Assembly: GCA_945860295.1 (NCBI GenBank)
Contig: CAMAQH010000001.1
Coordinates: forward strand, 124,001 to 188,000
From: Prosthecobacter debontii
GTDB taxonomy: Bacteria > Verrucomicrobiota > Verrucomicrobiia > Verrucomicrobiales > Verrucomicrobiaceae
Length of the DNA: 64,000 bases
Direction: 5' to 3'
Shown here: positions 1 to 64,000 of the stretch, piece after piece
Layout: each line of letters begins with the position of its first letter
How positions within the stretch are numbered: position 1 is the first letter of the stretch
Position numbers and translations under genes: made by a program
Notes under the pieces: generated by a model
What the model was told of the DNA's origin: nothing
What the model saw: the letters and a program-made list of their open reading frames with translations, nothing else
Databases searched by the model: none

Positions 1-2
1 TT

Positions 3-371
3 CAGCTCGAAGCCCACTACGGCTGGGAGATGCTGGGTCAGATGATCAAGATCAACTGTTTTAGTTTTCATCCCAGCATCAAGTCCAGCCTCATCTTCCT
101 GCGCCGAACTCCCTGGGCGCGAGCAAAGGTGGAGGAACTTTATCTCGACTCGATTCCCGATATGCAACCCAAAGTCGAACCCGCACTTGCATCAGGCACG
201 GTGCAGATTGCTGACCTCGACATAGGCCTGACGGAGACGCGCGGAGATCTCGCGCATGAGCACCTGCAAGAGAGTGATCTTCAAACTCGGTTAAGTGAGG
301 GTCAGAGCGATGAACCAAGCGCAAGTGCTGATGAGGCACTCGACCGTGTCGACAGCGAGCACGTCGACTAA
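3..371 (+). CDS. VF530-family (DUF2132) small protein, 5'-truncated by window edge
   Basis: The frame is open from the left edge. It begins in a region ([20 protein letters not shown]) that matches the core of the VF530/DUF2132 family, continuing with the conserved Ser-Ser-Leu-x-Phe-Leu-Arg-x-Thr-Pro-Trp-Ala-Arg stretch and a final Glu-Leu-Tyr-Leu. Family members are about 75-residue proteins proposed to bind DNA; the cellular role is not established. The family homology ends near base 165. The frame then runs on for about 68 codons across the antisense of the decayed gene at 192-667, so the C-terminal tail is probably not ancestral and the original stop may have been lost. The start lies outside the window. 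The family call is good; the real 3' end is uncertain. Confidence 0.75.
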
Positions 372-667
372 GCGCGGTGAGTCATTGAGAAAGGCCATCT
401 CTCCCACGTTCATGCCAGCGGTGAGCACATCAATACGGCGGCAACTTTTCTCTTCGTCGAGGATCTGCTCTTCGGCATTCCCTTCGAGAGGAACAAACAT
501 CTCTTCGGCACTTCATAGACATGATCATCGCGCGTGGCGATGCAGATGCCGAACCACTTGGGATCAGCTTTGGAAAGTTCGGGAATATAGTCCGCGCCAG
601 CACCTTCCATGATGGGTGCATAGTGGGCATGGAGTTTCTCAAGATACTCTTGGATAGAAGCGAGCAT
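192..667 (-). pseudogene. Decayed glutaminase with C-terminal cNMP-binding domain
   Basis: Reading leftward, the first about 50 codons resemble the N-terminus of a serine-dependent beta-lactamase-fold glutaminase (glutamine to glutamate plus ammonia): IQEYLEKLHAHYAPIMEGAG, then ADYIPELSKADPKWFGI and a DDHVYEVPKR end. Near base 500 the sequence jumps, with a frame change, into the second half of a cyclic-nucleotide-binding domain (MFVPLEG, then [19 protein letters not shown] and VECL). An in-frame TAA at 291-293 interrupts this, and the same frame continues with [20 protein letters not shown] to a TGA at 192-194. Glutaminase-cNMP fusions exist, but here the entire catalytic core and the first half of the cNMP domain are absent. 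An internal deletion plus a nonsense mutation is the simplest explanation. The start is taken at the Met of MLASIQEYL. No function is expected. Confidence 0.75.
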
Positions 668-733
668 CAGACCACACCAAGCTGGTATAGAGCCGAAGAG
701 GTGGAATATATTCGCGTCTGCAGAATCCATGTC

Positions 734-1486
734 TCAAGCCACCGCTGCCTTACCGGGTCGTGTGGCCACAAAGACGGTATGTGTCTTGCGCTTGGCCTGC
801 GGGTAGGCGCGCGTCGGCACGACCTCGACCTTGAAGCCTGCTTTTTTCAGCCGCTTTTCAAAACGCCGGTCCTGGCTGGCTGACCAAAAAGTCGCGAGGG
901 CACCTGGCTTCAGGGCTTGCGTGATCGCACCAAAACCCTGTGCCTGATAGAGCCGCGAGTTACCATCCTGAACCATGGCGATGGGGCCATTGTCCACATC
1001 TAGCAGGATCGCGTCATAGTGGCCTTTGGGCGCTTGATTGATCACTTCAAACACATCTCCCACTGTGATCTGCACGCGCGGATCATCCAGCAGCAGACCA
1101 TTCACCGCGCTCAGATGCTCGCGGTTCCAGGCCACAATCTCCGGTAGCAGCTCTGCCACCTGCACCGTGGCATCCTTGGCCACCAGTTCAAGCGCACGAC
1201 GCAGCGTGAAGCCGAAGCCGAGTCCGCCGATCAGCACGCGCGCTCCTGCCAGCGGGCTCAGTCGCGAGCAGGCTAGCTCGGCCAGCACCGTCTCCGATTC
1301 ATACGCATTCGTGCCCATCAGCGGCTGGCGATCCACTCGTAGATAAAAATGCGTGTCGTGTGAGTGCAGTGTCAGTTCGGCACCCTCAGGAGTGCGTGCT
1401 TGGGCGATGTTGAGGAAAGGTTTCAAAAGGAGGTGTTGCCATTCGTGCCAAATGTCACGCTGCGCATCTTGAAATGCGCTGCGCAC
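734..1486 (-). CDS. Spermidine synthase-like SAM-dependent methyltransferase-fold protein
   Basis: This 250-residue protein has a class I Rossmann fold of the spermidine synthase type. Motif I is VLIGGLGFGFTLRRALEL at about residue 85, followed by an acidic strand end (VQVAELLPEIV), a D-x-R motif (DDPRVQITVGDVFEV) and the strand YDAILLDVDNGP. Comparable proteins bind S-adenosylmethionine or its decarboxylated form. The catalytic aminopropyltransferase residues cannot be confirmed by eye, and many such proteins annotated speE-like are not polyamine enzymes. It is divergent from recN with only 43 bases between start codons, so both promoters must lie in or near that gap. The substrate is unknown. 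Confidence 0.75.
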   Translation of the reverse strand: MRSAFQDAQRDIWHEWQHLLLKPFLNIAQARTPEGAELTLHSHDTHFYLRVDRQPLMGTNAYESETVLAELACSRLSPLAGARVLIGGLGFGFTLRRALELVAKDATVQVAELLPEIVAWNREHLSAVNGLLLDDPRVQITVGDVFEVINQAPKGHYDAILLDVDNGPIAMVQDGNSRLYQAQGFGAITQALKPGALATFWSASQDRRFEKRLKKAGFKVEVVPTRAYPQAKRKTHTVFVATRPGKAAVA

Positions 1487-1529
1487 TCCCCATACTCAGG
1501 CGAACAATTCCCCGACCTCACTGCGCGCC

Positions 1530-3185
1530 ATGCTTTCCTTTCTTAAAATCCGCAACCTAGCCCTCGTCGAGGATGTCACATGGGACCTGGTGCCTGGCCT
1601 CGTCGGAGTAACAGGCGAGACCGGGGCAGGAAAGTCGATCATCGTCGGCGCGCTCAAACTCATCCTCGGCGAGCGCGCGGACCGCAGCCTCATCCGCACC
1701 GGGCAGGACGCCTGCACGGTGGAGGCTAGCTTTCATCTCAAAAACAGTACCGCAGTAGATGCCGTGCTGGAAGAGGCAGGCATGGAGTCCTGCCAGGATG
1801 GTGAGCTGCTCATCAAGCGCACCGTCAGCGCCAGCGGCGCGAACAAGCAGTTTGTTAACTGCTCGCCCGTAACTATCCAGGTGCTCAAAGGGCTGGGGGA
1901 GTTTCTCGTCGATCTGCACGGACCGCATGATCATCAGTCGTTGAACTCGCAGGAGAAGCAGCTTGAGATGCTCGACAAATTTGCCGCGCTCGAAGACTTG
2001 CTTGGTAGTTATCATGATGCCTGGAAGCAGTGGCGCAGCACTTTGACCGAACTCGACGAAATGGAGAACAGCGAGCGTGCCGGCAGTCAGCAGATCGACA
2101 TGCTGAAGTTTCAAGTCAATGAGATCGCCGTCGCCAATCTAAAGCCAGGAGAGGAAGAAGAGATCGAATCACGTCACCGAATCGCCGCCAATGGTGCGCG
2201 CCTCGCTGAACTGTGCGGAACCATCACCAGCCGCCTCAGTGATGGTGATGGCGGCGTGCTCGATGCCCTGCGTGAAATCGGTCGCAGCATCCATGATCTG
2301 GAGAAGATTGATCCTGGGACTGCGGCGATGTTTGAAGGCTTCAAGTCCGCTCAGATCGAGCTGACCGAGCTAGAGAGTAGCGTGCAGGATTATGCCGATG
2401 ATCTGGAGACTGATCCCGCCGAACTCGCGCAGCTCGATCAGCGCATCCACACCATTCAAACACTGAAGCGCAAGTATGGTTCCAGCGTCGCAGCCATCAT
2501 CGAGTTTCAGACCGATGCCGCGCAACGACTCGCCAAGATCGAGAACCGTGGTGAGGAGATCGAGCGCCTGCAAAAGCTCGTCAAAGAGCGTCGCACTCAG
2601 GTGGACAAGCACGGCAAACAGCTCAGTAAAAAGCGCGCCGATGCCGCGCCCAAGCTTGCCAAAGAAATCGCTGCCCATCTTGCCGACCTCGGTTTCAAGC
2701 GCAGCGTTTTCGAAGTCGAACTGGCCGCACATACTGAGCCTGGACGCCATGGTTTGGAGGAAATTGATTTCCAGTTTGCTCCCAATCCTGGTGAGCCACT
2801 CAAGCCCCTGCGCCTAACAGCCAGCAGTGGCGAAATGTCCCGCGTCCTGCTCGCGGTGAAGAGCGCGCTGGCCAAACAAGATGCCGTGGGCCTGCTCGTT
2901 TTTGATGAGATCGACGCCAACGTCGGTGGCAACATCGCCGAGGCCGTGGGCCGCAAGATGGCCTCGCTCGGCAGTTCGCATCAAGTCATCGCCATCACCC
3001 ACTTTCCGCAGGTCGCCTCGCTTGCGCAGAGCCATTTCGTAGTCACCAAAGAGATCGAGGGCAACCGCACCAAGTCCAGCATCCACGAAGTTGTCGGCGA
3101 TGAGCGCATTGAGGAGCTAGCCCGAATGCTCGGCGGCAAAGCCGAGTCCGCGCGTGAGCACGCCAAGGCGCTGCTGGCCGGGTGA
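1530..3185 (+). CDS. recN: DNA repair protein RecN
   Basis: RecN is an SMC-like ATPase that acts in recombinational repair of double-strand breaks in the cytoplasm. The 551-residue length is normal. Walker A is GETGAGKS at residues 29-36. The middle is a long charged coiled coil, with a family-typical 'DLHGPHDHQSL' segment after the N-terminal ATPase half. The C-terminal half carries the ABC signature region (SSGEMSRVLLAVKSALA) and Walker B LLVFDEIDANVGG, then the ITHFPQVASLA segment typical of RecN. The signature reads SSGEMSR where LSGGELSR is common, a mild deviation. It is probably monocistronic: the divergent methyltransferase lies upstream and a hairpin overlaps its stop codon. The start ATG is the first in frame and gives the standard N-terminus (MLSFLKIRNLALVED). 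Confidence 0.96.
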   Translation: MLSFLKIRNLALVEDVTWDLVPGLVGVTGETGAGKSIIVGALKLILGERADRSLIRTGQDACTVEASFHLKNSTAVDAVLEEAGMESCQDGELLIKRTVSASGANKQFVNCSPVTIQVLKGLGEFLVDLHGPHDHQSLNSQEKQLEMLDKFAALEDLLGSYHDAWKQWRSTLTELDEMENSERAGSQQIDMLKFQVNEIAVANLKPGEEEEIESRHRIAANGARLAELCGTITSRLSDGDGGVLDALREIGRSIHDLEKIDPGTAAMFEGFKSAQIELTELESSVQDYADDLETDPAELAQLDQRIHTIQTLKRKYGSSVAAIIEFQTDAAQRLAKIENRGEEIERLQKLVKERRTQVDKHGKQLSKKRADAAPKLAKEIAAHLADLGFKRSVFEVELAAHTEPGRHGLEEIDFQFAPNPGEPLKPLRLTASSGEMSRVLLAVKSALAKQDAVGLLVFDEIDANVGGNIAEAVGRKMASLGSSHQVIAITHFPQVASLAQSHFVVTKEIEGNRTKSSIHEVVGDERIEELARMLGGKAESAREHAKALLAG

Positions 3186-3199
3186 GATTTCGCTCGCCC
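3180..3199 (+). terminator. Candidate stem-loop terminator of recN
   Basis: GGGTGAG and CTCGCCC form a 7-bp stem (one G-T pair) around a 6-base loop. The stem overlaps the recN stop codon and is followed by a mixed T-rich stretch rather than a clean U-tract, so this is only a candidate. Confidence 0.35.
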
Positions 3200-3289
3200 T
3201 ATTCACTGCTTTCCAGTTACCGTAACAGAATTGCCGCGATTGCAGTGGAGCCAAGGCTTCGTTAAATCTGGCTGAATTTGAAACCAACT

Positions 3290-5635
3290 ATGAAGCTATT
3301 ACGACTCATCCTCCCCGCTCTCGCTGCAGCCACGCTCTCTGTCCAAGCCCAGCAGATTTGGGTGGAGGCGGAGTCTTTTGCTAATCAGGGGGGATGGGTG
3401 CTGGATACGCAGTTTATCGACATCATGGGTTCTCCCTATTTAATGGCGCACGGCATGGGCACGCCGGTGAAGAATGCGGAGACGAAGGTGACGGTGGCGG
3501 AGCCGGGCTTTTATAAAGTATGGGTGCGGACGAAGAACTGGGTTGGGCCTTGGAATGCACCGGGTGCTCCGGGGAAATTTCAGGTGAGTGTGAATGGACA
3601 GGTGCTCGACAAGGTGCTGGGCACGCAGGGTAAAGACTGGCTATGGGAAGAAGCAGGCACGGTGGATTTGAAGAGCAGCGCCAAACTCGCGCTGGTGGAC
3701 AAGACGGGCTTTGATGGCCGCGCGGATGCGATCCTACTGAGCAAAGATGCATCCTTCACACCGCCTGAGGATCTGGTGGTGACGAACCAACTGCGTCGCA
3801 AGCTGCTCGGGTTGCCGGAGAAGGCACCGGAGACGGCGGAGTATGATTTGGTCGTCGTCGGCGGTGGTTACTCGGGCATGGGCGCGGCGCTTTCTGGCGC
3901 ACGGCAGGGATTGAAGGTGGCCTTTGTGCAGAATCGTCCGGTGCTCGGCGGCAATGGATCGAGCGAGATTCAGGTGTGGGCTATGGGGGGCACGCGGCGT
4001 GGTTTGTATCCGCATCTGGGCGAGATCGTGGAGGAGTTTGCAGATCGTGCGAGCAATAGCCCAGCGGCATTACCCGATGAGTACAATGACAAGCTGAAGG
4101 AAGACACGGTGAAGGCTGAGAAGTCGATCGACCTGTTCCTCAACACGCATGTTTATGGCGTGGAGATGGGCAAGGACGGGAAGAATATTCGCAGCGTGAC
4201 GGGTCTGGATACGAAGACGGGCAAAGAGACGCGATTCGTGGGCAAGTTGTTCGTGGATTGCACGGGTCACGGCAGTGTCGGTGCGCTGGCGGGTGCCGAA
4301 TTCATGATGGAAGAAAAGGGTCGCATGGGCATGAGCAACATGTGGGTGCTCAAGAAGGTGGCCGAATCAAAAGCCTGGCCGCAGACGCCTTGGGCACTGC
4401 CTTTGGGGTTGGAAGATTTTCCTGCGCCGAGAGCATTGGAGCCTGTGGGCGTTAAGAACAAAGTCAACATGGCTGGCTTTGATCTTGGTTATACGCCGGT
4501 CGCAAATGCGGCTGACTTTCTCCATGGTGAGTGGTTCTGGGAGAGCGGCTTTGATAAGCATCCGATCAATGATCTGGAACTGATCCGCGATCATAACTTC
4601 CGCGCTGTCTATGGTGCGGTGAGTGCTCTGAAGAAGCTGGCTGCTGACAAGTACGGTAGCTACGACATGCAGTGGCTGGCCTACATCGGCGGGCCGCGTG
4701 AAAGTCGGCGCATTGTTGGTGATATGATTTTGAATGGCGATGACATGGTCAAAGGAGTCATCCACCCCGATGGTTGTGTGCCGACGACTTGGGACCAAGA
4801 TTTGCATTATCCGAAAGAGCAGTATGCTGTAAAGACACCGGATAATCCGTTCATCAGCCGCGCTGAATTTGGCAAGCACACGGATCGCAAAAATGGTTAT
4901 CCGGTGCCGTATCGGTGCTTCTATTCCAAGGATATCGGTAACCTTTTCATGGCGGGCCGGACGATCAGTGTGGATCGTAACTCGCTGGGCAGCACGCGCG
5001 TGATGCGCACCTGCGGCATGATGGGCGAGGTGGTGGGTAAGGCTGCCTGGATTTGCGTCCGCCACCACACGACACCGCGCGGTGTGTATGAGCAGTATCT
5101 GGACATCCTCAAAGACCTCATGAACCAGCCTGGAGCGATGCGTCGAGACAGTCTGGAAGCGGCGCTTTATCTCCCAGTAAATGCGAAGAAGCTGCCTGAG
5201 GTCGCTAGTGATGGTTTTGATCCGAAGAAGATGGAGGGCATCGTCATTGATGACGAAGACGCTGAACTGGAAGGCGCATGGGCTAAGGGCCAAGGCTTGA
5301 AGCCATTCGTTGGCGATCATTACAGCTACGGCAGTGCCAAGGGAGCCAGTGCGCGCTTCATTTTTGCGGTCAAAGAGAGTGGGAATTATGACGTGCGTGT
5401 TTATTGGCAGCCGCATGAAAACCGCGCCAAGGCCGCCCCAATCATGGTGCTGAGCGCGGATGGTGAGAAGATGATTCGTGTGAACCAATCAAAGCCTGCC
5501 AGCGGACTGCAAGGTGCGCAAAGCCTGGGCACTTTTAAGTTTAACGCGGGGGAAGAAGCTTCTGTTATTTTTCGCACTGAGGGTGCCCAGGGTAATGTGC
5601 ATCTGGATGCTGTGCAGGTGGTGCCGGTGAAGTGA
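3290..5635 (+). CDS. Exported FAD-dependent oxidoreductase (FAD_oxidored family)
   Basis: A signal peptide (MKLLRLILPALAAATLSVQA) is followed by a beta-rich carbohydrate-binding-like domain at about residues 20-165 and an FAD-binding Rossmann domain beginning YDLVVVGGGYSGMGAALSGA near residue 184. The latter continues with VLGGNGSSEIQVWAMGG, typical of the large FAD_oxidored family of planctomycetes and verrucomicrobia. A C-terminal beta domain (about 655-781) resembles golvesin/xanthan-lyase-type modules (ESGNYDVRVYWQPHEN). Such proteins are presumed to act on extracellular or periplasmic carbohydrates, but substrates are unknown. The ATG at 3290 is preferred over an in-frame TTG at 3278 because it starts the signal peptide. 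A ThuA gene follows 67 bases downstream in the same direction, consistent with a shared sugar-related role. Confidence 0.85.
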   Translation: MKLLRLILPALAAATLSVQAQQIWVEAESFANQGGWVLDTQFIDIMGSPYLMAHGMGTPVKNAETKVTVAEPGFYKVWVRTKNWVGPWNAPGAPGKFQVSVNGQVLDKVLGTQGKDWLWEEAGTVDLKSSAKLALVDKTGFDGRADAILLSKDASFTPPEDLVVTNQLRRKLLGLPEKAPETAEYDLVVVGGGYSGMGAALSGARQGLKVAFVQNRPVLGGNGSSEIQVWAMGGTRRGLYPHLGEIVEEFADRASNSPAALPDEYNDKLKEDTVKAEKSIDLFLNTHVYGVEMGKDGKNIRSVTGLDTKTGKETRFVGKLFVDCTGHGSVGALAGAEFMMEEKGRMGMSNMWVLKKVAESKAWPQTPWALPLGLEDFPAPRALEPVGVKNKVNMAGFDLGYTPVANAADFLHGEWFWESGFDKHPINDLELIRDHNFRAVYGAVSALKKLAADKYGSYDMQWLAYIGGPRESRRIVGDMILNGDDMVKGVIHPDGCVPTTWDQDLHYPKEQYAVKTPDNPFISRAEFGKHTDRKNGYPVPYRCFYSKDIGNLFMAGRTISVDRNSLGSTRVMRTCGMMGEVVGKAAWICVRHHTTPRGVYEQYLDILKDLMNQPGAMRRDSLEAALYLPVNAKKLPEVASDGFDPKKMEGIVIDDEDAELEGAWAKGQGLKPFVGDHYSYGSAKGASARFIFAVKESGNYDVRVYWQPHENRAKAAPIMVLSADGEKMIRVNQSKPASGLQGAQSLGTFKFNAGEEASVIFRTEGAQGNVHLDAVQVVPVK

Positions 5636-5702
5636 ATGAAGTGGAAAGTAAAAGATGGGATTGACCGTCTCTTGCCTGCCCTGTCATCATCACTCAACCA
5701 CC

Positions 5703-6740
5703 ATGAACCGTCGATTCCTACTCTCCCTTCTCGCTACGCTGCCGCTTTGTTCTTGTTTTGCCGCTGCTGACTACCTGACCTATGAGCCGAAAGGTGAGGC
5801 GAAGGGCAAGCACGTTGTCTTGCTCGCAGGTGATGAGGAGTACCGCAGTGAAGAGGGGTTGCCTATGTTGGCGAAGATCCTCAGCGAGCGTCATGGATTC
5901 AAGACCACGGTGCTCTTTTCTGTGGATAAAGAGGGATTCATCGACGCCAACAATCAGGCCAGCCTGACGAACCCGGCGGCGCTCGACAGTGCTGATGCGA
6001 TCATCATGCTGATCCGCTTCCGCCATTGGCCGGATGAGGCGATGAAGCACTTCCATGATGCGGTGCAGCGCGGCGTGCCGATCATCGCTCTACGCACGGC
6101 AACGCATGCCTTCAATATGGACAAGGCCAGCACTTACGGGGCCTGGGCCTGGAATAATGAGCAGGGTGGCTTTGGCCGCATCGTTCTGGGCGAGACATGG
6201 GTAAGCCACTGGGGCAAGCACCGCGCTGAGGCGACGAAGGGTGTTATCGAAACAGCCGCGAAGGACAATCCCGTGCTGCGCGGTGTGGCTGATTTGTTTG
6301 GCACCACCGATGTTTATGAAGCGGCACCTCCTGCGGATTCGGTGATCCTGGTGCGCGGTCAGGTGGTGACGGGCATGGAGCCGGCCAGTGCGCCTGCTTA
6401 TTATCGGAAAAAGAACAAGGCTGGCGCGGAGCAGGGAGTGAATGAACCGATGATGCCCGTCGCCTGGACGCGAGAGGTGAAGAATGAGGCGGGTAAGACG
6501 AACAAGGTTCTTTGCACCACGATGGGCGCTGCGACTGATCTGACTAATGAAGGCCTGCGCCGCCTTGTGGTGAATGGTGTGTATTGGGAACTCGGCCTGG
6601 AAGTGCCGGCCTCGGCAGATGTAAACATCGTGGGTGAGTTCAAGCCGCTCATGTATGGGACGAAGGACGGCACGGACCTGAATGATCCTCATCGCTTCAA
6701 TGGCTTTAAGCGTGGGGTTAAACCGGCGGACTTGAAGTAG
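5703..6740 (+). CDS. Exported ThuA-domain protein
   Basis: This 345-residue protein starts at MNRRFLLSLLATLPLCSCFA, a good signal peptide; an upstream in-frame ATG at 5655 would add 16 residues that spoil it. The mature part is a ThuA-like, glutamine-amidotransferase-fold domain: HVVLLAGDEEYRSEEGLPML, then a DAIIMLIRFRHWPD strand and GVPIIALRTATHAFNM. ThuA proteins are linked to trehalose or other sugar utilisation, though the biochemical reaction is not settled. In PVC bacteria they are commonly secreted and encoded near oxidoreductases or heme proteins, as here beside the FAD oxidoreductase. The Cys at the end of the hydrophobic stretch (CSC) could also be a lipobox, so lipid anchoring is possible. 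Confidence 0.85.
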   Translation: MNRRFLLSLLATLPLCSCFAAADYLTYEPKGEAKGKHVVLLAGDEEYRSEEGLPMLAKILSERHGFKTTVLFSVDKEGFIDANNQASLTNPAALDSADAIIMLIRFRHWPDEAMKHFHDAVQRGVPIIALRTATHAFNMDKASTYGAWAWNNEQGGFGRIVLGETWVSHWGKHRAEATKGVIETAAKDNPVLRGVADLFGTTDVYEAAPPADSVILVRGQVVTGMEPASAPAYYRKKNKAGAEQGVNEPMMPVAWTREVKNEAGKTNKVLCTTMGAATDLTNEGLRRLVVNGVYWELGLEVPASADVNIVGEFKPLMYGTKDGTDLNDPHRFNGFKRGVKPADLK

Positions 6741-6795
6741 TCTGACTGGCTTTGCATATTGTGGAAAGTCACAGTCACGCCTAGCCTGCATCTTC

Positions 6796-7674
6796 ATGGC
6801 AAATCTCGGCAAACTTAATCACCTAAAGGTGCTCTACAGCACGCCTCATGGCATTTATCTGGATGGAGGTGATCATGGGGAGATCCTGCTGCCGACGCGC
6901 TACATCCCGCGTGGGACGCAGCTTGATGATATGCTGGAGGTCTTTGTTTATCGGGATTCGGAGGACCGCGTCATCGCCACAACGGACCGACCGCTGGCCT
7001 TCGCTGGGGAGTTTGCGTCACTTGAGGTCATTAGCGTGAATCGCCAAGTGGGTGCCTTTTTGAACTGGGGCTTGCCGAAGGATCTACTGCTGCCTTTCCG
7101 CGAGCAGCCTGACCAAGTAAGTGCTGGTCAGAAGGTGGTGGTTTTTGTGATACTGGACGAACGCTCTGACCGTATCATTGCCACGGCGAGATTGAATAAG
7201 CACCTCAGTCGCCAGCGCGTGCCGTACCGTCAGGGGCAGGAAGTCAGCATGCTGATCACAAACCGTACTCCGATGGGTTATAATGCAGTGGTTGGGAAGA
7301 CGCACATGGGACTGCTGCATCAGAGTCGGGTCACGATTCCACTGCAACCGGGGCAGGAGGTCAAAGGCTACATCGCTGCCGTGCACGCTGATGGGAAGAT
7401 CGATCTGAGCCTTGATGCATCCGGCTATCAGCGGGTGGCCTCGCTGTCGGATCGTATTCTTGAGGCGCTCAAAGCCAACGGCGGTCAGCTTGATCTTGAC
7501 GATGACAGCCCACCCGAGCGCATTCGCGAGACCTTTGAAGCCAGCAAATCGGCTTTCAAGCAGGCTCTCGGAGCCCTATTTCGTCAACGTCAGATCTGCT
7601 TTACCCGCCCAGGCATCGCATGGGTGGACGTGCGGGAGCCAACGATTGCGGATTGGAAGCCGAGCGGTAAGTGA
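6796..7674 (+). CDS. CvfB-like S1-domain RNA-binding protein
   Basis: This 292-residue protein has the arrangement of the CvfB/YitL family: successive S1-type OB folds (N-terminal domain with GIYLDGGDHGEILLPTRYIP; second with VGAFLNWGLPKDLLLPF; third with GYNAVVGKTHMGLLHQS) and a winged-helix C-terminus. The last part (FEASKSAFKQALGALFRQRQ, ending PGIAWVD) matches the winged-helix tail that contacts RNA. Family members are cytoplasmic and influence gene expression post-transcriptionally; CvfB in Staphylococcus affects virulence. It follows the ThuA gene by 55 bases, so co-transcription is possible but no functional link is evident. A hairpin with a T-run follows the stop. The family assignment is firm; the specific role here is unknown. 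Confidence 0.88.
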   Translation: MANLGKLNHLKVLYSTPHGIYLDGGDHGEILLPTRYIPRGTQLDDMLEVFVYRDSEDRVIATTDRPLAFAGEFASLEVISVNRQVGAFLNWGLPKDLLLPFREQPDQVSAGQKVVVFVILDERSDRIIATARLNKHLSRQRVPYRQGQEVSMLITNRTPMGYNAVVGKTHMGLLHQSRVTIPLQPGQEVKGYIAAVHADGKIDLSLDASGYQRVASLSDRILEALKANGGQLDLDDDSPPERIRETFEASKSAFKQALGALFRQRQICFTRPGIAWVDVREPTIADWKPSGK

Positions 7675-7677
7675 TAC

Positions 7678-7702
7678 AAAAAAGCCGGTTTATGGGGCTT
7701 TT
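7678..7702 (+). terminator. Rho-independent-type terminator after the CvfB-like gene
   Basis: AAAAGCC and GGCTTTT form a 7-bp stem around a short loop directly after the stop codon. The A/T flanks give it terminator character on both strands. The rest of the 284-base gap (7675-7958) holds only the promoter region described next. Confidence 0.5.
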
Positions 7703-7890
7703 ATGACTATGAGGAATGGATGTATCGCACCTCTGATCATTCAACCCTAGAGGGGCTAAATGGCTGGATCATACATGCCCAAAAAGTGAGGTGAAGATGA
7801 AAATCTGTCGAGAGGATGTAAGGCAAATGTATTTACATTGAACAGACTTCTTGGCAAAATTGACCACAAATAAAGGAAAATACACCAGCT

Positions 7891-7932
7891 AGTTTGAGCC
7901 CAGTTTGACCCCAGTTAGGGGCAATCTATAAA
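7891..7932 (+). promoter_or_regulatory. Candidate promoter with 11-bp tandem repeats upstream of the giant gene
   Basis: Two 11-base direct repeats, AGTTTGAGCCC (7891-7901) and AGTTTGACCCC (7902-7912), are followed by a partial third (AGTTAGGGGC from 7913). The second contains TTGACC at 7905-7910. With a 16-base spacer it is followed by TATAAA at 7927-7932, a sigma-70-like promoter 26 bases before the start codon. Repeats of one helical turn overlapping the -35 are the binding pattern of OmpR/PhoB-type response regulators, so regulated expression is inferred. No Shine-Dalgarno sequence precedes the start codon at 7959. Confidence 0.5.
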
Positions 7933-7958
7933 CGATTGAAAATCAACCTTTTAAAGCC

Positions 7959-10900
7959 ATGAAACATCGCTCTTCACCCTTCTTGCTCCACTTGCGCCAT
8001 CATCAATATTGGATGACTTGCCTGCTTACAGCGCTGATGGCCGTGTGGCAGATTGGTCAGCCCCTCCAAGCCTCGACGATAAATTGGACATCTGGTAGCA
8101 GCACCGACTTGAACTGGGTAACGCCTGGCAACTGGAGCACTGGACTGCCACTGGCTTCTGACGATGTAATCTTTGGTACGCCAATTCCTAATCCTGGATC
8201 TCTGGCCAGCCCGGGAACCATCACACTTGGTGCAGGCACCGTGGCTAATAGCCTGCGGCTACGTGACAATTACACCCTGTCTGGGGGAAATTTGGCTTTG
8301 ACCACGGGTCAGGTTCGAGTGGATACCAGTGCCACTATTAATTCCCCGTTGGTTGGTGCCGGAGGACTGATCAAAACGGGCCTGGGTACACTTACCTTAC
8401 TTGGTTTAAATTCAGGGTTGACGGGTCAGGTGGGCGTCAATGTGGGCACTCTGAGGGTGTCTGGAAGTCTCGGCGCGGGTCCATTGTCCTTGGCCGGCGG
8501 CACTCTGGCGCTTGAAAGTGACACAGGCTTGAGCTTCACGCCTGCGACGACGGTCTCGCTCAACTCGATCATTCTTTCTGGTCGTCAGACATCTGGGGCG
8601 GGCGTGACACATACTTTTGGCGCATTGAACATCGGTCCACAGCAATTGGGCATCGAATCGGGTGCGAATGTCACGAGCGGCGTGTCAGGTGTGACCTTTG
8701 GAGTAACCACACTTTCCGCCAGTGGCGCTGGATTCAATGTGGGTGCTAATGCGAATCTCTCGTTGGGAGCCATCGGCGGGAATTTCAATTTCTACAAATC
8801 GGGGGCGGGCACGCTGACGCTTGGAGGAACCAGTACCCGCTCTTCCGGTAGCGCCTTTTTGACAAGCGGCACCGCCGTGCAGACGAACGTCGCTGGTTTC
8901 GGAACCGCTGCCTCAACTCTGACGATGATTGGTGGCACAACTCTTGACCTTGCCACCGATGCTACGACCAATGCCTATCCCACAACTTTATTTGGCAGCG
9001 CTACGATTCTCTCTAACCGAGCTACAGCTGGGGCTGGCATTACGCACACTTTGGGCGCACTGACCTTGCTCGGGAGCAACACGTTGACAGCAGGCAAGGG
9101 GGCTAACGTTAGCAGCGGTTCCGCTGGTGTGACATATGGTGCGGTGACCACCGTCGGGGCGGCGACTTTTGTTTCATCCACCAGCAATTCTTTGCTGACA
9201 CTCGGTGCTGTAAACAATCTTGGTAACAATACCACATTCTCTGGTCCTGGAAACACAACAGCAAGCGGTGCGATCAGCGGTGGTGGCGGCATCATTATGA
9301 ATGGCACTGGCGTGCTGACTCTGTCTGCGGCAAATACGAATGGTGGTGCGACCGTGGTCAATTCTGGCACCGCACAGTTGGGCATCGCGACTGGTTTGGG
9401 CACTGCGGGCACGGCAAACACCGTCCTCAATGGCACAAGCATTCTTAGTATCAACGGTTTTGCGCCTACTGTGCTGGCCATTTCTGGCAGTGGTGGCACG
9501 ATCCTTCAGAACAATCACTCCTCCACTGCTGTCGCCCTGACCGTGACGCCAGGAGGCACGGCCAACTCTGTTTTCGCTGGAACCGTCCGAAATGGCGGAG
9601 TGGGCACGATGGGTGTCACGGTGAATGGCAGTGGTGCTTTTACTCTTAGCGGCAACAACAATTACTCTGGACCCACGACACTCACACAAGGACAACTAAA
9701 TATTAACAGCGCCACGGCACTGGGAACGAGTGCTGTGACTCTCACGGCGGGCGTGATCGACAACACCAGCGGCGGCGCGCTCATTCTGACGAACAACAAC
9801 GCTGTGACTGTCGGTGGTAATTTTACGTTCGGCGGCACTAATAACCTGAGCTTTGGCTCTGGAATATTTACGGCAGGAGCCGCACGCACGGTGACTTTGG
9901 CGGGAAGTGGCACTCTCACAACGGGCAACTGGGTTAACAACTACGCCACGTCCACCACGACCATCAACGCCCTTCCGGATTCCACATCCATGCTGCGCGT
10001 GAACGCCTTCAATTCCACAAGTACGGCCACCCCCGGCACAATCTCTGGTAACGGTAACCTGATCATCGCGGGCGGCATCACGCCGACTGTTCCTGCCGCC
10101 AGCAGCATTGTGTTTTCCAACGCCGGAACCATCTCTCTGACCGGCACCAGCACCTACACAGGTGCCACCACTTTCAACAGCGGCATCGTGGAGCTGGATG
10201 CGCGCATCGGCACTGCGGTATTGAACAATGCTACCGCCCCCACCTTTGCCGGCGGTTCTTTCATTTACCTTGGCAATACCGCCTCCGGTAGCTCCCAGAC
10301 CTTGGGGAACGTGACTCTGGCATCGGGCGGTTCCAACATCCAGGTGTTTGGCGGCGGTGCTGGCACCTCGACTTTGGCCTTGGGAACACTCAGTGGGGGA
10401 GCCTTGGCCACCACCAGCCAGTCCGCGCTGAATATTCGTCTGGGCACAGGTTCCAACCCCACGGTCACCACCACCAGTTTGGCCTCGGGACTCACCAACG
10501 CTTTATTGGGCGCGCGCGGTGCCATCGTCTTCACCGATGCTGCGGGGACCACCCGTTTTGCCACGCTGACCACCGGTTCTACCACCAATGCCGTTTCCGG
10601 ACTCACCATCGCCACGGCCCTGCCGGCCACGGGTGGTGCAGCCGCCACCAACTACACGCTGAACAACGCCAGTATGACGGTCACGGCGAGCGAGTCTGCC
10701 AATGCCCTGCATCTCACCAATACCGGCGCAGCCCAGACCCTGACCATTAACAATGGATTGACTCTGACGCTGACGAGCGGGGGGCTGCTCTACACGGGTT
10801 CTGGCCCGTTCAATATCGCTCCGCAAGCAGCGGGAACGGGTGTGATCAGGGCTAACTCCACCACGGCATCCGACCTGATTATTCACAACTACGGCACTGG

Positions 10901-13900
10901 TGGTTTGAATATTAGCGCAATTATTGCCAACGGCACGGGCGCTTCGCCTCTTACGGTGAGTGGAACAGGCTTGACTACCCTGTCAGCCATCAACACCTAC
11001 ACCGGGACAACCCATGTCAATGGCGGTGCCAAGCTGGGGATTTCACTCAACACGAACTTGGGTGCTGCCGCCACGGGTGCTGCCGTGACCTTGAACAACG
11101 GCACTCTCCTTGCCACTGCCTCCGTTGCGCTTGAGAACAGCTCCACGACTAACTTTCGCGCGGTCAATCTGGGCGCCAGCGGCGGCACTTTTGAAGTCAC
11201 AGGGGCAAACAGCCTGACGGTTCGTGGTGTCATCAGCGGCGCTGGAAATCTGACCAAGACAGGCACCGGCAACATGCTGTTGTATGGTGCGAACGCGTAT
11301 TCGGGTGGATTCACCAAGGTTCAGAACGGTTCGATTCAGATTGCTTCTACAGGCTCAGTCGCGCCCGCGACCGTTGTCGCATTGGGAAATGGAACGACTT
11401 CGGGCAAACTGATCCTGGGAGACGCTGTCGGTGTAAAGAGTCAGGTCGTCGGTGGACTGATGACCAGTGGAGCCGGCCTGGCAAATGCTGTCGTGGGAGG
11501 GAACGCTGCAAACTCGACACTCACTTACACCGGCACTGTGGGCATTCCGACGATTTATTCCGGCACACTTGGAGGAGCCGGGGCGAATGAAAACAATCTG
11601 GCTCTGAATGTCACCGCAGGCATCCTGAGCTTGAGTGGAAACAACACCTTCACGGGTGGCACGACGATCAATGGTGGTGTCCTCAATATCAACAGTGCCT
11701 CAGCGCTCGGCACAGGGGCGTTGACCGTCACAACCGCTGGCACGATTGATAACACCACTTTGCTGCCGATCACACTGAGCAACAACAACGCGGTGACTCT
11801 GAACAACAACCTTACCTTCGGAGCCACACGGAGCCTGAACATGGGTGCCACCAGTACGACGACCATGGCGGCCAGCCGCACGGTGACCCTGCTTGGGGAC
11901 ACAACGAACACGAACTCTCTGACGCTGGCAAACTTCAATGTGACTGCCGCTGCCCAGACGCTCACCGTCAATCGCGCCCAAGGATCGGGTGTCGCCTTGA
12001 ATATCGGCACCTTGAACCTGAACACAGGCACCGCTGGAACAGCCACGATCATCAGCGGCAACGGCATTGTGAACATCACCAACCAGATCACTGCCGCAGC
12101 GGCGGCGACACCTTTCACCTACAGCGGAACCGGAATGCTTACGATCGCTGGTGCCGCCAACTACGGCGGGCTGACGACATTCAGTGGTGCTGGCACAGTG
12201 AAGCTTGCTGCAGGCGGAAGTCTTCCTGCTGCCTCAGGTTTGACTGTTTCCAGCGGTAGCTTTGATCTAAATGGACAAAGTCAAACGGTGAACGGTGTCT
12301 TAACCCTGTCAGGCCCTGCCGTGATTTCCAATACGAGCGTCACTGCTTCAACTCTTACCGCGACGAATATCGCTGCCAGCACCGGCCACTTGGCAGGAAA
12401 TTTGTCTGGTGCCTTCACCCTGACTGGAGCCGCTGCAGCGATGAGTGGCACTTACACCAATACAGGCAGCTTAACCTTCAGCAATGCTGGTACTGGAGCC
12501 TTCACGGTGAGCGGAAACGTCCTGAATGTCGGTAACGTCACATTCAACGCGAACAACACGAATGCGTTTACGGTGTCAGCTCCCTTAATGAATCCTACAG
12601 GACTCATTACCAACAGCGGTACTGGCACTGGGAGTGTGACCGTCAGCGGAAACATCGGTTCCAATGTGACTGGGCTGGTTCAAAACAGCGCTGGTTCCTC
12701 ACTCCTACTCACTGGCAATAACAGTGCTTTCAGCGGAACAGTCAATGTCAGTGCCGGTCTCCTTCAGGCAAATGAGTTAACCGTGAGTGCGATCACGGCC
12801 ACAAACGGCACGCTGCGTTCGGTCATTAAAACAACGAACCCTAATTTTACGGTCAATGGCACGGGTGGTATTTTCATGAATCCAGGGAGTGTTGTGCCAA
12901 GCTCTTTGAACATCAGTCTGACTGGAGAAGGTGCTGCCTTGCAGCTTGGCAATGGCAACGATCATACGATCCCTTCGTTTGTCTCTAGCGGTAGAACTCA
13001 GCTTCTCTTTGGCGCGGGAGTTGGCAACTCAATGATGAATTTTACAGACACGGGTACGCTGACAATGGATGGCGTTATCAGCATGGGCGGAATTGCCACA
13101 GGGATCGGAAGTGTGGAAAAGAACGGCTACTCAACCTGGGTGCTGTCCGGCGGTAACGCATACAATGGTAACACGACCATCAATGGTGGCTCGGTTCAGA
13201 TCGCTGGCGGAGCCGTCGTCGAAGTGCTACCTGACCGCTCTGCCGTCAGCTTGGCCTCTGGAGCTACATTGGATTTGAACGGCAAGGCCGAAACGATTGG
13301 CTCGCTAGCTGGTCTTGGTGGCGTGTCTCTGGGATCCGGGGTGCTAACCACAGGCCGCAATGCCTCCAGTTCTAGCTTTGGCGGTGTTCTCAGTGGTGGT
13401 GGTTCAGTAACCAAGATCGGTAACGGCACCATGACACTAACGGGCGGCAACACCTTTACCGGGGCACTGACCGTGGCTGGCGGTAGTGTTGTGTTGAACA
13501 CGACGGGTGGTAATACTCTAGCGGATGGCGTAAATGTGGCTCTTACAGGCGGTGGGTTGGTGGTCAATACTTCTGACTCGATCAATCGTCTCACAGCGAC
13601 AAGGAATTCAGTGATCACTTTAGCTTCTGGTGCCACTTTGACCACCAATCATACAGTTGTGGCGACAGATACACGCAGTGCTAAGTCGAGCACCCTGACG
13701 CGTGCCGTGGCAGTTCCTGGTGGAACTCAGGGTCTCATCGTTGGTATGGCTGTTTCTGGCGAGGACACATTTAATCAGGTGCTCCCTGCTGGCACGTTCA
13801 TTGTGCAAATTCTGAATCAAAATCAGGTGCTCCTAAATGCGACACCCCTCCGCTCGGAGACGAGCAATTTGGTCTTCGCTTCCGTTGACAAAGTGGCAGC

Positions 13901-16900
13901 TTTCACTGGGGCTGGTAACTGGACCAAGAACGGTGCTGGCGCGGTGCTCCTTGGCGGTAATAGCGATCTGACTGGGACCGTGACCATCAATGATGGTCTT
14001 CTCATCGCCGGAGGCTTTAGTCAGGGCGGGCGTAACTACATCCAGGACACGATTGGAAACTCCGCTTCCGTGGTGCTTGGTGCATTGGGTGCGCCGACTT
14101 TGAATCTGGCGTCCAATATCGTCAATTTGCTGCCCTATGAGAAGATTGGTAGCCTCTCGGGCGGTAGTTCCACCGCGACGGTTAATATCACGGGTATCAC
14201 CAGCGCAGGAGCGCTCGCTATGGGTGGAAACAACCAGAGCACGGTTTATAACGGCAATATCCGGGGTGGCCTTGGGAGTTGGCTCATCAAGGAGGGTTCA
14301 GGCCAATTCACTTGGAACAACTCCGATGCACAGACTTTTGATGGCGCGGCGCGTGTGGACCAGGGAGAGATGCTGGTGGCTGGTAGCGTGGGATTAAGCC
14401 CCAGCGTGAATGCTGCGCTGAGCAATCAGGCTGGGGCCAAGCTCACTTTAAATACCTCCGATACTGACGGGGAAATACTGAATTCCATTTCTGGTGGCGG
14501 GCATGGAGCAATAGGCGCCTTCCCCAATGGCCTGCGAGGTGCCATTTTGGGAAACTACATCGCTGTTGGCGCTTCTGAAATCCAGATTGGAACCAGCGTC
14601 CTGACGATCGCCAATAGCACGGCTGGATCGGTTTTCTCAATCGGTAGTAATCTGACAGGAACTGGAGCACTCAGAAAGACAGGCAACAACACGTTGGAAA
14701 TCTTGGGTGTGAATTCCAATAGTGGTAACACTGAGGTGAAGAGTGTGGCAGCCGGCACGACCAGCACCATGCGCATCGGTGTTTACAGCGCTAGTTCTGG
14801 AGTGGGCACTCCGACTGCTGGCGGTTTCGGTCAGCTTTCGGCATCTTCCGCTCTCGGGCTGATTTCAAATGATACAGGCCTTAATGGCAACGTCCAGTTT
14901 GATCTCAATGGCTCCACTCAAACAGTCAAAGCTCTCTACACCGGTAACATCAACGGAACGAGGATTCTCAACATGGGCGGAGGCACCATCAACGTCAATA
15001 CGCCCTCGAATTTCTTGAATGGATATTTTGATGGGATCTTGCTTGGTCGTGGGACTATCAACGTGAATGCCACCCATACTCTGGGATGGGAAATTCAGGG
15101 CAGTTCCGCCGCTCCTCCTTCCACGCTCAACAACAACAACAGCCATACAGGCAGCTTCAATGTGAACGGGGGTTTGGTTATCCTAGCTGGTGTGAATGGG
15201 AGCATCGGCGACGTCGTCCACACCAGTGTGGCCTCTGGCGCTACACTGAAGGTCAAGTTTTTAGACACCATCGGTTCCCTCAAGGGTGCCGGTAATCTCG
15301 TGTTCGACGCTTTGAGTCCCACGCTGACCGTCACTTCCGCGCCCCAAGGTTCATTGGCCTCGAGCGTTTGGTCGGGTACTTCCTCTGGACCAGGTAATTT
15401 GACGCTTGCCCGGCGTGCTCGGATGATTATCACTTCAAACCAAGGCTACACTGGCCTAACGACGCTGAAAGACGCCGCCAATCTGACTTTGGACTACTCG
15501 GGTGCGGGAGTGAACAACATCATCCCAGGGGCCTTCCGAATGGCGGGCGGTAGCATTCGCATTCAGGGGGGCACTTCTGCCATCACGGAGTTGGTGGCAT
15601 CGAGCACCCTCGCTTCGGGGGCTACAATCATCTCAGGATCATCCTCGGCAGCCAGACTTGGTCTGGGATCCATGACTCGGCAGCTAGGTGGTATGCTGGA
15701 AGTTCGTGGTGCCAACGTCACGATCGGAAATCCAGAGGAAGTGGGGCTCAATACGCTCGGCGGCTACGCCACTTTTGGTGCCGCCGCAGATATCACTACT
15801 TGGGCGGTTCCTAGAGGCAACAGCCTTACCATTGTAGGTTTGGCGGACTCAGATTACGAAATCGATCTGCCGAATATCAGCAGCACGGTCAATTTTGATG
15901 TGCGCAGTAACTTTCCATTGTCGGACGACGTGGGGTCCTTGCGCTTCAATACAGCACCAGAATCTGGTGAGAGAGTAGTGCTCCTGAGCGGCACAGGAGA
16001 TCCGCGCCGGATTGACTCGGGCGGGTTATTGGTCACGAAAAACATGGGCGCTATCGATGTCAGGCTTACCGATGATGGTGATGCTGATGGTTATAGTGAT
16101 GGGGTTGGCATCACCGGCGGCTCAGGTGAGATCGTGGCGAACGAGCTCATTCTGCACCAGCATAACACTCGTGGCAGTCTCATCATTGATGCTTCGATTA
16201 CCGATGACCCAAATGCGGTATCCAACCCAACTCTGAGCTTTTCTAAAACAGGTCAGGGGCGCGTCATCCTGACCCAGCAGAACACGTATCAGGGACTCAC
16301 CAATATTTTTGCGGGTGTGCTGCAGCTCGGAGATGGTAATAGTGTCTTAGGTAGTCTAGGCACGGGTGGTCAGAGTATAACTAACAATGGCTACTTGGTT
16401 CTCAATCACGGTTCTGGTACGCCGACTGCCATCGGTGATCTTGTTGGGACTGGGGCTGTTCAGGTCATGGGCGGTGCCACAGAAACATTGGGCGGCGCCA
16501 ACAGCAGCTATGCGGGTGCTACTTATGTTCTGAGCGGAAAACTGCGCGCGACTCAGCCACTCTCTCTTGGTTCGACGGATGGTCTCACTTCAGTTGCTCC
16601 ACTAGCAACGCTTGAGATCGGCGGAACAGGTCTGACGTCCTCAGAGTCCATTTTCCTGCGTGGGGGCATACTTTCTGGCATTGATGTCGGAGCTACTCTG
16701 AACGGAACATTATTGCTCGGATCGAACAGTTCCATCAATTCAACGGATGCTGGGACTCAGACCCGTCTGGCTGGACTTGTGATCGTGAGTCCTGGGTCTG
16801 ATTTGACCCTAGGTGGCTCTGGTTTTGTGATTTTCAACAACACAAATAACCAACTCGGCTCGGTGACCTCCACGGCTAATATTCACATTGGTGGTAACCC

Positions 16901-19900
16901 GCTGCTTGCAGCGGCTGTCGGCTCCATTGGGCGTGCTCCGATCAGCACTTCGCGTAAAGTCACGGTTAACGTCAATGATGCGCACTTTGTCTTGGGGTCA
17001 AACATCAGTGGCACAGGTGGTCTGACCTTGAATCGAAGCACCACTTACCTAACGGGCAACAACACCTACACGGGTCCCACGCTGGTTGGTGGGAATGGCT
17101 CCCAGGTGGAAGGAATTTTCGATGGTGCCACTTTGGACGCGAACGCTGAGCTTCGGGTCGCTAATGACACGTACAGTGGAAAGCTTGGTACGGGTAGGGT
17201 GGTGATTCAGTCTTCTACAGGCGGCCAGTCCATCATGCGATTCCATTCATTGGGCAATGAGACGGTGAACAACACCATCAACATCAATCCATGGAACGCC
17301 ACACCTGGCACGGTTAGAAATGCGCTTCTGATCCGTCACGGCCTTGGATCATTGAATCTCTCCGGGGAGATCGTGGCAGGTGACCACAACAGCGCCGGAC
17401 GCGACCCCAAAACGCAGCGCGCTTTCCTGCAAACAGAGACGGGTGGCAAGCTCACGATCAGCGGAAACATTGTGACTGGACCCGGCAAACGGCTCAACTT
17501 CCAACCGGTCAGTAACTCGATTTTCGAATTTGCGGGTAGTGCCAGCAATATCATCTGGGGCCGAATGCTAGGTAATAACAGCGATAACTCGACGGCTAAC
17601 TACATCTTCAATAACACTGGCGAGACGACACTCAAGGAGGCGCAAAACTTCGCGAACACAGGCGGCACCAATCGTTTAAACAACGTTTACATTCAGCGCG
17701 GGACACTTGTGGTGAGCAATGAGGAAGACCCCTCAACCACCACTCAAGCACCGGATGGTGTGAATGATGACATCGACATGTATTTGCTTCGCGGCGCGGC
17801 GATTCGCTTTGATTACAATGAAACGGCTGGCTTTTTTGCCACACAAAAAGGCTCAGACATTCAGGTGCCTTCGGGCGTCACGCTTATCATTGATGACAAT
17901 GCCAACCAAGTCTATAACGGTGGTTTTTCTGGAGATGGCACCGTTCATTTCAATGCTATCGGCGGTGCCGCTTGGCATGGTTTGTTCGGGCCAAGTTCGC
18001 TGTCCGCCAGCCCTATCATTGGCAGCACGAGTCAAGTCACTACCGTCCGTGTTTCAGACTTGGCTATTGCTAGCGGTTTAGATGCGGCCAAGACAATCAA
18101 TCTCGGTATCTCTGGCATTCTTGGTGCGGCCCCTCAGGAAACTCGGCTCGAGTTCGTGAATCGCAGTCTCTCGCTAAATAGCCCCACTCCGCATGTGACG
18201 AATAAGGACATTAATTTGAGCAATAGCAGTGCGTTTGAGAGTAAGCAAACAAGCGCTCCGGCTAGCGGCGGAGGTTCCGAAATCACGCTGGATGATGTGG
18301 GCGGGTTGGTTGATAACATGGCCGTGAGCGGCCCCGGCATCGCTAAGGGCACGCGAATCGCCGCGATCAATACGGGATCAAACACCGTGACCCTGACCTT
18401 GCCGATTGTGGGCGGCACACCTGCGCTGTCCAAGGTGACTTTTGAGGAGGTCACCTTCGCTGGCACGATTCGTATTGGTGCTAATGCCGTCGGTCCGCTG
18501 GTGATCGGCTCAGACTCCAGCAGAACTGCTGCAAACAACTGCAAGATCTCTATTACCAACCAGGGTAATAAGACGCTGATTCTTCACGGGCAGAACACCG
18601 GAGCTAATACGATCAACGGAATGCTCGATCAAAAGGATGCAGTTCTGAGCCTGAGTGTGAACCCGAACGTAGGCAACAACGACCAGTATGGTGCTGGGCG
18701 CTGGGTGCTCACGAATACCAACAACAATTTCAGTGGCAACGTTTCTGTGGGAGTCGGCACACTTGAGCTTTCTGGAAACCTAGGCGTAGGCACTGAAATC
18801 ACGGGCATTTTGGGCAACCTAGCTGCGAATCGAGTTTTCGATTTGGGAACAGCTAACTTTGATGGTCGCCGCTATGACATCTTTGGTAATGGTGACAACC
18901 TTGGCGGTGCTGGCGGAGCTACCTCTAGTGGTTCTCTGGTCTTCAAAGATCCAATCGCGGGCACCCTGACTTTAGGCAGCAACATCACTTTCACCCAGAG
19001 CTTTAACAACGGCACGAATCCAGGGAATGGTGAGATCATCAACGCTGGCACCAAGGTGCTCGTGATCAACGGTGCTTTGGTTGCTAGCGCGTTTAACGCT
19101 ATTTCTGGAGCTTTGGACAGCAGCATCGCAATCGCAGGCGCTCGTAACTGGGTGCTGGACGGCGATAATCTGGGAAACAACACCATTAACGGCAGCATCT
19201 CCAACGGCAACGGCGCTACTGTCGGTGTTAGCAAAGAAGGCGCAGGTAAATGGATACTCAGTAACACGAGTAACAGCATGACCGGAACGGTCACCGTCAG
19301 CCGAGGTTTCCTAGACATGGCCGGCGGCAGCTCAATCGGCGATGACGCAACCGTGAATGTCTCCAACGCAGGCTCTGATGGTAGTTCCGTCGGTGGTGCC
19401 ACCCTTCGCATCCGCACCAGTGAGACCATCGGCGGCCTTGCCGGCTCCATCGGCAGCTTCGCCACACTTGATGCGGGTTTGCTGACCGTCCGAAATGCCG
19501 CCCAGACCTTCTCGGGTGTCATTACTGGTGGCGCTGGCATCACCCGCACGAATAATGACGCTAATGCTCGTGTTTCCACCTTCACCAATAAGAACACCTA
19601 TACAGGCCCAACGACGATCACGACCAATGGCGTCAACTTTGTGGGCAACCGCTTTGACGTCTATCATCTGGCGAACGGAGCCAGCAGCCTTGGAAACGCC
19701 GCCAATGATGCTTCGAATCTGGTCATCAACACCAACACGGGTGCAGGTGGCCTGCGCTATCTGGGCTTTACTGATCAGGCGACGAGCCGCCTTTTCACCA
19801 TGGGGTCGGGGACCAGTGCGGCGAACATTTGGGCGGACGGCACTGTGATCGGAACGATGGCCCCAAAGATCGAATTCACCAATCCTGGTGCCATCGCCTT

Positions 19901-22900
19901 CTCTGGAGCCGCCGACAGCACGCAAACTCTGGTGCTGCGCGGCGCCACGATTGCCAACAACCTGTTTGCCCCGCAGCTCACCAACAATGGCACGGGCGCC
20001 ACCTCTCTTTCCAAGATTGAAGCTGGCATGTGGATCGTCAGCAATCCTGCCAACAGCTTCACCGGCGGCACCAGCATCACGGCCGGCACGCTCGCCATCA
20101 CCAGCGGTACGGCGTTGGGCAGCGGACTCGTCACCATCAATGGTGGTGCGGGCACTGGACTCTTGCTCCGCAATGCTGGCACAGTCGCTAATAACATCAC
20201 TAATTTGACCTCGCAGGGGGCTTTGACAACCGACAGTGGGGTCAATAACGTGACTGGCGGAGTTGCCATAGCCGGAACGAATGCAGACTTCCGTACCGGT
20301 GCCTCTTCTGGAAGCAGTCTGAACTTTGGCGGTGTCATCAGCGGTGCCCTGGGCACAGGTCGTTTTTACGTCGCGGATGGTGGCACCAAGATTTTTAGCG
20401 GTGCTAATACATACACTGGCATCACCTCGGCGATGGGCGGCACCCTCCGCCTTGATTACGGAGCCAGCAACACCTCCAAGCTCCCTGATGCTGCCGCTTT
20501 GGAACTGGGTTGGAGAGACAACGGCATTGTCACTTTACTGGGCGCGGATGCCGATGTGTCGAACCTCAGCTACCAGGCTGGCATGTCCGGTGCCCAATTG
20601 GAGCTGAGCGGTGGCAGTCACGTCGAGATCATGACGGGTCTGACCATCAGTCAGGGGGCTAACAAAATCAGCCGAGTGGGCGGAAGCACTGCCAGTCTTC
20701 AGCTTGGTGCCATTGGCCGTTTGGTGGCTGGAGCGGTGATCGACCAGGGCACTCTTGATTTTGCCGTTGGTGGTCTCGCCTACACAACCACTGCCAATGT
20801 CGGCACTGGCGTGAATGTCATTCATGGTGGTTATGCCACCGTGGGTGGAGCCGGGTGGGCACAGCGCGTTGACAATACCGTTCTGGGCACTGCTGGTGCT
20901 GTAGTTTCGACGGATGTCGGTAATACCATCACCCTTTCAAATATGGCTAATGGATCGAACATCCGCTTCTTGACTGGAGCGCCCGCAGGTCTGACCACAA
21001 ACGTTGATTATTTTGTCGTCGGAGCCACAGCAACAACCTTCCAAGTTTCTGCGACACTTGGCGGTGCGGTCATTGATATTACTGCCAATGGCAACACGGG
21101 GACTGTCATTAGCAATTCGGCTAGCAATACGATCCTAGGCACTGCTGGTGCCGTCGCCTCCGACTCAACCACGGATCGCATCACCATTCCGAATTTGCAG
21201 AACGGGCAGCTTGTGCGCTTCACCTTAAATGCCCCTACTGGGCTGGCCGTAGCCACTGATTATTTTGTGGTGAATGCCACAACGATTGACTTCCAGGTGG
21301 CCACCGCACTTGGCGGCGCGGCCATCAATTTTACCGCTAATGGCATGAATGGAACAGTGGCGAGAACGGGGCAGATCAATGCTGCCCTGGCCAATGCTTA
21401 CAATAACAACACGACTGCGACCACGTTTGGCGCGGGAATTAACACGGATGTTTTAGTTTCTAGCGCACGGGCTGCGGCCACCACTTCTCAGACACTTCGG
21501 TTTAATTCGGCAACGGCAACGGATCTTAGTTTGGCTGGATTTGCTCTTTCACTGGAACAGGGCGGGGTCCTAACCACGCCGGGTTCCGGCGCTGCTAGCA
21601 TCTCAGGCGGCATTATTCAGCGCTCTTTGGGAACGGCTGGTTTGGACACGATCTTCCACACCTATAGCTCGAATGCGCTGACCGTCTCTTCGGTCATCCA
21701 GAACAATACCGCTGCACAGGGAATCACTAAGACAGGCAATGGTCCACTTGTGTTAACGGGTGCCAATGCCTTCACGGGTCGCGTCAGTCTCCAGCAGGGC
21801 ATGATTCAGGTGGGTGATGGCACCGCGGGTTCGGCGGCAGCCCTGCTTTCCGGTCTTGCTGCGCCGATTAGCAGCAGTCTTGGAACGGAATTGAGGTTGA
21901 ACGTGCTGAATGCAGCCACCGCCTACAATCCTGGTGCTTTCACCGGTTCTGGCCTGCTCAATCTCGCCCCGACCAACACGTCAGCGATCATTCTCGACGA
22001 TGACAACGCCAACTGGATCGGAGACTTGACCGTCAGTGGCGGCAGGGTCCGCGCGGCGGCTGCCAACGCCCTCGGCTCGAGTCGCGGCATCACGACGATT
22101 AATAGCACCGGCACTCTTCAAATCGACACCAGCGTCACCATTCCAGAGCTGGTCACCTTCAATCAAGGATCCACACTGACGACTCTGCCGGCGGCGGTGG
22201 CGGTCATGAATGGCAAACAGACTTTTACGAACGCCGGTGCTGGTGGCTTCACCATCAACATTCCTGCACCCGCAGTGGCAGGTGCGCTGGGTCTGAACAT
22301 CAGTGGCATCATTTACGCTGGCAATGGCTTTACCAAAACAGGCAACGGCGTCCTGCAGCTCAGTGCTAGCCAGTTCACCAACGTACTGGATGGGTTCACT
22401 GTCGCCAACACGGGTGCCTCTCTCGTGGGGCAGGTTTTGGTCAATGCTGGTGAGCTACGTGTCGGTAATCCGCGCGCCCTGGGTGCCACGGGCGTCGGCA
22501 ACGAAACCATCGTCGCCTTGGGTGCCACCGTTGATCTGCGCGGTCAGTCGCTCAATTACGGTGATGACTCCTCAGCCATGCGTGAGATCTTTAGCGTCAC
22601 TGGTGCCGGGCTGAATAATACTGGTGCGCTCCGCAATACATCGGGCACAGGGCAGATCTCCCACTTGGTGATGACTGGAAACACCACACTCAGCGGTGGT
22701 GGCTTTGCGAATGCATCACGCCTTGATCTCAGCCCCTTTGACAGCAATCTGAACAATGGCTCCGTGCTCGACGGTAACTTTACCCGCAACAATGCCACTC
22801 TGGCGGGTGGTGGTAATGAATTGACCATCGTGGGCAGTCAGGCAGTTGTGCTGCATCAGCCGACCTTCACGTCAGCTCTCAGTAAGATCAATTTGAAGGA

Positions 22901-25900
22901 AGGCATCCTGCGCCTGGAAATGGATGTCCCAGTCAATGCAAGCAGCCTGTGGACGGGGATCACCCCAGCTAATGTGACAGGTGGCATTGAGATCGCCTAC
23001 GCTGGCCCGACTTTGGCAGATCAGACCACTGCGGCTACTCTTGGCGTGGGTCCGAACGTGGGAGCCAGGCTGAATCTCTTCCGTAACTGGGATACACACC
23101 ACACGGTGAACATCGCCATGAATGGTGTCACGGCTGCTGCATCTGGAGGTTACAACTACATCGACACGGGCACTGACACGATCCCGAATCCGCGCACTTA
23201 TCTCGACGGCACATTGACGCTCAGTGGCGATGCCAGCCGCAACGTCATTCACAATGATGCGTCTGCCTCTGCCAATAGCGTGACGGCTCAGGGTAACTTG
23301 ACGGGTGAAATCGCCACGAAGCTGATCGTGGGTGGCCAGATCACTGGTGCGGGTGGCTTCACCAAGACTGGTTTCCGTGAACTCCGCCTGACCAATAACA
23401 ACACCTTCACGGGTGGTGTGAATGTCCTGCGCTTTGGCACAGCAGCCGTCGGCTGGCAGAGCAACCAGGTGACTGTGAATGGAGTGGTCTATAACACCTT
23501 TGGCGATGCTGAAGGTTGGGCTGAGTATGGCTTGACCCTCGCTGGTAGTAATTCCCGTCTCTCTGGAACCAGTGACGTCACTCTCCAGCGCCGTGGAATG
23601 TTGACGCTGGATAACACCAGCCGCCTTGACCTCACTTCTGCTACTGCCGGTGGTAACAACGATGACCGCATCAACGATGGTGCCAATATCAATTTTGAAC
23701 ATGGTTGGCTACGCATTCAAGGCGGTGGAGCAGCCAATAACGAAAACCTAGCCACAGCGAACAATGCGGTGCTCGCCATCAAGTCCGGAACCAATATCCT
23801 CGACCTCTGGCCTGCGGATGGGCAACTCCAAGCGATGACTCTGACCATCGGTAAAATCTCACGCAATGCTGGAGCGGTCCTGCGCATCAATAACTTGGAT
23901 GCCACCTCCACCTTCGGCAGTGCAGTCCCCACAGGTGCCACCGACAGTGTTCGTGTGGCCCTGACCAGTGCCGTCGGTCTTGATCAGAGTGGTTCTGGCA
24001 CGGGCGTGACGAACCGGGCGATAACCATCGGTATTCTCGGTGGCATCATCCCTCACGGTTACCTCGAAGACATGCGTGAACTTGGCTACAACAACGCCAA
24101 CGTTTCTGATCTCTACAATCAGGGGCGCAATCAGCAGTTCCTTTCCGGCAATCACTTCATGACGCTGGACGGTGGTTTCCTCCGCCCGCTGGATGATTCC
24201 GAGTATTTCACTCCGGCGAACGGAGTCATGGATCCCACAAGCGGTGCCGCTGGGCAGAACGTTAACCTCAACGATACCAGCAGCATCGTCAGGCAGGACA
24301 TGAGCATCAACTCCCTCCGCTTCGGTCCCACGGCAGATAACAACGGCTCAGTCGGCAGCATCAACAACGGCACCACGCTCACGAGCTATAACGCACCTTA
24401 CACACCGACTCTGATTGTGGACGGCACGCTAGGCATCGCCTCAGGCATGATCAGCAGCGCCTTCTTCACGGTGGGTAATAGCACCACGAGTAACAATGCG
24501 AACCCATTTGCTGACACTTTCATCCAGGGTGGCACACTCGACTTTGGTGCCCGAGAGGCGATCATTAACAATCAGAATGGCTTTGTGCGCCTCACGGATG
24601 GTTCCGTGCAGCAGGGGAATCTCCAGATCCGATCCAACATCGCCGGCTCGGGTGGTCTTTTGAAGACTGGGTTCTCACAGGTCGTGCTCGACGGCATGAA
24701 CACTTACTCAGGACTCTCGACCGTGTCGGATGGCAATCTCCTCATCCGCAACGGACGTATGTCGGGTGGTGCAGGTGGCCCCGGCAATGGTTACAAAGTC
24801 GAAGGTAATGGAAACTTGCTCACCAGCAGCGGTATCATCCTTGGTTCGGCTGCTTTTCCTGAGGATATCTTTGTGGGAGTCCTCCAGGGTGACCAGACCG
24901 TCCTCCAAGCTCAGAATGATCTCACCAGTTACTTTGGTGACATCACCGTGGACAATGTCGATGTGGCAGGCCAGACGATCTTCACGCCTCGTGTTAATGC
25001 CAGCGGTGCTAACTCGACACTCATCATCAATGGCGACATTTACGGCGCAAACACCGCCATCAGCAATGATGTGTCGGCCATCGATTCGCGCATTATAACC
25101 ACCAATGGATCGAGCAATGGTCAGATCATCCTTCGTGGCCGTCTTGGGGATAAGGGAGTTGGTGGCGTGGCCACCCCGGTGTCGGGTTCTGTCGCGACTT
25201 TGCAATCGGGTTCTTCCATCACACAGGGAGCCACTCCGGCGGTTGTCACCAATGAGAATGAGGTTCTCCGCTTCCAGATCACTGGGAATAGTGACCTCAA
25301 CTTCACCATGGAGCAGCAGACGGCAGCGGCGGGTCGCTTGCTGCTAGATGCTGGCGTGCTGACCATCAGCTACAACCCTGCGGATCTCGCTAATGAGGGG
25401 ACTGGATTCTGGACGACGACGGCCCTGAGTCGGATCGCCAACAGGGACTCCAATGCCGTTTTCAACAGCACCAATAATGGAAACAATGGTAATGCCACCA
25501 TGCATGGATTCACCATCGGCAGTGGTGGTGGTAACACCGCCCTTTTCTTGGGTCAATCCGGCTCTACAGGCGTCGCTGGTCAGTTCTTCAACATGGCAAG
25601 CTGGCGCGTCTCAGGTGGCAACACCACCTATGTCGGTGGCATTAATGAAACTGGCACAGTCACCTTTGGTGATGGCACCGGCAGTCTCAGTTTGGACAAG
25701 GCCGTGCGCCTTTACTCCATGGGCGGCGGCACAGTGAATCTGAACATGCGCCTGAATGGTAACCAGGCGGTCCAAAAGGTTGGACGGGGCACGGTGGTGC
25801 TTCAAAATACCCTATTAAATAGTGCTAGTGATACGCTTTCCTTTGAGCTCGGCGGCGGCACCATGATCATCGATCATAGCGGACTAAACGGCACCCGTTT

Positions 25901-28900
25901 CGGCACAACTGGAAACTTCACTTTCCGTGGTGGTAGTCTGGTTTCCAGAGGCAGATCGGATGCCGCCTTTACTGCCAGCTATAGCACGGATACCGCTGCG
26001 GTCAGAACCCTGACATTCTCTGCTGGTGGCTCTGAGATCGCGGCGGAAACGATCGCACCCCAGAATCTGACCGTTACGCTCGGAAACACGAGTGGAACCA
26101 ATGGAATTCTAATTCGTAGTGCAGGTGCCACGGCAAACTTCGTGGAGAATCAGTCGGCAGGCGGTGTCGCTGCCATCAATCTAGTGGCAGGTCTCACCTC
26201 GGACTTGGTGAAGACGCAATTGATCCCATGGGCCACCTACGGTGCTCAGCGCGGACGGGCTTCTGACTTTGCGGTCGTGAATGCTGCCAACGGTATTGAT
26301 CCCTACACCCGTGTTGTGGCGGAGTTCCAAAACAATGTGTCTTTGTGGGGTGGCCATCAGGACATCTCGGAAAATGGTGGCGTTGGCTTCTTTGGCACTC
26401 TGGCGGCTAGTCCCGCAGGAGGTCTGGCACCCAATTCACTGCGCTTTGATGCCATGGCGGATAGTCTGGTCAATCTCGGTGGTCAGGTTCTGTCGATCAT
26501 GGGTGCCGAACTCGGTGGAGCCATCTTGGTGTCTTCAAACACGGGTGTTTCAAATAAGACCATCTCGAATGGCTCCATTAATATCTTTAATGCCTCGGTC
26601 CAGACCAATCATAACATCCCTATCACCGCAAGCCTTACAAACGGCCAGAGAACGCTTACCAACGTCTCTTCGACGACACCTCTGATCCCAGGGATGCTCG
26701 TGACAGGGGCTGGAATTCCAGATGGCACCACGGTCGCCACTGTCGCCGGAGCTGCCGTGACGCTTTCCAATCCGGTCACGAGCAGTGGCTCAAATCTCAC
26801 GCTCAGCGTGAGCCTCCACCACGGTGACCTGAATAAAGACAGCTTCGTCATCAGCAACATGCTGACGACGGCGGGCATTGATCCCGGTATGGCGGTGCGT
26901 GGTATTCAGAATGTCACCTCGATCGTGATCACTAACGACGGCACCGGCTACACTTCGCCACCTGCAGTGACCATTACTGGTGGCGGTGGCACGGGAGCCT
27001 CGGCGACGGCTACAGTCGGCGGAGGGATAGTGACCTCCATCACCGTCACCTCATCTGGAACCGGTTTTACCTCCGAACCTACGGTTGCCCTCGTGGGTGG
27101 TGGCGGTTCGGGTGCAGTGGCCAGAGCCGTGGTGCCTGCTGCTTTAGTTCAGGCTGGGGCGACCGCCGCACAAATGACCAGCAATTCGGTTACCCTATCT
27201 TCCAAACCCGCGTTCACCGCAGCGCGAGTGCCGTTGATTTTTGGTAGCACCGCCCCAGACAATTCGGTGGGCTTCAACTTCACGGCCACAGCCGACACCA
27301 CCAATGCTAATCGTGTCCTCACGAATGTGAGTGCGACAGCTGGTATGAGCATTGGCATGCTCATTTCAGGAGCGGGTATTCCTGCCGGCACCACCATTTC
27401 AGCCATCAGCGGCTCGACGGTGACGCTCACCAACAATGCAACTGCAACCGCAACGAGTACCGTCACCATCAACCAGCTTGCTGGGATCACAGACGGAGAT
27501 AATGTCGTGGCTCCTGCCAATCTGACGATCACTGGTATGCAGCGGACCAAGGGTCTTCTACCGGGGATGAATGTGCGAGGCATCCAAAATGTGACCGCTG
27601 TCAAAGTCACCGTAGGCGGCGCGAATTACACTTCGGTTCCATCAGTGTCTATCAGCAGCAGCAATACTGTGGGCAGCGGTGCTGCTGGAACGGCCCTGCT
27701 CGGGGTGAGTCCGGCAAGCTTCACCATCAATGGTGGCACCACGACTTACTCGACCGAGCCTACAGTGAATATCACCGGAGGTGGTGGCGCAGGCGCTACA
27801 GCGACGGCCGTGCTCACTGGCGGCGTTGTTTCAGGCATTACCGTTACCAATCCGGGGAGAGGCTACAGCTCGGCTCCCGCAATCTTCTTTAGCGGCGGTG
27901 TCGAAACGGCCTCCGGCACAAATCCTACGGGCACTGGCAATGCCACTAAGTTCGTGGTTTCCGCTGTGTTCGTGACCGCCTCTGGCAGTGCTTACACGGC
28001 TGAGCCTAACATCGCGTTTAGCGGCGGTGGTGGCTCAGGTGCTACAGCCAGAGTCATTCTGCCTTTCGTGGTTATTCCTGTCGGCACCTTCATTACAGCG
28101 GTGACTCCTACCTCGGTCACACTCTCTGCCAAGCCAACCATCAGTTCCGATCCAGGCGTGCTCATGCCTCTACTCGTCGGGGTGTCTGAACTTCTCGTCC
28201 ATCAATACGGTCAGGGTAATCTGAATGTCGATGTGCCAGTGACAGGTGTTGGTGCGGTAACGATTGCAGGCCCCTCCACCACCAATGCGAGCGAATTCAA
28301 CACCACGGGTACAGTGCGCTTTAATGCCACGAATACTTACACGGGCCGCACTTTCATCAATGGCAGCGTGTTGGAAATCAACTCGGCTTCGGCTCTCGGT
28401 GCTTATCCGGCAGCAGCGACCAATACTCAGCTCACCATAAACGGCGGCACGCTACGCTGGACTGGCGGCGTCTCATCCCTCGGCAATCGTGGCATCACTC
28501 TCCAAGGCAGTGGTGGCGTCATTGAAGTCACAAATCCAGATGGCAATCTGCATGTTGGCACTGGCGTGAATGGCACCCAGGCCCAGATCGTTTCGGAAGA
28601 TGCCTTCCGTGGCGATTTGATCAAGACTGGCGCAGGCACGCTGACTCTCAATGGCTCTGGTACTGGGAGCAATAGCGGCTTCCAGGGGCTGCTAGACATT
28701 CGCCAGGGGTCACTCGCTGTCATGGCAGATGTCGGAGATGCCAATGCGGGCACTCTTTCCATCCTCGGCACGAACCGTTCATGGGCTGATGGCACGATCT
28801 TCCGTCAGGGAACCAATTTCCAAGCTTTCCTAGGTGCCGCAAACAACGCAGGTGTTGATTGGAACATCGAAGAATTCATGACCTTCGAAGGTGGTAACAC

Positions 28901-31900
28901 CTTTACTTACTCGGGTCTGATCGATATCAACGCCAACAACGCCACGGCAAACACTCTCGATACCCAGATCAATCTCGGCAACCGCCGCCCGCTGAACCTC
29001 AACGGTGTGACCAATATCGCGGGCAATACCACCTTTGATGTCGGGTTTGCCAGCAATATCCGCTTCGCACTAAACGCCGGTTATGTCACTGGCGCTGGGG
29101 ACATCATCAAGGATGGCCAGGGTCAGATGGAGTTCCGTGGCAACATCCCAGATTGGAAAGGCAATCTGGCCATCAAGCAGGGCACGGTCTATGCCATCAG
29201 TGCCGCAGACATGCTGGGTAGCGGTTATGCTTCCGGCAAAACCATCACTCTCGGTGATGCCGAGCGCCAAGGCACCGCGCAGCTCCTGATCCAGAATCCT
29301 GATAGCATTCAAAATTGGGCCTTCGAAGTGAAGCACGACATCAGTGTCGTCTATAACCCAACCCAGACCAAGCGCTTGGGCATCGACAACGTCGCCAATG
29401 GCAACAAGATCTCCTATGATGGAAACATCACCCTAAACGACAACTTGATTCTCCTCCTTCAGGACGGTGGCATCTCCAGCGGTGGTGAGCAGGCGATTCT
29501 CAATTTCAACGGCAGATTCAAAGATGGTCTGACCACAAGTGGTAACCTTGTTATCCAGGCCACTGAGGGCGGTGGTGCCAACGACAACGTCAACGGTCGC
29601 ATGACTGGTTATTCAGTCTTCAACGGAGACAATAGCGCTTGGACGGGAGATGTGCACCTCAGCGTCAACACCAGTTACGACCAAGACAAAACCACGGTGC
29701 TTCGCCTTGGCAACAACCTCGCCCTCACGGCGGCGAATGATTTGGTGATGAACTTTAACTCCATCCTCCAAGCGGGTGGGCAGACAGTTTCGATCGGCTC
29801 CCTGACCACTCAGGGTGGGAATGGCTCCTTCAATGGTGATGCAGGGACCATGTCTGCTAGCACGAACGGCAGCACCGAAATCATCGAAAACGCTTCCACG
29901 ACCGCAGGTATCCTGACCATTGCGCAGACCACGCCGGCAACCTTTGAAGCCGCCTGGGATGCCAAATTCCGAGATGGTGTGAGCAATAGCCAGTTCTTCA
30001 ATGTCGGCACAAACACACACCTGGCTTCCGCCTCATTGAGCGTCGTGAAATCCGGCTCAGGCTGGAGCGTAATGACCTTGGACAATGACTACACAGGCAC
30101 CACCACAGTGTCTCAGGGAGTCCTACAAATCGGTCGTGATGGCGTGGGTGACTCAGGTGCCAACAATGCCCTAGGAACCACCGTCAACAGCGGTGCCACA
30201 GTTGCAGGCACTGGCTGGGCGCAAGGTGCTCTCACCGCGGAATCTGGTGCCACCGTCTCTCCTGGGGATGCGGGTGGAAATGCACTGGGAACGCTCAATG
30301 TGAATGGGACCGCGCTCTTTGCTGCTGGCTCCACCGCCCTGCTTCAGGTGCGCATGCCGACTTACAACAATCCCGGTGCCGTGGACACGGGTGACGCAAC
30401 CTATTCAGCCTGGCGCAGCGCCATCGGCACAGATGCCTTTTCCAGCGCGCTCAAAGACCTCGTGACGACATCTCAGCATGACATGATCAATGCCAGCAAC
30501 GCCAGTGTCCTCGGCGGCCAAGGCACGATCAATATCGCGCTCGGTGCTCAGGTCACACTGGTCAATGACGGCTACACCCCCAAGGCTGGTGACATCTTCC
30601 ATCTGTTCAAAGGCACGCTGCTCAGTGCGATCAATACAGGTGCCGGCATCCGCACCGGGCTGGAGGTTAGCACGCTCCTCAACCCCCTTGACCTGAATCT
30701 CTTCGAACTCGGTGGCAATCTCCGTTGGGACACCACACTTCTGAACACACTCGGGGTTCTCCTAGTGGTTACCAGTGAATCTGTCGGCAGCCTGCCACAG
30801 CCGCCCACGATTACGACTGGCCCTACTCGCTCCCCGTCTTCTGGCGTCTTGCCGCCCGGAGCAACTATCACTCTATCCTGCAAGGTGGATTCAACCTCTG
30901 CTGTGCCAATTACAGTCCAATGGCTGCTCAACGATGTGCCGGTGTCCCCATCTCTGATCACATCGAGCACGCTGACGCCAATCAATGCTATTCCTGTTGG
31001 TAGCGGAGTTACCTCCACCATTTCGCTCATTGCCAGCAGCGACACGAAAGGCACCTATAAATTCATCGCTAGTACTGCCGGCGGTCAAGTTGTCAGCGCT
31101 GGAGTCTTGGTGGATGTGAATGACACGCCGCTCATTCCTGCAGGTGATTTCATCGTGGGTGGAACGGGAGGTCAGCCAACCTCGCGTCTTGTGAATCCGA
31201 GCCTGCCAGTTATACCAATTTCCACCACCTTCAGTTCGAGAGTGACAGGTCCCGGACCCTACACCGCACGCTGGTACAAGGTCGTTGCTAGTGTGGAAAC
31301 CCTGGTTTTCACCGAGACAGGCAGCGCCAATGCGCAGAACAAGTTCACCAGCAACTTCACTATCGTTGAAGTCGCAGAAGCGAATCAAGGAGACTACATC
31401 TGCCGCTTCACCACTCCCGGCGGTTCCGCCACCAGCAACATGGCAACTCTGACGGTGCGTGACGCGGTGTCCAATGTGGTGGCCACCCGCACCCGCAATC
31501 CCGACCCCACTTATCTGGGTGAAACGATCATCTTCAGTGTCACGGCTCAAGGTGAGGCTGACCTGCGCTATCAATGGTTCAAGAATGGCGCCGCTTTGGT
31601 GGGCAAGACAACCTCGACACTCAGCGTGACCAACAGCGCCATTCTGGCGGTGCCGGACACTTATTTCGTGAAGGTTACCAATCCCGTCAATGATCCGAAT
31701 TTGGTGAGCTTCACCAATGCAGTCCAAAGTAACGCGGTCTCCCTGTCAGTTCTTGATTCGAAGCCGGTGATTAACAGCACTGTCATGCCGCACCGCACCA
31801 TGCTTGCGGGTGAATCCTTTTCCATGTCAGTCACTGCAAGTGGGCGGCCTGATCTGCGCTATCAATGGAAGCGCAATGCGGTCAACGTGGTCGGTGCCAC

Positions 31901-34016
31901 CGGTTCAACCTTCACTGTCAATCCAGTCACCCTGGCATCGGGTGGCACCTACACTTGTGAAATCTCAAATCCCACCACGACCAAGCTGCTGGCAGGCCCT
32001 GCCGAGATCGTCGTTGTGGACAGCGGAACCACCGTCGTTCCTGTAAAACTTGGTGCTGCTACCACCACCCTCACCGCCAATGTCGGGCGCGGCACGAAGA
32101 CGAGTGTCTTCTACAAGTGGTACAAGCGCGTGATCACACCAGTGGTGGATAGTGATCCTCTGATCACGGATACGGCAGTATCGACGACTGACTCCCGCTT
32201 CACCGGGGAGGAGTCCACCGGCACTGTCACCAGCACACTGAAGATCGCCAACGCGGTCATCGGAGATGACGGCCTCTATATCTGCAAAGTCAAAGGCACC
32301 GATGGTGTCGATGTTGCCGGCTGCTTGCAGGACGTTCGTGTTTATGATGCTGTGCCTATCAATCAAACAGCAATCGCACTCAAGGACGGCATTGTCGGTG
32401 GCTATTACACCGAGCGGATCGTTGTTGATCCCGCGCGTAACCGGTCGCCAGTTTCCTTTGCTGTCGTGGGGACTCTGCCACCCGGACTGACATTGGACAA
32501 GATCACCGGCATTATTAGTGGTCGTCCGACGACCGCCAAGACCTACCCCTTCTCAACAACGGCCACCAACCTCGTCGGTGCAAGTGTGGAGAAGATCACT
32601 TCCACCATCATCATCAAGCCTCTCCCTCTTGGACTCGCAGGAACCTATGCCGGTCCGATTAGCCGCAATGCAGGTTTGAATGGCAATCTCGGTGGCCGCT
32701 TCGACATGACCGTCACGGCGACAGGGTCCGTCAGTGGCAAGGTGACCCTTGGAAGCTCGACTGCACGAACCTTCACGGGCGCAGCATTAGAAATCGACGA
32801 TACAGGTGCCGTGCAGACGAATGCTACGATCAGGATTCCAGCCACAACGACAGTGCCTGCCCTGCCTGCTCTCACTTTGGTCTTCAAGCTCAACAGTACC
32901 GTAGGCGTCGGCACGGCACCTCCTGCCACCGTCCTAGCAGACGCCACGATCAGTGATGGCACGAACATGACCACCTTCAAAGGTTGGCGCAATAACTGGG
33001 CGGCCACCGCAGTCGCTAATGTTTCAGCCAAGGCTGATGCTTATGCTGGCGACTACACCTTTGGCATGATGCTTCCAGGCGGCTCACCACTCATTGGTAA
33101 TTCGCAGGTGCCACAGGGTTCCGGTTTCGGTATCTTCAAAGTGGTCACGGCTGGCAGCTTTACCCTTGCTGGGCGCACGCCAGATGGTGAGACGCTCACG
33201 GGTGCTTATTGGATCGGTCCGAACGGTGAGTTCTTCATCTTCCAGACTCTTTATACAACGGCAATCAAGGGATCGATCCTCGGTGAGTTGCGGATTGAGT
33301 CCAACACGCCAAGCACAGACAACGACATCTTCGGTGACGTTACTCATGTCCGGCCTCCAAACAGCGCTGCTGTTACCGCAACTGTGTCTCGCGCCTACCG
33401 TTCTGGTTTCGGCACCGCAGTGACGGCCACGGGCGTCACACCTACCACGGTGACTCAGCCTGTGTCACTGGTTGCCGTGGGTGGCCGCTACATCGTCCCG
33501 CCGACGACTGGCCCTACCGTGTTTATGGGGCTGACTCCTCGTACCACCGATCCATTGAGTAATGCCGAACTCATCTTCAGTGAAGATGGTGTGTTGCCTG
33601 CCCGCACCAGCGTCTTCCCAGCTTCCTACAACAAAGACATCGTTGCCAATCTCAATCCGAACATCCCTGTGACCATCGATGTTAAAAGCGTTGTGAAAGT
33701 GCCTTTGGCGAAGTCCGCCAGTAACCTCACCAGCACGACGTTCCTGCCAGTGCTCACCACCGGCGCATTCTCCGGTGCCTTCACCCTTAGTGACAGCTTC
33801 GCTCGCCTGCCGCTAGCACCGCTGGTGATTCCCCGGACCGTCGCTTACCTGGGTGCTGTCGTCCGTGAGCGCACCAGCGCTGTGGGCCAGCCGCGCGTCG
33901 TTGAGAACTATGGTATCGGCTACTTCATGATCGACCAGTTGCCACCAAACGTCACCACCCCGGCTACCACCACGCCTCGCCTCTCCGGCAGCGTCATATT
34001 CGTAAAAGCTCCCTGA
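7959..34016 (+). CDS. Giant secreted autotransporter-associated beta-strand repeat protein (8,685 aa)
   Basis: One uninterrupted frame encodes an exported protein of 8,685 residues. Residues 1-39 form a long signal peptide (hydrophobic core [13 protein letters not shown], likely cleavage after LQA). Residues about 40-7,600 are Gly/Thr/Asn/Ser-rich beta-helix-like sequence with at least 25 recognisable autotransporter-associated beta-strand repeats, such as NNTYTG-x-T-x-(I/V)-xx-G-x-L-x(I/V). Embedded modules include a GMxVSGxGIPxGT motif seen four times, GGGGxGAxA repeats, and a 252-base tandem duplication. Residues about 7,614-8,140 hold several Ig-like domains ([19 protein letters not shown]), then a putative-Ig domain ([18 protein letters not shown]). 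Residues 8,225-8,685 are a module shared with the protein at 52620-59024. No classical autotransporter barrel or PEP-CTERM motif is visible. A surface adhesin or sheath role is inferred. It is far larger than usual family members. Confidence 0.9.
20870..21370 (+). repeat. Tandem duplication (about 252-base units) inside the giant gene
   Basis: Two adjacent units of about 84 codons align: each begins with (V/I)LGTAGAV, then a strand, a (R)FxxxAPxGL segment, a DYFVV motif, FQV-x-x-x-LGGA and ANG-x-x-GTV. Unit boundaries are about 20870-21121 and 21122-21370. The units have diverged, so the duplication is not very recent. Confidence 0.7.
26629..28180 (+). repeat. Duplicated composite block inside the giant gene
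   Basis: Two successive blocks (about 26629-27243 and 27283-28180) carry the same order of motifs: LTNVS, then GMLV(T/S)GAGIPxGTT, a VTL strand, PGM-x-VRGIQNVT, and YTSxPxV repeats with GGGGxGA. The second block has an additional YSxxP/YTxxP unit. Two isolated relatives of the GMxVSGxGI motif occur earlier (near 13740 and 18310). Confidence 0.6.
32631..34016 (+). other. Conserved C-terminal module of the giant protein (residues 8,225-8,685)
   Basis: This segment aligns end to end with the last 433 residues of the other giant secreted protein (57723-59024). Shared landmarks in order are LGGRxDxTVTA, GSS, VPQGx[12 protein letters not shown], IFQxLYTT-xx-KGSILG, VRPPN, YRSGFG, GAFSGxFxLSD and GxGYFM. 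It is beta-rich, lacks Cys and ends within about 10 residues of the terminus in both. I do not recognise it as a named domain. Confidence 0.75.
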
Positions 34017-34039
34017 TGATTTCCGCCTCACCTTGGGTG

Positions 34040-34056
34040 CTTGAAGGAAATTCAAG
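34040..34056 (+). terminator. Weak hairpin after the giant gene
   Basis: CTTGAA and TTCAAG form a 6-bp stem with a GGAAA loop 24 bases after the giant gene's stop. The following sequence has only a short T-stretch, so this is a weak terminator candidate. Confidence 0.3.
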
Positions 34057-34107
34057 TTCCTGCGTCTTGAGGGTTGTCAGGCTTCATCCGACTCGCTAGT
34101 TTGGCTC

Positions 34108-34130
34108 TGCGCAGACGTGGGGTCTGTGCA
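34108..34130 (+). repeat. Intergenic palindrome upstream of kdsA
   Basis: TGCGCAGAC and GTCTGTGCA form a 9-bp stem (one G-T pair) with a 5-base loop. The right arm shares GTCTGTGC with the palindrome at 45560-45581, which suggests a dispersed intergenic element, although two copies are thin evidence. Confidence 0.4.
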
Positions 34131-34148
34131 TACAACTCACAGCATCGT

Positions 34149-34979
34149 ATGTTCTCGCTCCCGGTGGTTAAGGTCGGCACAGTCTCAGTGGATGGCACGG
34201 AGCCGTTGTTCATACTCGGACCTTGTGTCATCGAGAGTGAGGATTTCATCTGGGACGTGGCCGAGCGCCTCGGAGCCATCGCCAACAGCCTGCGTTTGAA
34301 GTGGATTTTCAAAGCCTCGTATGACAAGGCTAACCGCAGCGCTGGCACCTCATATCGCGGCATGGGAGTGAAGGACGGCTGCAAACTGCTGGAGAAGATC
34401 GGCCGAAAACTCGGCGTGCCAGTCACCACAGACGTCCACTCGCCGGAGGAAGCCAAAATCGCCGCTGAACATATCGACCTGCTTCAGATCCCAGCTTTCC
34501 TCTGCCGTCAGACGGATCTCATCCTCACCGCTGGTGAGACAGGGCGCGCGGTAAACGTCAAGAAAGGCCAGTTTATGGCTCCATGGGATGTGAAAAACAT
34601 TGCTGAGAAGCTCATCAGCACAGGATGCCAAAACTTCGTCTTCACCGAGCGCGGCACGACTTTTGGTTACCAAAATCTCGTCGCTGATATGCGCTCCCTT
34701 TACTGGATGCGTGAACTCGGCTACCGCGTCATCTTTGATGCTACCCATTCTGTTCAGCGTCCAGGTGGACTCGGCACTACTACCGGAGGCGATGGCAAAC
34801 TCGCGCCAGTGCTTGCCCGCGCCGCAGTGGCCACTGGCTGTGATGGCGTCTTCATGGAGACGCACCCGAATCCAGCCAAGGCTTTCTCAGACGGCCCCAA
34901 TCAAGTGCCGCTTCCCGAGATCGCACAGGTTATCAGTCAGCTCAGAAAGATCCATGCCGTTGTGCAGGAGGCTACATAA
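34149..34979 (+). CDS. kdsA: 3-deoxy-8-phosphooctulonate (Kdo-8-P) synthase
   Basis: KdsA condenses phosphoenolpyruvate with arabinose 5-phosphate to Kdo-8-phosphate, the first committed step to the Kdo of LPS, in the cytoplasm. All family motifs are visible: GPCVIESED, FKASYDKANRSAGTSYRG, TDVH, IPAFLCRQTDL, KKGQFMAPWD, TERGTTFGYQNLVADMR and FDATHSVQRPGG. The Cys in GPCVIES, rather than Asn, marks the metal-dependent class. The start at MFSLPVVKVG gives 276 residues, normal for the family; the frame extends upstream but crosses the palindrome at 34108. It is the first gene of a tight cluster, ending one base before the LptC-like gene. The kdsD gene, which makes its substrate, is at 41410. Confidence 0.97.
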   Translation: MFSLPVVKVGTVSVDGTEPLFILGPCVIESEDFIWDVAERLGAIANSLRLKWIFKASYDKANRSAGTSYRGMGVKDGCKLLEKIGRKLGVPVTTDVHSPEEAKIAAEHIDLLQIPAFLCRQTDLILTAGETGRAVNVKKGQFMAPWDVKNIAEKLISTGCQNFVFTERGTTFGYQNLVADMRSLYWMRELGYRVIFDATHSVQRPGGLGTTTGGDGKLAPVLARAAVATGCDGVFMETHPNPAKAFSDGPNQVPLPEIAQVISQLRKIHAVVQEAT

Positions 34980-34980
34980 A

Positions 34981-35451
34981 ATGATAGGCCGAACCACCTT
35001 ACTTTTACTCACCACCGCAGGCGTCCTGCTTTCGCAGACTGCAGTGCCGCCAGATGGCATGAACGCCTTTGGTAAAATGGTGCCCACCGGCTTCGTCAAT
35101 CGTGGGGTCATCATCCCCTCCTTCAATGCGCAAGGTCGCAAGTCCTCCGAACTACGCGCTGAGACACTCACCCGAATTGATGACGACCGTTTTCAGGCCG
35201 GAAAGGTGAACATCGAAATCTATGCGGCAGAACCGGCGCAAAACATCCAGGTGCAGCTCAGCAGTGCCGTGCATCACATGACCGATCAGGTGCTAAGAAG
35301 CGGAGAGCGCAGTGTGGTTCGGCGCTCAGATTTCGAGACTTCTGGGGATTCACTGGTCTTCGATTCGCGCACCTCCATCGGCTCCATGAAAGGGCGCGTG
35401 CGTACCTTGATCTTTGACCCCCGCGCTCTCTCTGGCAAAACAGACAAGTGA
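34981..35451 (+). CDS. Probable LptC-like LPS export protein
   Basis: This 156-residue protein has an N-terminal hydrophobic segment (TTLLLLTTAGVLLSQTA) suitable as signal or membrane anchor. A beta-strand-rich periplasmic part follows, with strands such as VNIEIYA, VVRRSDFETSGDSLVFD and MKGRVRTLIFD, matching the OstA/LptC-type pattern in which polar and hydrophobic residues alternate. Sequence similarity to E. coli LptC cannot be claimed by eye. The call rests on the fold pattern and on position, between kdsA (one base upstream) and the lptA-like and lptB genes, exactly where lptC sits in other Gram-negatives. LptC would link the inner-membrane LptBFG transporter to LptA. Moderately sure. 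Confidence 0.6.
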   Translation: MIGRTTLLLLTTAGVLLSQTAVPPDGMNAFGKMVPTGFVNRGVIIPSFNAQGRKSSELRAETLTRIDDDRFQAGKVNIEIYAAEPAQNIQVQLSSAVHHMTDQVLRSGERSVVRRSDFETSGDSLVFDSRTSIGSMKGRVRTLIFDPRALSGKTDK

Positions 35452-35471
35452 CCCAACTGACACCTACTGAC

Positions 35472-36455
35472 ATGAAAACCTTTTCACTGATTTTACTCGC
35501 CCATCTGGGGCTGATCATGTCCGTCCATGCGCAGGGAGGTAGCCGTCTGAGCACGCCCTCTACAGATCAAAAAAAGCAATTGCAGCAAGCCGCACAAAGA
35601 CTGCGCGAAGCCCAGACTAGTGGTGAGCTTGATCAGGCGAAAAGTACTGCCAAGGAGTTGCTGAAAAACCTTCCCTCAAGCATCAAAGACGCAGCTCAGA
35701 GCGCCGCGCAGTCACCCGAGCTCAAAGCCCAGGCCATGGATGCCGTGAAGTCCGCCGCCCAGTCCATTTTGCCTCAGGCTCAGGGCCTGTTGAGACAGCC
35801 CGGCACTCCCGCCGCCGTGCCCACACCAGCGCCTGTAGTTATGCCTGCCGTGCAAGACCAACCACCTAAGGGACCGAAGCCTCTAGCCCTCGCGCCGATC
35901 GCTGGTGGCAACACCGCTGTGGACCCGAATACCGCGAATCCAACCGCCATTATCGAAGCCGATAATTCAGTTTTTGATCTCAAGACTTCCGTCTTCATTT
36001 ACACCGGCCACGTACGCGCTCGGCATCCCGACTTCTACATCGAGTGTGAGGAACTCGAAGTCCACATGGTGAAACAGGAAGAGTCAAAAGGTGGCCCAAA
36101 GCCAGCACCCAAAGTCGCAAACGATCCCATCCTTATTGATGGCAAGAAGAAGTCAGAAGCACCGCCGATTAAGAAGGCCATCGCCCGAGGTCCTATGGTC
36201 ACGATTGAAAAGCGCAGCGAGCAGGGAGATGTCCAGCAGGGTAAATGCCGCCGCCTTGATTACGATGGTGCTACAGGAGACATCACATTGAGTGACTACC
36301 CGCAGGTGCAGCGTGGCAACGTCCTCCAAATCGCCACGCAATCTGACACCACCATGGTGTTTAAAAAGAGCGGCAAATTCATCACCAACGGGCGCCCGCG
36401 CACAGTCATCCTCAATGACGCAGCAGCACCTGCGGCTAATCCCAACGCCCAGTAA
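35472..36455 (+). CDS. LptA/OstA-like periplasmic LPS transport protein
   Basis: This 327-residue exported protein has the signal peptide MKTFSLILLAHLGLIMSVHA. A Gln/Ala-rich, probably helical segment follows (about residues 30-105, LKAQAMDAVKSAAQS), then a Pro/Ala linker and an OstA-like beta domain from about residue 160 (AIIEADNSVFDLKTSVFIYT, GHVRARHPDFYIECEELEVHM). This last pattern is typical of the LptA bridge that carries LPS across the periplasm. The ATG at 35472 is preferred over the frame's GTG at 35448 because of the signal peptide. The helical N-terminal extension is not part of ordinary LptA (about 185 aa) and is unusual. It lies 20 bases after the LptC-like gene and 5 bases before lptB, so it is almost certainly in one operon. 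Confidence 0.75.
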   Translation: MKTFSLILLAHLGLIMSVHAQGGSRLSTPSTDQKKQLQQAAQRLREAQTSGELDQAKSTAKELLKNLPSSIKDAAQSAAQSPELKAQAMDAVKSAAQSILPQAQGLLRQPGTPAAVPTPAPVVMPAVQDQPPKGPKPLALAPIAGGNTAVDPNTANPTAIIEADNSVFDLKTSVFIYTGHVRARHPDFYIECEELEVHMVKQEESKGGPKPAPKVANDPILIDGKKKSEAPPIKKAIARGPMVTIEKRSEQGDVQQGKCRRLDYDGATGDITLSDYPQVQRGNVLQIATQSDTTMVFKKSGKFITNGRPRTVILNDAAAPAANPNAQ

Positions 36456-36460
36456 ACCGT

Positions 36461-37300
36461 ATGGCCGTGGCTCGCCCCAAACGTAAACACACACAGGAAG
36501 CGACACCCTCACTTTGGGAGGATAGCCCGTCTGAAGTGGAGATGAACGAATCCGAGGAAGCACCATCAGCGCCCGGTGAGCGGCTACTTTACACCGAAGG
36601 CCTGAAGAAAGTTTATGATGGCCGCGCCGTCGTCAATGGTGTGGACATCGAAGTGAAAGCGGGTGAAATCGTCGGACTTCTCGGACCCAACGGAGCCGGT
36701 AAGACCACCACCTTTTACATGATCGTCGGCCTCGTCCGACCCAATGACGGCAAGGTGTTCTTCGATGGCAAAGACGCCACCGACCAGCCCATGTTTAAGC
36801 GTGCCCGACTCGGCATGGGCTACCTGCCACAAGAAGAATCCATCTTTCGCAGACTCAGCGTGCGGGACAATATCCTCGCTGTCATGGAAACACAGCCCTA
36901 CACCAAGAAGGAGCGTGATGAGCAGTGCCAGGAGTTGATGGAAAAGTTTGGTATTGACCACGTCGCAGACAACCTCGCGCTCACCCTTTCCGGCGGAGAA
37001 AAGCGCCGCCTCACCATCGCCCGCAGTTTGGTCACTGAACCTAAATTGCTCATGCTTGATGAACCTTTCAGCGGAGTGGACCCAATCGCTGTCAGTGAGA
37101 TTCAAGACATTATTCATATGTTGCGCCGCGCTGGTCTCGCCATCCTGATCACCGACCACAATGCACGTGAAACACTCAACATTGTGGACCGCGCATATCT
37201 CATTTACGAAGGCCAAGTGAGACGCCATGGAACCAAAGACGTTCTCGTCAATGACCCCGAAGCACGTCGCCTTTATTTGGGCGAAGACTTCTCCATGTAG
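36461..37300 (+). CDS. lptB: LPS export ABC transporter ATP-binding protein LptB
   Basis: LptB is the cytoplasmic ATPase that powers LPS extraction through LptFG. ABC motifs are complete: Walker A GPNGAGKTT, Q-loop GYLPQEESIFRRL, signature LSGGEKRRLTIARSL, Walker B LLMLDEPFSGVDP and switch His in ITDHNARET. The LSGGEKRR signature and the early YLPQE segment are characteristic of LptB among ABC proteins. At 279 residues it carries an acidic N-terminal extension of about 40 residues compared with the usual 240. The extension starts at MAVARPKRK; no clear alternative start lies inside it before MNESEEAPS. Neighbours (kdsA, lptC-like, lptA-like upstream; hpf downstream) confirm the role. Confidence 0.95.
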   Translation: MAVARPKRKHTQEATPSLWEDSPSEVEMNESEEAPSAPGERLLYTEGLKKVYDGRAVVNGVDIEVKAGEIVGLLGPNGAGKTTTFYMIVGLVRPNDGKVFFDGKDATDQPMFKRARLGMGYLPQEESIFRRLSVRDNILAVMETQPYTKKERDEQCQELMEKFGIDHVADNLALTLSGGEKRRLTIARSLVTEPKLLMLDEPFSGVDPIAVSEIQDIIHMLRRAGLAILITDHNARETLNIVDRAYLIYEGQVRRHGTKDVLVNDPEARRLYLGEDFSM

Positions 37301-37334
37301 GCCGCACCTTTCCCCAAACCAATCACCCTAAACC

Positions 37335-37341
37335 AAGGAGG
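37335..37341 (+). promoter_or_regulatory. Strong Shine-Dalgarno of hpf
   Basis: AAGGAGG lies 8 bases before the hpf ATG. It contrasts with the two giant genes, which show no such site. Confidence 0.8.
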
Positions 37342-37349
37342 ACAAACAC

Positions 37350-37937
37350 ATGCAAAAGCACAACGTTAACCTACCCATCGTCGTCACAGGACGGCACGTC
37401 GAAATCACCGAAGCCATCCGCGACTACGCGCATAAAAAGATCGAGGGACTGCACCTCGACTACCCGCGCATCATCGAGGCAAAAGTTATCCTGGACATCG
37501 AACACCACCGCCAGATTGCAGAAATCATCCTCTTTTGTGCCAATCACATCGTCATCGAAGTCAAGAGCACCACGGAAGACATCTATGCATCCATCGACGA
37601 GTCGATCTCCAAAATCGCTCGCCGCATGCGTAAGTTCAAAACACGCCTTCTCAGGAGTCATCGCCCGCGCAAAGAGGGCAGCATTCGTCACATCGAGCAG
37701 CACGTCTTCCATGCCGACGATCTGCACAGTGAAGAAGAGCACGTCGAAGCTGCCTACGTTCACAAGGAGCCTTACAAGGTGCGGCCACTTTACCCAGATG
37801 AGGCGATCCTTGACCTTGAGATGAGCGCCAGCTCATTTGTCGTCTTCCACAATCAGACGACTCATAAGCTAGCCATCATGTTCCGCCGTAAGGATGGCGA
37901 GTACGGTCTCATCGAGCCTGAAGATAAAGCTGCCTGA
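37350..37937 (+). CDS. hpf: Ribosome hibernation-promoting factor, long form
   Basis: This 195-residue protein has the N-terminal ribosome-binding domain of the HPF/RaiA family (IVVTGRHVEITEAIRDYAHK, then DLDIEHHRQIAEI-like strands and DIYASIDESISKIARRMRKF). A C-terminal domain (KPLYPDEAILDLEMSASSFV-like, then FHNQTTHKLAIMFRRKDGEY) characterises the long form that dimerises 70S into 100S ribosomes in stationary phase. A strong Shine-Dalgarno precedes the start. The gene follows lptB by 49 bases; in E. coli hpf also lies just beyond lptB, separated by rpoN, which is missing here. A strong palindrome after the stop probably ends the transcript. Confidence 0.93.
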   Translation: MQKHNVNLPIVVTGRHVEITEAIRDYAHKKIEGLHLDYPRIIEAKVILDIEHHRQIAEIILFCANHIVIEVKSTTEDIYASIDESISKIARRMRKFKTRLLRSHRPRKEGSIRHIEQHVFHADDLHSEEEHVEAAYVHKEPYKVRPLYPDEAILDLEMSASSFVVFHNQTTHKLAIMFRRKDGEYGLIEPEDKAA

Positions 37938-37942
37938 ATGGA

Positions 37943-37989
37943 AATGACGAATGGGGTGCAATCAGCTCGGTTGCACCGCCTTCGTCGTT
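37943..37989 (+). terminator. Long hairpin between hpf and tilS
   Basis: AATGACGAATGGGGTGCAA and TTGCACCGCCTTCGTCGTT pair over 19 positions, with two mismatches and one G-T pair, around a 9-base loop. The top 7 bp is perfect. It begins 5 bases after the hpf stop and contains an in-frame upstream ATG of the tilS frame, which argues against that start. Likely a terminator of the lpt-hpf operon. Confidence 0.6.
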
Positions 37990-38016
37990 CCAAATCCAGG
38001 CTGGTTACATCAGCCA

Positions 38017-38967
38017 ATGATTAAAAAGCCATTGAGTATTCCCTCTGGGCCTGCCCTCCTGGCTATCTCAGGCGGGCGCGACTCAGTGGCTTTGCTCCAA
38101 TGGCTAATTTCCGCAGGGTACAAAAAGCTCATTCTTTGCCACCTCAATCACGGCCTGCGTGGTCGTGAATCTGGGCAAGATGCCGCCTTTGTTCGCCGAC
38201 TCGCGACGCGCTATGGGTTGAAGTGTGAAATACGCAAAGCCGATGCCGCTGCCCATGCACGTCAGCATCACTTGTCGGTCGAGACAGCCGGTCGTGAACT
38301 ACGTCACGCCTTCCTTTTCGAGATGGCTCGGAAGCACCGTGCCAAAAGCGTCTTCATGGCTCATCATGCCGATGATCAAGCCGAGACAATCTTGGCCAAT
38401 CTTTGTCGTGGTGCCTCACTCCGTGGCGTAGGTGGCATGTTGAAGATCACGCCGTTGAAACGTGGCAATCAGCGACTAATTATTCAGCGTCCCTTCCTTG
38501 ATTGGAGGCGCGCTGATATCGCCGCCTACGTTCAGGAGCATCGACTCACTTTCCGTGAGGACTCTAGCAATCTCTCCCTTCAATACCGACGCAACCGCCT
38601 GCGCCATGAGGTTCTGCCGCTACTCGATGACATCTTCAATCGTGATGTCGCCGCCAACATAGCCCGCTTCGGCCAGCACGCGCAACTTGATGACTTAGCT
38701 CTCTGGCAAATGGCGCAGGAGCATTTCCCCAAGCTGCTTGCCTCAGACAACAGCCTGATCATCACCCCGGAATTGTGTCTTGAGCGTCCTGCTATTCTTT
38801 CTCGAATTATTCACTTTTGGCTGCTCCAAATCTTGAAGCTAAAGGCCATCGACTCTGACATCATCGAAAGCGCCATGACCATGCTGCGTCTCGGTGGCCC
38901 AGCTAAAATCAATCTCCCCGGTGCCCTCCATCTTCGCCGTAAAGCCAAGCGCCTGTGGGTCGAGTAG
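38017..38967 (+). CDS. tilS: tRNA(Ile)-lysidine synthetase
   Basis: TilS converts the wobble cytidine of tRNA-Ile(CAU) to lysidine using ATP and lysine, so that it reads AUA and is charged with isoleucine. The PP-loop motif is ISGGRDSVALLQWL near the N-terminus. It is followed by LCHLNHGLRGRESGQDAAFV and the family motifs FMAHHADDQAETILANLCRG and FREDSSNLSLQYRRNRLRHEVLP (the latter given in part). The start at MIKKPLS gives 316 residues; a longer in-frame ATG at 37951 lies inside the hpf hairpin and is unlikely. It is a short TilS, lacking most of the C-terminal domains of E. coli TilS. Essential function expected. Confidence 0.93.
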   Translation: MIKKPLSIPSGPALLAISGGRDSVALLQWLISAGYKKLILCHLNHGLRGRESGQDAAFVRRLATRYGLKCEIRKADAAAHARQHHLSVETAGRELRHAFLFEMARKHRAKSVFMAHHADDQAETILANLCRGASLRGVGGMLKITPLKRGNQRLIIQRPFLDWRRADIAAYVQEHRLTFREDSSNLSLQYRRNRLRHEVLPLLDDIFNRDVAANIARFGQHAQLDDLALWQMAQEHFPKLLASDNSLIITPELCLERPAILSRIIHFWLLQILKLKAIDSDIIESAMTMLRLGGPAKINLPGALHLRRKAKRLWVE

Positions 38968-39072
38968 GAGCGTGTAGAGATAAAAACACTTTCGCGTGGC
39001 ATTTTAGAGCCCGAGCTAATCTTCGGCTTGTTCCTGCGTTTCACTGTGAGCCTATTGCCGCCCGCTTCTTTT

Positions 39073-39633
39073 ATGAAATTCCTTCCCATCTTATTAGCCA
39101 CCCTTGGCACTGTCTCAGCCGCTGATTTCAAGAAGGACATTCAGCCCATTTTTGAAAAAAACTGCTACGAATGCCACAGTCAGAAGACAGGCAAGAAAAA
39201 GGCAGGCTATGTCTTTGATGACCTTGAGACATTAAAGCTCGATATCAATCCCAAGGGGGTCGTCGTCCCTGGTGATCCGGGAGAGAGTCATCTGTTTACC
39301 GTCATCTCAGATGAAAGTCACAAGGCACACATGCCCCCGGATGACAATCTCTCCAAAGATGACATCGAGAAGATTCGCGATTGGATCACTGAAGGAGCCG
39401 GTTTAACGAAAGATGTGCCCAAATTGAAGGCCATTGCCGGAGCTCGCAAAAAAGATCTACCCCCGATCATGACCTGGATCAATTTTGAGGGGAAAAAGAT
39501 CAAAGCCGGCTTTGTCCGACTAGAGGGAGAAAATGTGATTCTGCGAATGCCCGCCAATTCCCAAGAGGTACCTTATCCACTAAATAAACTGGACGCCGCT
39601 AGCCAGCTTCAGGCTCGTGACAGCGCTCAATGA
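39073..39633 (+). CDS. Small exported planctomycete-type cytochrome c
   Basis: This 186-residue protein has the signal peptide MKFLPILLATLGTVSA. A PSCyt1-like domain carries one heme site, CYECH, after the typical ADFKKDIQPIFEKN lead-in. The later MPPDD segment supplies a plausible methionine ligand, and the DDIEKIRDWITEGA helix is characteristic. After about residue 125 a short beta-rich tail (MTWINFEGKKIKAGFVRLEG) follows that I do not recognise. In PVC bacteria this domain is usually the front of a large PSD1/DUF1553 protein; here it stands alone. The start at 39073 is chosen for the signal peptide over an in-frame ATG at 39028. It converges with the OmpA-domain gene downstream. Confidence 0.85.
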   Translation: MKFLPILLATLGTVSAADFKKDIQPIFEKNCYECHSQKTGKKKAGYVFDDLETLKLDINPKGVVVPGDPGESHLFTVISDESHKAHMPPDDNLSKDDIEKIRDWITEGAGLTKDVPKLKAIAGARKKDLPPIMTWINFEGKKIKAGFVRLEGENVILRMPANSQEVPYPLNKLDAASQLQARDSAQ

Positions 39634-39650
39634 ACTGCCGTTGAAGTTCA
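39631..39650. terminator. Possible bidirectional hairpin between convergent genes
   Basis: TGAACT and AGTTCA form a 6-bp stem with an 8-base loop at the junction of the cytochrome c gene (+) and the OmpA-domain gene (-). Weak, as there is no clean T-tract next to it. Confidence 0.3.
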
Positions 39651-39664
39651 GTCCGACTCTGTTT

Positions 39665-41125
39665 TCAGAAGTCCAAGAAGATCTCTGCACGCCGGTTCTT
39701 CGACCGCCCCTGAGGGTCATCTGTGCCGTCAGCTTTTTGATTTGGACTCAGCGGTTGAGCCTTGCCTAGAGCCGTCGTGATGACCTGCGCTTCCGCTACG
39801 CCTAGCGCTACAAGCTGGACCTTCACCGTTTCAGCACGCGCACGGGAAAGCTGGATGTTGTAGCCATCCGTGCCCTTATCGTCCGTGTGCCCAGCGATGT
39901 TGAGTTTTTTATTGGGATCAGATTTTAGCAGACCAGCCACGATTTCGAGCTGCTTCTGAGCGCGCGGATGCAGCGTGGCCTGATCATACTCAAAGTAAAG
40001 CGCCAATGATTCACCGCCCGTGGGGTTCTTCACGATCGGCGTGTAGGGCACACCCATCTTCGAGGCAGACGCAGCGAATGAACTGAGGATATCAGAGAGG
40101 TTAAGCCCTACTACACGCCAGGGCTGATCCGAGCCACTGCGCTGGAGTTCCAGCCCGAGCTCAGTGGACTGCTGCAAGATCTGCGACTGCACCTGTGCGA
40201 TCACCCACGACACCTCAGGATTCGCCACTGTGATGATCAGAGGCTTCGTCGGCTTGAACTCATACTGCCCCTCTTCAAAGACGATACACAGTCCGGCTAG
40301 GCGCTCAGCGGGCACACGCTTCTCATCCACAAACCTCCTCGCCTCGACAAAATCATGCCTGAGCAGCGCACGCACAAAATCGTTACCAAAGGTCAATGCA
40401 TCGGACCCTTGAGACACCGTGAATAAGGATTTAGTCAGCGGTATGGCAGGGGCCGCAGGCATTGTTGGTGCAGTGGCAGGGCTTGCAGTTATCGGTGGCT
40501 TAGCCGCAGCGGCAGCAGGCAGTGCCGTAGCGAGTTCTTTGGGTAATTCCAAGCGCGTGATCTTCCAGCCCATGCGTTCATCACGTTCCAGATCGAGTTG
40601 CAGACGGATTGGTTTTTGCTGCCCAGGCAGGGTGAACGGAATGGCCACGCGTGTTTTGTTTTCCACCATGCCAATCAACTCCACCTGTTCCTCCGTGCCG
40701 AGCTTGGCACCCAGATCCTTCATCATCTTTTCAAAGACCTTCGTCGCAGCCCCTGCCTGCGTTGGGTCAGCGGCAGCTGCCATCTCACCAACACGAGAAA
40801 AGTCACCCGCAGCCAAACTGCGGACCATTTCTTTTCCCAGATCCAGCGGGCGCGCAAAACCAAAGTGAGCGACGGGACCCGCTGGGACAGGTGGTGTTTT
40901 TGACTTCACTGCAGGAGCCGGTACAGCCGTAGGCTCAGGCATCTTGGCTGGCGCGGTTTCAGTCGTGACGGATTGGACCGCTTTCTTTTCTAAGTTCGGC
41001 CGAGTGACAAAAAAGAACACAGCAGCGCTGATGACCAGAGCAAGAAGCACGATCACGACTGGTGTGACACGGCCAGAGGTCAGCTGACGGCAGCACCGGC
41101 GAGAGGTGGAAGGGAAGGGGATCAT
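39665..41125 (-). CDS. OmpA-domain protein with N-terminal membrane anchor
   Basis: This 486-residue protein has one transmembrane segment near residues 20-40 (VVIVLLALVISAAVFFFV), a Pro/Ala-rich linker, two non-identical alpha/beta regions, and a C-terminal OmpA-like peptidoglycan-binding domain. The first region is roughly 85-200 (LGKEMVRSLAAGDFSRVGEM) and the second roughly 245-350 (FGNDFVRALLRHDFVEARRF). Each opens with a similar helix, suggesting duplication. The OmpA-like domain has the hallmark ALYFEYDQATLHPRAQKQLE, IAGHTDDKGTDGYNIQLSRA and GRSKNRRAEIFL. It would tether membrane to peptidoglycan in the periplasm. The start is taken at MIPFPSTSRR; the upstream frame extension contains no better signal. 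The middle domains are not recognised. Confidence 0.85.
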   Translation of the reverse strand: MIPFPSTSRRCCRQLTSGRVTPVVIVLLALVISAAVFFFVTRPNLEKKAVQSVTTETAPAKMPEPTAVPAPAVKSKTPPVPAGPVAHFGFARPLDLGKEMVRSLAAGDFSRVGEMAAAADPTQAGAATKVFEKMMKDLGAKLGTEEQVELIGMVENKTRVAIPFTLPGQQKPIRLQLDLERDERMGWKITRLELPKELATALPAAAAAKPPITASPATAPTMPAAPAIPLTKSLFTVSQGSDALTFGNDFVRALLRHDFVEARRFVDEKRVPAERLAGLCIVFEEGQYEFKPTKPLIITVANPEVSWVIAQVQSQILQQSTELGLELQRSGSDQPWRVVGLNLSDILSSFAASASKMGVPYTPIVKNPTGGESLALYFEYDQATLHPRAQKQLEIVAGLLKSDPNKKLNIAGHTDDKGTDGYNIQLSRARAETVKVQLVALGVAEAQVITTALGKAQPLSPNQKADGTDDPQGRSKNRRAEIFLDF

Positions 41126-41409
41126 GAATCTTTGGCTCTTAGCACCAGCATTTAAAGTGCCAACGAAGATGCCAGCACCCCGCACTGCCAGCAAGGCGGT
41201 TTTTCAGCCTAGGATTGTGAAAAAGCCATCCGTTGAGAGCGATCCAGCCAATCAGTGATACAGTGGCTACGCGGGTCCTAGTGATATTGCCAAATGAGAG
41301 GCCGCAGAGCCTAGAAAGGGGTAGGCTGACGATTTGAGTGCCTGAGCATGGCTCCATGCACGGCATTGCCAGAGCTGATTCACTGCTTACCATCCGCCCT
41401 TACCGCATA
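41126..41409. other. Divergent intergenic region, no gene recognised
   Basis: 284 bases separate the starts of the OmpA-domain gene (-) and kdsD (+), so promoters for both are expected here. I see no convincing -35/-10 pair, RNA structure or family-like small protein in it. Confidence 0.4.
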
Positions 41410-42381
41410 ATGAACTACCCTGACCAAGCACGCCGCGTCATCCGCCTAGAGATCGAAGAACTGGAGAGCCTGCATTCGCGTGTTGGTGATGACTTTTCTC
41501 AGGCCATCGGCCTGCTTCTTAACTGCGTGGTAAATCGTGGAAAGCTCATCGTCTGTGGTGTTGGCAAAAGCGGCAACATCGGACGCAAACTGACCGCCAC
41601 GCTCAACAGCACCGGTGCCACCTCTGTTTGTCTGAATGTCGGCGATGCCTTGCATGGCGACCTCGGAGTGATTGATTCCGGCGATTTGGCAATCCTGCTT
41701 AGCTACAGCGGAGAAACGGGCGAACTTGTGGATCTGTTGCCTCACTTAAAGCGCCTTGGACTGCCCATTGTCGCCATCACGGGAGATGTGAGTAGCACCC
41801 TGGCCAAACAGGCGGACTGTGTGCTCGATGTGCAAGTGACTCAGGAGGCCTGTCCCTTGAATTTGGCCCCCACTTCAAGCACCACCGCCATGTTGGTCCT
41901 TTGTGATGCCCTCGCCATGGTGCTGCTGGAGGCTCGCGGGTTTAAGACCGAGGATTTTGCCAAATTACACCCCGGCGGCTCTCTGGGCCGCGCGCTGCTG
42001 ACGCTGGTTTCTGACGTCATGCGGCAGGGTGATCAACTGGCACTCGTTTCCCTTGAAACGACCGTGCAAGAGGCGCTCCACGCCATGACCCGTGCCCGAA
42101 GTGGTGCGGCGGTCGTCGTGAATGCCGATGGCACTCTTGCGGGTGTTTTCACCCATGGAGATTTCGTGCGCGCTTTCCAAAAAGACTACGCTATTTCTGA
42201 TCTACCGGTGACTCAATTTATGACCGCGAAACCCATCAGTATCCAGGCTGATAAACTCGCAGTTGAAGTGCTGGCTACGCTAAAAAAAGTGCGTGTCGAT
42301 GATCTGTTAGTCCTAGATGCAGTGGGCCGACCGGTGGGCATGGTCGATACTCAGGATCTCACTCGCCTGCGTCTGGTGTAA
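41410..42381 (+). CDS. kdsD: D-arabinose 5-phosphate isomerase (KpsF/GutQ family)
   Basis: KdsD interconverts ribulose 5-phosphate and arabinose 5-phosphate, supplying KdsA for Kdo synthesis in the cytoplasm. The 323-residue protein has the SIS domain first (KLIVCGVGKSGNIGRKLTAT, then HGDLGVI, LLSYSGETGELVDLLPHLK and the APTSSTTAMLVLCDALA motif). The family's FAKLHPGGSLGRALL segment comes next, followed by two CBS domains (VSDVMRQGDQ and VTQFMTAKPIS). The start at MNYPDQARRV fits the family; an upstream frame extension of 24 codons is ignored. It lies about 6.4 kb from kdsA on the same strand. It converges with the halogenase-like gene, with only 5 bases between stops; both stops fall within the palindrome GTAACTAGGTTAC. 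Confidence 0.94.
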   Translation: MNYPDQARRVIRLEIEELESLHSRVGDDFSQAIGLLLNCVVNRGKLIVCGVGKSGNIGRKLTATLNSTGATSVCLNVGDALHGDLGVIDSGDLAILLSYSGETGELVDLLPHLKRLGLPIVAITGDVSSTLAKQADCVLDVQVTQEACPLNLAPTSSTTAMLVLCDALAMVLLEARGFKTEDFAKLHPGGSLGRALLTLVSDVMRQGDQLALVSLETTVQEALHAMTRARSGAAVVVNADGTLAGVFTHGDFVRAFQKDYAISDLPVTQFMTAKPISIQADKLAVEVLATLKKVRVDDLLVLDAVGRPVGMVDTQDLTRLRLV

Positions 42382-42386
42382 CTAGG

Positions 42387-43643
42387 TTACGCAGCCAGCG
42401 GCACACCATACGGCAGATCGTCTGGCAGCTTCACAAACTCTGAGATACGGCTCCAGAGTTGGGTGTAGTCCTTGTTGATGTCACCCGAGAGGCAGTCGGT
42501 GATTTCAGCTCCGGCATCTGGGTGCTTCATGACCACGTCTTTGAAGGAGAAATTTGGATCGTAGAAGGCGTAGATCAGCTTGCGCATGTTCTCCACGCCC
42601 TGGCGGATCAATTGGCCGTATTCGGCGAAGCGCTCTGGCGATACATCCTTGGCCTGAAATGCCTCATGAATCGCATCGGCAGCCAGCACACCGCTTTTAA
42701 TTGCTAGCATGACGCCACTGCTAAAAACCGGGTCCAGAAAGGCAAACGCATCTCCCACTAAAAGCAGCCCTGGAGAGGCCCCATATTTAGAGTGTTTTGA
42801 GTATTCGCTGGTGATCCAAAACTCTTCCGTGCAGGTGCCTGTGGAGAGATGCTCTTTGATCCACTCATTCTCCCCGATCTCACGCTTGAACATTTCCTTC
42901 ATGTCACGCACGCCTCCGCGTGTCAGGTACTTGCCCTCAGCCACCACGCCGACACTGACCATGTCGTCATGCATCGGGATGTGCCAAAACCAGCCCTTCT
43001 CCGCTACAAAGGCGATCGTCGTGCCGCCTTCATCCATGCCTTCAGCACGTTTGGAACCTTTGTAGTATGTCCAAATGGCGACCTTGTTCAGATAGGGGTC
43101 GCCGATGCGCCAGCCTTGTCGAACTGACGCAAAAGCCTCTTTGCCAGAGGCGTCCACGACCAGCGCCGCATGCAGATGGTCCATGCGCCCGTCCTTGTTC
43201 TTCACCTCGACACCGATGACGCGGCCACTGTCATTTTTCAGAAGTTGAATCACCGTCGTCTCTTCACGCACTTCGGCACCTTTTTCTCGGGCATTGTTCA
43301 TTAGCATCTGGTCAAACTCTGACCGCATCACCTGCCATGTTTGCGCCACGGTTTCTTTGTCGTAGCGCGTATGAAAATAAAATGGCTGCGAGGGGCGACC
43401 ATCTGGCTGCACAAAGCTCACGCTGTATTTTTTTGTGAAGTGAGAGGCCTTCATCTTCGGTATCATCCCGAGCCGCTCCAGCGGACCAAAGGTGAACGGA
43501 ATCAGCGACTCGCCCACATGATAGCGTGGAAACTTGGCTCGCTCGATGACCAGCACTTTATACCCGTGCTCGGCCAAAATAGCCGCAGTGCTGGTGCCCG
43601 CAGGGCCACCGCCAATGATGATAATGTCGTGAGTTGAGGTCAT
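42387..43643 (-). CDS. FAD-dependent halogenase-like oxidoreductase
   Basis: This 418-residue flavoprotein begins with an FAD-binding motif (DIIIIGGGPAGTSTAAILAE). It continues with RYHVGESLIPFTFGPLERLG, the segment typical of flavin-dependent halogenases and related hydroxylases, and a KGWFWHIPMHDD motif matching the WxWxIP halogenase signature. A later GLLLVGDAFAFLDPVFSSGV is the second FAD contact. Halogenases of the carrier-protein or phenolic-substrate class share this layout, but the same family includes monooxygenases and reductases. No biosynthetic cluster surrounds it, so the substrate is unknown. The upstream neighbour nuoG (also minus) is separated by a palindrome, so it is probably transcribed alone. 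Confidence 0.78.
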   Translation of the reverse strand: MTSTHDIIIIGGGPAGTSTAAILAEHGYKVLVIERAKFPRYHVGESLIPFTFGPLERLGMIPKMKASHFTKKYSVSFVQPDGRPSQPFYFHTRYDKETVAQTWQVMRSEFDQMLMNNAREKGAEVREETTVIQLLKNDSGRVIGVEVKNKDGRMDHLHAALVVDASGKEAFASVRQGWRIGDPYLNKVAIWTYYKGSKRAEGMDEGGTTIAFVAEKGWFWHIPMHDDMVSVGVVAEGKYLTRGGVRDMKEMFKREIGENEWIKEHLSTGTCTEEFWITSEYSKHSKYGASPGLLLVGDAFAFLDPVFSSGVMLAIKSGVLAADAIHEAFQAKDVSPERFAEYGQLIRQGVENMRKLIYAFYDPNFSFKDVVMKHPDAGAEITDCLSGDINKDYTQLWSRISEFVKLPDDLPYGVPLAA

Positions 43644-43708
43644 AGTTGAATGTTACCTAAACTATAACGACCTCAAACCTCATCCCATCCATCACTTCTC
43701 GCTATGGC

Positions 43709-43731
43709 TTTAATGCCTGCCGGGCATTAAA
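43709..43731 (-). terminator. Hairpin after nuoG
   Basis: TTTAATGCC and GGCATTAAA form a perfect 9-bp stem with a 5-base loop immediately after the nuoG stop codon (minus-strand direction). It lies between nuoG and the halogenase-like gene. Its A/T-rich base makes it a fair terminator candidate. Confidence 0.5.
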
Positions 43732-43736
43732 ATGGA

Positions 43737-45473
43737 TCAGCCGACAATGATGCCCTTCGCCTTGCGCTCTTTTTCGCGCTCCAGTAAAGGAATCGTCTCG
43801 CTGGTCTCGATGACTTGCAGGCCGAGTTCACCGATCGTGGCAAAGCTTAGTCCAGCAAGCGCAGGCACTTCAGTGGTGATGCGTTTGAAGACATCTTCCA
43901 CGTTGTAGAGTCCGTTTGATCCACCGATTTCGACGATGAGATCACGCAGGATTTCCCAGGTGTCGCGGGCATTGCCGGGGGCATTCACCGCTTTATTCAG
44001 GCGTTGCAGACGACCCGTGACATTGATCATGCTGCCGCGCTTTTCCGCATATGCATTGCCTGGCAAAACAACGTGCGAAAGCTCGGCACTGGCATTCGCC
44101 AAAATGTGCAGAGTTGTGAGGAAGCTGACGTTCTCAAGATCACGGCGCTCAAAGCCTACCTTAAGCAAGTTTTCACCCAGAGCGATCACCGCACGCAGGC
44201 GACCCTGGCTCATGAGTTCGGTGATGCCTGCGAGCTTTGATCCAGGCTCACTGCCGAGGATCTGGCGCGCGCCATTCGAGTTTGGATTCAGGTCGTCAGC
44301 ACGGAGATAATTGTCCGCTCCGCCGGTGCGCGGGATGACATCTACATTTTCAGTGCCCAGAGTCTTGGCCAGATGCTTCACAAAGAACAGTTCTTCGTTT
44401 GTCATGCGTGCGCTGGCGATGATGGCAATCTCTTCGCCCTTCACGCCAGCAAGCCCCGCGGCCACCGCTTGAATGGCTTTCTTCCAAGTCGTCGCTTCGT
44501 GCTTGCTACCGACCTTCAGCATCGGGTCAGTGAGGCGCAGTTCACTATTAACAAAATGGAAATCGAGACGGCCCTGGTCACACATCCATGTCGAGTTCAC
44601 GTCGTTATTTTCACGCGGAGTCTGACGATAGACCGTGTCGCCACGAGCACCAATCTCCATGTTGCAACCGCGACTACAGCCTGTGCAGATGCTGCTTGTT
44701 TCGCTCAAGAACCAGACGCGCTGTTGGAAGCGGAAGTCATTCGAAGTCAGAGCACCCACCGGGCAGATGTCCACCGTGTTGAGCGAGTAATTGTTTTCCA
44801 AACGCTTGCCCGGATGCACCGCCAGCGTGGTGTGACTGCCGCGCTCGGTGAAGCCCAGTACCGGATCATCGGCGATCTCAGCGCTGAAGCGAATGCAGCG
44901 GCTGCACATGATGCAGCGCTCATCATCAAGACGGACACGCGGGCCGATATCGACATTTTTCGGCTTCTTCACCTTGTCTTCACGGAAGCGGCTCTCTCCA
45001 TTACCATGCTCGACGCTGAATTCCTGGAGTCGGCACTCGCCAGCCTGATCGCAGATCGGGCAGTCGAGCGGGTGATTGATGAGCAGGAACTCCATCACAC
45101 CCTTGCGGCATTCCTGGGTCAAAATGGAATCCGTGCGGATGCCCATGCCTTCAGCCACCGTGTTCGCACAAGCGATCACCGCGCGCGGCATCCAGCCGAT
45201 TTTTGGCATCCCATGCTCGTCCTTTTCCGGCTCAGTGCCAGGGGCCGGACGCGGCGGCATGCCCATCTCCACCAAGCACATGCGGCAGTTGCCAGGGCTG
45301 GAGAGTTTTGGGTGATAGCAGTAGTGCGGGACTTCCTTCTTGGCCTGTTTGCAGGCCTCGATCATGCGTGTGCCTTTGGGAAATTTGAGCCAAACACCAT
45401 CGATTTGGACATTGACCATATCCACGGTTGTGAGTGGAGCGGCAGGAGCGGGGTGGGCTTCGGGGGCAGGCAT
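43737..45473 (-). CDS. nuoG: NADH-quinone oxidoreductase subunit G-like iron-sulfur protein
   Basis: This is a peripheral-arm subunit of complex I carrying several Fe-S clusters. After a Pro/Ala-rich leader, a 2Fe-2S ferredoxin domain has its Cys ligands in HYCYHP, GNCRMCLVEM and AVIACANTV. A His/Cys 4Fe-4S site is LINHPLDCPICDQAGECRLQ. A further 4Fe-4S site uses DERCIMCSRCIRF with DICPVGAL, and another CxxCxxxC site is SICTGCSRGCNMEIG with WMCDQGR. The molybdopterin-oxidoreductase-like part is short: the protein has 578 residues against about 680-900 for many NuoG. No other nuo gene is in the window, which is unusual because nuo genes normally form one operon. The start could also be Met-19 (MVNVQIDG). 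Confidence 0.85.
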   Translation of the reverse strand: MPAPEAHPAPAAPLTTVDMVNVQIDGVWLKFPKGTRMIEACKQAKKEVPHYCYHPKLSSPGNCRMCLVEMGMPPRPAPGTEPEKDEHGMPKIGWMPRAVIACANTVAEGMGIRTDSILTQECRKGVMEFLLINHPLDCPICDQAGECRLQEFSVEHGNGESRFREDKVKKPKNVDIGPRVRLDDERCIMCSRCIRFSAEIADDPVLGFTERGSHTTLAVHPGKRLENNYSLNTVDICPVGALTSNDFRFQQRVWFLSETSSICTGCSRGCNMEIGARGDTVYRQTPRENNDVNSTWMCDQGRLDFHFVNSELRLTDPMLKVGSKHEATTWKKAIQAVAAGLAGVKGEEIAIIASARMTNEELFFVKHLAKTLGTENVDVIPRTGGADNYLRADDLNPNSNGARQILGSEPGSKLAGITELMSQGRLRAVIALGENLLKVGFERRDLENVSFLTTLHILANASAELSHVVLPGNAYAEKRGSMINVTGRLQRLNKAVNAPGNARDTWEILRDLIVEIGGSNGLYNVEDVFKRITTEVPALAGLSFATIGELGLQVIETSETIPLLEREKERKAKGIIVG

Positions 45474-45559
45474 GAGGACAGAATGACGAATTCAGAACGA
45501 GTATCGGAGCCGGAAGGATAGCGGCAACCCGATTTTGTGAAAAATTTCACAAGCTCGTA

Positions 45560-45581
45560 GCATAGACTTTGTAGTCTGTGC
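45560..45581. repeat. Intergenic palindrome between the PurS-like gene and nuoG
   Basis: GCATAGACT and AGTCTGTGC form a 9-bp stem (one G-T pair) with a TTGT loop. The right arm resembles that of the palindrome at 34108-34130. It may end the PurS-like transcript or be a dispersed palindromic element. Confidence 0.45.
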
Positions 45582-45634
45582 AGTTTGAGGACCGATCTTA
45601 TTCAAGAACCCTGGTTAGAAAGCCAAGGTTATGA

Positions 45635-46081
45635 CTATGCAGCGCGCTTCACTTCCCAGGTGTGGATCGCTGGATTGCAGATGTCGCGGACAAAAGGAGC
45701 CTCACTGGCTTCGGAGCCGAAGACATAAACCCGCTTCCGCAGGGTCAGCTTGGTCAGCGTAAAGCCGGGATTTTGAAGCGAGTGAAAGTAGCCGAGGATA
45801 GTTTCCCTTTCCAAATCCAACGCGCCGCCCTTCATGCCATATTCGAGAACAAAACTGGATTTTTCAAAAGCCGAAGAACCGCCTTCACGCATCTCCTGGC
45901 TGATCGGATCGAGCAAAACCTGCCGCACAAAAGCCTCCATAGCAGCGGTGTCGCCTTCATAATCCACCTTGTAGAGGTTCGTTTCACGGAAGGTGAGCTT
46001 CTGGTTCAGCGGCGCGTAGAGCAGCTTTTGGCAGTCGCTTTCGTGATCAAACTTGCCGAGGATTTCAAAGGATTGAGTCAT
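45635..46081 (-). CDS. PurS-like protein (FGAM synthase N-terminal domain-like)
   Basis: From the start MTQSFEILGKF this is a 148-residue protein. Its central and C-terminal parts show the pattern seen at the N-terminus of long PurL enzymes and in stand-alone PurS. A strand NLYKVDYEGDTAAMEAFVRQ leads to VLLDPISQEM (compare 'V-x-x-(D/E)P-x-x-(D/E)' in PurL), then FVLEYGMKGGALDLERETIL and LTLRKRVYVFG. PurS-type domains help assemble formylglycinamidine ribonucleotide synthase in purine synthesis. I see no catalytic PurL or PurQ gene nearby, so function is inferred from pattern only. An upstream in-frame Met would add 27 residues without homology. Confidence 0.5.
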   Translation of the reverse strand: MTQSFEILGKFDHESDCQKLLYAPLNQKLTFRETNLYKVDYEGDTAAMEAFVRQVLLDPISQEMREGGSSAFEKSSFVLEYGMKGGALDLERETILGYFHSLQNPGFTLTKLTLRKRVYVFGSEASEAPFVRDICNPAIHTWEVKRAA

Positions 46082-46244
46082 CTGTGTTAATGGTCCTAGC
46101 GAGAAAGCCGCAGCCTGCAACGGCGGATTAAAAGCAAGGTCGCAGATGAATGCCTGCGGCATTTAATGAGGCGGAAATCAGAACGAACCGCATCAGCAAC
46201 TTTTCAAGCAAAGTCAGGTTAGAGTGCTGGAATCCCTGACTGCC

Positions 46245-47660
46245 ATGAATCCCTTTATCATCAATCGCCGTGAGTTTTTGAAGACGAGCAGTAATGGCTT
46301 TGGCTACCTTGCCTTTGCAGCGCTGGCTCAGCAGCAGGCCGTGCGCGGGGAATCGTCCTTGATCGCCAAGAACCCGCATTTTGCCGCCCGCGCAAAGCAT
46401 GTCATCTTTCTCTGCATGCAGGGCGCTCCGTCGCATGTCGATCTGCTGGATTATAAGCCGAAGCTCATGGCTGACAGCGGCAAGAGTGCGCCATCCGTAG
46501 CTGGTAGGTATGGGCAGTCTAAGCTGATGAAGTCGCCGTGGAAGTTCAATCAGCATGGCAAAAGTGCCATGTGGATCTCCGAGCTGCTGCCAAATCTTGC
46601 CAAGCACGCCGACGAGCTTTGTGTGATCAATTCGATGGCCACTGATCTACCTGCACATCCGCAGGCTTTCACACAACTTCACACGGGAACCACACAGTTT
46701 GTTCGGCCATCACTCGGCTCTTGGGCGATGTATGGATTGGGCACGATGAATGAAAACCTGCCCGGCTTTATCACCATCAATCCCCCTGGCAATGCCACAC
46801 GCAGCTACGGCAGCGCTTTCCTGCCCGCTATTTATCAGGGCACCAAGATCGGTGGCAATGCGCTGCCTGGAGGCGGAGACTTGGCTCGGCGTTACGGTGG
46901 TGGATCGGAGCAGGCCAGCATCGCCAACATCAAGAACAGCCGCTACACCAGGGAAGCCCAGCGCACGCAGCTCGATCTTGTGCAGTCACTGAACAAATCT
47001 CGCATGGCCCAAGACGGTGGCGTGAGTCCTGAAGTGGAAGGTGTCATCGAGTCCTACGAGCTAGCTTTCCGAATGCAGGCCGAGGTGCCGAAGGTGCTAG
47101 ATATCACCAAGGAATCCACCGCCACGAAAGCACTTTACGGCATCGACGACGGCGAAACGGACACCTTTGGCAAACAGTGCCTCATGGCCCGTAAACTCGT
47201 CGAAGCCGGCGTGCGCTTCATCGAGATCACGCATGGCAACTGGGATCAGCATTTCAATCTCAAAGCTACGCTCGAACGCAATACCAACGCCATCGACAAG
47301 CCTGTTGCTGGCTTGCTCGCCGATCTCAAGGCACGCGGACTGCTCAAAGACACCCTCGTCATCTGGGGTGGCGAATTTGGCCGAACTCCCCACAGCCAAG
47401 GCGAGGATGGACGCGATCATAACAACAAAGGTTTCACGATGTGGATGGCTGGTGGTGGCGTCAGAGGCGGCATGAACTACGGCAAGACCGACGACTACGG
47501 CTACGAAGCCGTGGAAAACAAAATGCACATCCACGACTGGCACGCGACCGTCCTTCATTTACTCGGTCTCGATCACGAGAAGCTCACCTATCGCTACGCT
47601 GGCCGCGACTTCCGCCTCACCGATATCTATGGCACCGTGGCGAAGGAGATCATGGCTTAG
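46245..47660 (+). CDS. DUF1501 secreted protein
   Basis: This 471-residue protein is of the DUF1501 family, related to alkaline-phosphatase/sulfatase-fold proteins and abundant in planctomycetes and verrucomicrobia. The N-terminus has a twin-arginine-type signal (NRREFLKTSSNGFGYLAFAA). The body shows the family hallmarks KHVIFLCMQGAPSHVDLLDY, INSMATDLPAHPQAFTQLHTG, VIWGGEFGRTPHSQGEDGRD and a closing LGLDHEKLTYRYAGRDFRLT. These genes are normally paired with a DUF1549/DUF1553 cytochrome gene (PSD1); no such partner is adjacent here. The function in the family is unproven, with degradation of polysaccharides suggested. The start at 46245 is chosen because it places the RR motif in its usual position. 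Confidence 0.9.
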   Translation: MNPFIINRREFLKTSSNGFGYLAFAALAQQQAVRGESSLIAKNPHFAARAKHVIFLCMQGAPSHVDLLDYKPKLMADSGKSAPSVAGRYGQSKLMKSPWKFNQHGKSAMWISELLPNLAKHADELCVINSMATDLPAHPQAFTQLHTGTTQFVRPSLGSWAMYGLGTMNENLPGFITINPPGNATRSYGSAFLPAIYQGTKIGGNALPGGGDLARRYGGGSEQASIANIKNSRYTREAQRTQLDLVQSLNKSRMAQDGGVSPEVEGVIESYELAFRMQAEVPKVLDITKESTATKALYGIDDGETDTFGKQCLMARKLVEAGVRFIEITHGNWDQHFNLKATLERNTNAIDKPVAGLLADLKARGLLKDTLVIWGGEFGRTPHSQGEDGRDHNNKGFTMWMAGGGVRGGMNYGKTDDYGYEAVENKMHIHDWHATVLHLLGLDHEKLTYRYAGRDFRLTDIYGTVAKEIMA

Positions 47661-47678
47661 GCGATGACCTTCTGGATC

Positions 47679-47801
47679 ACTTTGCTTAGCTTGTCGGCAG
47701 GTGGATTTTGGCAAAATCGCGCATGTTAAAGTGGTGACGCATGGCAGCAGCTAGTTCGCGGCAAATGCTTTCATAGATGCGCGGGATGCGGCTGAACTCA
47801 C
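47679..47801 (-). pseudogene. Possible gene remnant (41 codons)
   Basis: Between the DUF1501 gene and the lipoprotein gene, the minus strand reads a protein-like stretch, RIPRIYESICRELAAAMRHH followed by FNMRDFAKIHLP, ending in TAA and bounded upstream by a TGA. It has no start codon of its own at the left of the homology-like part. It looks like the 3' end of a lost gene, but I cannot name the family and it may be chance. Confidence 0.25.
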
Positions 47802-47819
47802 CAATTCAGACGACAAGTA

Positions 47820-48458
47820 TCACAAACGCCGCACGATCACTTTGTGTACTTTTCCTGTCGTGTTCCAGGTGGCGAAGCCGAATGGCAGGCAGTGGTCGAT
47901 GTCACCGTGGCGCAGGGAGACCTTTTTTCCTTTGATGCTGGCATTCACCACAGGGCGATCATTGATCCATGCGCGAAGGTCGTCGGGGTGGACTTCGATG
48001 CGAATGCGATACCAGCGGTTGTTTTCAAAAGCCTGCTCGGCGCGTGTTTGGTTCTCATTTGCGTCGAGGAACTCGATGCTTGAGATGCCGGTCACGGTGC
48101 CGCCCCAGCCGCCGATGACAAAGGTGGCATGTGACTGTTGGCTGCCGACGGGGAAGGTGCACATGCCGAAGATGTCACGCCCCTCGACTCGCATGGCTTC
48201 GTAGCTGATCGCATAGTTGGTGTCTGGCAGCCCGGATGTGGCCCAGTGGCTGAACTTGGCTCCGCTCATGGGCTGGCCGGCGGTGATCGTGAGTTCGCCT
48301 CCTTTGATCGAGATCGCGCCTTCATCAGGAATCCCCGCCTGCTGCCACGCAGAGGTTTGGCTTGGGGCTAGCAGGGACCATTCAGTCGGGCTCTTTGACG
48401 GAGTATTGGGTCGGCAGGAGACGACGCAAAGTGCAGCGAGGACTGAAAGGGCACGCAT
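47820..48458 (-). CDS. DUF1080-like (LamG-fold) lipoprotein
   Basis: This 212-residue protein begins MRALSVLAALCVVSC, a short lipoprotein signal with a VVSC lipobox, so it is probably lipid-anchored in the envelope. The remainder is a jelly-roll domain of the type annotated 3-keto-disaccharide hydrolase/DUF1080: ISYEAMRVEGRDIFGMCTFP, then FVIGGWGGTVTGISSIEFLD and the family-like RWYRIRIEVHPDDLRAWIND. DUF1080 proteins are common in PVC bacteria beside sugar-related genes. It is the last gene of a three-gene minus-strand run: its start lies 2 bases after the stop of the PQQ-propeller gene. The catalytic residues were not checked; it could be purely carbohydrate-binding. Confidence 0.75.
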   Translation of the reverse strand: MRALSVLAALCVVSCRPNTPSKSPTEWSLLAPSQTSAWQQAGIPDEGAISIKGGELTITAGQPMSGAKFSHWATSGLPDTNYAISYEAMRVEGRDIFGMCTFPVGSQQSHATFVIGGWGGTVTGISSIEFLDANENQTRAEQAFENNRWYRIRIEVHPDDLRAWINDRPVVNASIKGKKVSLRHGDIDHCLPFGFATWNTTGKVHKVIVRRL

Positions 48459-48460
48459 GT

Positions 48461-49756
48461 CTATTTTCCGATCCGATACAGTGCCTTGTCGGTGCGCAGA
48501 TACAGCGTGCCATCGACAGCGATGGGGCTGGCCATGAGGCTGCCTTCGAGGGTGTTTTGAGAGAGGATTTTAAATTCTTTCGTGGCGGGAATGACGGTGA
48601 CAACGCCTTCACGACTGGGGAAATAAATTTTGTTATCCGCGACGATGGGTGAGGCGCTGAATTTACCACCGAGGCGCTCGCGGTAATGGGCTTCTCCGGT
48701 CTTGGGATCGAGGCAACTGACGATGCCACCGTCATCAATGTAGAAGAGGAGTTCATTCGCCAAGACTGGCGAGCACATCTTGGGTGCGTTCTTGTTGTTA
48801 CGCCAAGCGATCTCGGGTGTCTTGAGTCCGGCATACTTTAAGGCGATGACTTGGGATTTGCCAAAGCTGGTGCTGAAGTAAATGCGCTCGGCATCGGCGA
48901 CGGGGCGGACGGACATGGAGAAGCCGAGTTCGCCATACGGGAGTTTCCACAGCTCTTTGCCTGTGGCGGATTCGTAGCCATAAACCCAGTCGGCTGCGGG
49001 ACTGACGACGGTGGGCTGGCCGTTCATGGTGATGATGAGCGGTGTGCCGTAGGCTTTGCGCTGTTGCGGGCGCGGGTCCATTTTACCGCTTCGTGCAGTC
49101 TTCCAGGCGAGCTTGCCGGTGGCTTTGTCGAAGGCGGCAATGAACTGCTGATCGCTGCCATCGAAGTGGGCGATGAGCATGTTCCGCCAAAGCACGGGCG
49201 TGGAGCCAGGACCGTTTTCATGCATGACGTGCAGCTCTTCATTCTTCCACAGAACCTTCTGCGTGGTCGTGTCGAGGCAGACGGTGCCAAAGCTGCCGAA
49301 GTGGGCGTAGAGATGACCACCTTCAATGATCGAAGTGGGTGAGGCGTAGCTATTGAGCTGGTGCGCCCATTGGGGATCTTTGATGTTTAGGACTTCGATG
49401 TCGTGCAGGACTTTGCCGTTGGCTTTGTCCACGCAAAGAACTCGCAGGCTAACGGAGTCGAGCACCGTCAGCGGTTGGTCACCGGTATTAGTCGTGAGCT
49501 TGGCTTTTACCTGATCTGGTGTGGCGGCTTTTTCTATGGCGGTCGTGATCCAGAGTTGATCGCCGACGAGCAGTGGCGTGGAGTGGCCGCGGCCTGGAAG
49601 CTCAGCTTTCCAAATGATGCCGCTGGTCTCACTCCAGGTTTCAGGCAGACCTTTGGCGGTGCTGATGCCTTGCCCGCCCTCACCACGCCACTCGGGCCAG
49701 TTTTCTGCGGAGACTTGGCAAACGGCAAGCAGTAGGAGCGCAAACGTATACTTCAT
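48461..49756 (-). CDS. Exported PQQ-binding-like beta-propeller protein
   Basis: This 431-residue protein has the signal peptide MKYTFALLLLAVCQVSA and opens its mature part with NWPEWRGEGGQGISTAKGLP, the usual lead-in of the PVC outer-membrane-type PQQ-like propellers. Repeated blades end in motifs such as CVDKANGKVLHDIEVL, AFDKATGKLAWKTARSGK, GYESATGKELWKLPYGE and CLDPKTGEAHYRERLGGK. No dehydrogenase active-site motif is evident, so it is more likely a structural or binding propeller, or BamB-like, than a quinoprotein enzyme. It lies 22 bases downstream of the degenerate kinase gene and abuts the lipoprotein gene, indicating an operon. Confidence 0.88.
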   Translation of the reverse strand: MKYTFALLLLAVCQVSAENWPEWRGEGGQGISTAKGLPETWSETSGIIWKAELPGRGHSTPLLVGDQLWITTAIEKAATPDQVKAKLTTNTGDQPLTVLDSVSLRVLCVDKANGKVLHDIEVLNIKDPQWAHQLNSYASPTSIIEGGHLYAHFGSFGTVCLDTTTQKVLWKNEELHVMHENGPGSTPVLWRNMLIAHFDGSDQQFIAAFDKATGKLAWKTARSGKMDPRPQQRKAYGTPLIITMNGQPTVVSPAADWVYGYESATGKELWKLPYGELGFSMSVRPVADAERIYFSTSFGKSQVIALKYAGLKTPEIAWRNNKNAPKMCSPVLANELLFYIDDGGIVSCLDPKTGEAHYRERLGGKFSASPIVADNKIYFPSREGVVTVIPATKEFKILSQNTLEGSLMASPIAVDGTLYLRTDKALYRIGK

Positions 49757-49778
49757 AAAAAGATTCGAGCAGCCTAAC

Positions 49779-51161
49779 TTACTTCAGGATTAAAGCGCGT
49801 TGCTGACGGTAAGTGTCACGTAGCCGCTTAAGTGTTGCGGGGATTTCTGGCTCGTCGGTGTCGGGAATGGGCTTGCTGCTTTCCAGGCGTTTCAACTCAC
49901 GTTGGAGGTGCGGGATGTCGTCAAGTCGAACTTTATCTAGCGCAGCAGCGGTTTCGTTTTGCACAGCAGTGCGATACTGTGCATTCAGGCCTGCGAGCGG
50001 GTCTGGAGCAAGCTGGGTGATGGGCACTGACATGGGCGAGACGGATGGCTCCGGTAGTTGAGGGGCTGCGGGCAGTTTGCCAAGGACGTCGGCAGGAATA
50101 GCGGCTTCTTCACGTGCAGATTCGGCGTCGTCTTTGTCCTGAAGGACGATTTTATCCTTCAGCAGGTAAGAGACAAAAATGATACCTGCGGCGATGCCGA
50201 AGATGACAAGGTGAAGACTGGCGCGGAGGCAGGACCAGAGGAAGTCGTCGAGCTTTTTTGCAAAGCTGGGCTGGGCTCGCTGGACTGGCGCAGTTGGCCT
50301 GCCTGGGGCATAATGTGGAGGTGCGGCGACGTGCGGGGCTTTGGAGGCTACGATTGGGGGCTGTGCGGTAGCGGCGACTTCGGCTGCTGGGGTGGGCGCT
50401 GGAGCAGCGTTTTGCTTCTCGGAGCGGAGGGCATTGATCAGTGCTTCTTTCACCTGTAGGGCCGTGCCAAAGCGGCGTGCTGGATCCGCATGTACGCAGC
50501 GGCGGATGATGGCCGCAAAAGTGGGGGGGAGATTGCGGGAGACGCGACCGTCAGCGGCCAGCGGCTCTTTACCAAACATTTCATGTAGTACGCAACCAAG
50601 CGCAAATAGATCGTCGGCTTCATTGGCCTGGGCATCATGCAGCCATGAGATCTCACGCTCGGCATTCTCTGCCATGCCGATGCCAGTCACTTTGAGCTGC
50701 CACTCACGATCAATAAGGAGTGTGCGTGTGTTCAGCGCCCCGTGGACGGTTTTGTTCTCATGGATCAACCCTAACGTGTCACAAAGCTGGAGAGCCAGAG
50801 TGTAGGCGAGCTTGGGTGTGATCTGGCGTTCGCTGATCAAATCTGTCAGCAGGCGACCATCGACATGTTCGGTAATGAGATAGAGATGCCCGGCGTGAGT
50901 GCGGCCAAAATCATAGACGGCAACGATGCGCGGATGCACCAATCGTGCGCGTGAACGCAAGCGGCCCATGAGGCGTGCCGCGGCCTCGGCAACAGGTTCA
51001 GCGAGCACGCGGATCATCACCTTGCGGTCAAGTGCAGGCTGGCTGGCGCGGTAGATGGCACTCTCAATCCCTACCTCGATGCACTCGTGAATCTCATACT
51101 GCAGCAGGGAGTTCCCCAGCTCTTCAGCAGTGGGGAAATTCGGCGGCGTTGTGTCTGACAT
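49779..51161 (-). CDS. Membrane-anchored serine/threonine kinase-like protein (probable pseudokinase)
   Basis: This 460-residue protein has a protein-kinase-like fold at about residues 22-250, one transmembrane segment near 315-335 (LHLVIFGIAAGIIFVSYLL) and a helical C-terminal domain. Kinase landmarks are recognisable (RLRSRARLVHPRIVAVYDFG; HLYLITEHVDGRLLTDLI; EADDLFALGCVLHEMFGKEP; RCVHADPARRFGT), but every catalytic residue is altered. The VAIK lysine is Arg51 (KVMIRVL), the HRD motif reads HGA (140-142), the DFG motif reads TGI (159-161), and the glycine loop keeps only one Gly. It is therefore probably catalytically dead and may act as a scaffold or sensor. The ATG at 51161 is preferred to a TTG at 51167. 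It heads an operon with the PQQ propeller and the lipoprotein. Confidence 0.88.
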   Translation of the reverse strand: MSDTTPPNFPTAEELGNSLLQYEIHECIEVGIESAIYRASQPALDRKVMIRVLAEPVAEAAARLMGRLRSRARLVHPRIVAVYDFGRTHAGHLYLITEHVDGRLLTDLISERQITPKLAYTLALQLCDTLGLIHENKTVHGALNTRTLLIDREWQLKVTGIGMAENAEREISWLHDAQANEADDLFALGCVLHEMFGKEPLAADGRVSRNLPPTFAAIIRRCVHADPARRFGTALQVKEALINALRSEKQNAAPAPTPAAEVAATAQPPIVASKAPHVAAPPHYAPGRPTAPVQRAQPSFAKKLDDFLWSCLRASLHLVIFGIAAGIIFVSYLLKDKIVLQDKDDAESAREEAAIPADVLGKLPAAPQLPEPSVSPMSVPITQLAPDPLAGLNAQYRTAVQNETAAALDKVRLDDIPHLQRELKRLESSKPIPDTDEPEIPATLKRLRDTYRQQRALILK

Positions 51162-51325
51162 GGGCAAAGGTTGGGATGCAGTAATTCGCCATTTTTGGCA
51201 GACTCGGCAAGTGCTGTTTGTTAGCTCGCAGTGCAGATTTAATGCCTATCTCGCCGCCACTTTTTGATCTGAATCACGGCGAATTTGGCTGAGCGCTTCA
51301 GCATCTATGTGTCCGCGCTGGCGGC

Positions 51326-52537
<1,212 letters not shown>

Positions 52538-52619
52538 TCAAGCCAACGAGATACAAACAGGGCCTCCAGATTTTAGGATTGCCTTCTCTCTGTGATGTCA
52601 ATACGCTGTCTATACAATT

Positions 52620-55600
52620 ATGAAAATCCACCCCCCTTCTTTTTGGATCGCTTCGGCCAGCCTGCTGCTGACTGCCACCTCTGGATTGAGCCAGGGAGTG
52701 CAAATACTCAAGGACATCAATATCGCGCCTCTGGGAACAAGTGCTCTGGCTGATGAAATGGCTGTAGTCGGTAATAAACTCTATATTTCCACAGATGATG
52801 ACATTGTGGGTTCCGAGTTGTGGCTGTTAAATGTGGCCGGGTCATTCAACAGCCCAAAATCAGTGGCGCTGGATGGCTCGAGCAATGTTTATGTTGCAGA
52901 CACAAGCAATCATGCGATCCGCAAGATCACGCTCTTAGGGGGCATTAGCACATTGGCCGGTGGTCTAGGAGAACCGGGCAGTTTTAATGGGAGTGGTATC
53001 GCTGCTAGATTCTCCTCTCCCAGAGGCGTTGCCGTGTTGAAAACTGCGGTGAGCACCCCAGTCATTCCTGCTGGAACGGTTTATGTGGCTGACACAGGCA
53101 ACCACGTCATCCGCAGGATCTCGCTAGATGGAGCGGTCATGACGCTGGCGGGTACCGTTGGGTCTGTCGGCACAGTAGAAGGTTTAGGTAGTGCGGCCAG
53201 ATTTTCCTCCCCAGGTGGATTGGTAGTTAGAAGTGATGGCTCTGTTTTTGTCGCGGATACGGGCAATCATACCATTCGCCAAATCTCGGCCGCTGGGCTG
53301 GTCACTACTTTTGCCGGGACGGCAGGATCAATCGGCAGTGATAATGCGACGGGCACTGCCGCCAGATTTTCTTCTCCTCAGGGTGTGGCGCTGGACAGTT
53401 TTGGTAATGTGTATGTTGCTGATACGGGAAATCACCTCATCCGGAAGATCGATAATACTGGCGCTGTGACGACACTGGCTGGCAGCTCGGGAAATAGTGG
53501 CAGCACCGATGGCGCAGGCGCTACTGCGAGGTTTTCTTCCCCAGAAGGCATCGCGACGGATACCACGGGCAATTTGTATGTCGCAGATGTGGGTAACCAT
53601 ACGATTCGTAAAATCGTCATCTCATCTGGGGTAGTCACTACGCTGGCGGGCACGGCTGGTCAGATCGGCAGCATAGATGCCACGAGTGCTGCAGCCAGAT
53701 TCTCCTCGCCGCGCGGCCTGGCCGTGGATGGCACGGGCATTTATGTCGCAGATACAGACAACCAAATCATTCGCAAATCCACCACGGCTGGCGTCACCAC
53801 GAAACTGGCGGGTAAAGTGGGCGTAGCTGGGCTGGATGATGGAGCTGCCAACCCTACAAGCGCTGGTATCGTATCGCTAGTCATTGGCGCATTGCCAGCC
53901 CTGATCAAAGACATCCTGCCCGGGAGCGCCGACTCGATTCCCACGAACCTCACGGCTGTCGGCAGCAACCTCTTTTTCACAGCAGTGAATTCGACCAATG
54001 AACGCGATATCTGGAAAAGTGATGGCACTAATATAGGCACGGTGCGTGTGGGGGGTAACCATGATTATGACGCGATCACCGGACCTGATAAGCTCACGAA
54101 TGTGAATGGAACACTGTACTTTGCAGGTCGAACCAATGATGATGAGAGGGAGCTCTGGAAAAGCGACGGCACTGAGCTTGGAACAAAAATAGTAATGGAT
54201 TTTAATACCATACCCGGGCTCGGCGGTAACATTCGGGACCTGTTCTCCTTTGGTGGGAATCTCATCTTGGTGGCAAACGATGGTGGATCGAGATTTGGGC
54301 CCAGTGTAGTTCCTGCAAGCGTTCCTGCATTCGAAGTGGGAGCGGAAATTTGGAAAAGCAATGGGACCGCCGCAAGCACCACCCTCATTTCCGATGTCCT
54401 ACCAGGAAACACAGGCTCCACGGTGCTGGCACCTCCTGAATTCACAAACTTCAATGGACAACTCTATTTTAGCGCGAATGGGACTAAAATCGGGACAGGT
54501 GGGGAAGAGCCGGTTGGAAGGGAGCTCTTCCGCACTAATGGACAGGCAAACGCTCATGTGCTGGTCAAAGACATTGAAGATGGTGAGTTTGGTTCCTCAC
54601 CCTCCGATTTGGTCGTTTCGGGCGCTACTGCTACCGCTACTGGGCGTCTTTATTTTATCGCAGGCACGACCAATCTGGGACGTGAACTATGGACCAGTGA
54701 CGGATCACTGGATGAACTGGGGAATGTCTTGGTAAAGGATATCAAAACAGGAACTGATTCCGCCGAAATCGCCAATCTCACGCCGATCGTCGTTAATTCT
54801 ACCCCGACGGCGGCACCTACACTCTCCAACAGGGTGGTATTTACCGCTGACAATGGATTAGATGGAGTGGAGCTATGGCATAGTGATGGGAATACAAATA
54901 ATACCCAAATACTCAAGGAGCTGACCCCTGGTGCCGATGGCTCCATCTTGGCTAATTTTGTGAGCCTGTCATCGAGCTTGGTGGTTTTCACCAAGGAGGA
55001 TGTGACGACTGCCGATCTCAGTCTGTGGCGTACGGATGGTACCGCCAATGGCACCGTTCAGATTGAAGATTTCCTCATCGAGCCGACTCCGGGAACAGCG
55101 GCCGTGAGTGCCAAGCAGTTCCGCAATCCCGTGCGGGTCGGTTCGACTCTTTATTTCATGATGGGGGATGATGAGCTGTGGAAAACCAATGGGATCAACG
55201 ATGCAGGCACGGTGCGCGTTCATCGTTTCCGCTCCGGCTCACAGGGTTCCTCTGCCCAGAAATTCACCCAACTGGCTAATGGCAAGGCGGTTTTCTCTGC
55301 TTCCAGCGTGAATGAAGGTAATGAGCCTTGGATCACTGATGGCACACCCGCCGGGACCGTGATGGTCGGAGATTTGGTCGTTGGCAGTAGCGGTTCAGAC
55401 CCCATGAACTTCACTGCAGGCACTGGCAGTCAGTTCTTTTTCACCGCTGAGCTGACACCTGGTGATCGTGAAGTTCATTTTAATAATGGCAGCACTGACG
55501 CCCTGCTTCAGATCAATGCCTCGGGCAGTGCTGTTCCAGAAAATCTTTTCTATAACAACGGCACTCTCTTCTTCTCCGCCAGAAACAATGACACGAATGC

Positions 55601-58600
55601 CGAGCTTTGGAAAACTGACGGAACGACAACCGCGCTGGTGAAGGATCTCAACACGGATGGATCTGGAAATATCAATGTCGGTTCTTATCCAGGTCAATTC
55701 GCGGCCATTGGAAGCACGGTTTACTTTGCGGCGACCAATAATTTCACCGGACGTGAACTCTACAAAACGGATGACACACTTGGTGCGATCCGCGTTAAAG
55801 ACATCAGCGCGCTTGGCAGTAACAGCTCCCACCCTGAAGAGTTGGTGGTCATGCCTGCCACCGGGACATTGAGCACGCTCTACTTCATCGCCACAGGTTC
55901 AGGAAATGGTCTGACGAATGCACAAAATACCGGACGCGAACTCTGGAAGAGTAATGGGACGGATGTCGGAACGGTTGTGGTCAAAAATATCTTGGCCGGT
56001 GATCTTAGTTCGATTGACGAAAACAGACCCGCTTATCTTACCGTGGTCGGAACGACTCTGTTCTTCGCGGCAGACGACGGAGTTAATGGGCGTGAACTTT
56101 GGAAGTCCGATGGCACCGCTTTGGGAACCGTGCTGGTCAAAAATATCGCTGCAGGCATTACCGCATCGGATCCTACCGAACTGCGCAGTGCTGGCGGAAA
56201 ACTCTTCTTCTTGGCCAATGATGGCGTCAGTGGCCGTGAGCTGTGGGTTAGCAATGGCACGGCTGCGGGAACGGTCTTGGTGAAGGATCTTGTGGCTGGT
56301 CTTGCCGATGCATTCATCGACAATTTAACAGTCATCAACAACATCGTTTGTTTCGCCGCAGATGACGGCCTCTCAGGCCGCGAAGTATGGCTTTCTGACG
56401 GCACCGCTGCGGGCACGCGCATTGCTTTCGACGCAGTGCTGGGGTCCAGTTCCTCAAATCCCAACAGTCTGTCCAACTTCGGTAATAACCTGCTCTTCGC
56501 GGCGTCCGATTCAGATGCAGGCAATGAACCGCGCATTGCCCTCATGGCACCGAAGCTCATCGTGGAGCAGCCTGCAGCAACCGCATTGACCAGCGGCACT
56601 TCAACCGTGGATTTCACACCCAGCAGCACGGTTGCTTCCGGGCAGAAAGTCCCATTGCCATTTGTGCTCAAGAATGATGGCATCACCAGCCTGAATAACG
56701 TTGCTGCGCTGGTTAGTGGTCCGAACGCCGCCGAGTTTACAGTTTTCACGAAACCTGCCACTTCGATCAATGGGGGAGTCTCATCCACCATGGTTGTTCT
56801 TTTCACCCCGAAAGAAGGTGGACCGCGCACAGCGACACTCACTATCTTGAGCACAGATGTGTTCACCCCATCCTTCTTGATCCAACTCACTGGTAACTGT
56901 GCCAAAGACCCGACCGTCACGCTCCAACCCGTGGCGCGTATGGTGAATGTTGGCGAGCCTGTGACCTTCACATCTGCCGCTACCAGTTCTTCTGCGCTGA
57001 CTCAGCAGTGGCGCAAAAATGCAGCCAGTGTGGTTGGAGCCATAAGCAGCCCCTACAAAATATTTGCCACCCAACTCACTCAGGCTGGCACATACAGTGT
57101 GCAGTTTAAAAACGGAGTCTTACCCGCTGGACTTGGCACCAGTAACAACGCTGAACTCGGTGTCGTCGAAGACTTCATGCCACCTAGACTCCTACCGATT
57201 AAGGTTGGAACGGCGACCACCACCATCGCCGTCAATGCGGCTGGCAACGGTCTAACCTATCTTTGGAAACGCTCTGCTGGCGGTGAACTCTCCCTTGATA
57301 CCCGTTTCAAAAACTTCAACACCAAGATACTCACGATCACGGCGGCAGCGCTTGGGGACAGTGTGGACTACTTCTGCGAAGTCACCGGCCCCGGCGGCAT
57401 GAGATTCGGCGGCACCACGCATCTCCAGATCTATAATGGTCGTCCAAATGTCGATGATCCACAGGGCATGCCCAATGGCATCGTCAGTCGCATGTACAGC
57501 CATCAGATTAAAGTGGCAGCAGGTGATGCCACCGCTCCCGTCTCCTACTCGGCCGCTGGACTTCCACCTGGGGTCACGGTGAATACTAAAACCGGTCTGA
57601 TCAGCGGACGCCCGACAAAGGCCGGTCTCTACAACAAGATCAAAATCAACGCGACCAACGCCGTGGGCGCAGACCTGACACCTCCGGCTGATCAAAGTAT
57701 CACCATCGTAGATATGCCCACCGGACTGGATGGAGTCTATGTGGGCCTCATCGAGCGTGAGGCGAATCTAAATGAAAGCCTCGGCGGACGAATTGATCTG
57801 ACCGTCACGGCTCTTACCGGGGCCTTCAGCGGCTCACTAACCATGGGTAGTTCGCCAAAACTCTCTTTCAAAGGCGGACTCGACATCGGCATTGATGGCA
57901 GCGGTCAACCCGTCCCACCATACACAGCAACGGTGACCATTTCGCGCACGGGTATCCTCGCTCCACTGACGCTCACATTCACGATTGATCCGACCAAGAA
58001 GGATCGCTTCAGTGTCGGTGAAGTAGCGTCTCAAGATGTCGCAGGCGTGGTTTCTGTCCCTGTCACTGCCTGGAAACAGATTCGGAAAGCCACGCCCCTG
58101 GCTTCTTCAGCATCGGCTTACTTGGGCCTCTATAACCTCGGCCTTCGCCTGCCCGTTACCACCCCCATCGCTAATCCGAATATCGGAGACAACAACGTGC
58201 CTCAGGGAAATGGCTACGCCAGCTTCACGGTCGCCGCCGCAGGCACACTTACCATCACAGGCAGAACCCCGGATGGTGAGACGCTCACAGGTGGTGCCTT
58301 TGTCGGTCCTTCGGGAGAGGTGCTCATCTTCCAGCCGCTCTACACCACGGTAAAAAAAGGATCCATCCTCGGCCAACTCAATATTGGCACGGGCACACTT
58401 CCCCTCGACCCGACTGACAACGTCATCACCGGCGAGCTCGACTGGGTGCGGCCACCGAACCCTGCGGTCGTCTCTGCAACTGCCGCTACCCGCACCTATC
58501 GTTCAGGCTTTGGTCTTGCTGGCACACCAGTCGCTACACCCGTTGGGTTGGAGGCTTTTGGTGGTTTCTACAAACCGCCAACGACGGTTTTAATGATCAC

Positions 58601-59024
58601 GACGCCCTCGACGACCGTGGCCAACGCCAGCGTCAGATTCACCGACGGTGGTGTGAATGGAAACCTACCCACAGGGCCAGCTCCGAGCCGCGAGCCAAAT
58701 GTCAATGTGGCCATCACCGCCACCAGCACCGCTAACGTGATCGGTGCAAACGCAGCCCTGACCAAAATCACACCCAACCGCACCACGGGAGCGATCACTG
58801 GCAGCTTCGCCCTTTCAGACGACAATCTCCGCACCGTTCCTCCGATCACGCCCGACCCAGTCTTGCGCGCAGTCACTTTTCAGGGGCTGATCGTCCCAGA
58901 AGGAGGCGGTGCTACTCATCGTGGCGTCGGCTACTTCATGCTGCCGCAGATACCCATTGATAACACCACGCTGCCGACCACCACCTTGATCTATTCAGGA
59001 ATGATGGTCTTCACTAATCCCTAA
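52620..59024 (+). CDS. Large secreted NHL / ELWxxDGT repeat protein (2,134 aa)
   Basis: The signal peptide is about residues 1-25 (FWIASASLLLTATSGLS). A first ELWxxDGT-like strand (LYISTDDDIVGSELW) is followed by six NHL repeats (about 76-415; motif (V/L)YVAD-x-x-NH-x-IRKI), enough for one six-bladed propeller. About 16 ELWxxDGT repeats come next (about 425-1305; ELWKSDGT), then a choice-of-anchor-D-like beta domain (about 1310-1430), Ig-like regions (QQWRKNAASVVG; YLWKRSAGG), a putative-Ig domain (LPPGVTVNTKTGLISGRP), and from 1702 to the end the module shared with the giant protein at 7959-34016. No visible membrane anchor or sorting tail. A cell-surface or extracellular role is inferred. 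No Shine-Dalgarno precedes the start; the 187-base gap upstream shows no convincing promoter. Confidence 0.9.
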   Translation: MKIHPPSFWIASASLLLTATSGLSQGVQILKDINIAPLGTSALADEMAVVGNKLYISTDDDIVGSELWLLNVAGSFNSPKSVALDGSSNVYVADTSNHAIRKITLLGGISTLAGGLGEPGSFNGSGIAARFSSPRGVAVLKTAVSTPVIPAGTVYVADTGNHVIRRISLDGAVMTLAGTVGSVGTVEGLGSAARFSSPGGLVVRSDGSVFVADTGNHTIRQISAAGLVTTFAGTAGSIGSDNATGTAARFSSPQGVALDSFGNVYVADTGNHLIRKIDNTGAVTTLAGSSGNSGSTDGAGATARFSSPEGIATDTTGNLYVADVGNHTIRKIVISSGVVTTLAGTAGQIGSIDATSAAARFSSPRGLAVDGTGIYVADTDNQIIRKSTTAGVTTKLAGKVGVAGLDDGAANPTSAGIVSLVIGALPALIKDILPGSADSIPTNLTAVGSNLFFTAVNSTNERDIWKSDGTNIGTVRVGGNHDYDAITGPDKLTNVNGTLYFAGRTNDDERELWKSDGTELGTKIVMDFNTIPGLGGNIRDLFSFGGNLILVANDGGSRFGPSVVPASVPAFEVGAEIWKSNGTAASTTLISDVLPGNTGSTVLAPPEFTNFNGQLYFSANGTKIGTGGEEPVGRELFRTNGQANAHVLVKDIEDGEFGSSPSDLVVSGATATATGRLYFIAGTTNLGRELWTSDGSLDELGNVLVKDIKTGTDSAEIANLTPIVVNSTPTAAPTLSNRVVFTADNGLDGVELWHSDGNTNNTQILKELTPGADGSILANFVSLSSSLVVFTKEDVTTADLSLWRTDGTANGTVQIEDFLIEPTPGTAAVSAKQFRNPVRVGSTLYFMMGDDELWKTNGINDAGTVRVHRFRSGSQGSSAQKFTQLANGKAVFSASSVNEGNEPWITDGTPAGTVMVGDLVVGSSGSDPMNFTAGTGSQFFFTAELTPGDREVHFNNGSTDALLQINASGSAVPENLFYNNGTLFFSARNNDTNAELWKTDGTTTALVKDLNTDGSGNINVGSYPGQFAAIGSTVYFAATNNFTGRELYKTDDTLGAIRVKDISALGSNSSHPEELVVMPATGTLSTLYFIATGSGNGLTNAQNTGRELWKSNGTDVGTVVVKNILAGDLSSIDENRPAYLTVVGTTLFFAADDGVNGRELWKSDGTALGTVLVKNIAAGITASDPTELRSAGGKLFFLANDGVSGRELWVSNGTAAGTVLVKDLVAGLADAFIDNLTVINNIVCFAADDGLSGREVWLSDGTAAGTRIAFDAVLGSSSSNPNSLSNFGNNLLFAASDSDAGNEPRIALMAPKLIVEQPAATALTSGTSTVDFTPSSTVASGQKVPLPFVLKNDGITSLNNVAALVSGPNAAEFTVFTKPATSINGGVSSTMVVLFTPKEGGPRTATLTILSTDVFTPSFLIQLTGNCAKDPTVTLQPVARMVNVGEPVTFTSAATSSSALTQQWRKNAASVVGAISSPYKIFATQLTQAGTYSVQFKNGVLPAGLGTSNNAELGVVEDFMPPRLLPIKVGTATTTIAVNAAGNGLTYLWKRSAGGELSLDTRFKNFNTKILTITAAALGDSVDYFCEVTGPGGMRFGGTTHLQIYNGRPNVDDPQGMPNGIVSRMYSHQIKVAAGDATAPVSYSAAGLPPGVTVNTKTGLISGRPTKAGLYNKIKINATNAVGADLTPPADQSITIVDMPTGLDGVYVGLIEREANLNESLGGRIDLTVTALTGAFSGSLTMGSSPKLSFKGGLDIGIDGSGQPVPPYTATVTISRTGILAPLTLTFTIDPTKKDRFSVGEVASQDVAGVVSVPVTAWKQIRKATPLASSASAYLGLYNLGLRLPVTTPIANPNIGDNNVPQGNGYASFTVAAAGTLTITGRTPDGETLTGGAFVGPSGEVLIFQPLYTTVKKGSILGQLNIGTGTLPLDPTDNVITGELDWVRPPNPAVVSATAATRTYRSGFGLAGTPVATPVGLEAFGGFYKPPTTVLMITTPSTTVANASVRFTDGGVNGNLPTGPAPSREPNVNVAITATSTANVIGANAALTKITPNRTTGAITGSFALSDDNLRTVPPITPDPVLRAVTFQGLIVPEGGGATHRGVGYFMLPQIPIDNTTLPTTTLIYSGMMVFTNP
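57723..59024 (+). other. Conserved C-terminal module of the NHL/ELWxxDGT protein (residues 1,702-2,134)
   Basis: Partner of the module at 32631-34016. It shares LGGRxDLTVTA, [32 protein letters not shown]-x-KKGSILGQL, VRPPNPA, TYRSGFG, ITGSFALSD and GVGYFMLPQ. In both proteins it follows a putative-Ig domain and forms the extreme C-terminus. Confidence 0.75.
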
Positions 59025-59040
59025 CGCGACCACTTTGCAG

Positions 59041-59078
59041 ATCAGCCATCATCAGCCGCACCGCCCATGATGGCTGAT
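59041..59078 (+). promoter_or_regulatory. 12-bp perfect hairpin covering the start codon of the DCC gene
   Basis: ATCAGCCATCAT (59041-59052) and ATGATGGCTGAT (59067-59078) are perfectly complementary around a 14-base loop. The right arm contains both possible start codons (59067 and 59070) of the downstream gene. The hairpin lies 16 bases after the stop of the large secreted protein. It could stop transcription, hide the start codon, or both. Confidence 0.6.
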
Positions 59079-59474
59079 TCATCACCGCTCCTGCTCTTTG
59101 ATGGCGTGTGCAATCTCTGCGCCAGTTCCGTGCAGTTTGTCCTCAAACATGATCATCGCGGCCTCGTGCGCTTTAGCTCCATTCAGTCAGAGACAGGCTC
59201 AACACTCTATCGCGAGCATGGCTTCGACCCTGAGCAGCCGCACTCCATGCTTCTGATCACCGATCACGGCAGCTTCACCCAGAGCGATGCCGCGATTGAG
59301 CTAGCTCAGCTCATGGGCGGCTGGCTCAGCGCCGCAGTCATTTTTAAAATTATCCCCCGCTCCATTCGCGATGCCGTGTATCTCCTCATCGCTAAAAATC
59401 GCTACCGCATCTTCGGCAAAAAAGATCAGTGCTGGCTACCGCGTCTCGAATGGAAAGAGCGATTTGTCTCGTGA
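59067..59474 (+). CDS. DCC-family thiol-disulfide oxidoreductase-like protein
   Basis: This 135-residue protein belongs to the DCC (DUF393) family, named for its Asp-Cys-Cys-type start. The N-terminus has LLLFDGVCNLCASSVQFVLK with a CxxC pair, followed by RFSSIQSETGSTLYREHGFD and the later IIPRSIRDAVYLLIAKNRYR and FGKKDQCWLP, all typical. Proteins of this family have a thioredoxin-like fold and are predicted disulfide oxidoreductases; substrates are unknown. Two adjacent Met codons can serve as start and both lie in a 12-bp hairpin arm. Small, cytoplasmic, no signal peptide. Confidence 0.9.
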   Translation: MMADSSPLLLFDGVCNLCASSVQFVLKHDHRGLVRFSSIQSETGSTLYREHGFDPEQPHSMLLITDHGSFTQSDAAIELAQLMGGWLSAAVIFKIIPRSIRDAVYLLIAKNRYRIFGKKDQCWLPRLEWKERFVS

Positions 59475-59495
59475 GCTTCAGCGGTCATTCTGCGT

Positions 59496-60554
59496 ATGAG
59501 AGAAATGCGTTTCGTCCTCAGCCTCGCCTTCCTCACCACCGCTCACGCAGCCGACATTTCAATCGGTGACAATGCTGCGCTTAAGTCCGTGCTTCGTGAT
59601 CTCAAGCCCAACACAACCCTGAAAATCGCCCCTGGCGACTACACTGGCGGTCACCACACTAGCGCCGTCTCGGGCCTCACGGTTGAGGCACTCGATCCAA
59701 CACATCCGCCGCACTTCAAAGGTGGTAGCACCGCGTGGCAGTTTTCTCGTTGTGAAAACCTCACCCTTCGTCATCTCCGCATCAGCGGCCAGACTGCAAA
59801 CGGCATCAATCTCGATGACGGCGGCCAGCGCACCAATCCAGTCAAAGGCATCACGCTTGATCACCTCGACATCAGCGACATCGGCCCCAAGGGAAATCAT
59901 GATGCCATCAAGTGCAGCGGCCTCGACGGACTCACCATCAGCGACTGCGCCATCACTGGCTGGGGAGGGCAAGGCATCGACTTCGTCGGCTGCCACAAAT
60001 CGAAGATCACCGGATGCAAATTCATCGGCAAACCCGGCTTCACCGCCAGCGCCGCCATTCAGCTTAAAGGTGGCACCAGCGAGGTCACAGTGGAAAAATG
60101 CCATTTCAAAAACGCCGGTGAGCGTCCCGTGAATGTCGGCGGCTCCACTGGTCTCGACTACTTTCGCCCGCCGGATGCCGCCTATGAAGGCAAAGACCTT
60201 ATCGTTCAGGATTGCATCATCGAAGGTAGCTCATGTGCCGCTGCCTTTGTCGGAGCCGATGGAGCCCGCTTCACTCGCAACACCATCCTCTTTCCCGAGA
60301 AGTGGATCTTCCGCATCCTGCAGGAAACCACAGGCGACCGTTTCCCACCCTGCCGCAACGTTCAGATCACCGACAACAAGATCATCTTCCACCGCGCCCA
60401 AGTGCAGATCGAAATTAACATCGGCTCCAACACCGCCCCCGATACTTCCAGCTTCGCCAACAACCACTGGTTCGCCGAAGACCGTCCTGACCGCTCCAAG
60501 CCCAAGCTCCCTGTCGAGGAGTCCGGAGGTGTTTACGGCAAAGGTCCGAGATAA
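59496..60554 (+). CDS. Exported right-handed parallel beta-helix protein
   Basis: This 352-residue protein has a signal peptide MREMRFVLSLAFLTTAHA (a start at 59505, MRFVLSL, is equally possible). The rest reads as successive beta-helix coils: LTLRHLRISGQTANGINLDD, ITLDHLDISDIGPKGNHDAI, LTISDCAITGWGGQGIDFVG, KITGCKFIGKPGFTASAAIQ and VTVEKCHFKNAGERPVNVGG. This is the pattern of pectate-lyase-like or polysaccharide-degrading helix proteins. Catalytic residues could not be assigned, so it may be a lyase, hydrolase or binding protein. It follows the DCC gene by 21 bases and is closed by a hairpin. Confidence 0.85.
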   Translation: MREMRFVLSLAFLTTAHAADISIGDNAALKSVLRDLKPNTTLKIAPGDYTGGHHTSAVSGLTVEALDPTHPPHFKGGSTAWQFSRCENLTLRHLRISGQTANGINLDDGGQRTNPVKGITLDHLDISDIGPKGNHDAIKCSGLDGLTISDCAITGWGGQGIDFVGCHKSKITGCKFIGKPGFTASAAIQLKGGTSEVTVEKCHFKNAGERPVNVGGSTGLDYFRPPDAAYEGKDLIVQDCIIEGSSCAAAFVGADGARFTRNTILFPEKWIFRILQETTGDRFPPCRNVQITDNKIIFHRAQVQIEINIGSNTAPDTSSFANNHWFAEDRPDRSKPKLPVEESGGVYGKGPR

Positions 60555-60557
60555 ATA

Positions 60558-60579
60558 GACACAAATCCTTGTGTCTTCC
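60558..60579 (+). terminator. Hairpin after the beta-helix gene
   Basis: AGACACAA and TTGTGTCT form a perfect 8-bp stem with an ATCC loop, starting 3 bases after the stop codon. A good terminator candidate, separating it from the transporter operon, although the T-tract is short. Confidence 0.5.
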
Positions 60580-60620
60580 CGCCGTATGTCTGAGAGTCCT
60601 GATCTTCCTGCTACCGCCTC

Positions 60621-61877
60621 ATGCGCGACTACTTCATCCGCCGTTTTCTCCTCATTCTTCCGACACTGATCGGGGCGACGATGGTGGTTTTTTTCATCAC
60701 GCGAGTGACGCCAGGTGGGCCGATGGAGGCCGCACTACGACAGGCGGCAGCGCAGCAGGGGGACCGAGGCATGAAGGATGCGGGCGCCTCGCTCAGCGAG
60801 GAGCAGAAGGAGGAGATGGCAGCTTATTATGGCTTCGACCGGCCGTTTTTTCCGGCCTACCTCGCCTGGCTGGGTATTTTGCCGAAGGAAGGCGACAAGC
60901 AGTTCATCAAGTTCGCGAAGGACAAGCATGAGATGCCCGTGACACTGCAAAAGCTGCTGCCGCGCGAGCAATGGAAGCCGAACAACGCCTATCGGACTAC
61001 GCAGGCCAAAGTGACTCGTGATGGCAAGCTCTCCGCCGATGACGCCAGCGGTCTGAAAAAATGGCAAACTCGCGCTGAAAAAGAAAAAGAACGCGTGCAG
61101 GTCTTCCGCTCGAAGTTTGATGGCCTGCTACAAGGCAACCTCGGCATCTCGACGCGCTACAACGAGTATGTCTGGGATATGATTCGCGAGCGCATGCCGA
61201 TCTCGATTTTCTATGGCTTGGTCACTTTCATCATCAGCTACCTCGTTTGCATTCCGCTCGGCATTTTGAAGGCCATCAAGCACCGCACGGTGATCGACAA
61301 TGCCAGCTCGATCCTCATCTTCGTGGGTTACTCCATCCCCGGTTTCGTGCTGGCGAGCGTTCTCGTGGTGTATCTCGCGGCACGGCTGAACTGGTTTCCC
61401 ACGGGCGGTTTTGTCAGTGAAAATTATGCTTCGCTCACCGTCGGCGGCAAGGCCTGGGATGTGGTGCATCACGCCGTGCTGCCGCTCATCTGCTACATGG
61501 TTGGCAGTTTCGCCTTCATGACCATGCTGGTGAAAAACAACCTCATGGACAACCTCGCCGCTGACTATGTCCGCACAGCAGTTGCCAAAGGTGCGGGCTT
61601 CAAGCGCGCAGTGCTCGTGCATGCGCTGCGAAACTCTCTCATCCCGCTGGCGACGACGCTGGGGCACATCGTCTCGATCTTCGTGGCGGGTTCGACGCTC
61701 ATTGAGCTGATCTTTGAGATCAACGGCTTCGGTCTGCTCGGTTACTACAGCGTGTTGGATCGCGATTACCCGCTCGTGATGGGTATCCTCGTCATCCAGG
61801 TCGTCTTGCTCATGGTGGGCAACATCTTGTCCGATTTCTTCGTCGCGCTCACCGATCCACGCATTCGCTTTGAGTAA
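60621..61877 (+). CDS. yejB: YejB-like peptide ABC transporter permease
   Basis: This is an inner-membrane permease of the peptide/microcin C-type importer. N-terminal RFLLILPTLIGATMVVFFIT with RVTPGGPMEAAL is the YejB pattern. The conserved permease part includes LVCIPLGILKAIKHRT, the FVGYSIPGFVLASVLVVYLA helix, the EAA-like stretch DYVRTAVAKGAGFKRAVLVH, and the terminal GLLGYYSVLDRDYPLVMGIL and DPRIRFE. At 418 residues it is longer than E. coli YejB (about 364). The periplasmic loop after the first helix (about residues 40-190) is enlarged, with charged sequence unlike the family. The yejE gene follows after 3 bases. Confidence 0.88.
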   Translation: MRDYFIRRFLLILPTLIGATMVVFFITRVTPGGPMEAALRQAAAQQGDRGMKDAGASLSEEQKEEMAAYYGFDRPFFPAYLAWLGILPKEGDKQFIKFAKDKHEMPVTLQKLLPREQWKPNNAYRTTQAKVTRDGKLSADDASGLKKWQTRAEKEKERVQVFRSKFDGLLQGNLGISTRYNEYVWDMIRERMPISIFYGLVTFIISYLVCIPLGILKAIKHRTVIDNASSILIFVGYSIPGFVLASVLVVYLAARLNWFPTGGFVSENYASLTVGGKAWDVVHHAVLPLICYMVGSFAFMTMLVKNNLMDNLAADYVRTAVAKGAGFKRAVLVHALRNSLIPLATTLGHIVSIFVAGSTLIELIFEINGFGLLGYYSVLDRDYPLVMGILVIQVVLLMVGNILSDFFVALTDPRIRFE

Positions 61878-61880
61878 ACC

Positions 61881-63392
61881 ATGTCTCCTCGCACCACTGG
61901 CATCACCCTCATTGCTTATGCAGCGCTCGCCGCGTTGTTCCGGTGGCTGTCGTTTTCCGTGCCTGTCTTTAAGGTTTCGTTTCTAGGCGGTTCTTGGCTG
62001 GGATGGATTTTGCTGGCGGTGTTTGCGATCACGGGCGGCTGGTTGCTCTGGATCGGACAAACGCAGTGGCATTGGAGTCCACTGACCTTGAAACAGTTCC
62101 GCCGCTTTCGTGAGATCAAGCGTGGCCATGCCTCGTTCCTGGTTCTGCTCGCACTGGTGGGCGTGGGATCACTCGACACGCTGATCGTGGGCAAGCGTGC
62201 GCTGGTTGTCCGCTATGAGGGCAAGTTTTACTTCCCGTTTGTGACGGACGCGAAGCCCGCGACCACCTTCGGTCTGAACGATGAGTCGGAGACGGATTAC
62301 CGCGAGTTGCAGCGTCAGTTCCGCGAGTCCAAATCGTCGAACTGGGTGCTTATGCCCATCGTGCCTTATGATCCGAAGCTCGACACTCCGGAGGCCATCG
62401 AGGAAGTCGTGATGCGTGAGGGTGTAGCTTATCGGTTGAGTGAAACCAAGCCCTTCGATGGTCGCGGGCACACAACGTTTCGCGACAAGCCGCAGCAGAA
62501 ACGTCAGGAATGGGTCTTCCGTCATGGTTTGAAGCAGGGCGAGATGCTCGGCTGGGATGCGAGCAACGAGCAAGTGGAGAAAGCCACTTTCGACAAGGGC
62601 AAACGCACCGCCTACAACGACTTCACTGAAGGCAAAGCAGCAGCGCTTGAATCGAAAGCCTCTGAAACTATGTTGACGGTGGTTTATCCGCCTTCACCGC
62701 CATCTTGGGCGCAGCGACACTTCCTCGGCACGACTTCGATGGGTGGTGATGTTCTAGCCATTCTCTATGGCGGCTGGCAGCAGGCGATCATTGCTTCGAT
62801 TCTGTTTGTGACCTTCGTTTTCGTCGTCGGCATCGCTGCGGGCGGATTGCTCGGCTACTTCGGCGGCGTGTTGGATCTCGTGGGCATGAGGTTGATCGAG
62901 ATATGGTCGGTGCTGCCGTTCCTGTTCATCGTCATGATCGTCAGCTCGATCATCAGTCCAAATCTATTCCTGCTGGTGGTCATCATCTCGCTGTTCAGTT
63001 GGATGGGCACCACGATCTACATCCGCACGGCGGCCATGAAGGAGAAAGCGCGTGATTATGTAGCCTCCGCGCGGCTTCTTGGTGCCAGCACGGGGCGCAT
63101 CATCTTCAAGCACATCCTGCCCAACAGCATCGCCATCTTAGTGACACTCGCACCTTTTGAAGTCTCCGCGATCATCACCTCTCTCGCCGCGCTGGATTAC
63201 CTCGGCTTCGGTTTGCCGCCGGAAGAACCGAGCTGGGGCCGCCTGCTGCATGAAGGCACCGAGGACTTCAATTACCCCTGGATCGTATGCAGCGCCTTCG
63301 TGGCGATGACCACAGTGCTCGTGCTCGTCACTTTTGTGGGCGAAGCCATACGCGAGGCCTTTGATCCCAAGAAATTCACGACTTACCGATGA
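61881..63392 (+). CDS. yejE: YejE-like peptide ABC transporter permease
   Basis: This second permease of the same importer has 503 residues against about 341 in E. coli YejE. Residues 1-75 add extra hydrophobic segments (ITLIAYAALAALFRWLSFSV; GWILLAVFAITGGWLLWIG) before the recognisable YejE start SPLTLKQFRRFREIKRGHAS. The periplasmic part has RALVVRYEGKFYFPFV and ESETDYRELQRQF as in YejE, then about 100 extra residues. The permease core has HFLGTTSMGGDVLAILYGGW, GYFGGVLDLVGMRLIEIWSV, the EAA-like ARDYVASARLLGASTGRIIF and the PEEPSWGRLLHEG segment. The stop overlaps the next start (ATGA), indicating coupling with the substrate-binding gene. Confidence 0.88.
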   Translation: MSPRTTGITLIAYAALAALFRWLSFSVPVFKVSFLGGSWLGWILLAVFAITGGWLLWIGQTQWHWSPLTLKQFRRFREIKRGHASFLVLLALVGVGSLDTLIVGKRALVVRYEGKFYFPFVTDAKPATTFGLNDESETDYRELQRQFRESKSSNWVLMPIVPYDPKLDTPEAIEEVVMREGVAYRLSETKPFDGRGHTTFRDKPQQKRQEWVFRHGLKQGEMLGWDASNEQVEKATFDKGKRTAYNDFTEGKAAALESKASETMLTVVYPPSPPSWAQRHFLGTTSMGGDVLAILYGGWQQAIIASILFVTFVFVVGIAAGGLLGYFGGVLDLVGMRLIEIWSVLPFLFIVMIVSSIISPNLFLLVVIISLFSWMGTTIYIRTAAMKEKARDYVASARLLGASTGRIIFKHILPNSIAILVTLAPFEVSAIITSLAALDYLGFGLPPEEPSWGRLLHEGTEDFNYPWIVCSAFVAMTTVLVLVTFVGEAIREAFDPKKFTTYR

Positions 63393-64000
63393 GCACTGGG
63401 CACATGATTTCATTCGCTCGCAAAGCTGCTCTCATCAGCTGTGCCGCACTTGTTGTTGCTTGTTCCGACTCCGACGACACCCGCTTCCCGCCGTATGACA
63501 ACACCGAGGAGGTGAAAGCCTATTGGAAATCAAAGCCTGACTTCTTCCAGTGGAAGACATCTGCGGATCTCCCGGCGAGTCTGAAATGGGAGCACGCCGC
63601 CGATGTGCCGGAGTTTGGCGATCCGCGCGCCAAGAAGGGCGGCACTTTACACGACTGGCATCCCACTTTCCCGCCGACCTTTCGCAAAGTCGGCCCGGAT
63701 GCGAGCAACGCTTTTCGCGGTGAACATCATGACAACATCGAGATTGGTCTGATCACGCGCCATCCCGATGAGGATGTGTGGATTCCTGGTCTGGCGAAGG
63801 AGTGGGCCATCTCCGAAGATCGCAAGACCGTCTATTTCCGACTCCAAGACAAGCTGACCTTCTCCGACGCTCATCCTGTCGGGGTGGAGGACTTCTTCAT
63901 GACCTTCTTCGTGATGACCAGCACGCACCTGAAGGATCCTTGGTACAATGACTGGTACACGAAAGAATATGCTGGGATCACGAAGTTCGACGACCGCACT
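63389..64000 (+). CDS. Peptide ABC transporter substrate-binding lipoprotein, 3'-truncated by window edge
   Basis: The frame starts at an ATG overlapping the yejE stop (a further ATG lies at 63404) and is open to the right edge, 204 codons. ISFARKAALISCAALVVAC is a lipoprotein signal, with the Cys as lipid site. The mature part shows SBP family 5 features: GDPRAKKGGTLHDWHP, NIEIGLITRHPDEDVWIPGL, KEWAISEDRKTVYFRLQDKL and FSDAHPVGVEDFFMTFFVM. With YejB and YejE upstream it would deliver peptides to the importer, a YejA-like role. An ATPase gene probably follows beyond the window. Confidence 0.88.
   Translation, partial: MSTGHMISFARKAALISCAALVVACSDSDDTRFPPYDNTEEVKAYWKSKPDFFQWKTSADLPASLKWEHAADVPEFGDPRAKKGGTLHDWHPTFPPTFRKVGPDASNAFRGEHHDNIEIGLITRHPDEDVWIPGLAKEWAISEDRKTVYFRLQDKLTFSDAHPVGVEDFFMTFFVMTSTHLKDPWYNDWYTKEYAGITKFDDRT

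Follow-up and report, generated by a model that had tools for sequence, protein, structure and literature searches.

Two long proteins sharing a C-terminal module

The window (the whole stretch of DNA analyzed, 64,000 nucleotides) contained two long open reading frames (ORFs), both on the plus strand and both located as an earlier sequence-only reading had claimed: one of 8,685 aa, hereafter the giant (7959..34016), and one of 2,134 aa (52620..59024). All features described below by window positions are on this strand. The giant was composed of a signal-like N-terminus, a PATR-type passenger (PATR repeats, 59.1 bits over the first 1,347 residues), a passenger-end domain (aa 7421-7604; 30219..30770; hmmsearch i-E 6.2e-8 among ten sequences, and alignment), Ig-like domains and a He_PIG domain between passenger and module (30816..32630; Pfam Ig_3, I-set, and He_PIG), and a terminal module of 461 aa that extended to the stop codon (copy 1, 32631..34013; profile E 5.8e-143). 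The 2,134-aa protein carried a signal-like segment, a passenger with NHL repeats (Pfam) and ELWxxDGT-type repeats (named by eye), an Ig-like region homologous to the cassette upstream of the giant's module (56919..57722; BLASTP), and a second terminal module of 433 aa, also up to the stop codon (copy 2, 57723..59021; profile E 1.1e-160). The gene of the giant was followed by an LPS-transport-like pair, an LptA/LptD_N-like protein and an ABC ATPase (35448-37300).

The last 461 residues of the giant and the last 433 residues of the second protein, which had been described as homologous, were aligned by BLASTP over their whole length (194/479 identical positions, 41%; 223 bits, E 2e-72); when the second module was shuffled 200 times, no score exceeded 25.4 bits. 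The motifs [22 protein letters not shown] and RSGFG were identical in both modules, as described. The homology of the shared C-terminus was thereby upheld, but its extent was not, and its start was found further upstream, inside the last Ig-like domains. Residues 7941-8681 of the giant aligned with residues 1434-2131 of the 2,134-aa protein (36%, E 6e-72; BLASTP), so that the shared cassette also includes the He_PIG-like domain and the last of the Ig-like domains and starts near window positions 31779 and 56919, respectively. Upstream of this cassette, no significant similarity was found by BLASTP, in line with the description of the N-terminal parts as unrelated.

Database matches and distribution of the module

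No credible Pfam match and no NCBIfam match were found for the two window modules. With 21 close modules at E ≤ 1, five Pfam families gave one or two weak matches each (best E 0.023), and with 58 diverse modules at E ≤ 0.01, two families gave one weak match each; no CBM or lectin family of Pfam was matched by either set. A match to a named enzyme or carbohydrate-binding family, which would have counted against the sequence-only reading by its own terms, was absent from the libraries searched (Pfam and NCBIfam). Comparison with PDB sequence profiles returned nothing for two of the three module alignments tried (A1 and A2), and the 58-row alignment (A4) returned four nanobody/antibody-domain rows at E 0.05-0.25, which were not credible. 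The second module had no match in plasmid and phage records. Two narrow peptide patterns retrieved 19 loci from named records, all titled Verrucomicrobia, Verrucomicrobiaceae, or Prosthecobacter. Among the best-ranked papers listed, none dealt with the module as judged by titles and abstract openings, which is no proof of absence from print.

The module represents a large family, with tens of copies per genome, that ends many unrelated proteins. The host genome (G000; a 4.68 Mb draft in 75 contigs) had 27 module matches at E ≤ 0.01, not all of them full length. At E ≤ 1e-4 and with all candidates scored, 23, 31, and 29 matches were counted in relatives of the same genus and 45 in one of the same family, and more distant genomes had 2 (same order), 5 (same class), and 18 and 8 (same phylum). 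These counts from the host and eight other genomes are the only ones used here as copy numbers, because the phylum scans scored four candidates per genome. In the phylum sample, the module was detected at E ≤ 1e-6 in 17/387 genomes with a narrow profile and in 39/387 with a broad profile. The 39 module genomes were scattered across several families of the phylum; within the host's own family, five of the seven sampled genomes had the module and two (G066 and G217) had none with the broad profile.

Position in the protein, export signal, and passengers

The position of the module was determined in 118 ORFs matching an 81-row profile that was built mostly from these same proteins. The sample comprised the window and the host-genome loci, 20 regions taken from the 23 matches in G187, a further 20 regions from G101, G201, and G085 together, the 19 named loci, and 19 regions of eight other genomes, these last partly picked for close double copies or partial-looking matches. 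Thirteen ORFs were left out, eight with fewer than 200 model positions and five running off the contig. In 102 of the remaining 105, the module ended within 30 residues of the protein end, and among ORFs complete at both ends it was terminal in 78/81, against 5.46 expected under uniform placement. All three non-terminal modules belonged to cyclophilin proteins, in which they were followed by Ig domains spanning 266, 455, and 487 residues.

Several proteins deviated from a single terminal copy. A host protein of 2,079 aa (L036) contained three modules (residues 69-469, 841-1285, and 1661-2076), the first directly behind the signal-like segment. Two copies were present in another protein (L177), and a protein on host contig 33 had one internal module (L114) and one partial terminal module (L168). 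In G101, two similar proteins of 480 residues (L147:2596-4044 and L148:2747-4189) consisted of little beyond a signal-like segment and the module. As for the proposal of a C-terminal sorting domain, the end position and the unrelated passengers were borne out, but the three cyclophilin proteins and the multi-copy and stand-alone forms spoke against a strict end-of-chain signal. The stretches between the module copies of L036 (L036:3332-9568, host contig 12) looked Calx-beta-like and Ig-like by eye.

A signal-like N-terminus was recognized by a home-made rule in 77 of the 86 N-complete ORFs, a permissive rule that was also passed by 39/86 shuffled N-termini, 8/81 internal stretches, and 182/445 other ORFs of at least 300 residues in any frame. 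On visual inspection of the nine failures, the N-terminus was hydrophobic over some stretch in five (L036, L037, L140, L034, and L176), and the other four looked truncated or wrongly framed. Judged from the sequences, export of the module proteins is likely.

The passengers were surveyed with Pfam in 30 N-terminal parts of up to 950 residues each. They included haloperoxidase-like domains, peptidases (subtilase, astacin, M64, and reprolysin), cyclophilin, FGE-sulfatase, thioredoxin, ice-binding, LRR, RCC1, FG-GAP, DUF5650, SdiA-regulated/LTD, Calx-beta, and Ig types. No glycoside hydrolase family was matched among these 30 parts, and the N-terminal part of L118 had no Pfam match at all. An ice-binding passenger (L150) and an LRR passenger (L152) of G101 were joined to modules that were 52% identical, and an FG-GAP protein (L141, G187) and a DUF5650 protein (L115, host genome) had modules 51% identical. 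Among 106 module pairs of at least 200 bits, the N-termini were related in 45 and unrelated in 61; some of the latter arise artificially, from ORF starts that are truncated or run from stop to stop (L021 and probably L160), and only Pfam-named pairs are therefore given as examples.

Predicted structure and conserved residues

An AlphaFold2 (AF2) model computed from a 21-row module alignment (mean pLDDT 70.8, pTM 0.75) predicted that the module contains two or three tandem small beta-barrels. Unit 1 (module residues 1-130; 32631..33020) was predicted to be an 8-stranded small beta-barrel (VIA-align Z 7-9). Unit 2 (residues 131-288; 33021..33494) was also predicted to be a small beta-barrel by AF2 and VIA-align, with seven strands up to residue 240 and residues 278-286 probably forming the eighth. 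Unit 3 (33495..34013) was all-beta and of uncertain fold, with low confidence at residues 318-367; when modelled alone it was poor (pLDDT 55.7), and its VIA rows, mostly avidins at Z 5-6, were too weak for use. The strands were 6-10 residues long in units 1 and 2, and three strands of unit 3 had 12-17 residues.

A Foldseek search of the PDB yielded nothing below E 0.001; the top rows were photosystem II PsbO (best, E 0.011), streptavidin, fungal lectins, nitrobindins, and lipocalins. Nothing below E 0.001 was found among viral structures either. In VIA, models without a clear match typically reach a best Z of 7-8 according to the tool's note, so that the barrel class of the following rows is credible but their family is not: the best row for unit 1, the opening unit of the module and not its terminal one, was NHBA-C3 (Z 9.2, rmsd 2.9, 99 residues), followed by an amine dehydrogenase domain at Z 9.0; lower rows were numerous C-terminal barrels of fHbp (Z about 8-8.5), hemophilin and TbpB (7.2-7.6), and, at 7.3, the transmembrane domain of OmpA; for unit 2, the rows were designed barrels, streptavidins, and hemophilin (about 7-8.7).

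The repeated 'Y-x-G-x...F-x-G' units that had been proposed found a partial counterpart in the two predicted barrels and the less certain third all-beta part, but not in a significant sequence repeat, since unit-against-unit hhalign comparison gave a probability of 13% or less (with the unit border at residue 276). Unit 2 was the best-conserved part, with the motifs PQGxG, DGE, LYTT, and KGSILG. The conserved columns were mostly glycines, and also D185, P161, Y208, and Y256; a tryptophan at position 239 was conserved as well and is missing from the window giant. These columns would mark the fold, and no active site is evident among them.

PATR giants ending in the module or in PEP-CTERM

PEP-CTERM matches over the cut-off were present in 9/9 module genomes tested, and so was exosortase. 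PEP-CTERM formed the C-terminus of four giants (4,655-5,189 residues), of which G199, G187, G190, and the host genome contributed one each, and both of those scanned (L196 and L199) contained PATR repeats like the window giant. The domain directly before the PEP motif in the four giants aligned with residues 7421-7604 of the window giant, where this passenger-end domain is followed by the Ig spacer and the module, not by PEP-CTERM. When ten module giants were searched with a profile of the passenger-end domain, eight matched with i-E values of at most 1.7e-4; the ten sequences are not all independent, L017 and L200 being close relatives of the window giant. The match was nearly full length in five module giants, partial in three (L028, L041, and L129), and absent in two (L169 and L201). 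Of 112 module ORFs whose end could be read, none had a PEP-CTERM-like tail according to a regular expression that recognized all four tails used as controls. Related passengers hence carry either PEP-CTERM or Ig domains plus the module at their C-terminus. From this alternation, which is the strongest argument for it, we infer a localization role of the module. The four PEP-CTERM giants are L196, L197, L198, and L199, the last being the one of the host (G000:C17:75000-88700).

Search for secretion and processing machinery

The sequence-only reading had suggested examining whether the module is always C-terminal, in signal-peptide proteins, and accompanied by a partner gene. The first two held for most proteins (102/105 terminal and 77/86 signal-like), but the five families tried yielded no secretion or processing gene that goes with the module. 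Exosortase was detected in the host genome and in 34/39 module genomes (counted by eye) vs. 256/348 genomes without the module (Fisher p 0.08). Its presence is uninformative because it is also common in genomes without the module, and exosortase was rejected as a profile partner, 290/387 genomes having it.

Slam (PF04575, E ≤ 1e-5) was found in 0/39 module genomes. It was present in 10/387 genomes, all ten among the 348 without the module (Fisher p 0.61); as Slam genomes are so few, the avoidance does not reach significance and amounts to a lack. The PF04575 search does detect Slam in the phylum, although it found nothing in 14 control genomes and might overlook a strongly diverged reader. Slam, and with it the type XI secretion system (T11SS), was rejected as the reader of the module on its absence from 39/39 module genomes. 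The ten positive genomes included G207 (C32:119683-120534), and one of the PF04575 matches reached E 3.8e-52.

The TbpB_B_D model matched none of 21 modules (E ≤ 1) or 58 modules (E ≤ 0.01) and nothing in the host genome at E ≤ 10, with controls positive only below the cut-off. Por_Secre_tail (PF18962; positive in one Bacteroides control, below the cut-off) was absent from the 21 and 58 modules and from 9/9 genomes, and SprA (PF14349) was found in 0/9 genomes, which is uninformative because the controls were silent. The autotransporter barrel PF03797 was matched neither by the modules (21 and 58) nor in G000 (E ≤ 0.001), G234, G085, and G201. PF03797 matches occurred elsewhere, over the cut-off in G187, G190, G199, and G316 and under it in G101.

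Comparison with known systems

In type IX secretion, a conserved C-terminal domain is found on unrelated passengers, and this is a single domain of about 75-100 residues. The module is likewise a C-terminal domain on unrelated passengers. It differs in that the type IX domain is single and small (75 positions in the Pfam Por_Secre_tail model), and in that this model was unmatched in the modules and the nine genomes. The window giant shares PATR passenger repeats with autotransporters, whereas the module had no match to a translocator barrel, and the host genome had none at E ≤ 0.001.

PEP-CTERM consists of a short PEP motif, a transmembrane helix, and a basic tail, as described by Haft et al. 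(2006, PMC1569441). The PEP-CTERM/exosortase system and the module have in common a C-terminal position, many copies per genome, and diverse signal-peptide proteins. Both also occur in the same nine genomes and at the same junction on PATR giants sharing the passenger-end domain. Unlike the short PEP-CTERM tail, the module is about 350-460 residues long, and none of the 112 readable module ends resembled that tail.

According to PMC8406197 and PMC12282271, cargo of the T11SS combines an N-terminal effector part with an 8-stranded barrel at the C-terminus by which it is targeted for secretion; the main text of these papers holds no word beginning with "Verrucomicrobi". Such cargo (TbpB, fHbp, and hemophilin; also NHBA) resembles the module proteins in its variable N-terminus and would do so in its C-terminal small barrel, which is a prediction for the module, and its barrels were among the best structural neighbours of the predicted module units in VIA. 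The module is unlike it in having more than one predicted barrel, giant or enzyme passengers, no Slam found, and no TbpB_B_D match. In outline, the published type XI cargo plan would be what the module most resembles. Overall, the module would work like PEP-CTERM or like the C-terminal domains of the T11SS and type IX systems, and by the tests applied it appears to be a member of none of them.

Possible role of the module

To our knowledge, little is known about how Verrucomicrobiota place their large surface proteins. We propose, at a probability of about 0.5, that the module is a mobile C-terminal localization cassette of this phylum, placing or holding its passengers, most likely by non-covalent surface binding. 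The proposal builds on the observed homology, copy number, position, passenger diversity, and alternative C-termini, from which we infer localization and retention by binding. The cassette would be made of two or three small beta-barrels in tandem, often preceded by an Ig/He_PIG spacer, at the end of unrelated, probably exported proteins. Once the N-terminal signal had carried such a protein across the inner membrane, its terminal barrels, in folded form, would position the passenger at the envelope or in the matrix of the envelope, or keep it there, most likely through non-covalent binding to a surface component. The module would then act as the counterpart of PEP-CTERM/exosortase for related passengers in the same cell. 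A C-terminal localization domain as such is likely, and an obligatory end-of-chain export signal is partly contradicted.

In an export signal proper, an outer-membrane translocon would read the terminal barrels and drive the passage of the protein through the outer membrane, as Slam and the type IX system do for theirs. The C-terminal position, the diverse passengers, and the plan of T11SS cargo agree with such a signal, as do the nearest folds, several of which are barrels from the C-terminus of hemophilins and surface lipoproteins (NHBA, fHbp, TbpB, and hemophilin). We regard it as doubtful, given the lack of Slam in the module genomes, of TbpB_B_D in the host, and of Por_Secre_tail in the nine genomes, as well as the internal, N-terminal, and multiple module copies. 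Surface retention is favoured over it because multi-copy, stand-alone, and non-terminal forms exist; the first two may suit a binding domain better than a one-shot signal. A related and tentative idea is that of a second Verrucomicrobiota sorting system, interchangeable with PEP-CTERM/exosortase, in which the tandem-barrel C-terminus would be read by a dedicated envelope machine. The binding itself could also be directed outward, with the module acting as a CBM-like ligand- or glycan-binding domain for outside targets (mucilage, or algal or prey polysaccharide) and having no sorting role. Ligand binders do occur among barrels of similar size (the avidin-like VIA rows), some passengers are enzymes or adhesin-like, multi-copy and stand-alone proteins exist, and a general binding domain of this kind would yield much the same pattern. 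We consider it unlikely, as CBM or lectin matches were absent from the Pfam searches, a glycoside hydrolase was found in none of the 30 N-terminal parts, and the near-constant last position and the alternation with PEP-CTERM are not needed for such a domain, although it can be terminal.

Two further readings are less probable again. As a folding or stability cap, the barrels would seal off long beta-rich proteins at their C-terminus and shield it; the module does end PATR giants, and one stand-alone member weakly matched the autochaperone domain PF18883 at a sub-cut-off E of 0.008. This is improbable, however, since enzymes also serve as passengers, the module can stand by itself after a signal-like segment, and other PATR giants lack it and end in PEP-CTERM. 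An integral outer-membrane barrel acting as an autotransporter-like translocator is highly improbable: the C-terminal, beta-rich character, the PATR passenger of the giant, the three long strands of unit 3, and the OmpA row in VIA would suit it, but the predicted strands of units 1 and 2 are short and lie in separate small units, and PF03797 was unmatched in the modules and the host genome.

If the module is indeed a localization cassette, the roughly 20-45 proteins that it marks in several genomes could at once be listed as candidates for the cell surface. A family without credible Pfam or NCBIfam match that occupies the place of PEP-CTERM on other PATR giants would also allow a direct test of holding versus export.

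Divergent module copies

Two copies departed from the intact form. On host contig 6, a module copy on the minus strand (L116:12233-13127) was broken over several frames and had an internal stop, and it looks like a decayed gene. On contig 2 of G234 (L171:1418-7000, minus strand), about 216 residues separated model positions 4-270 from 271-392, as if a domain had been inserted into the module.
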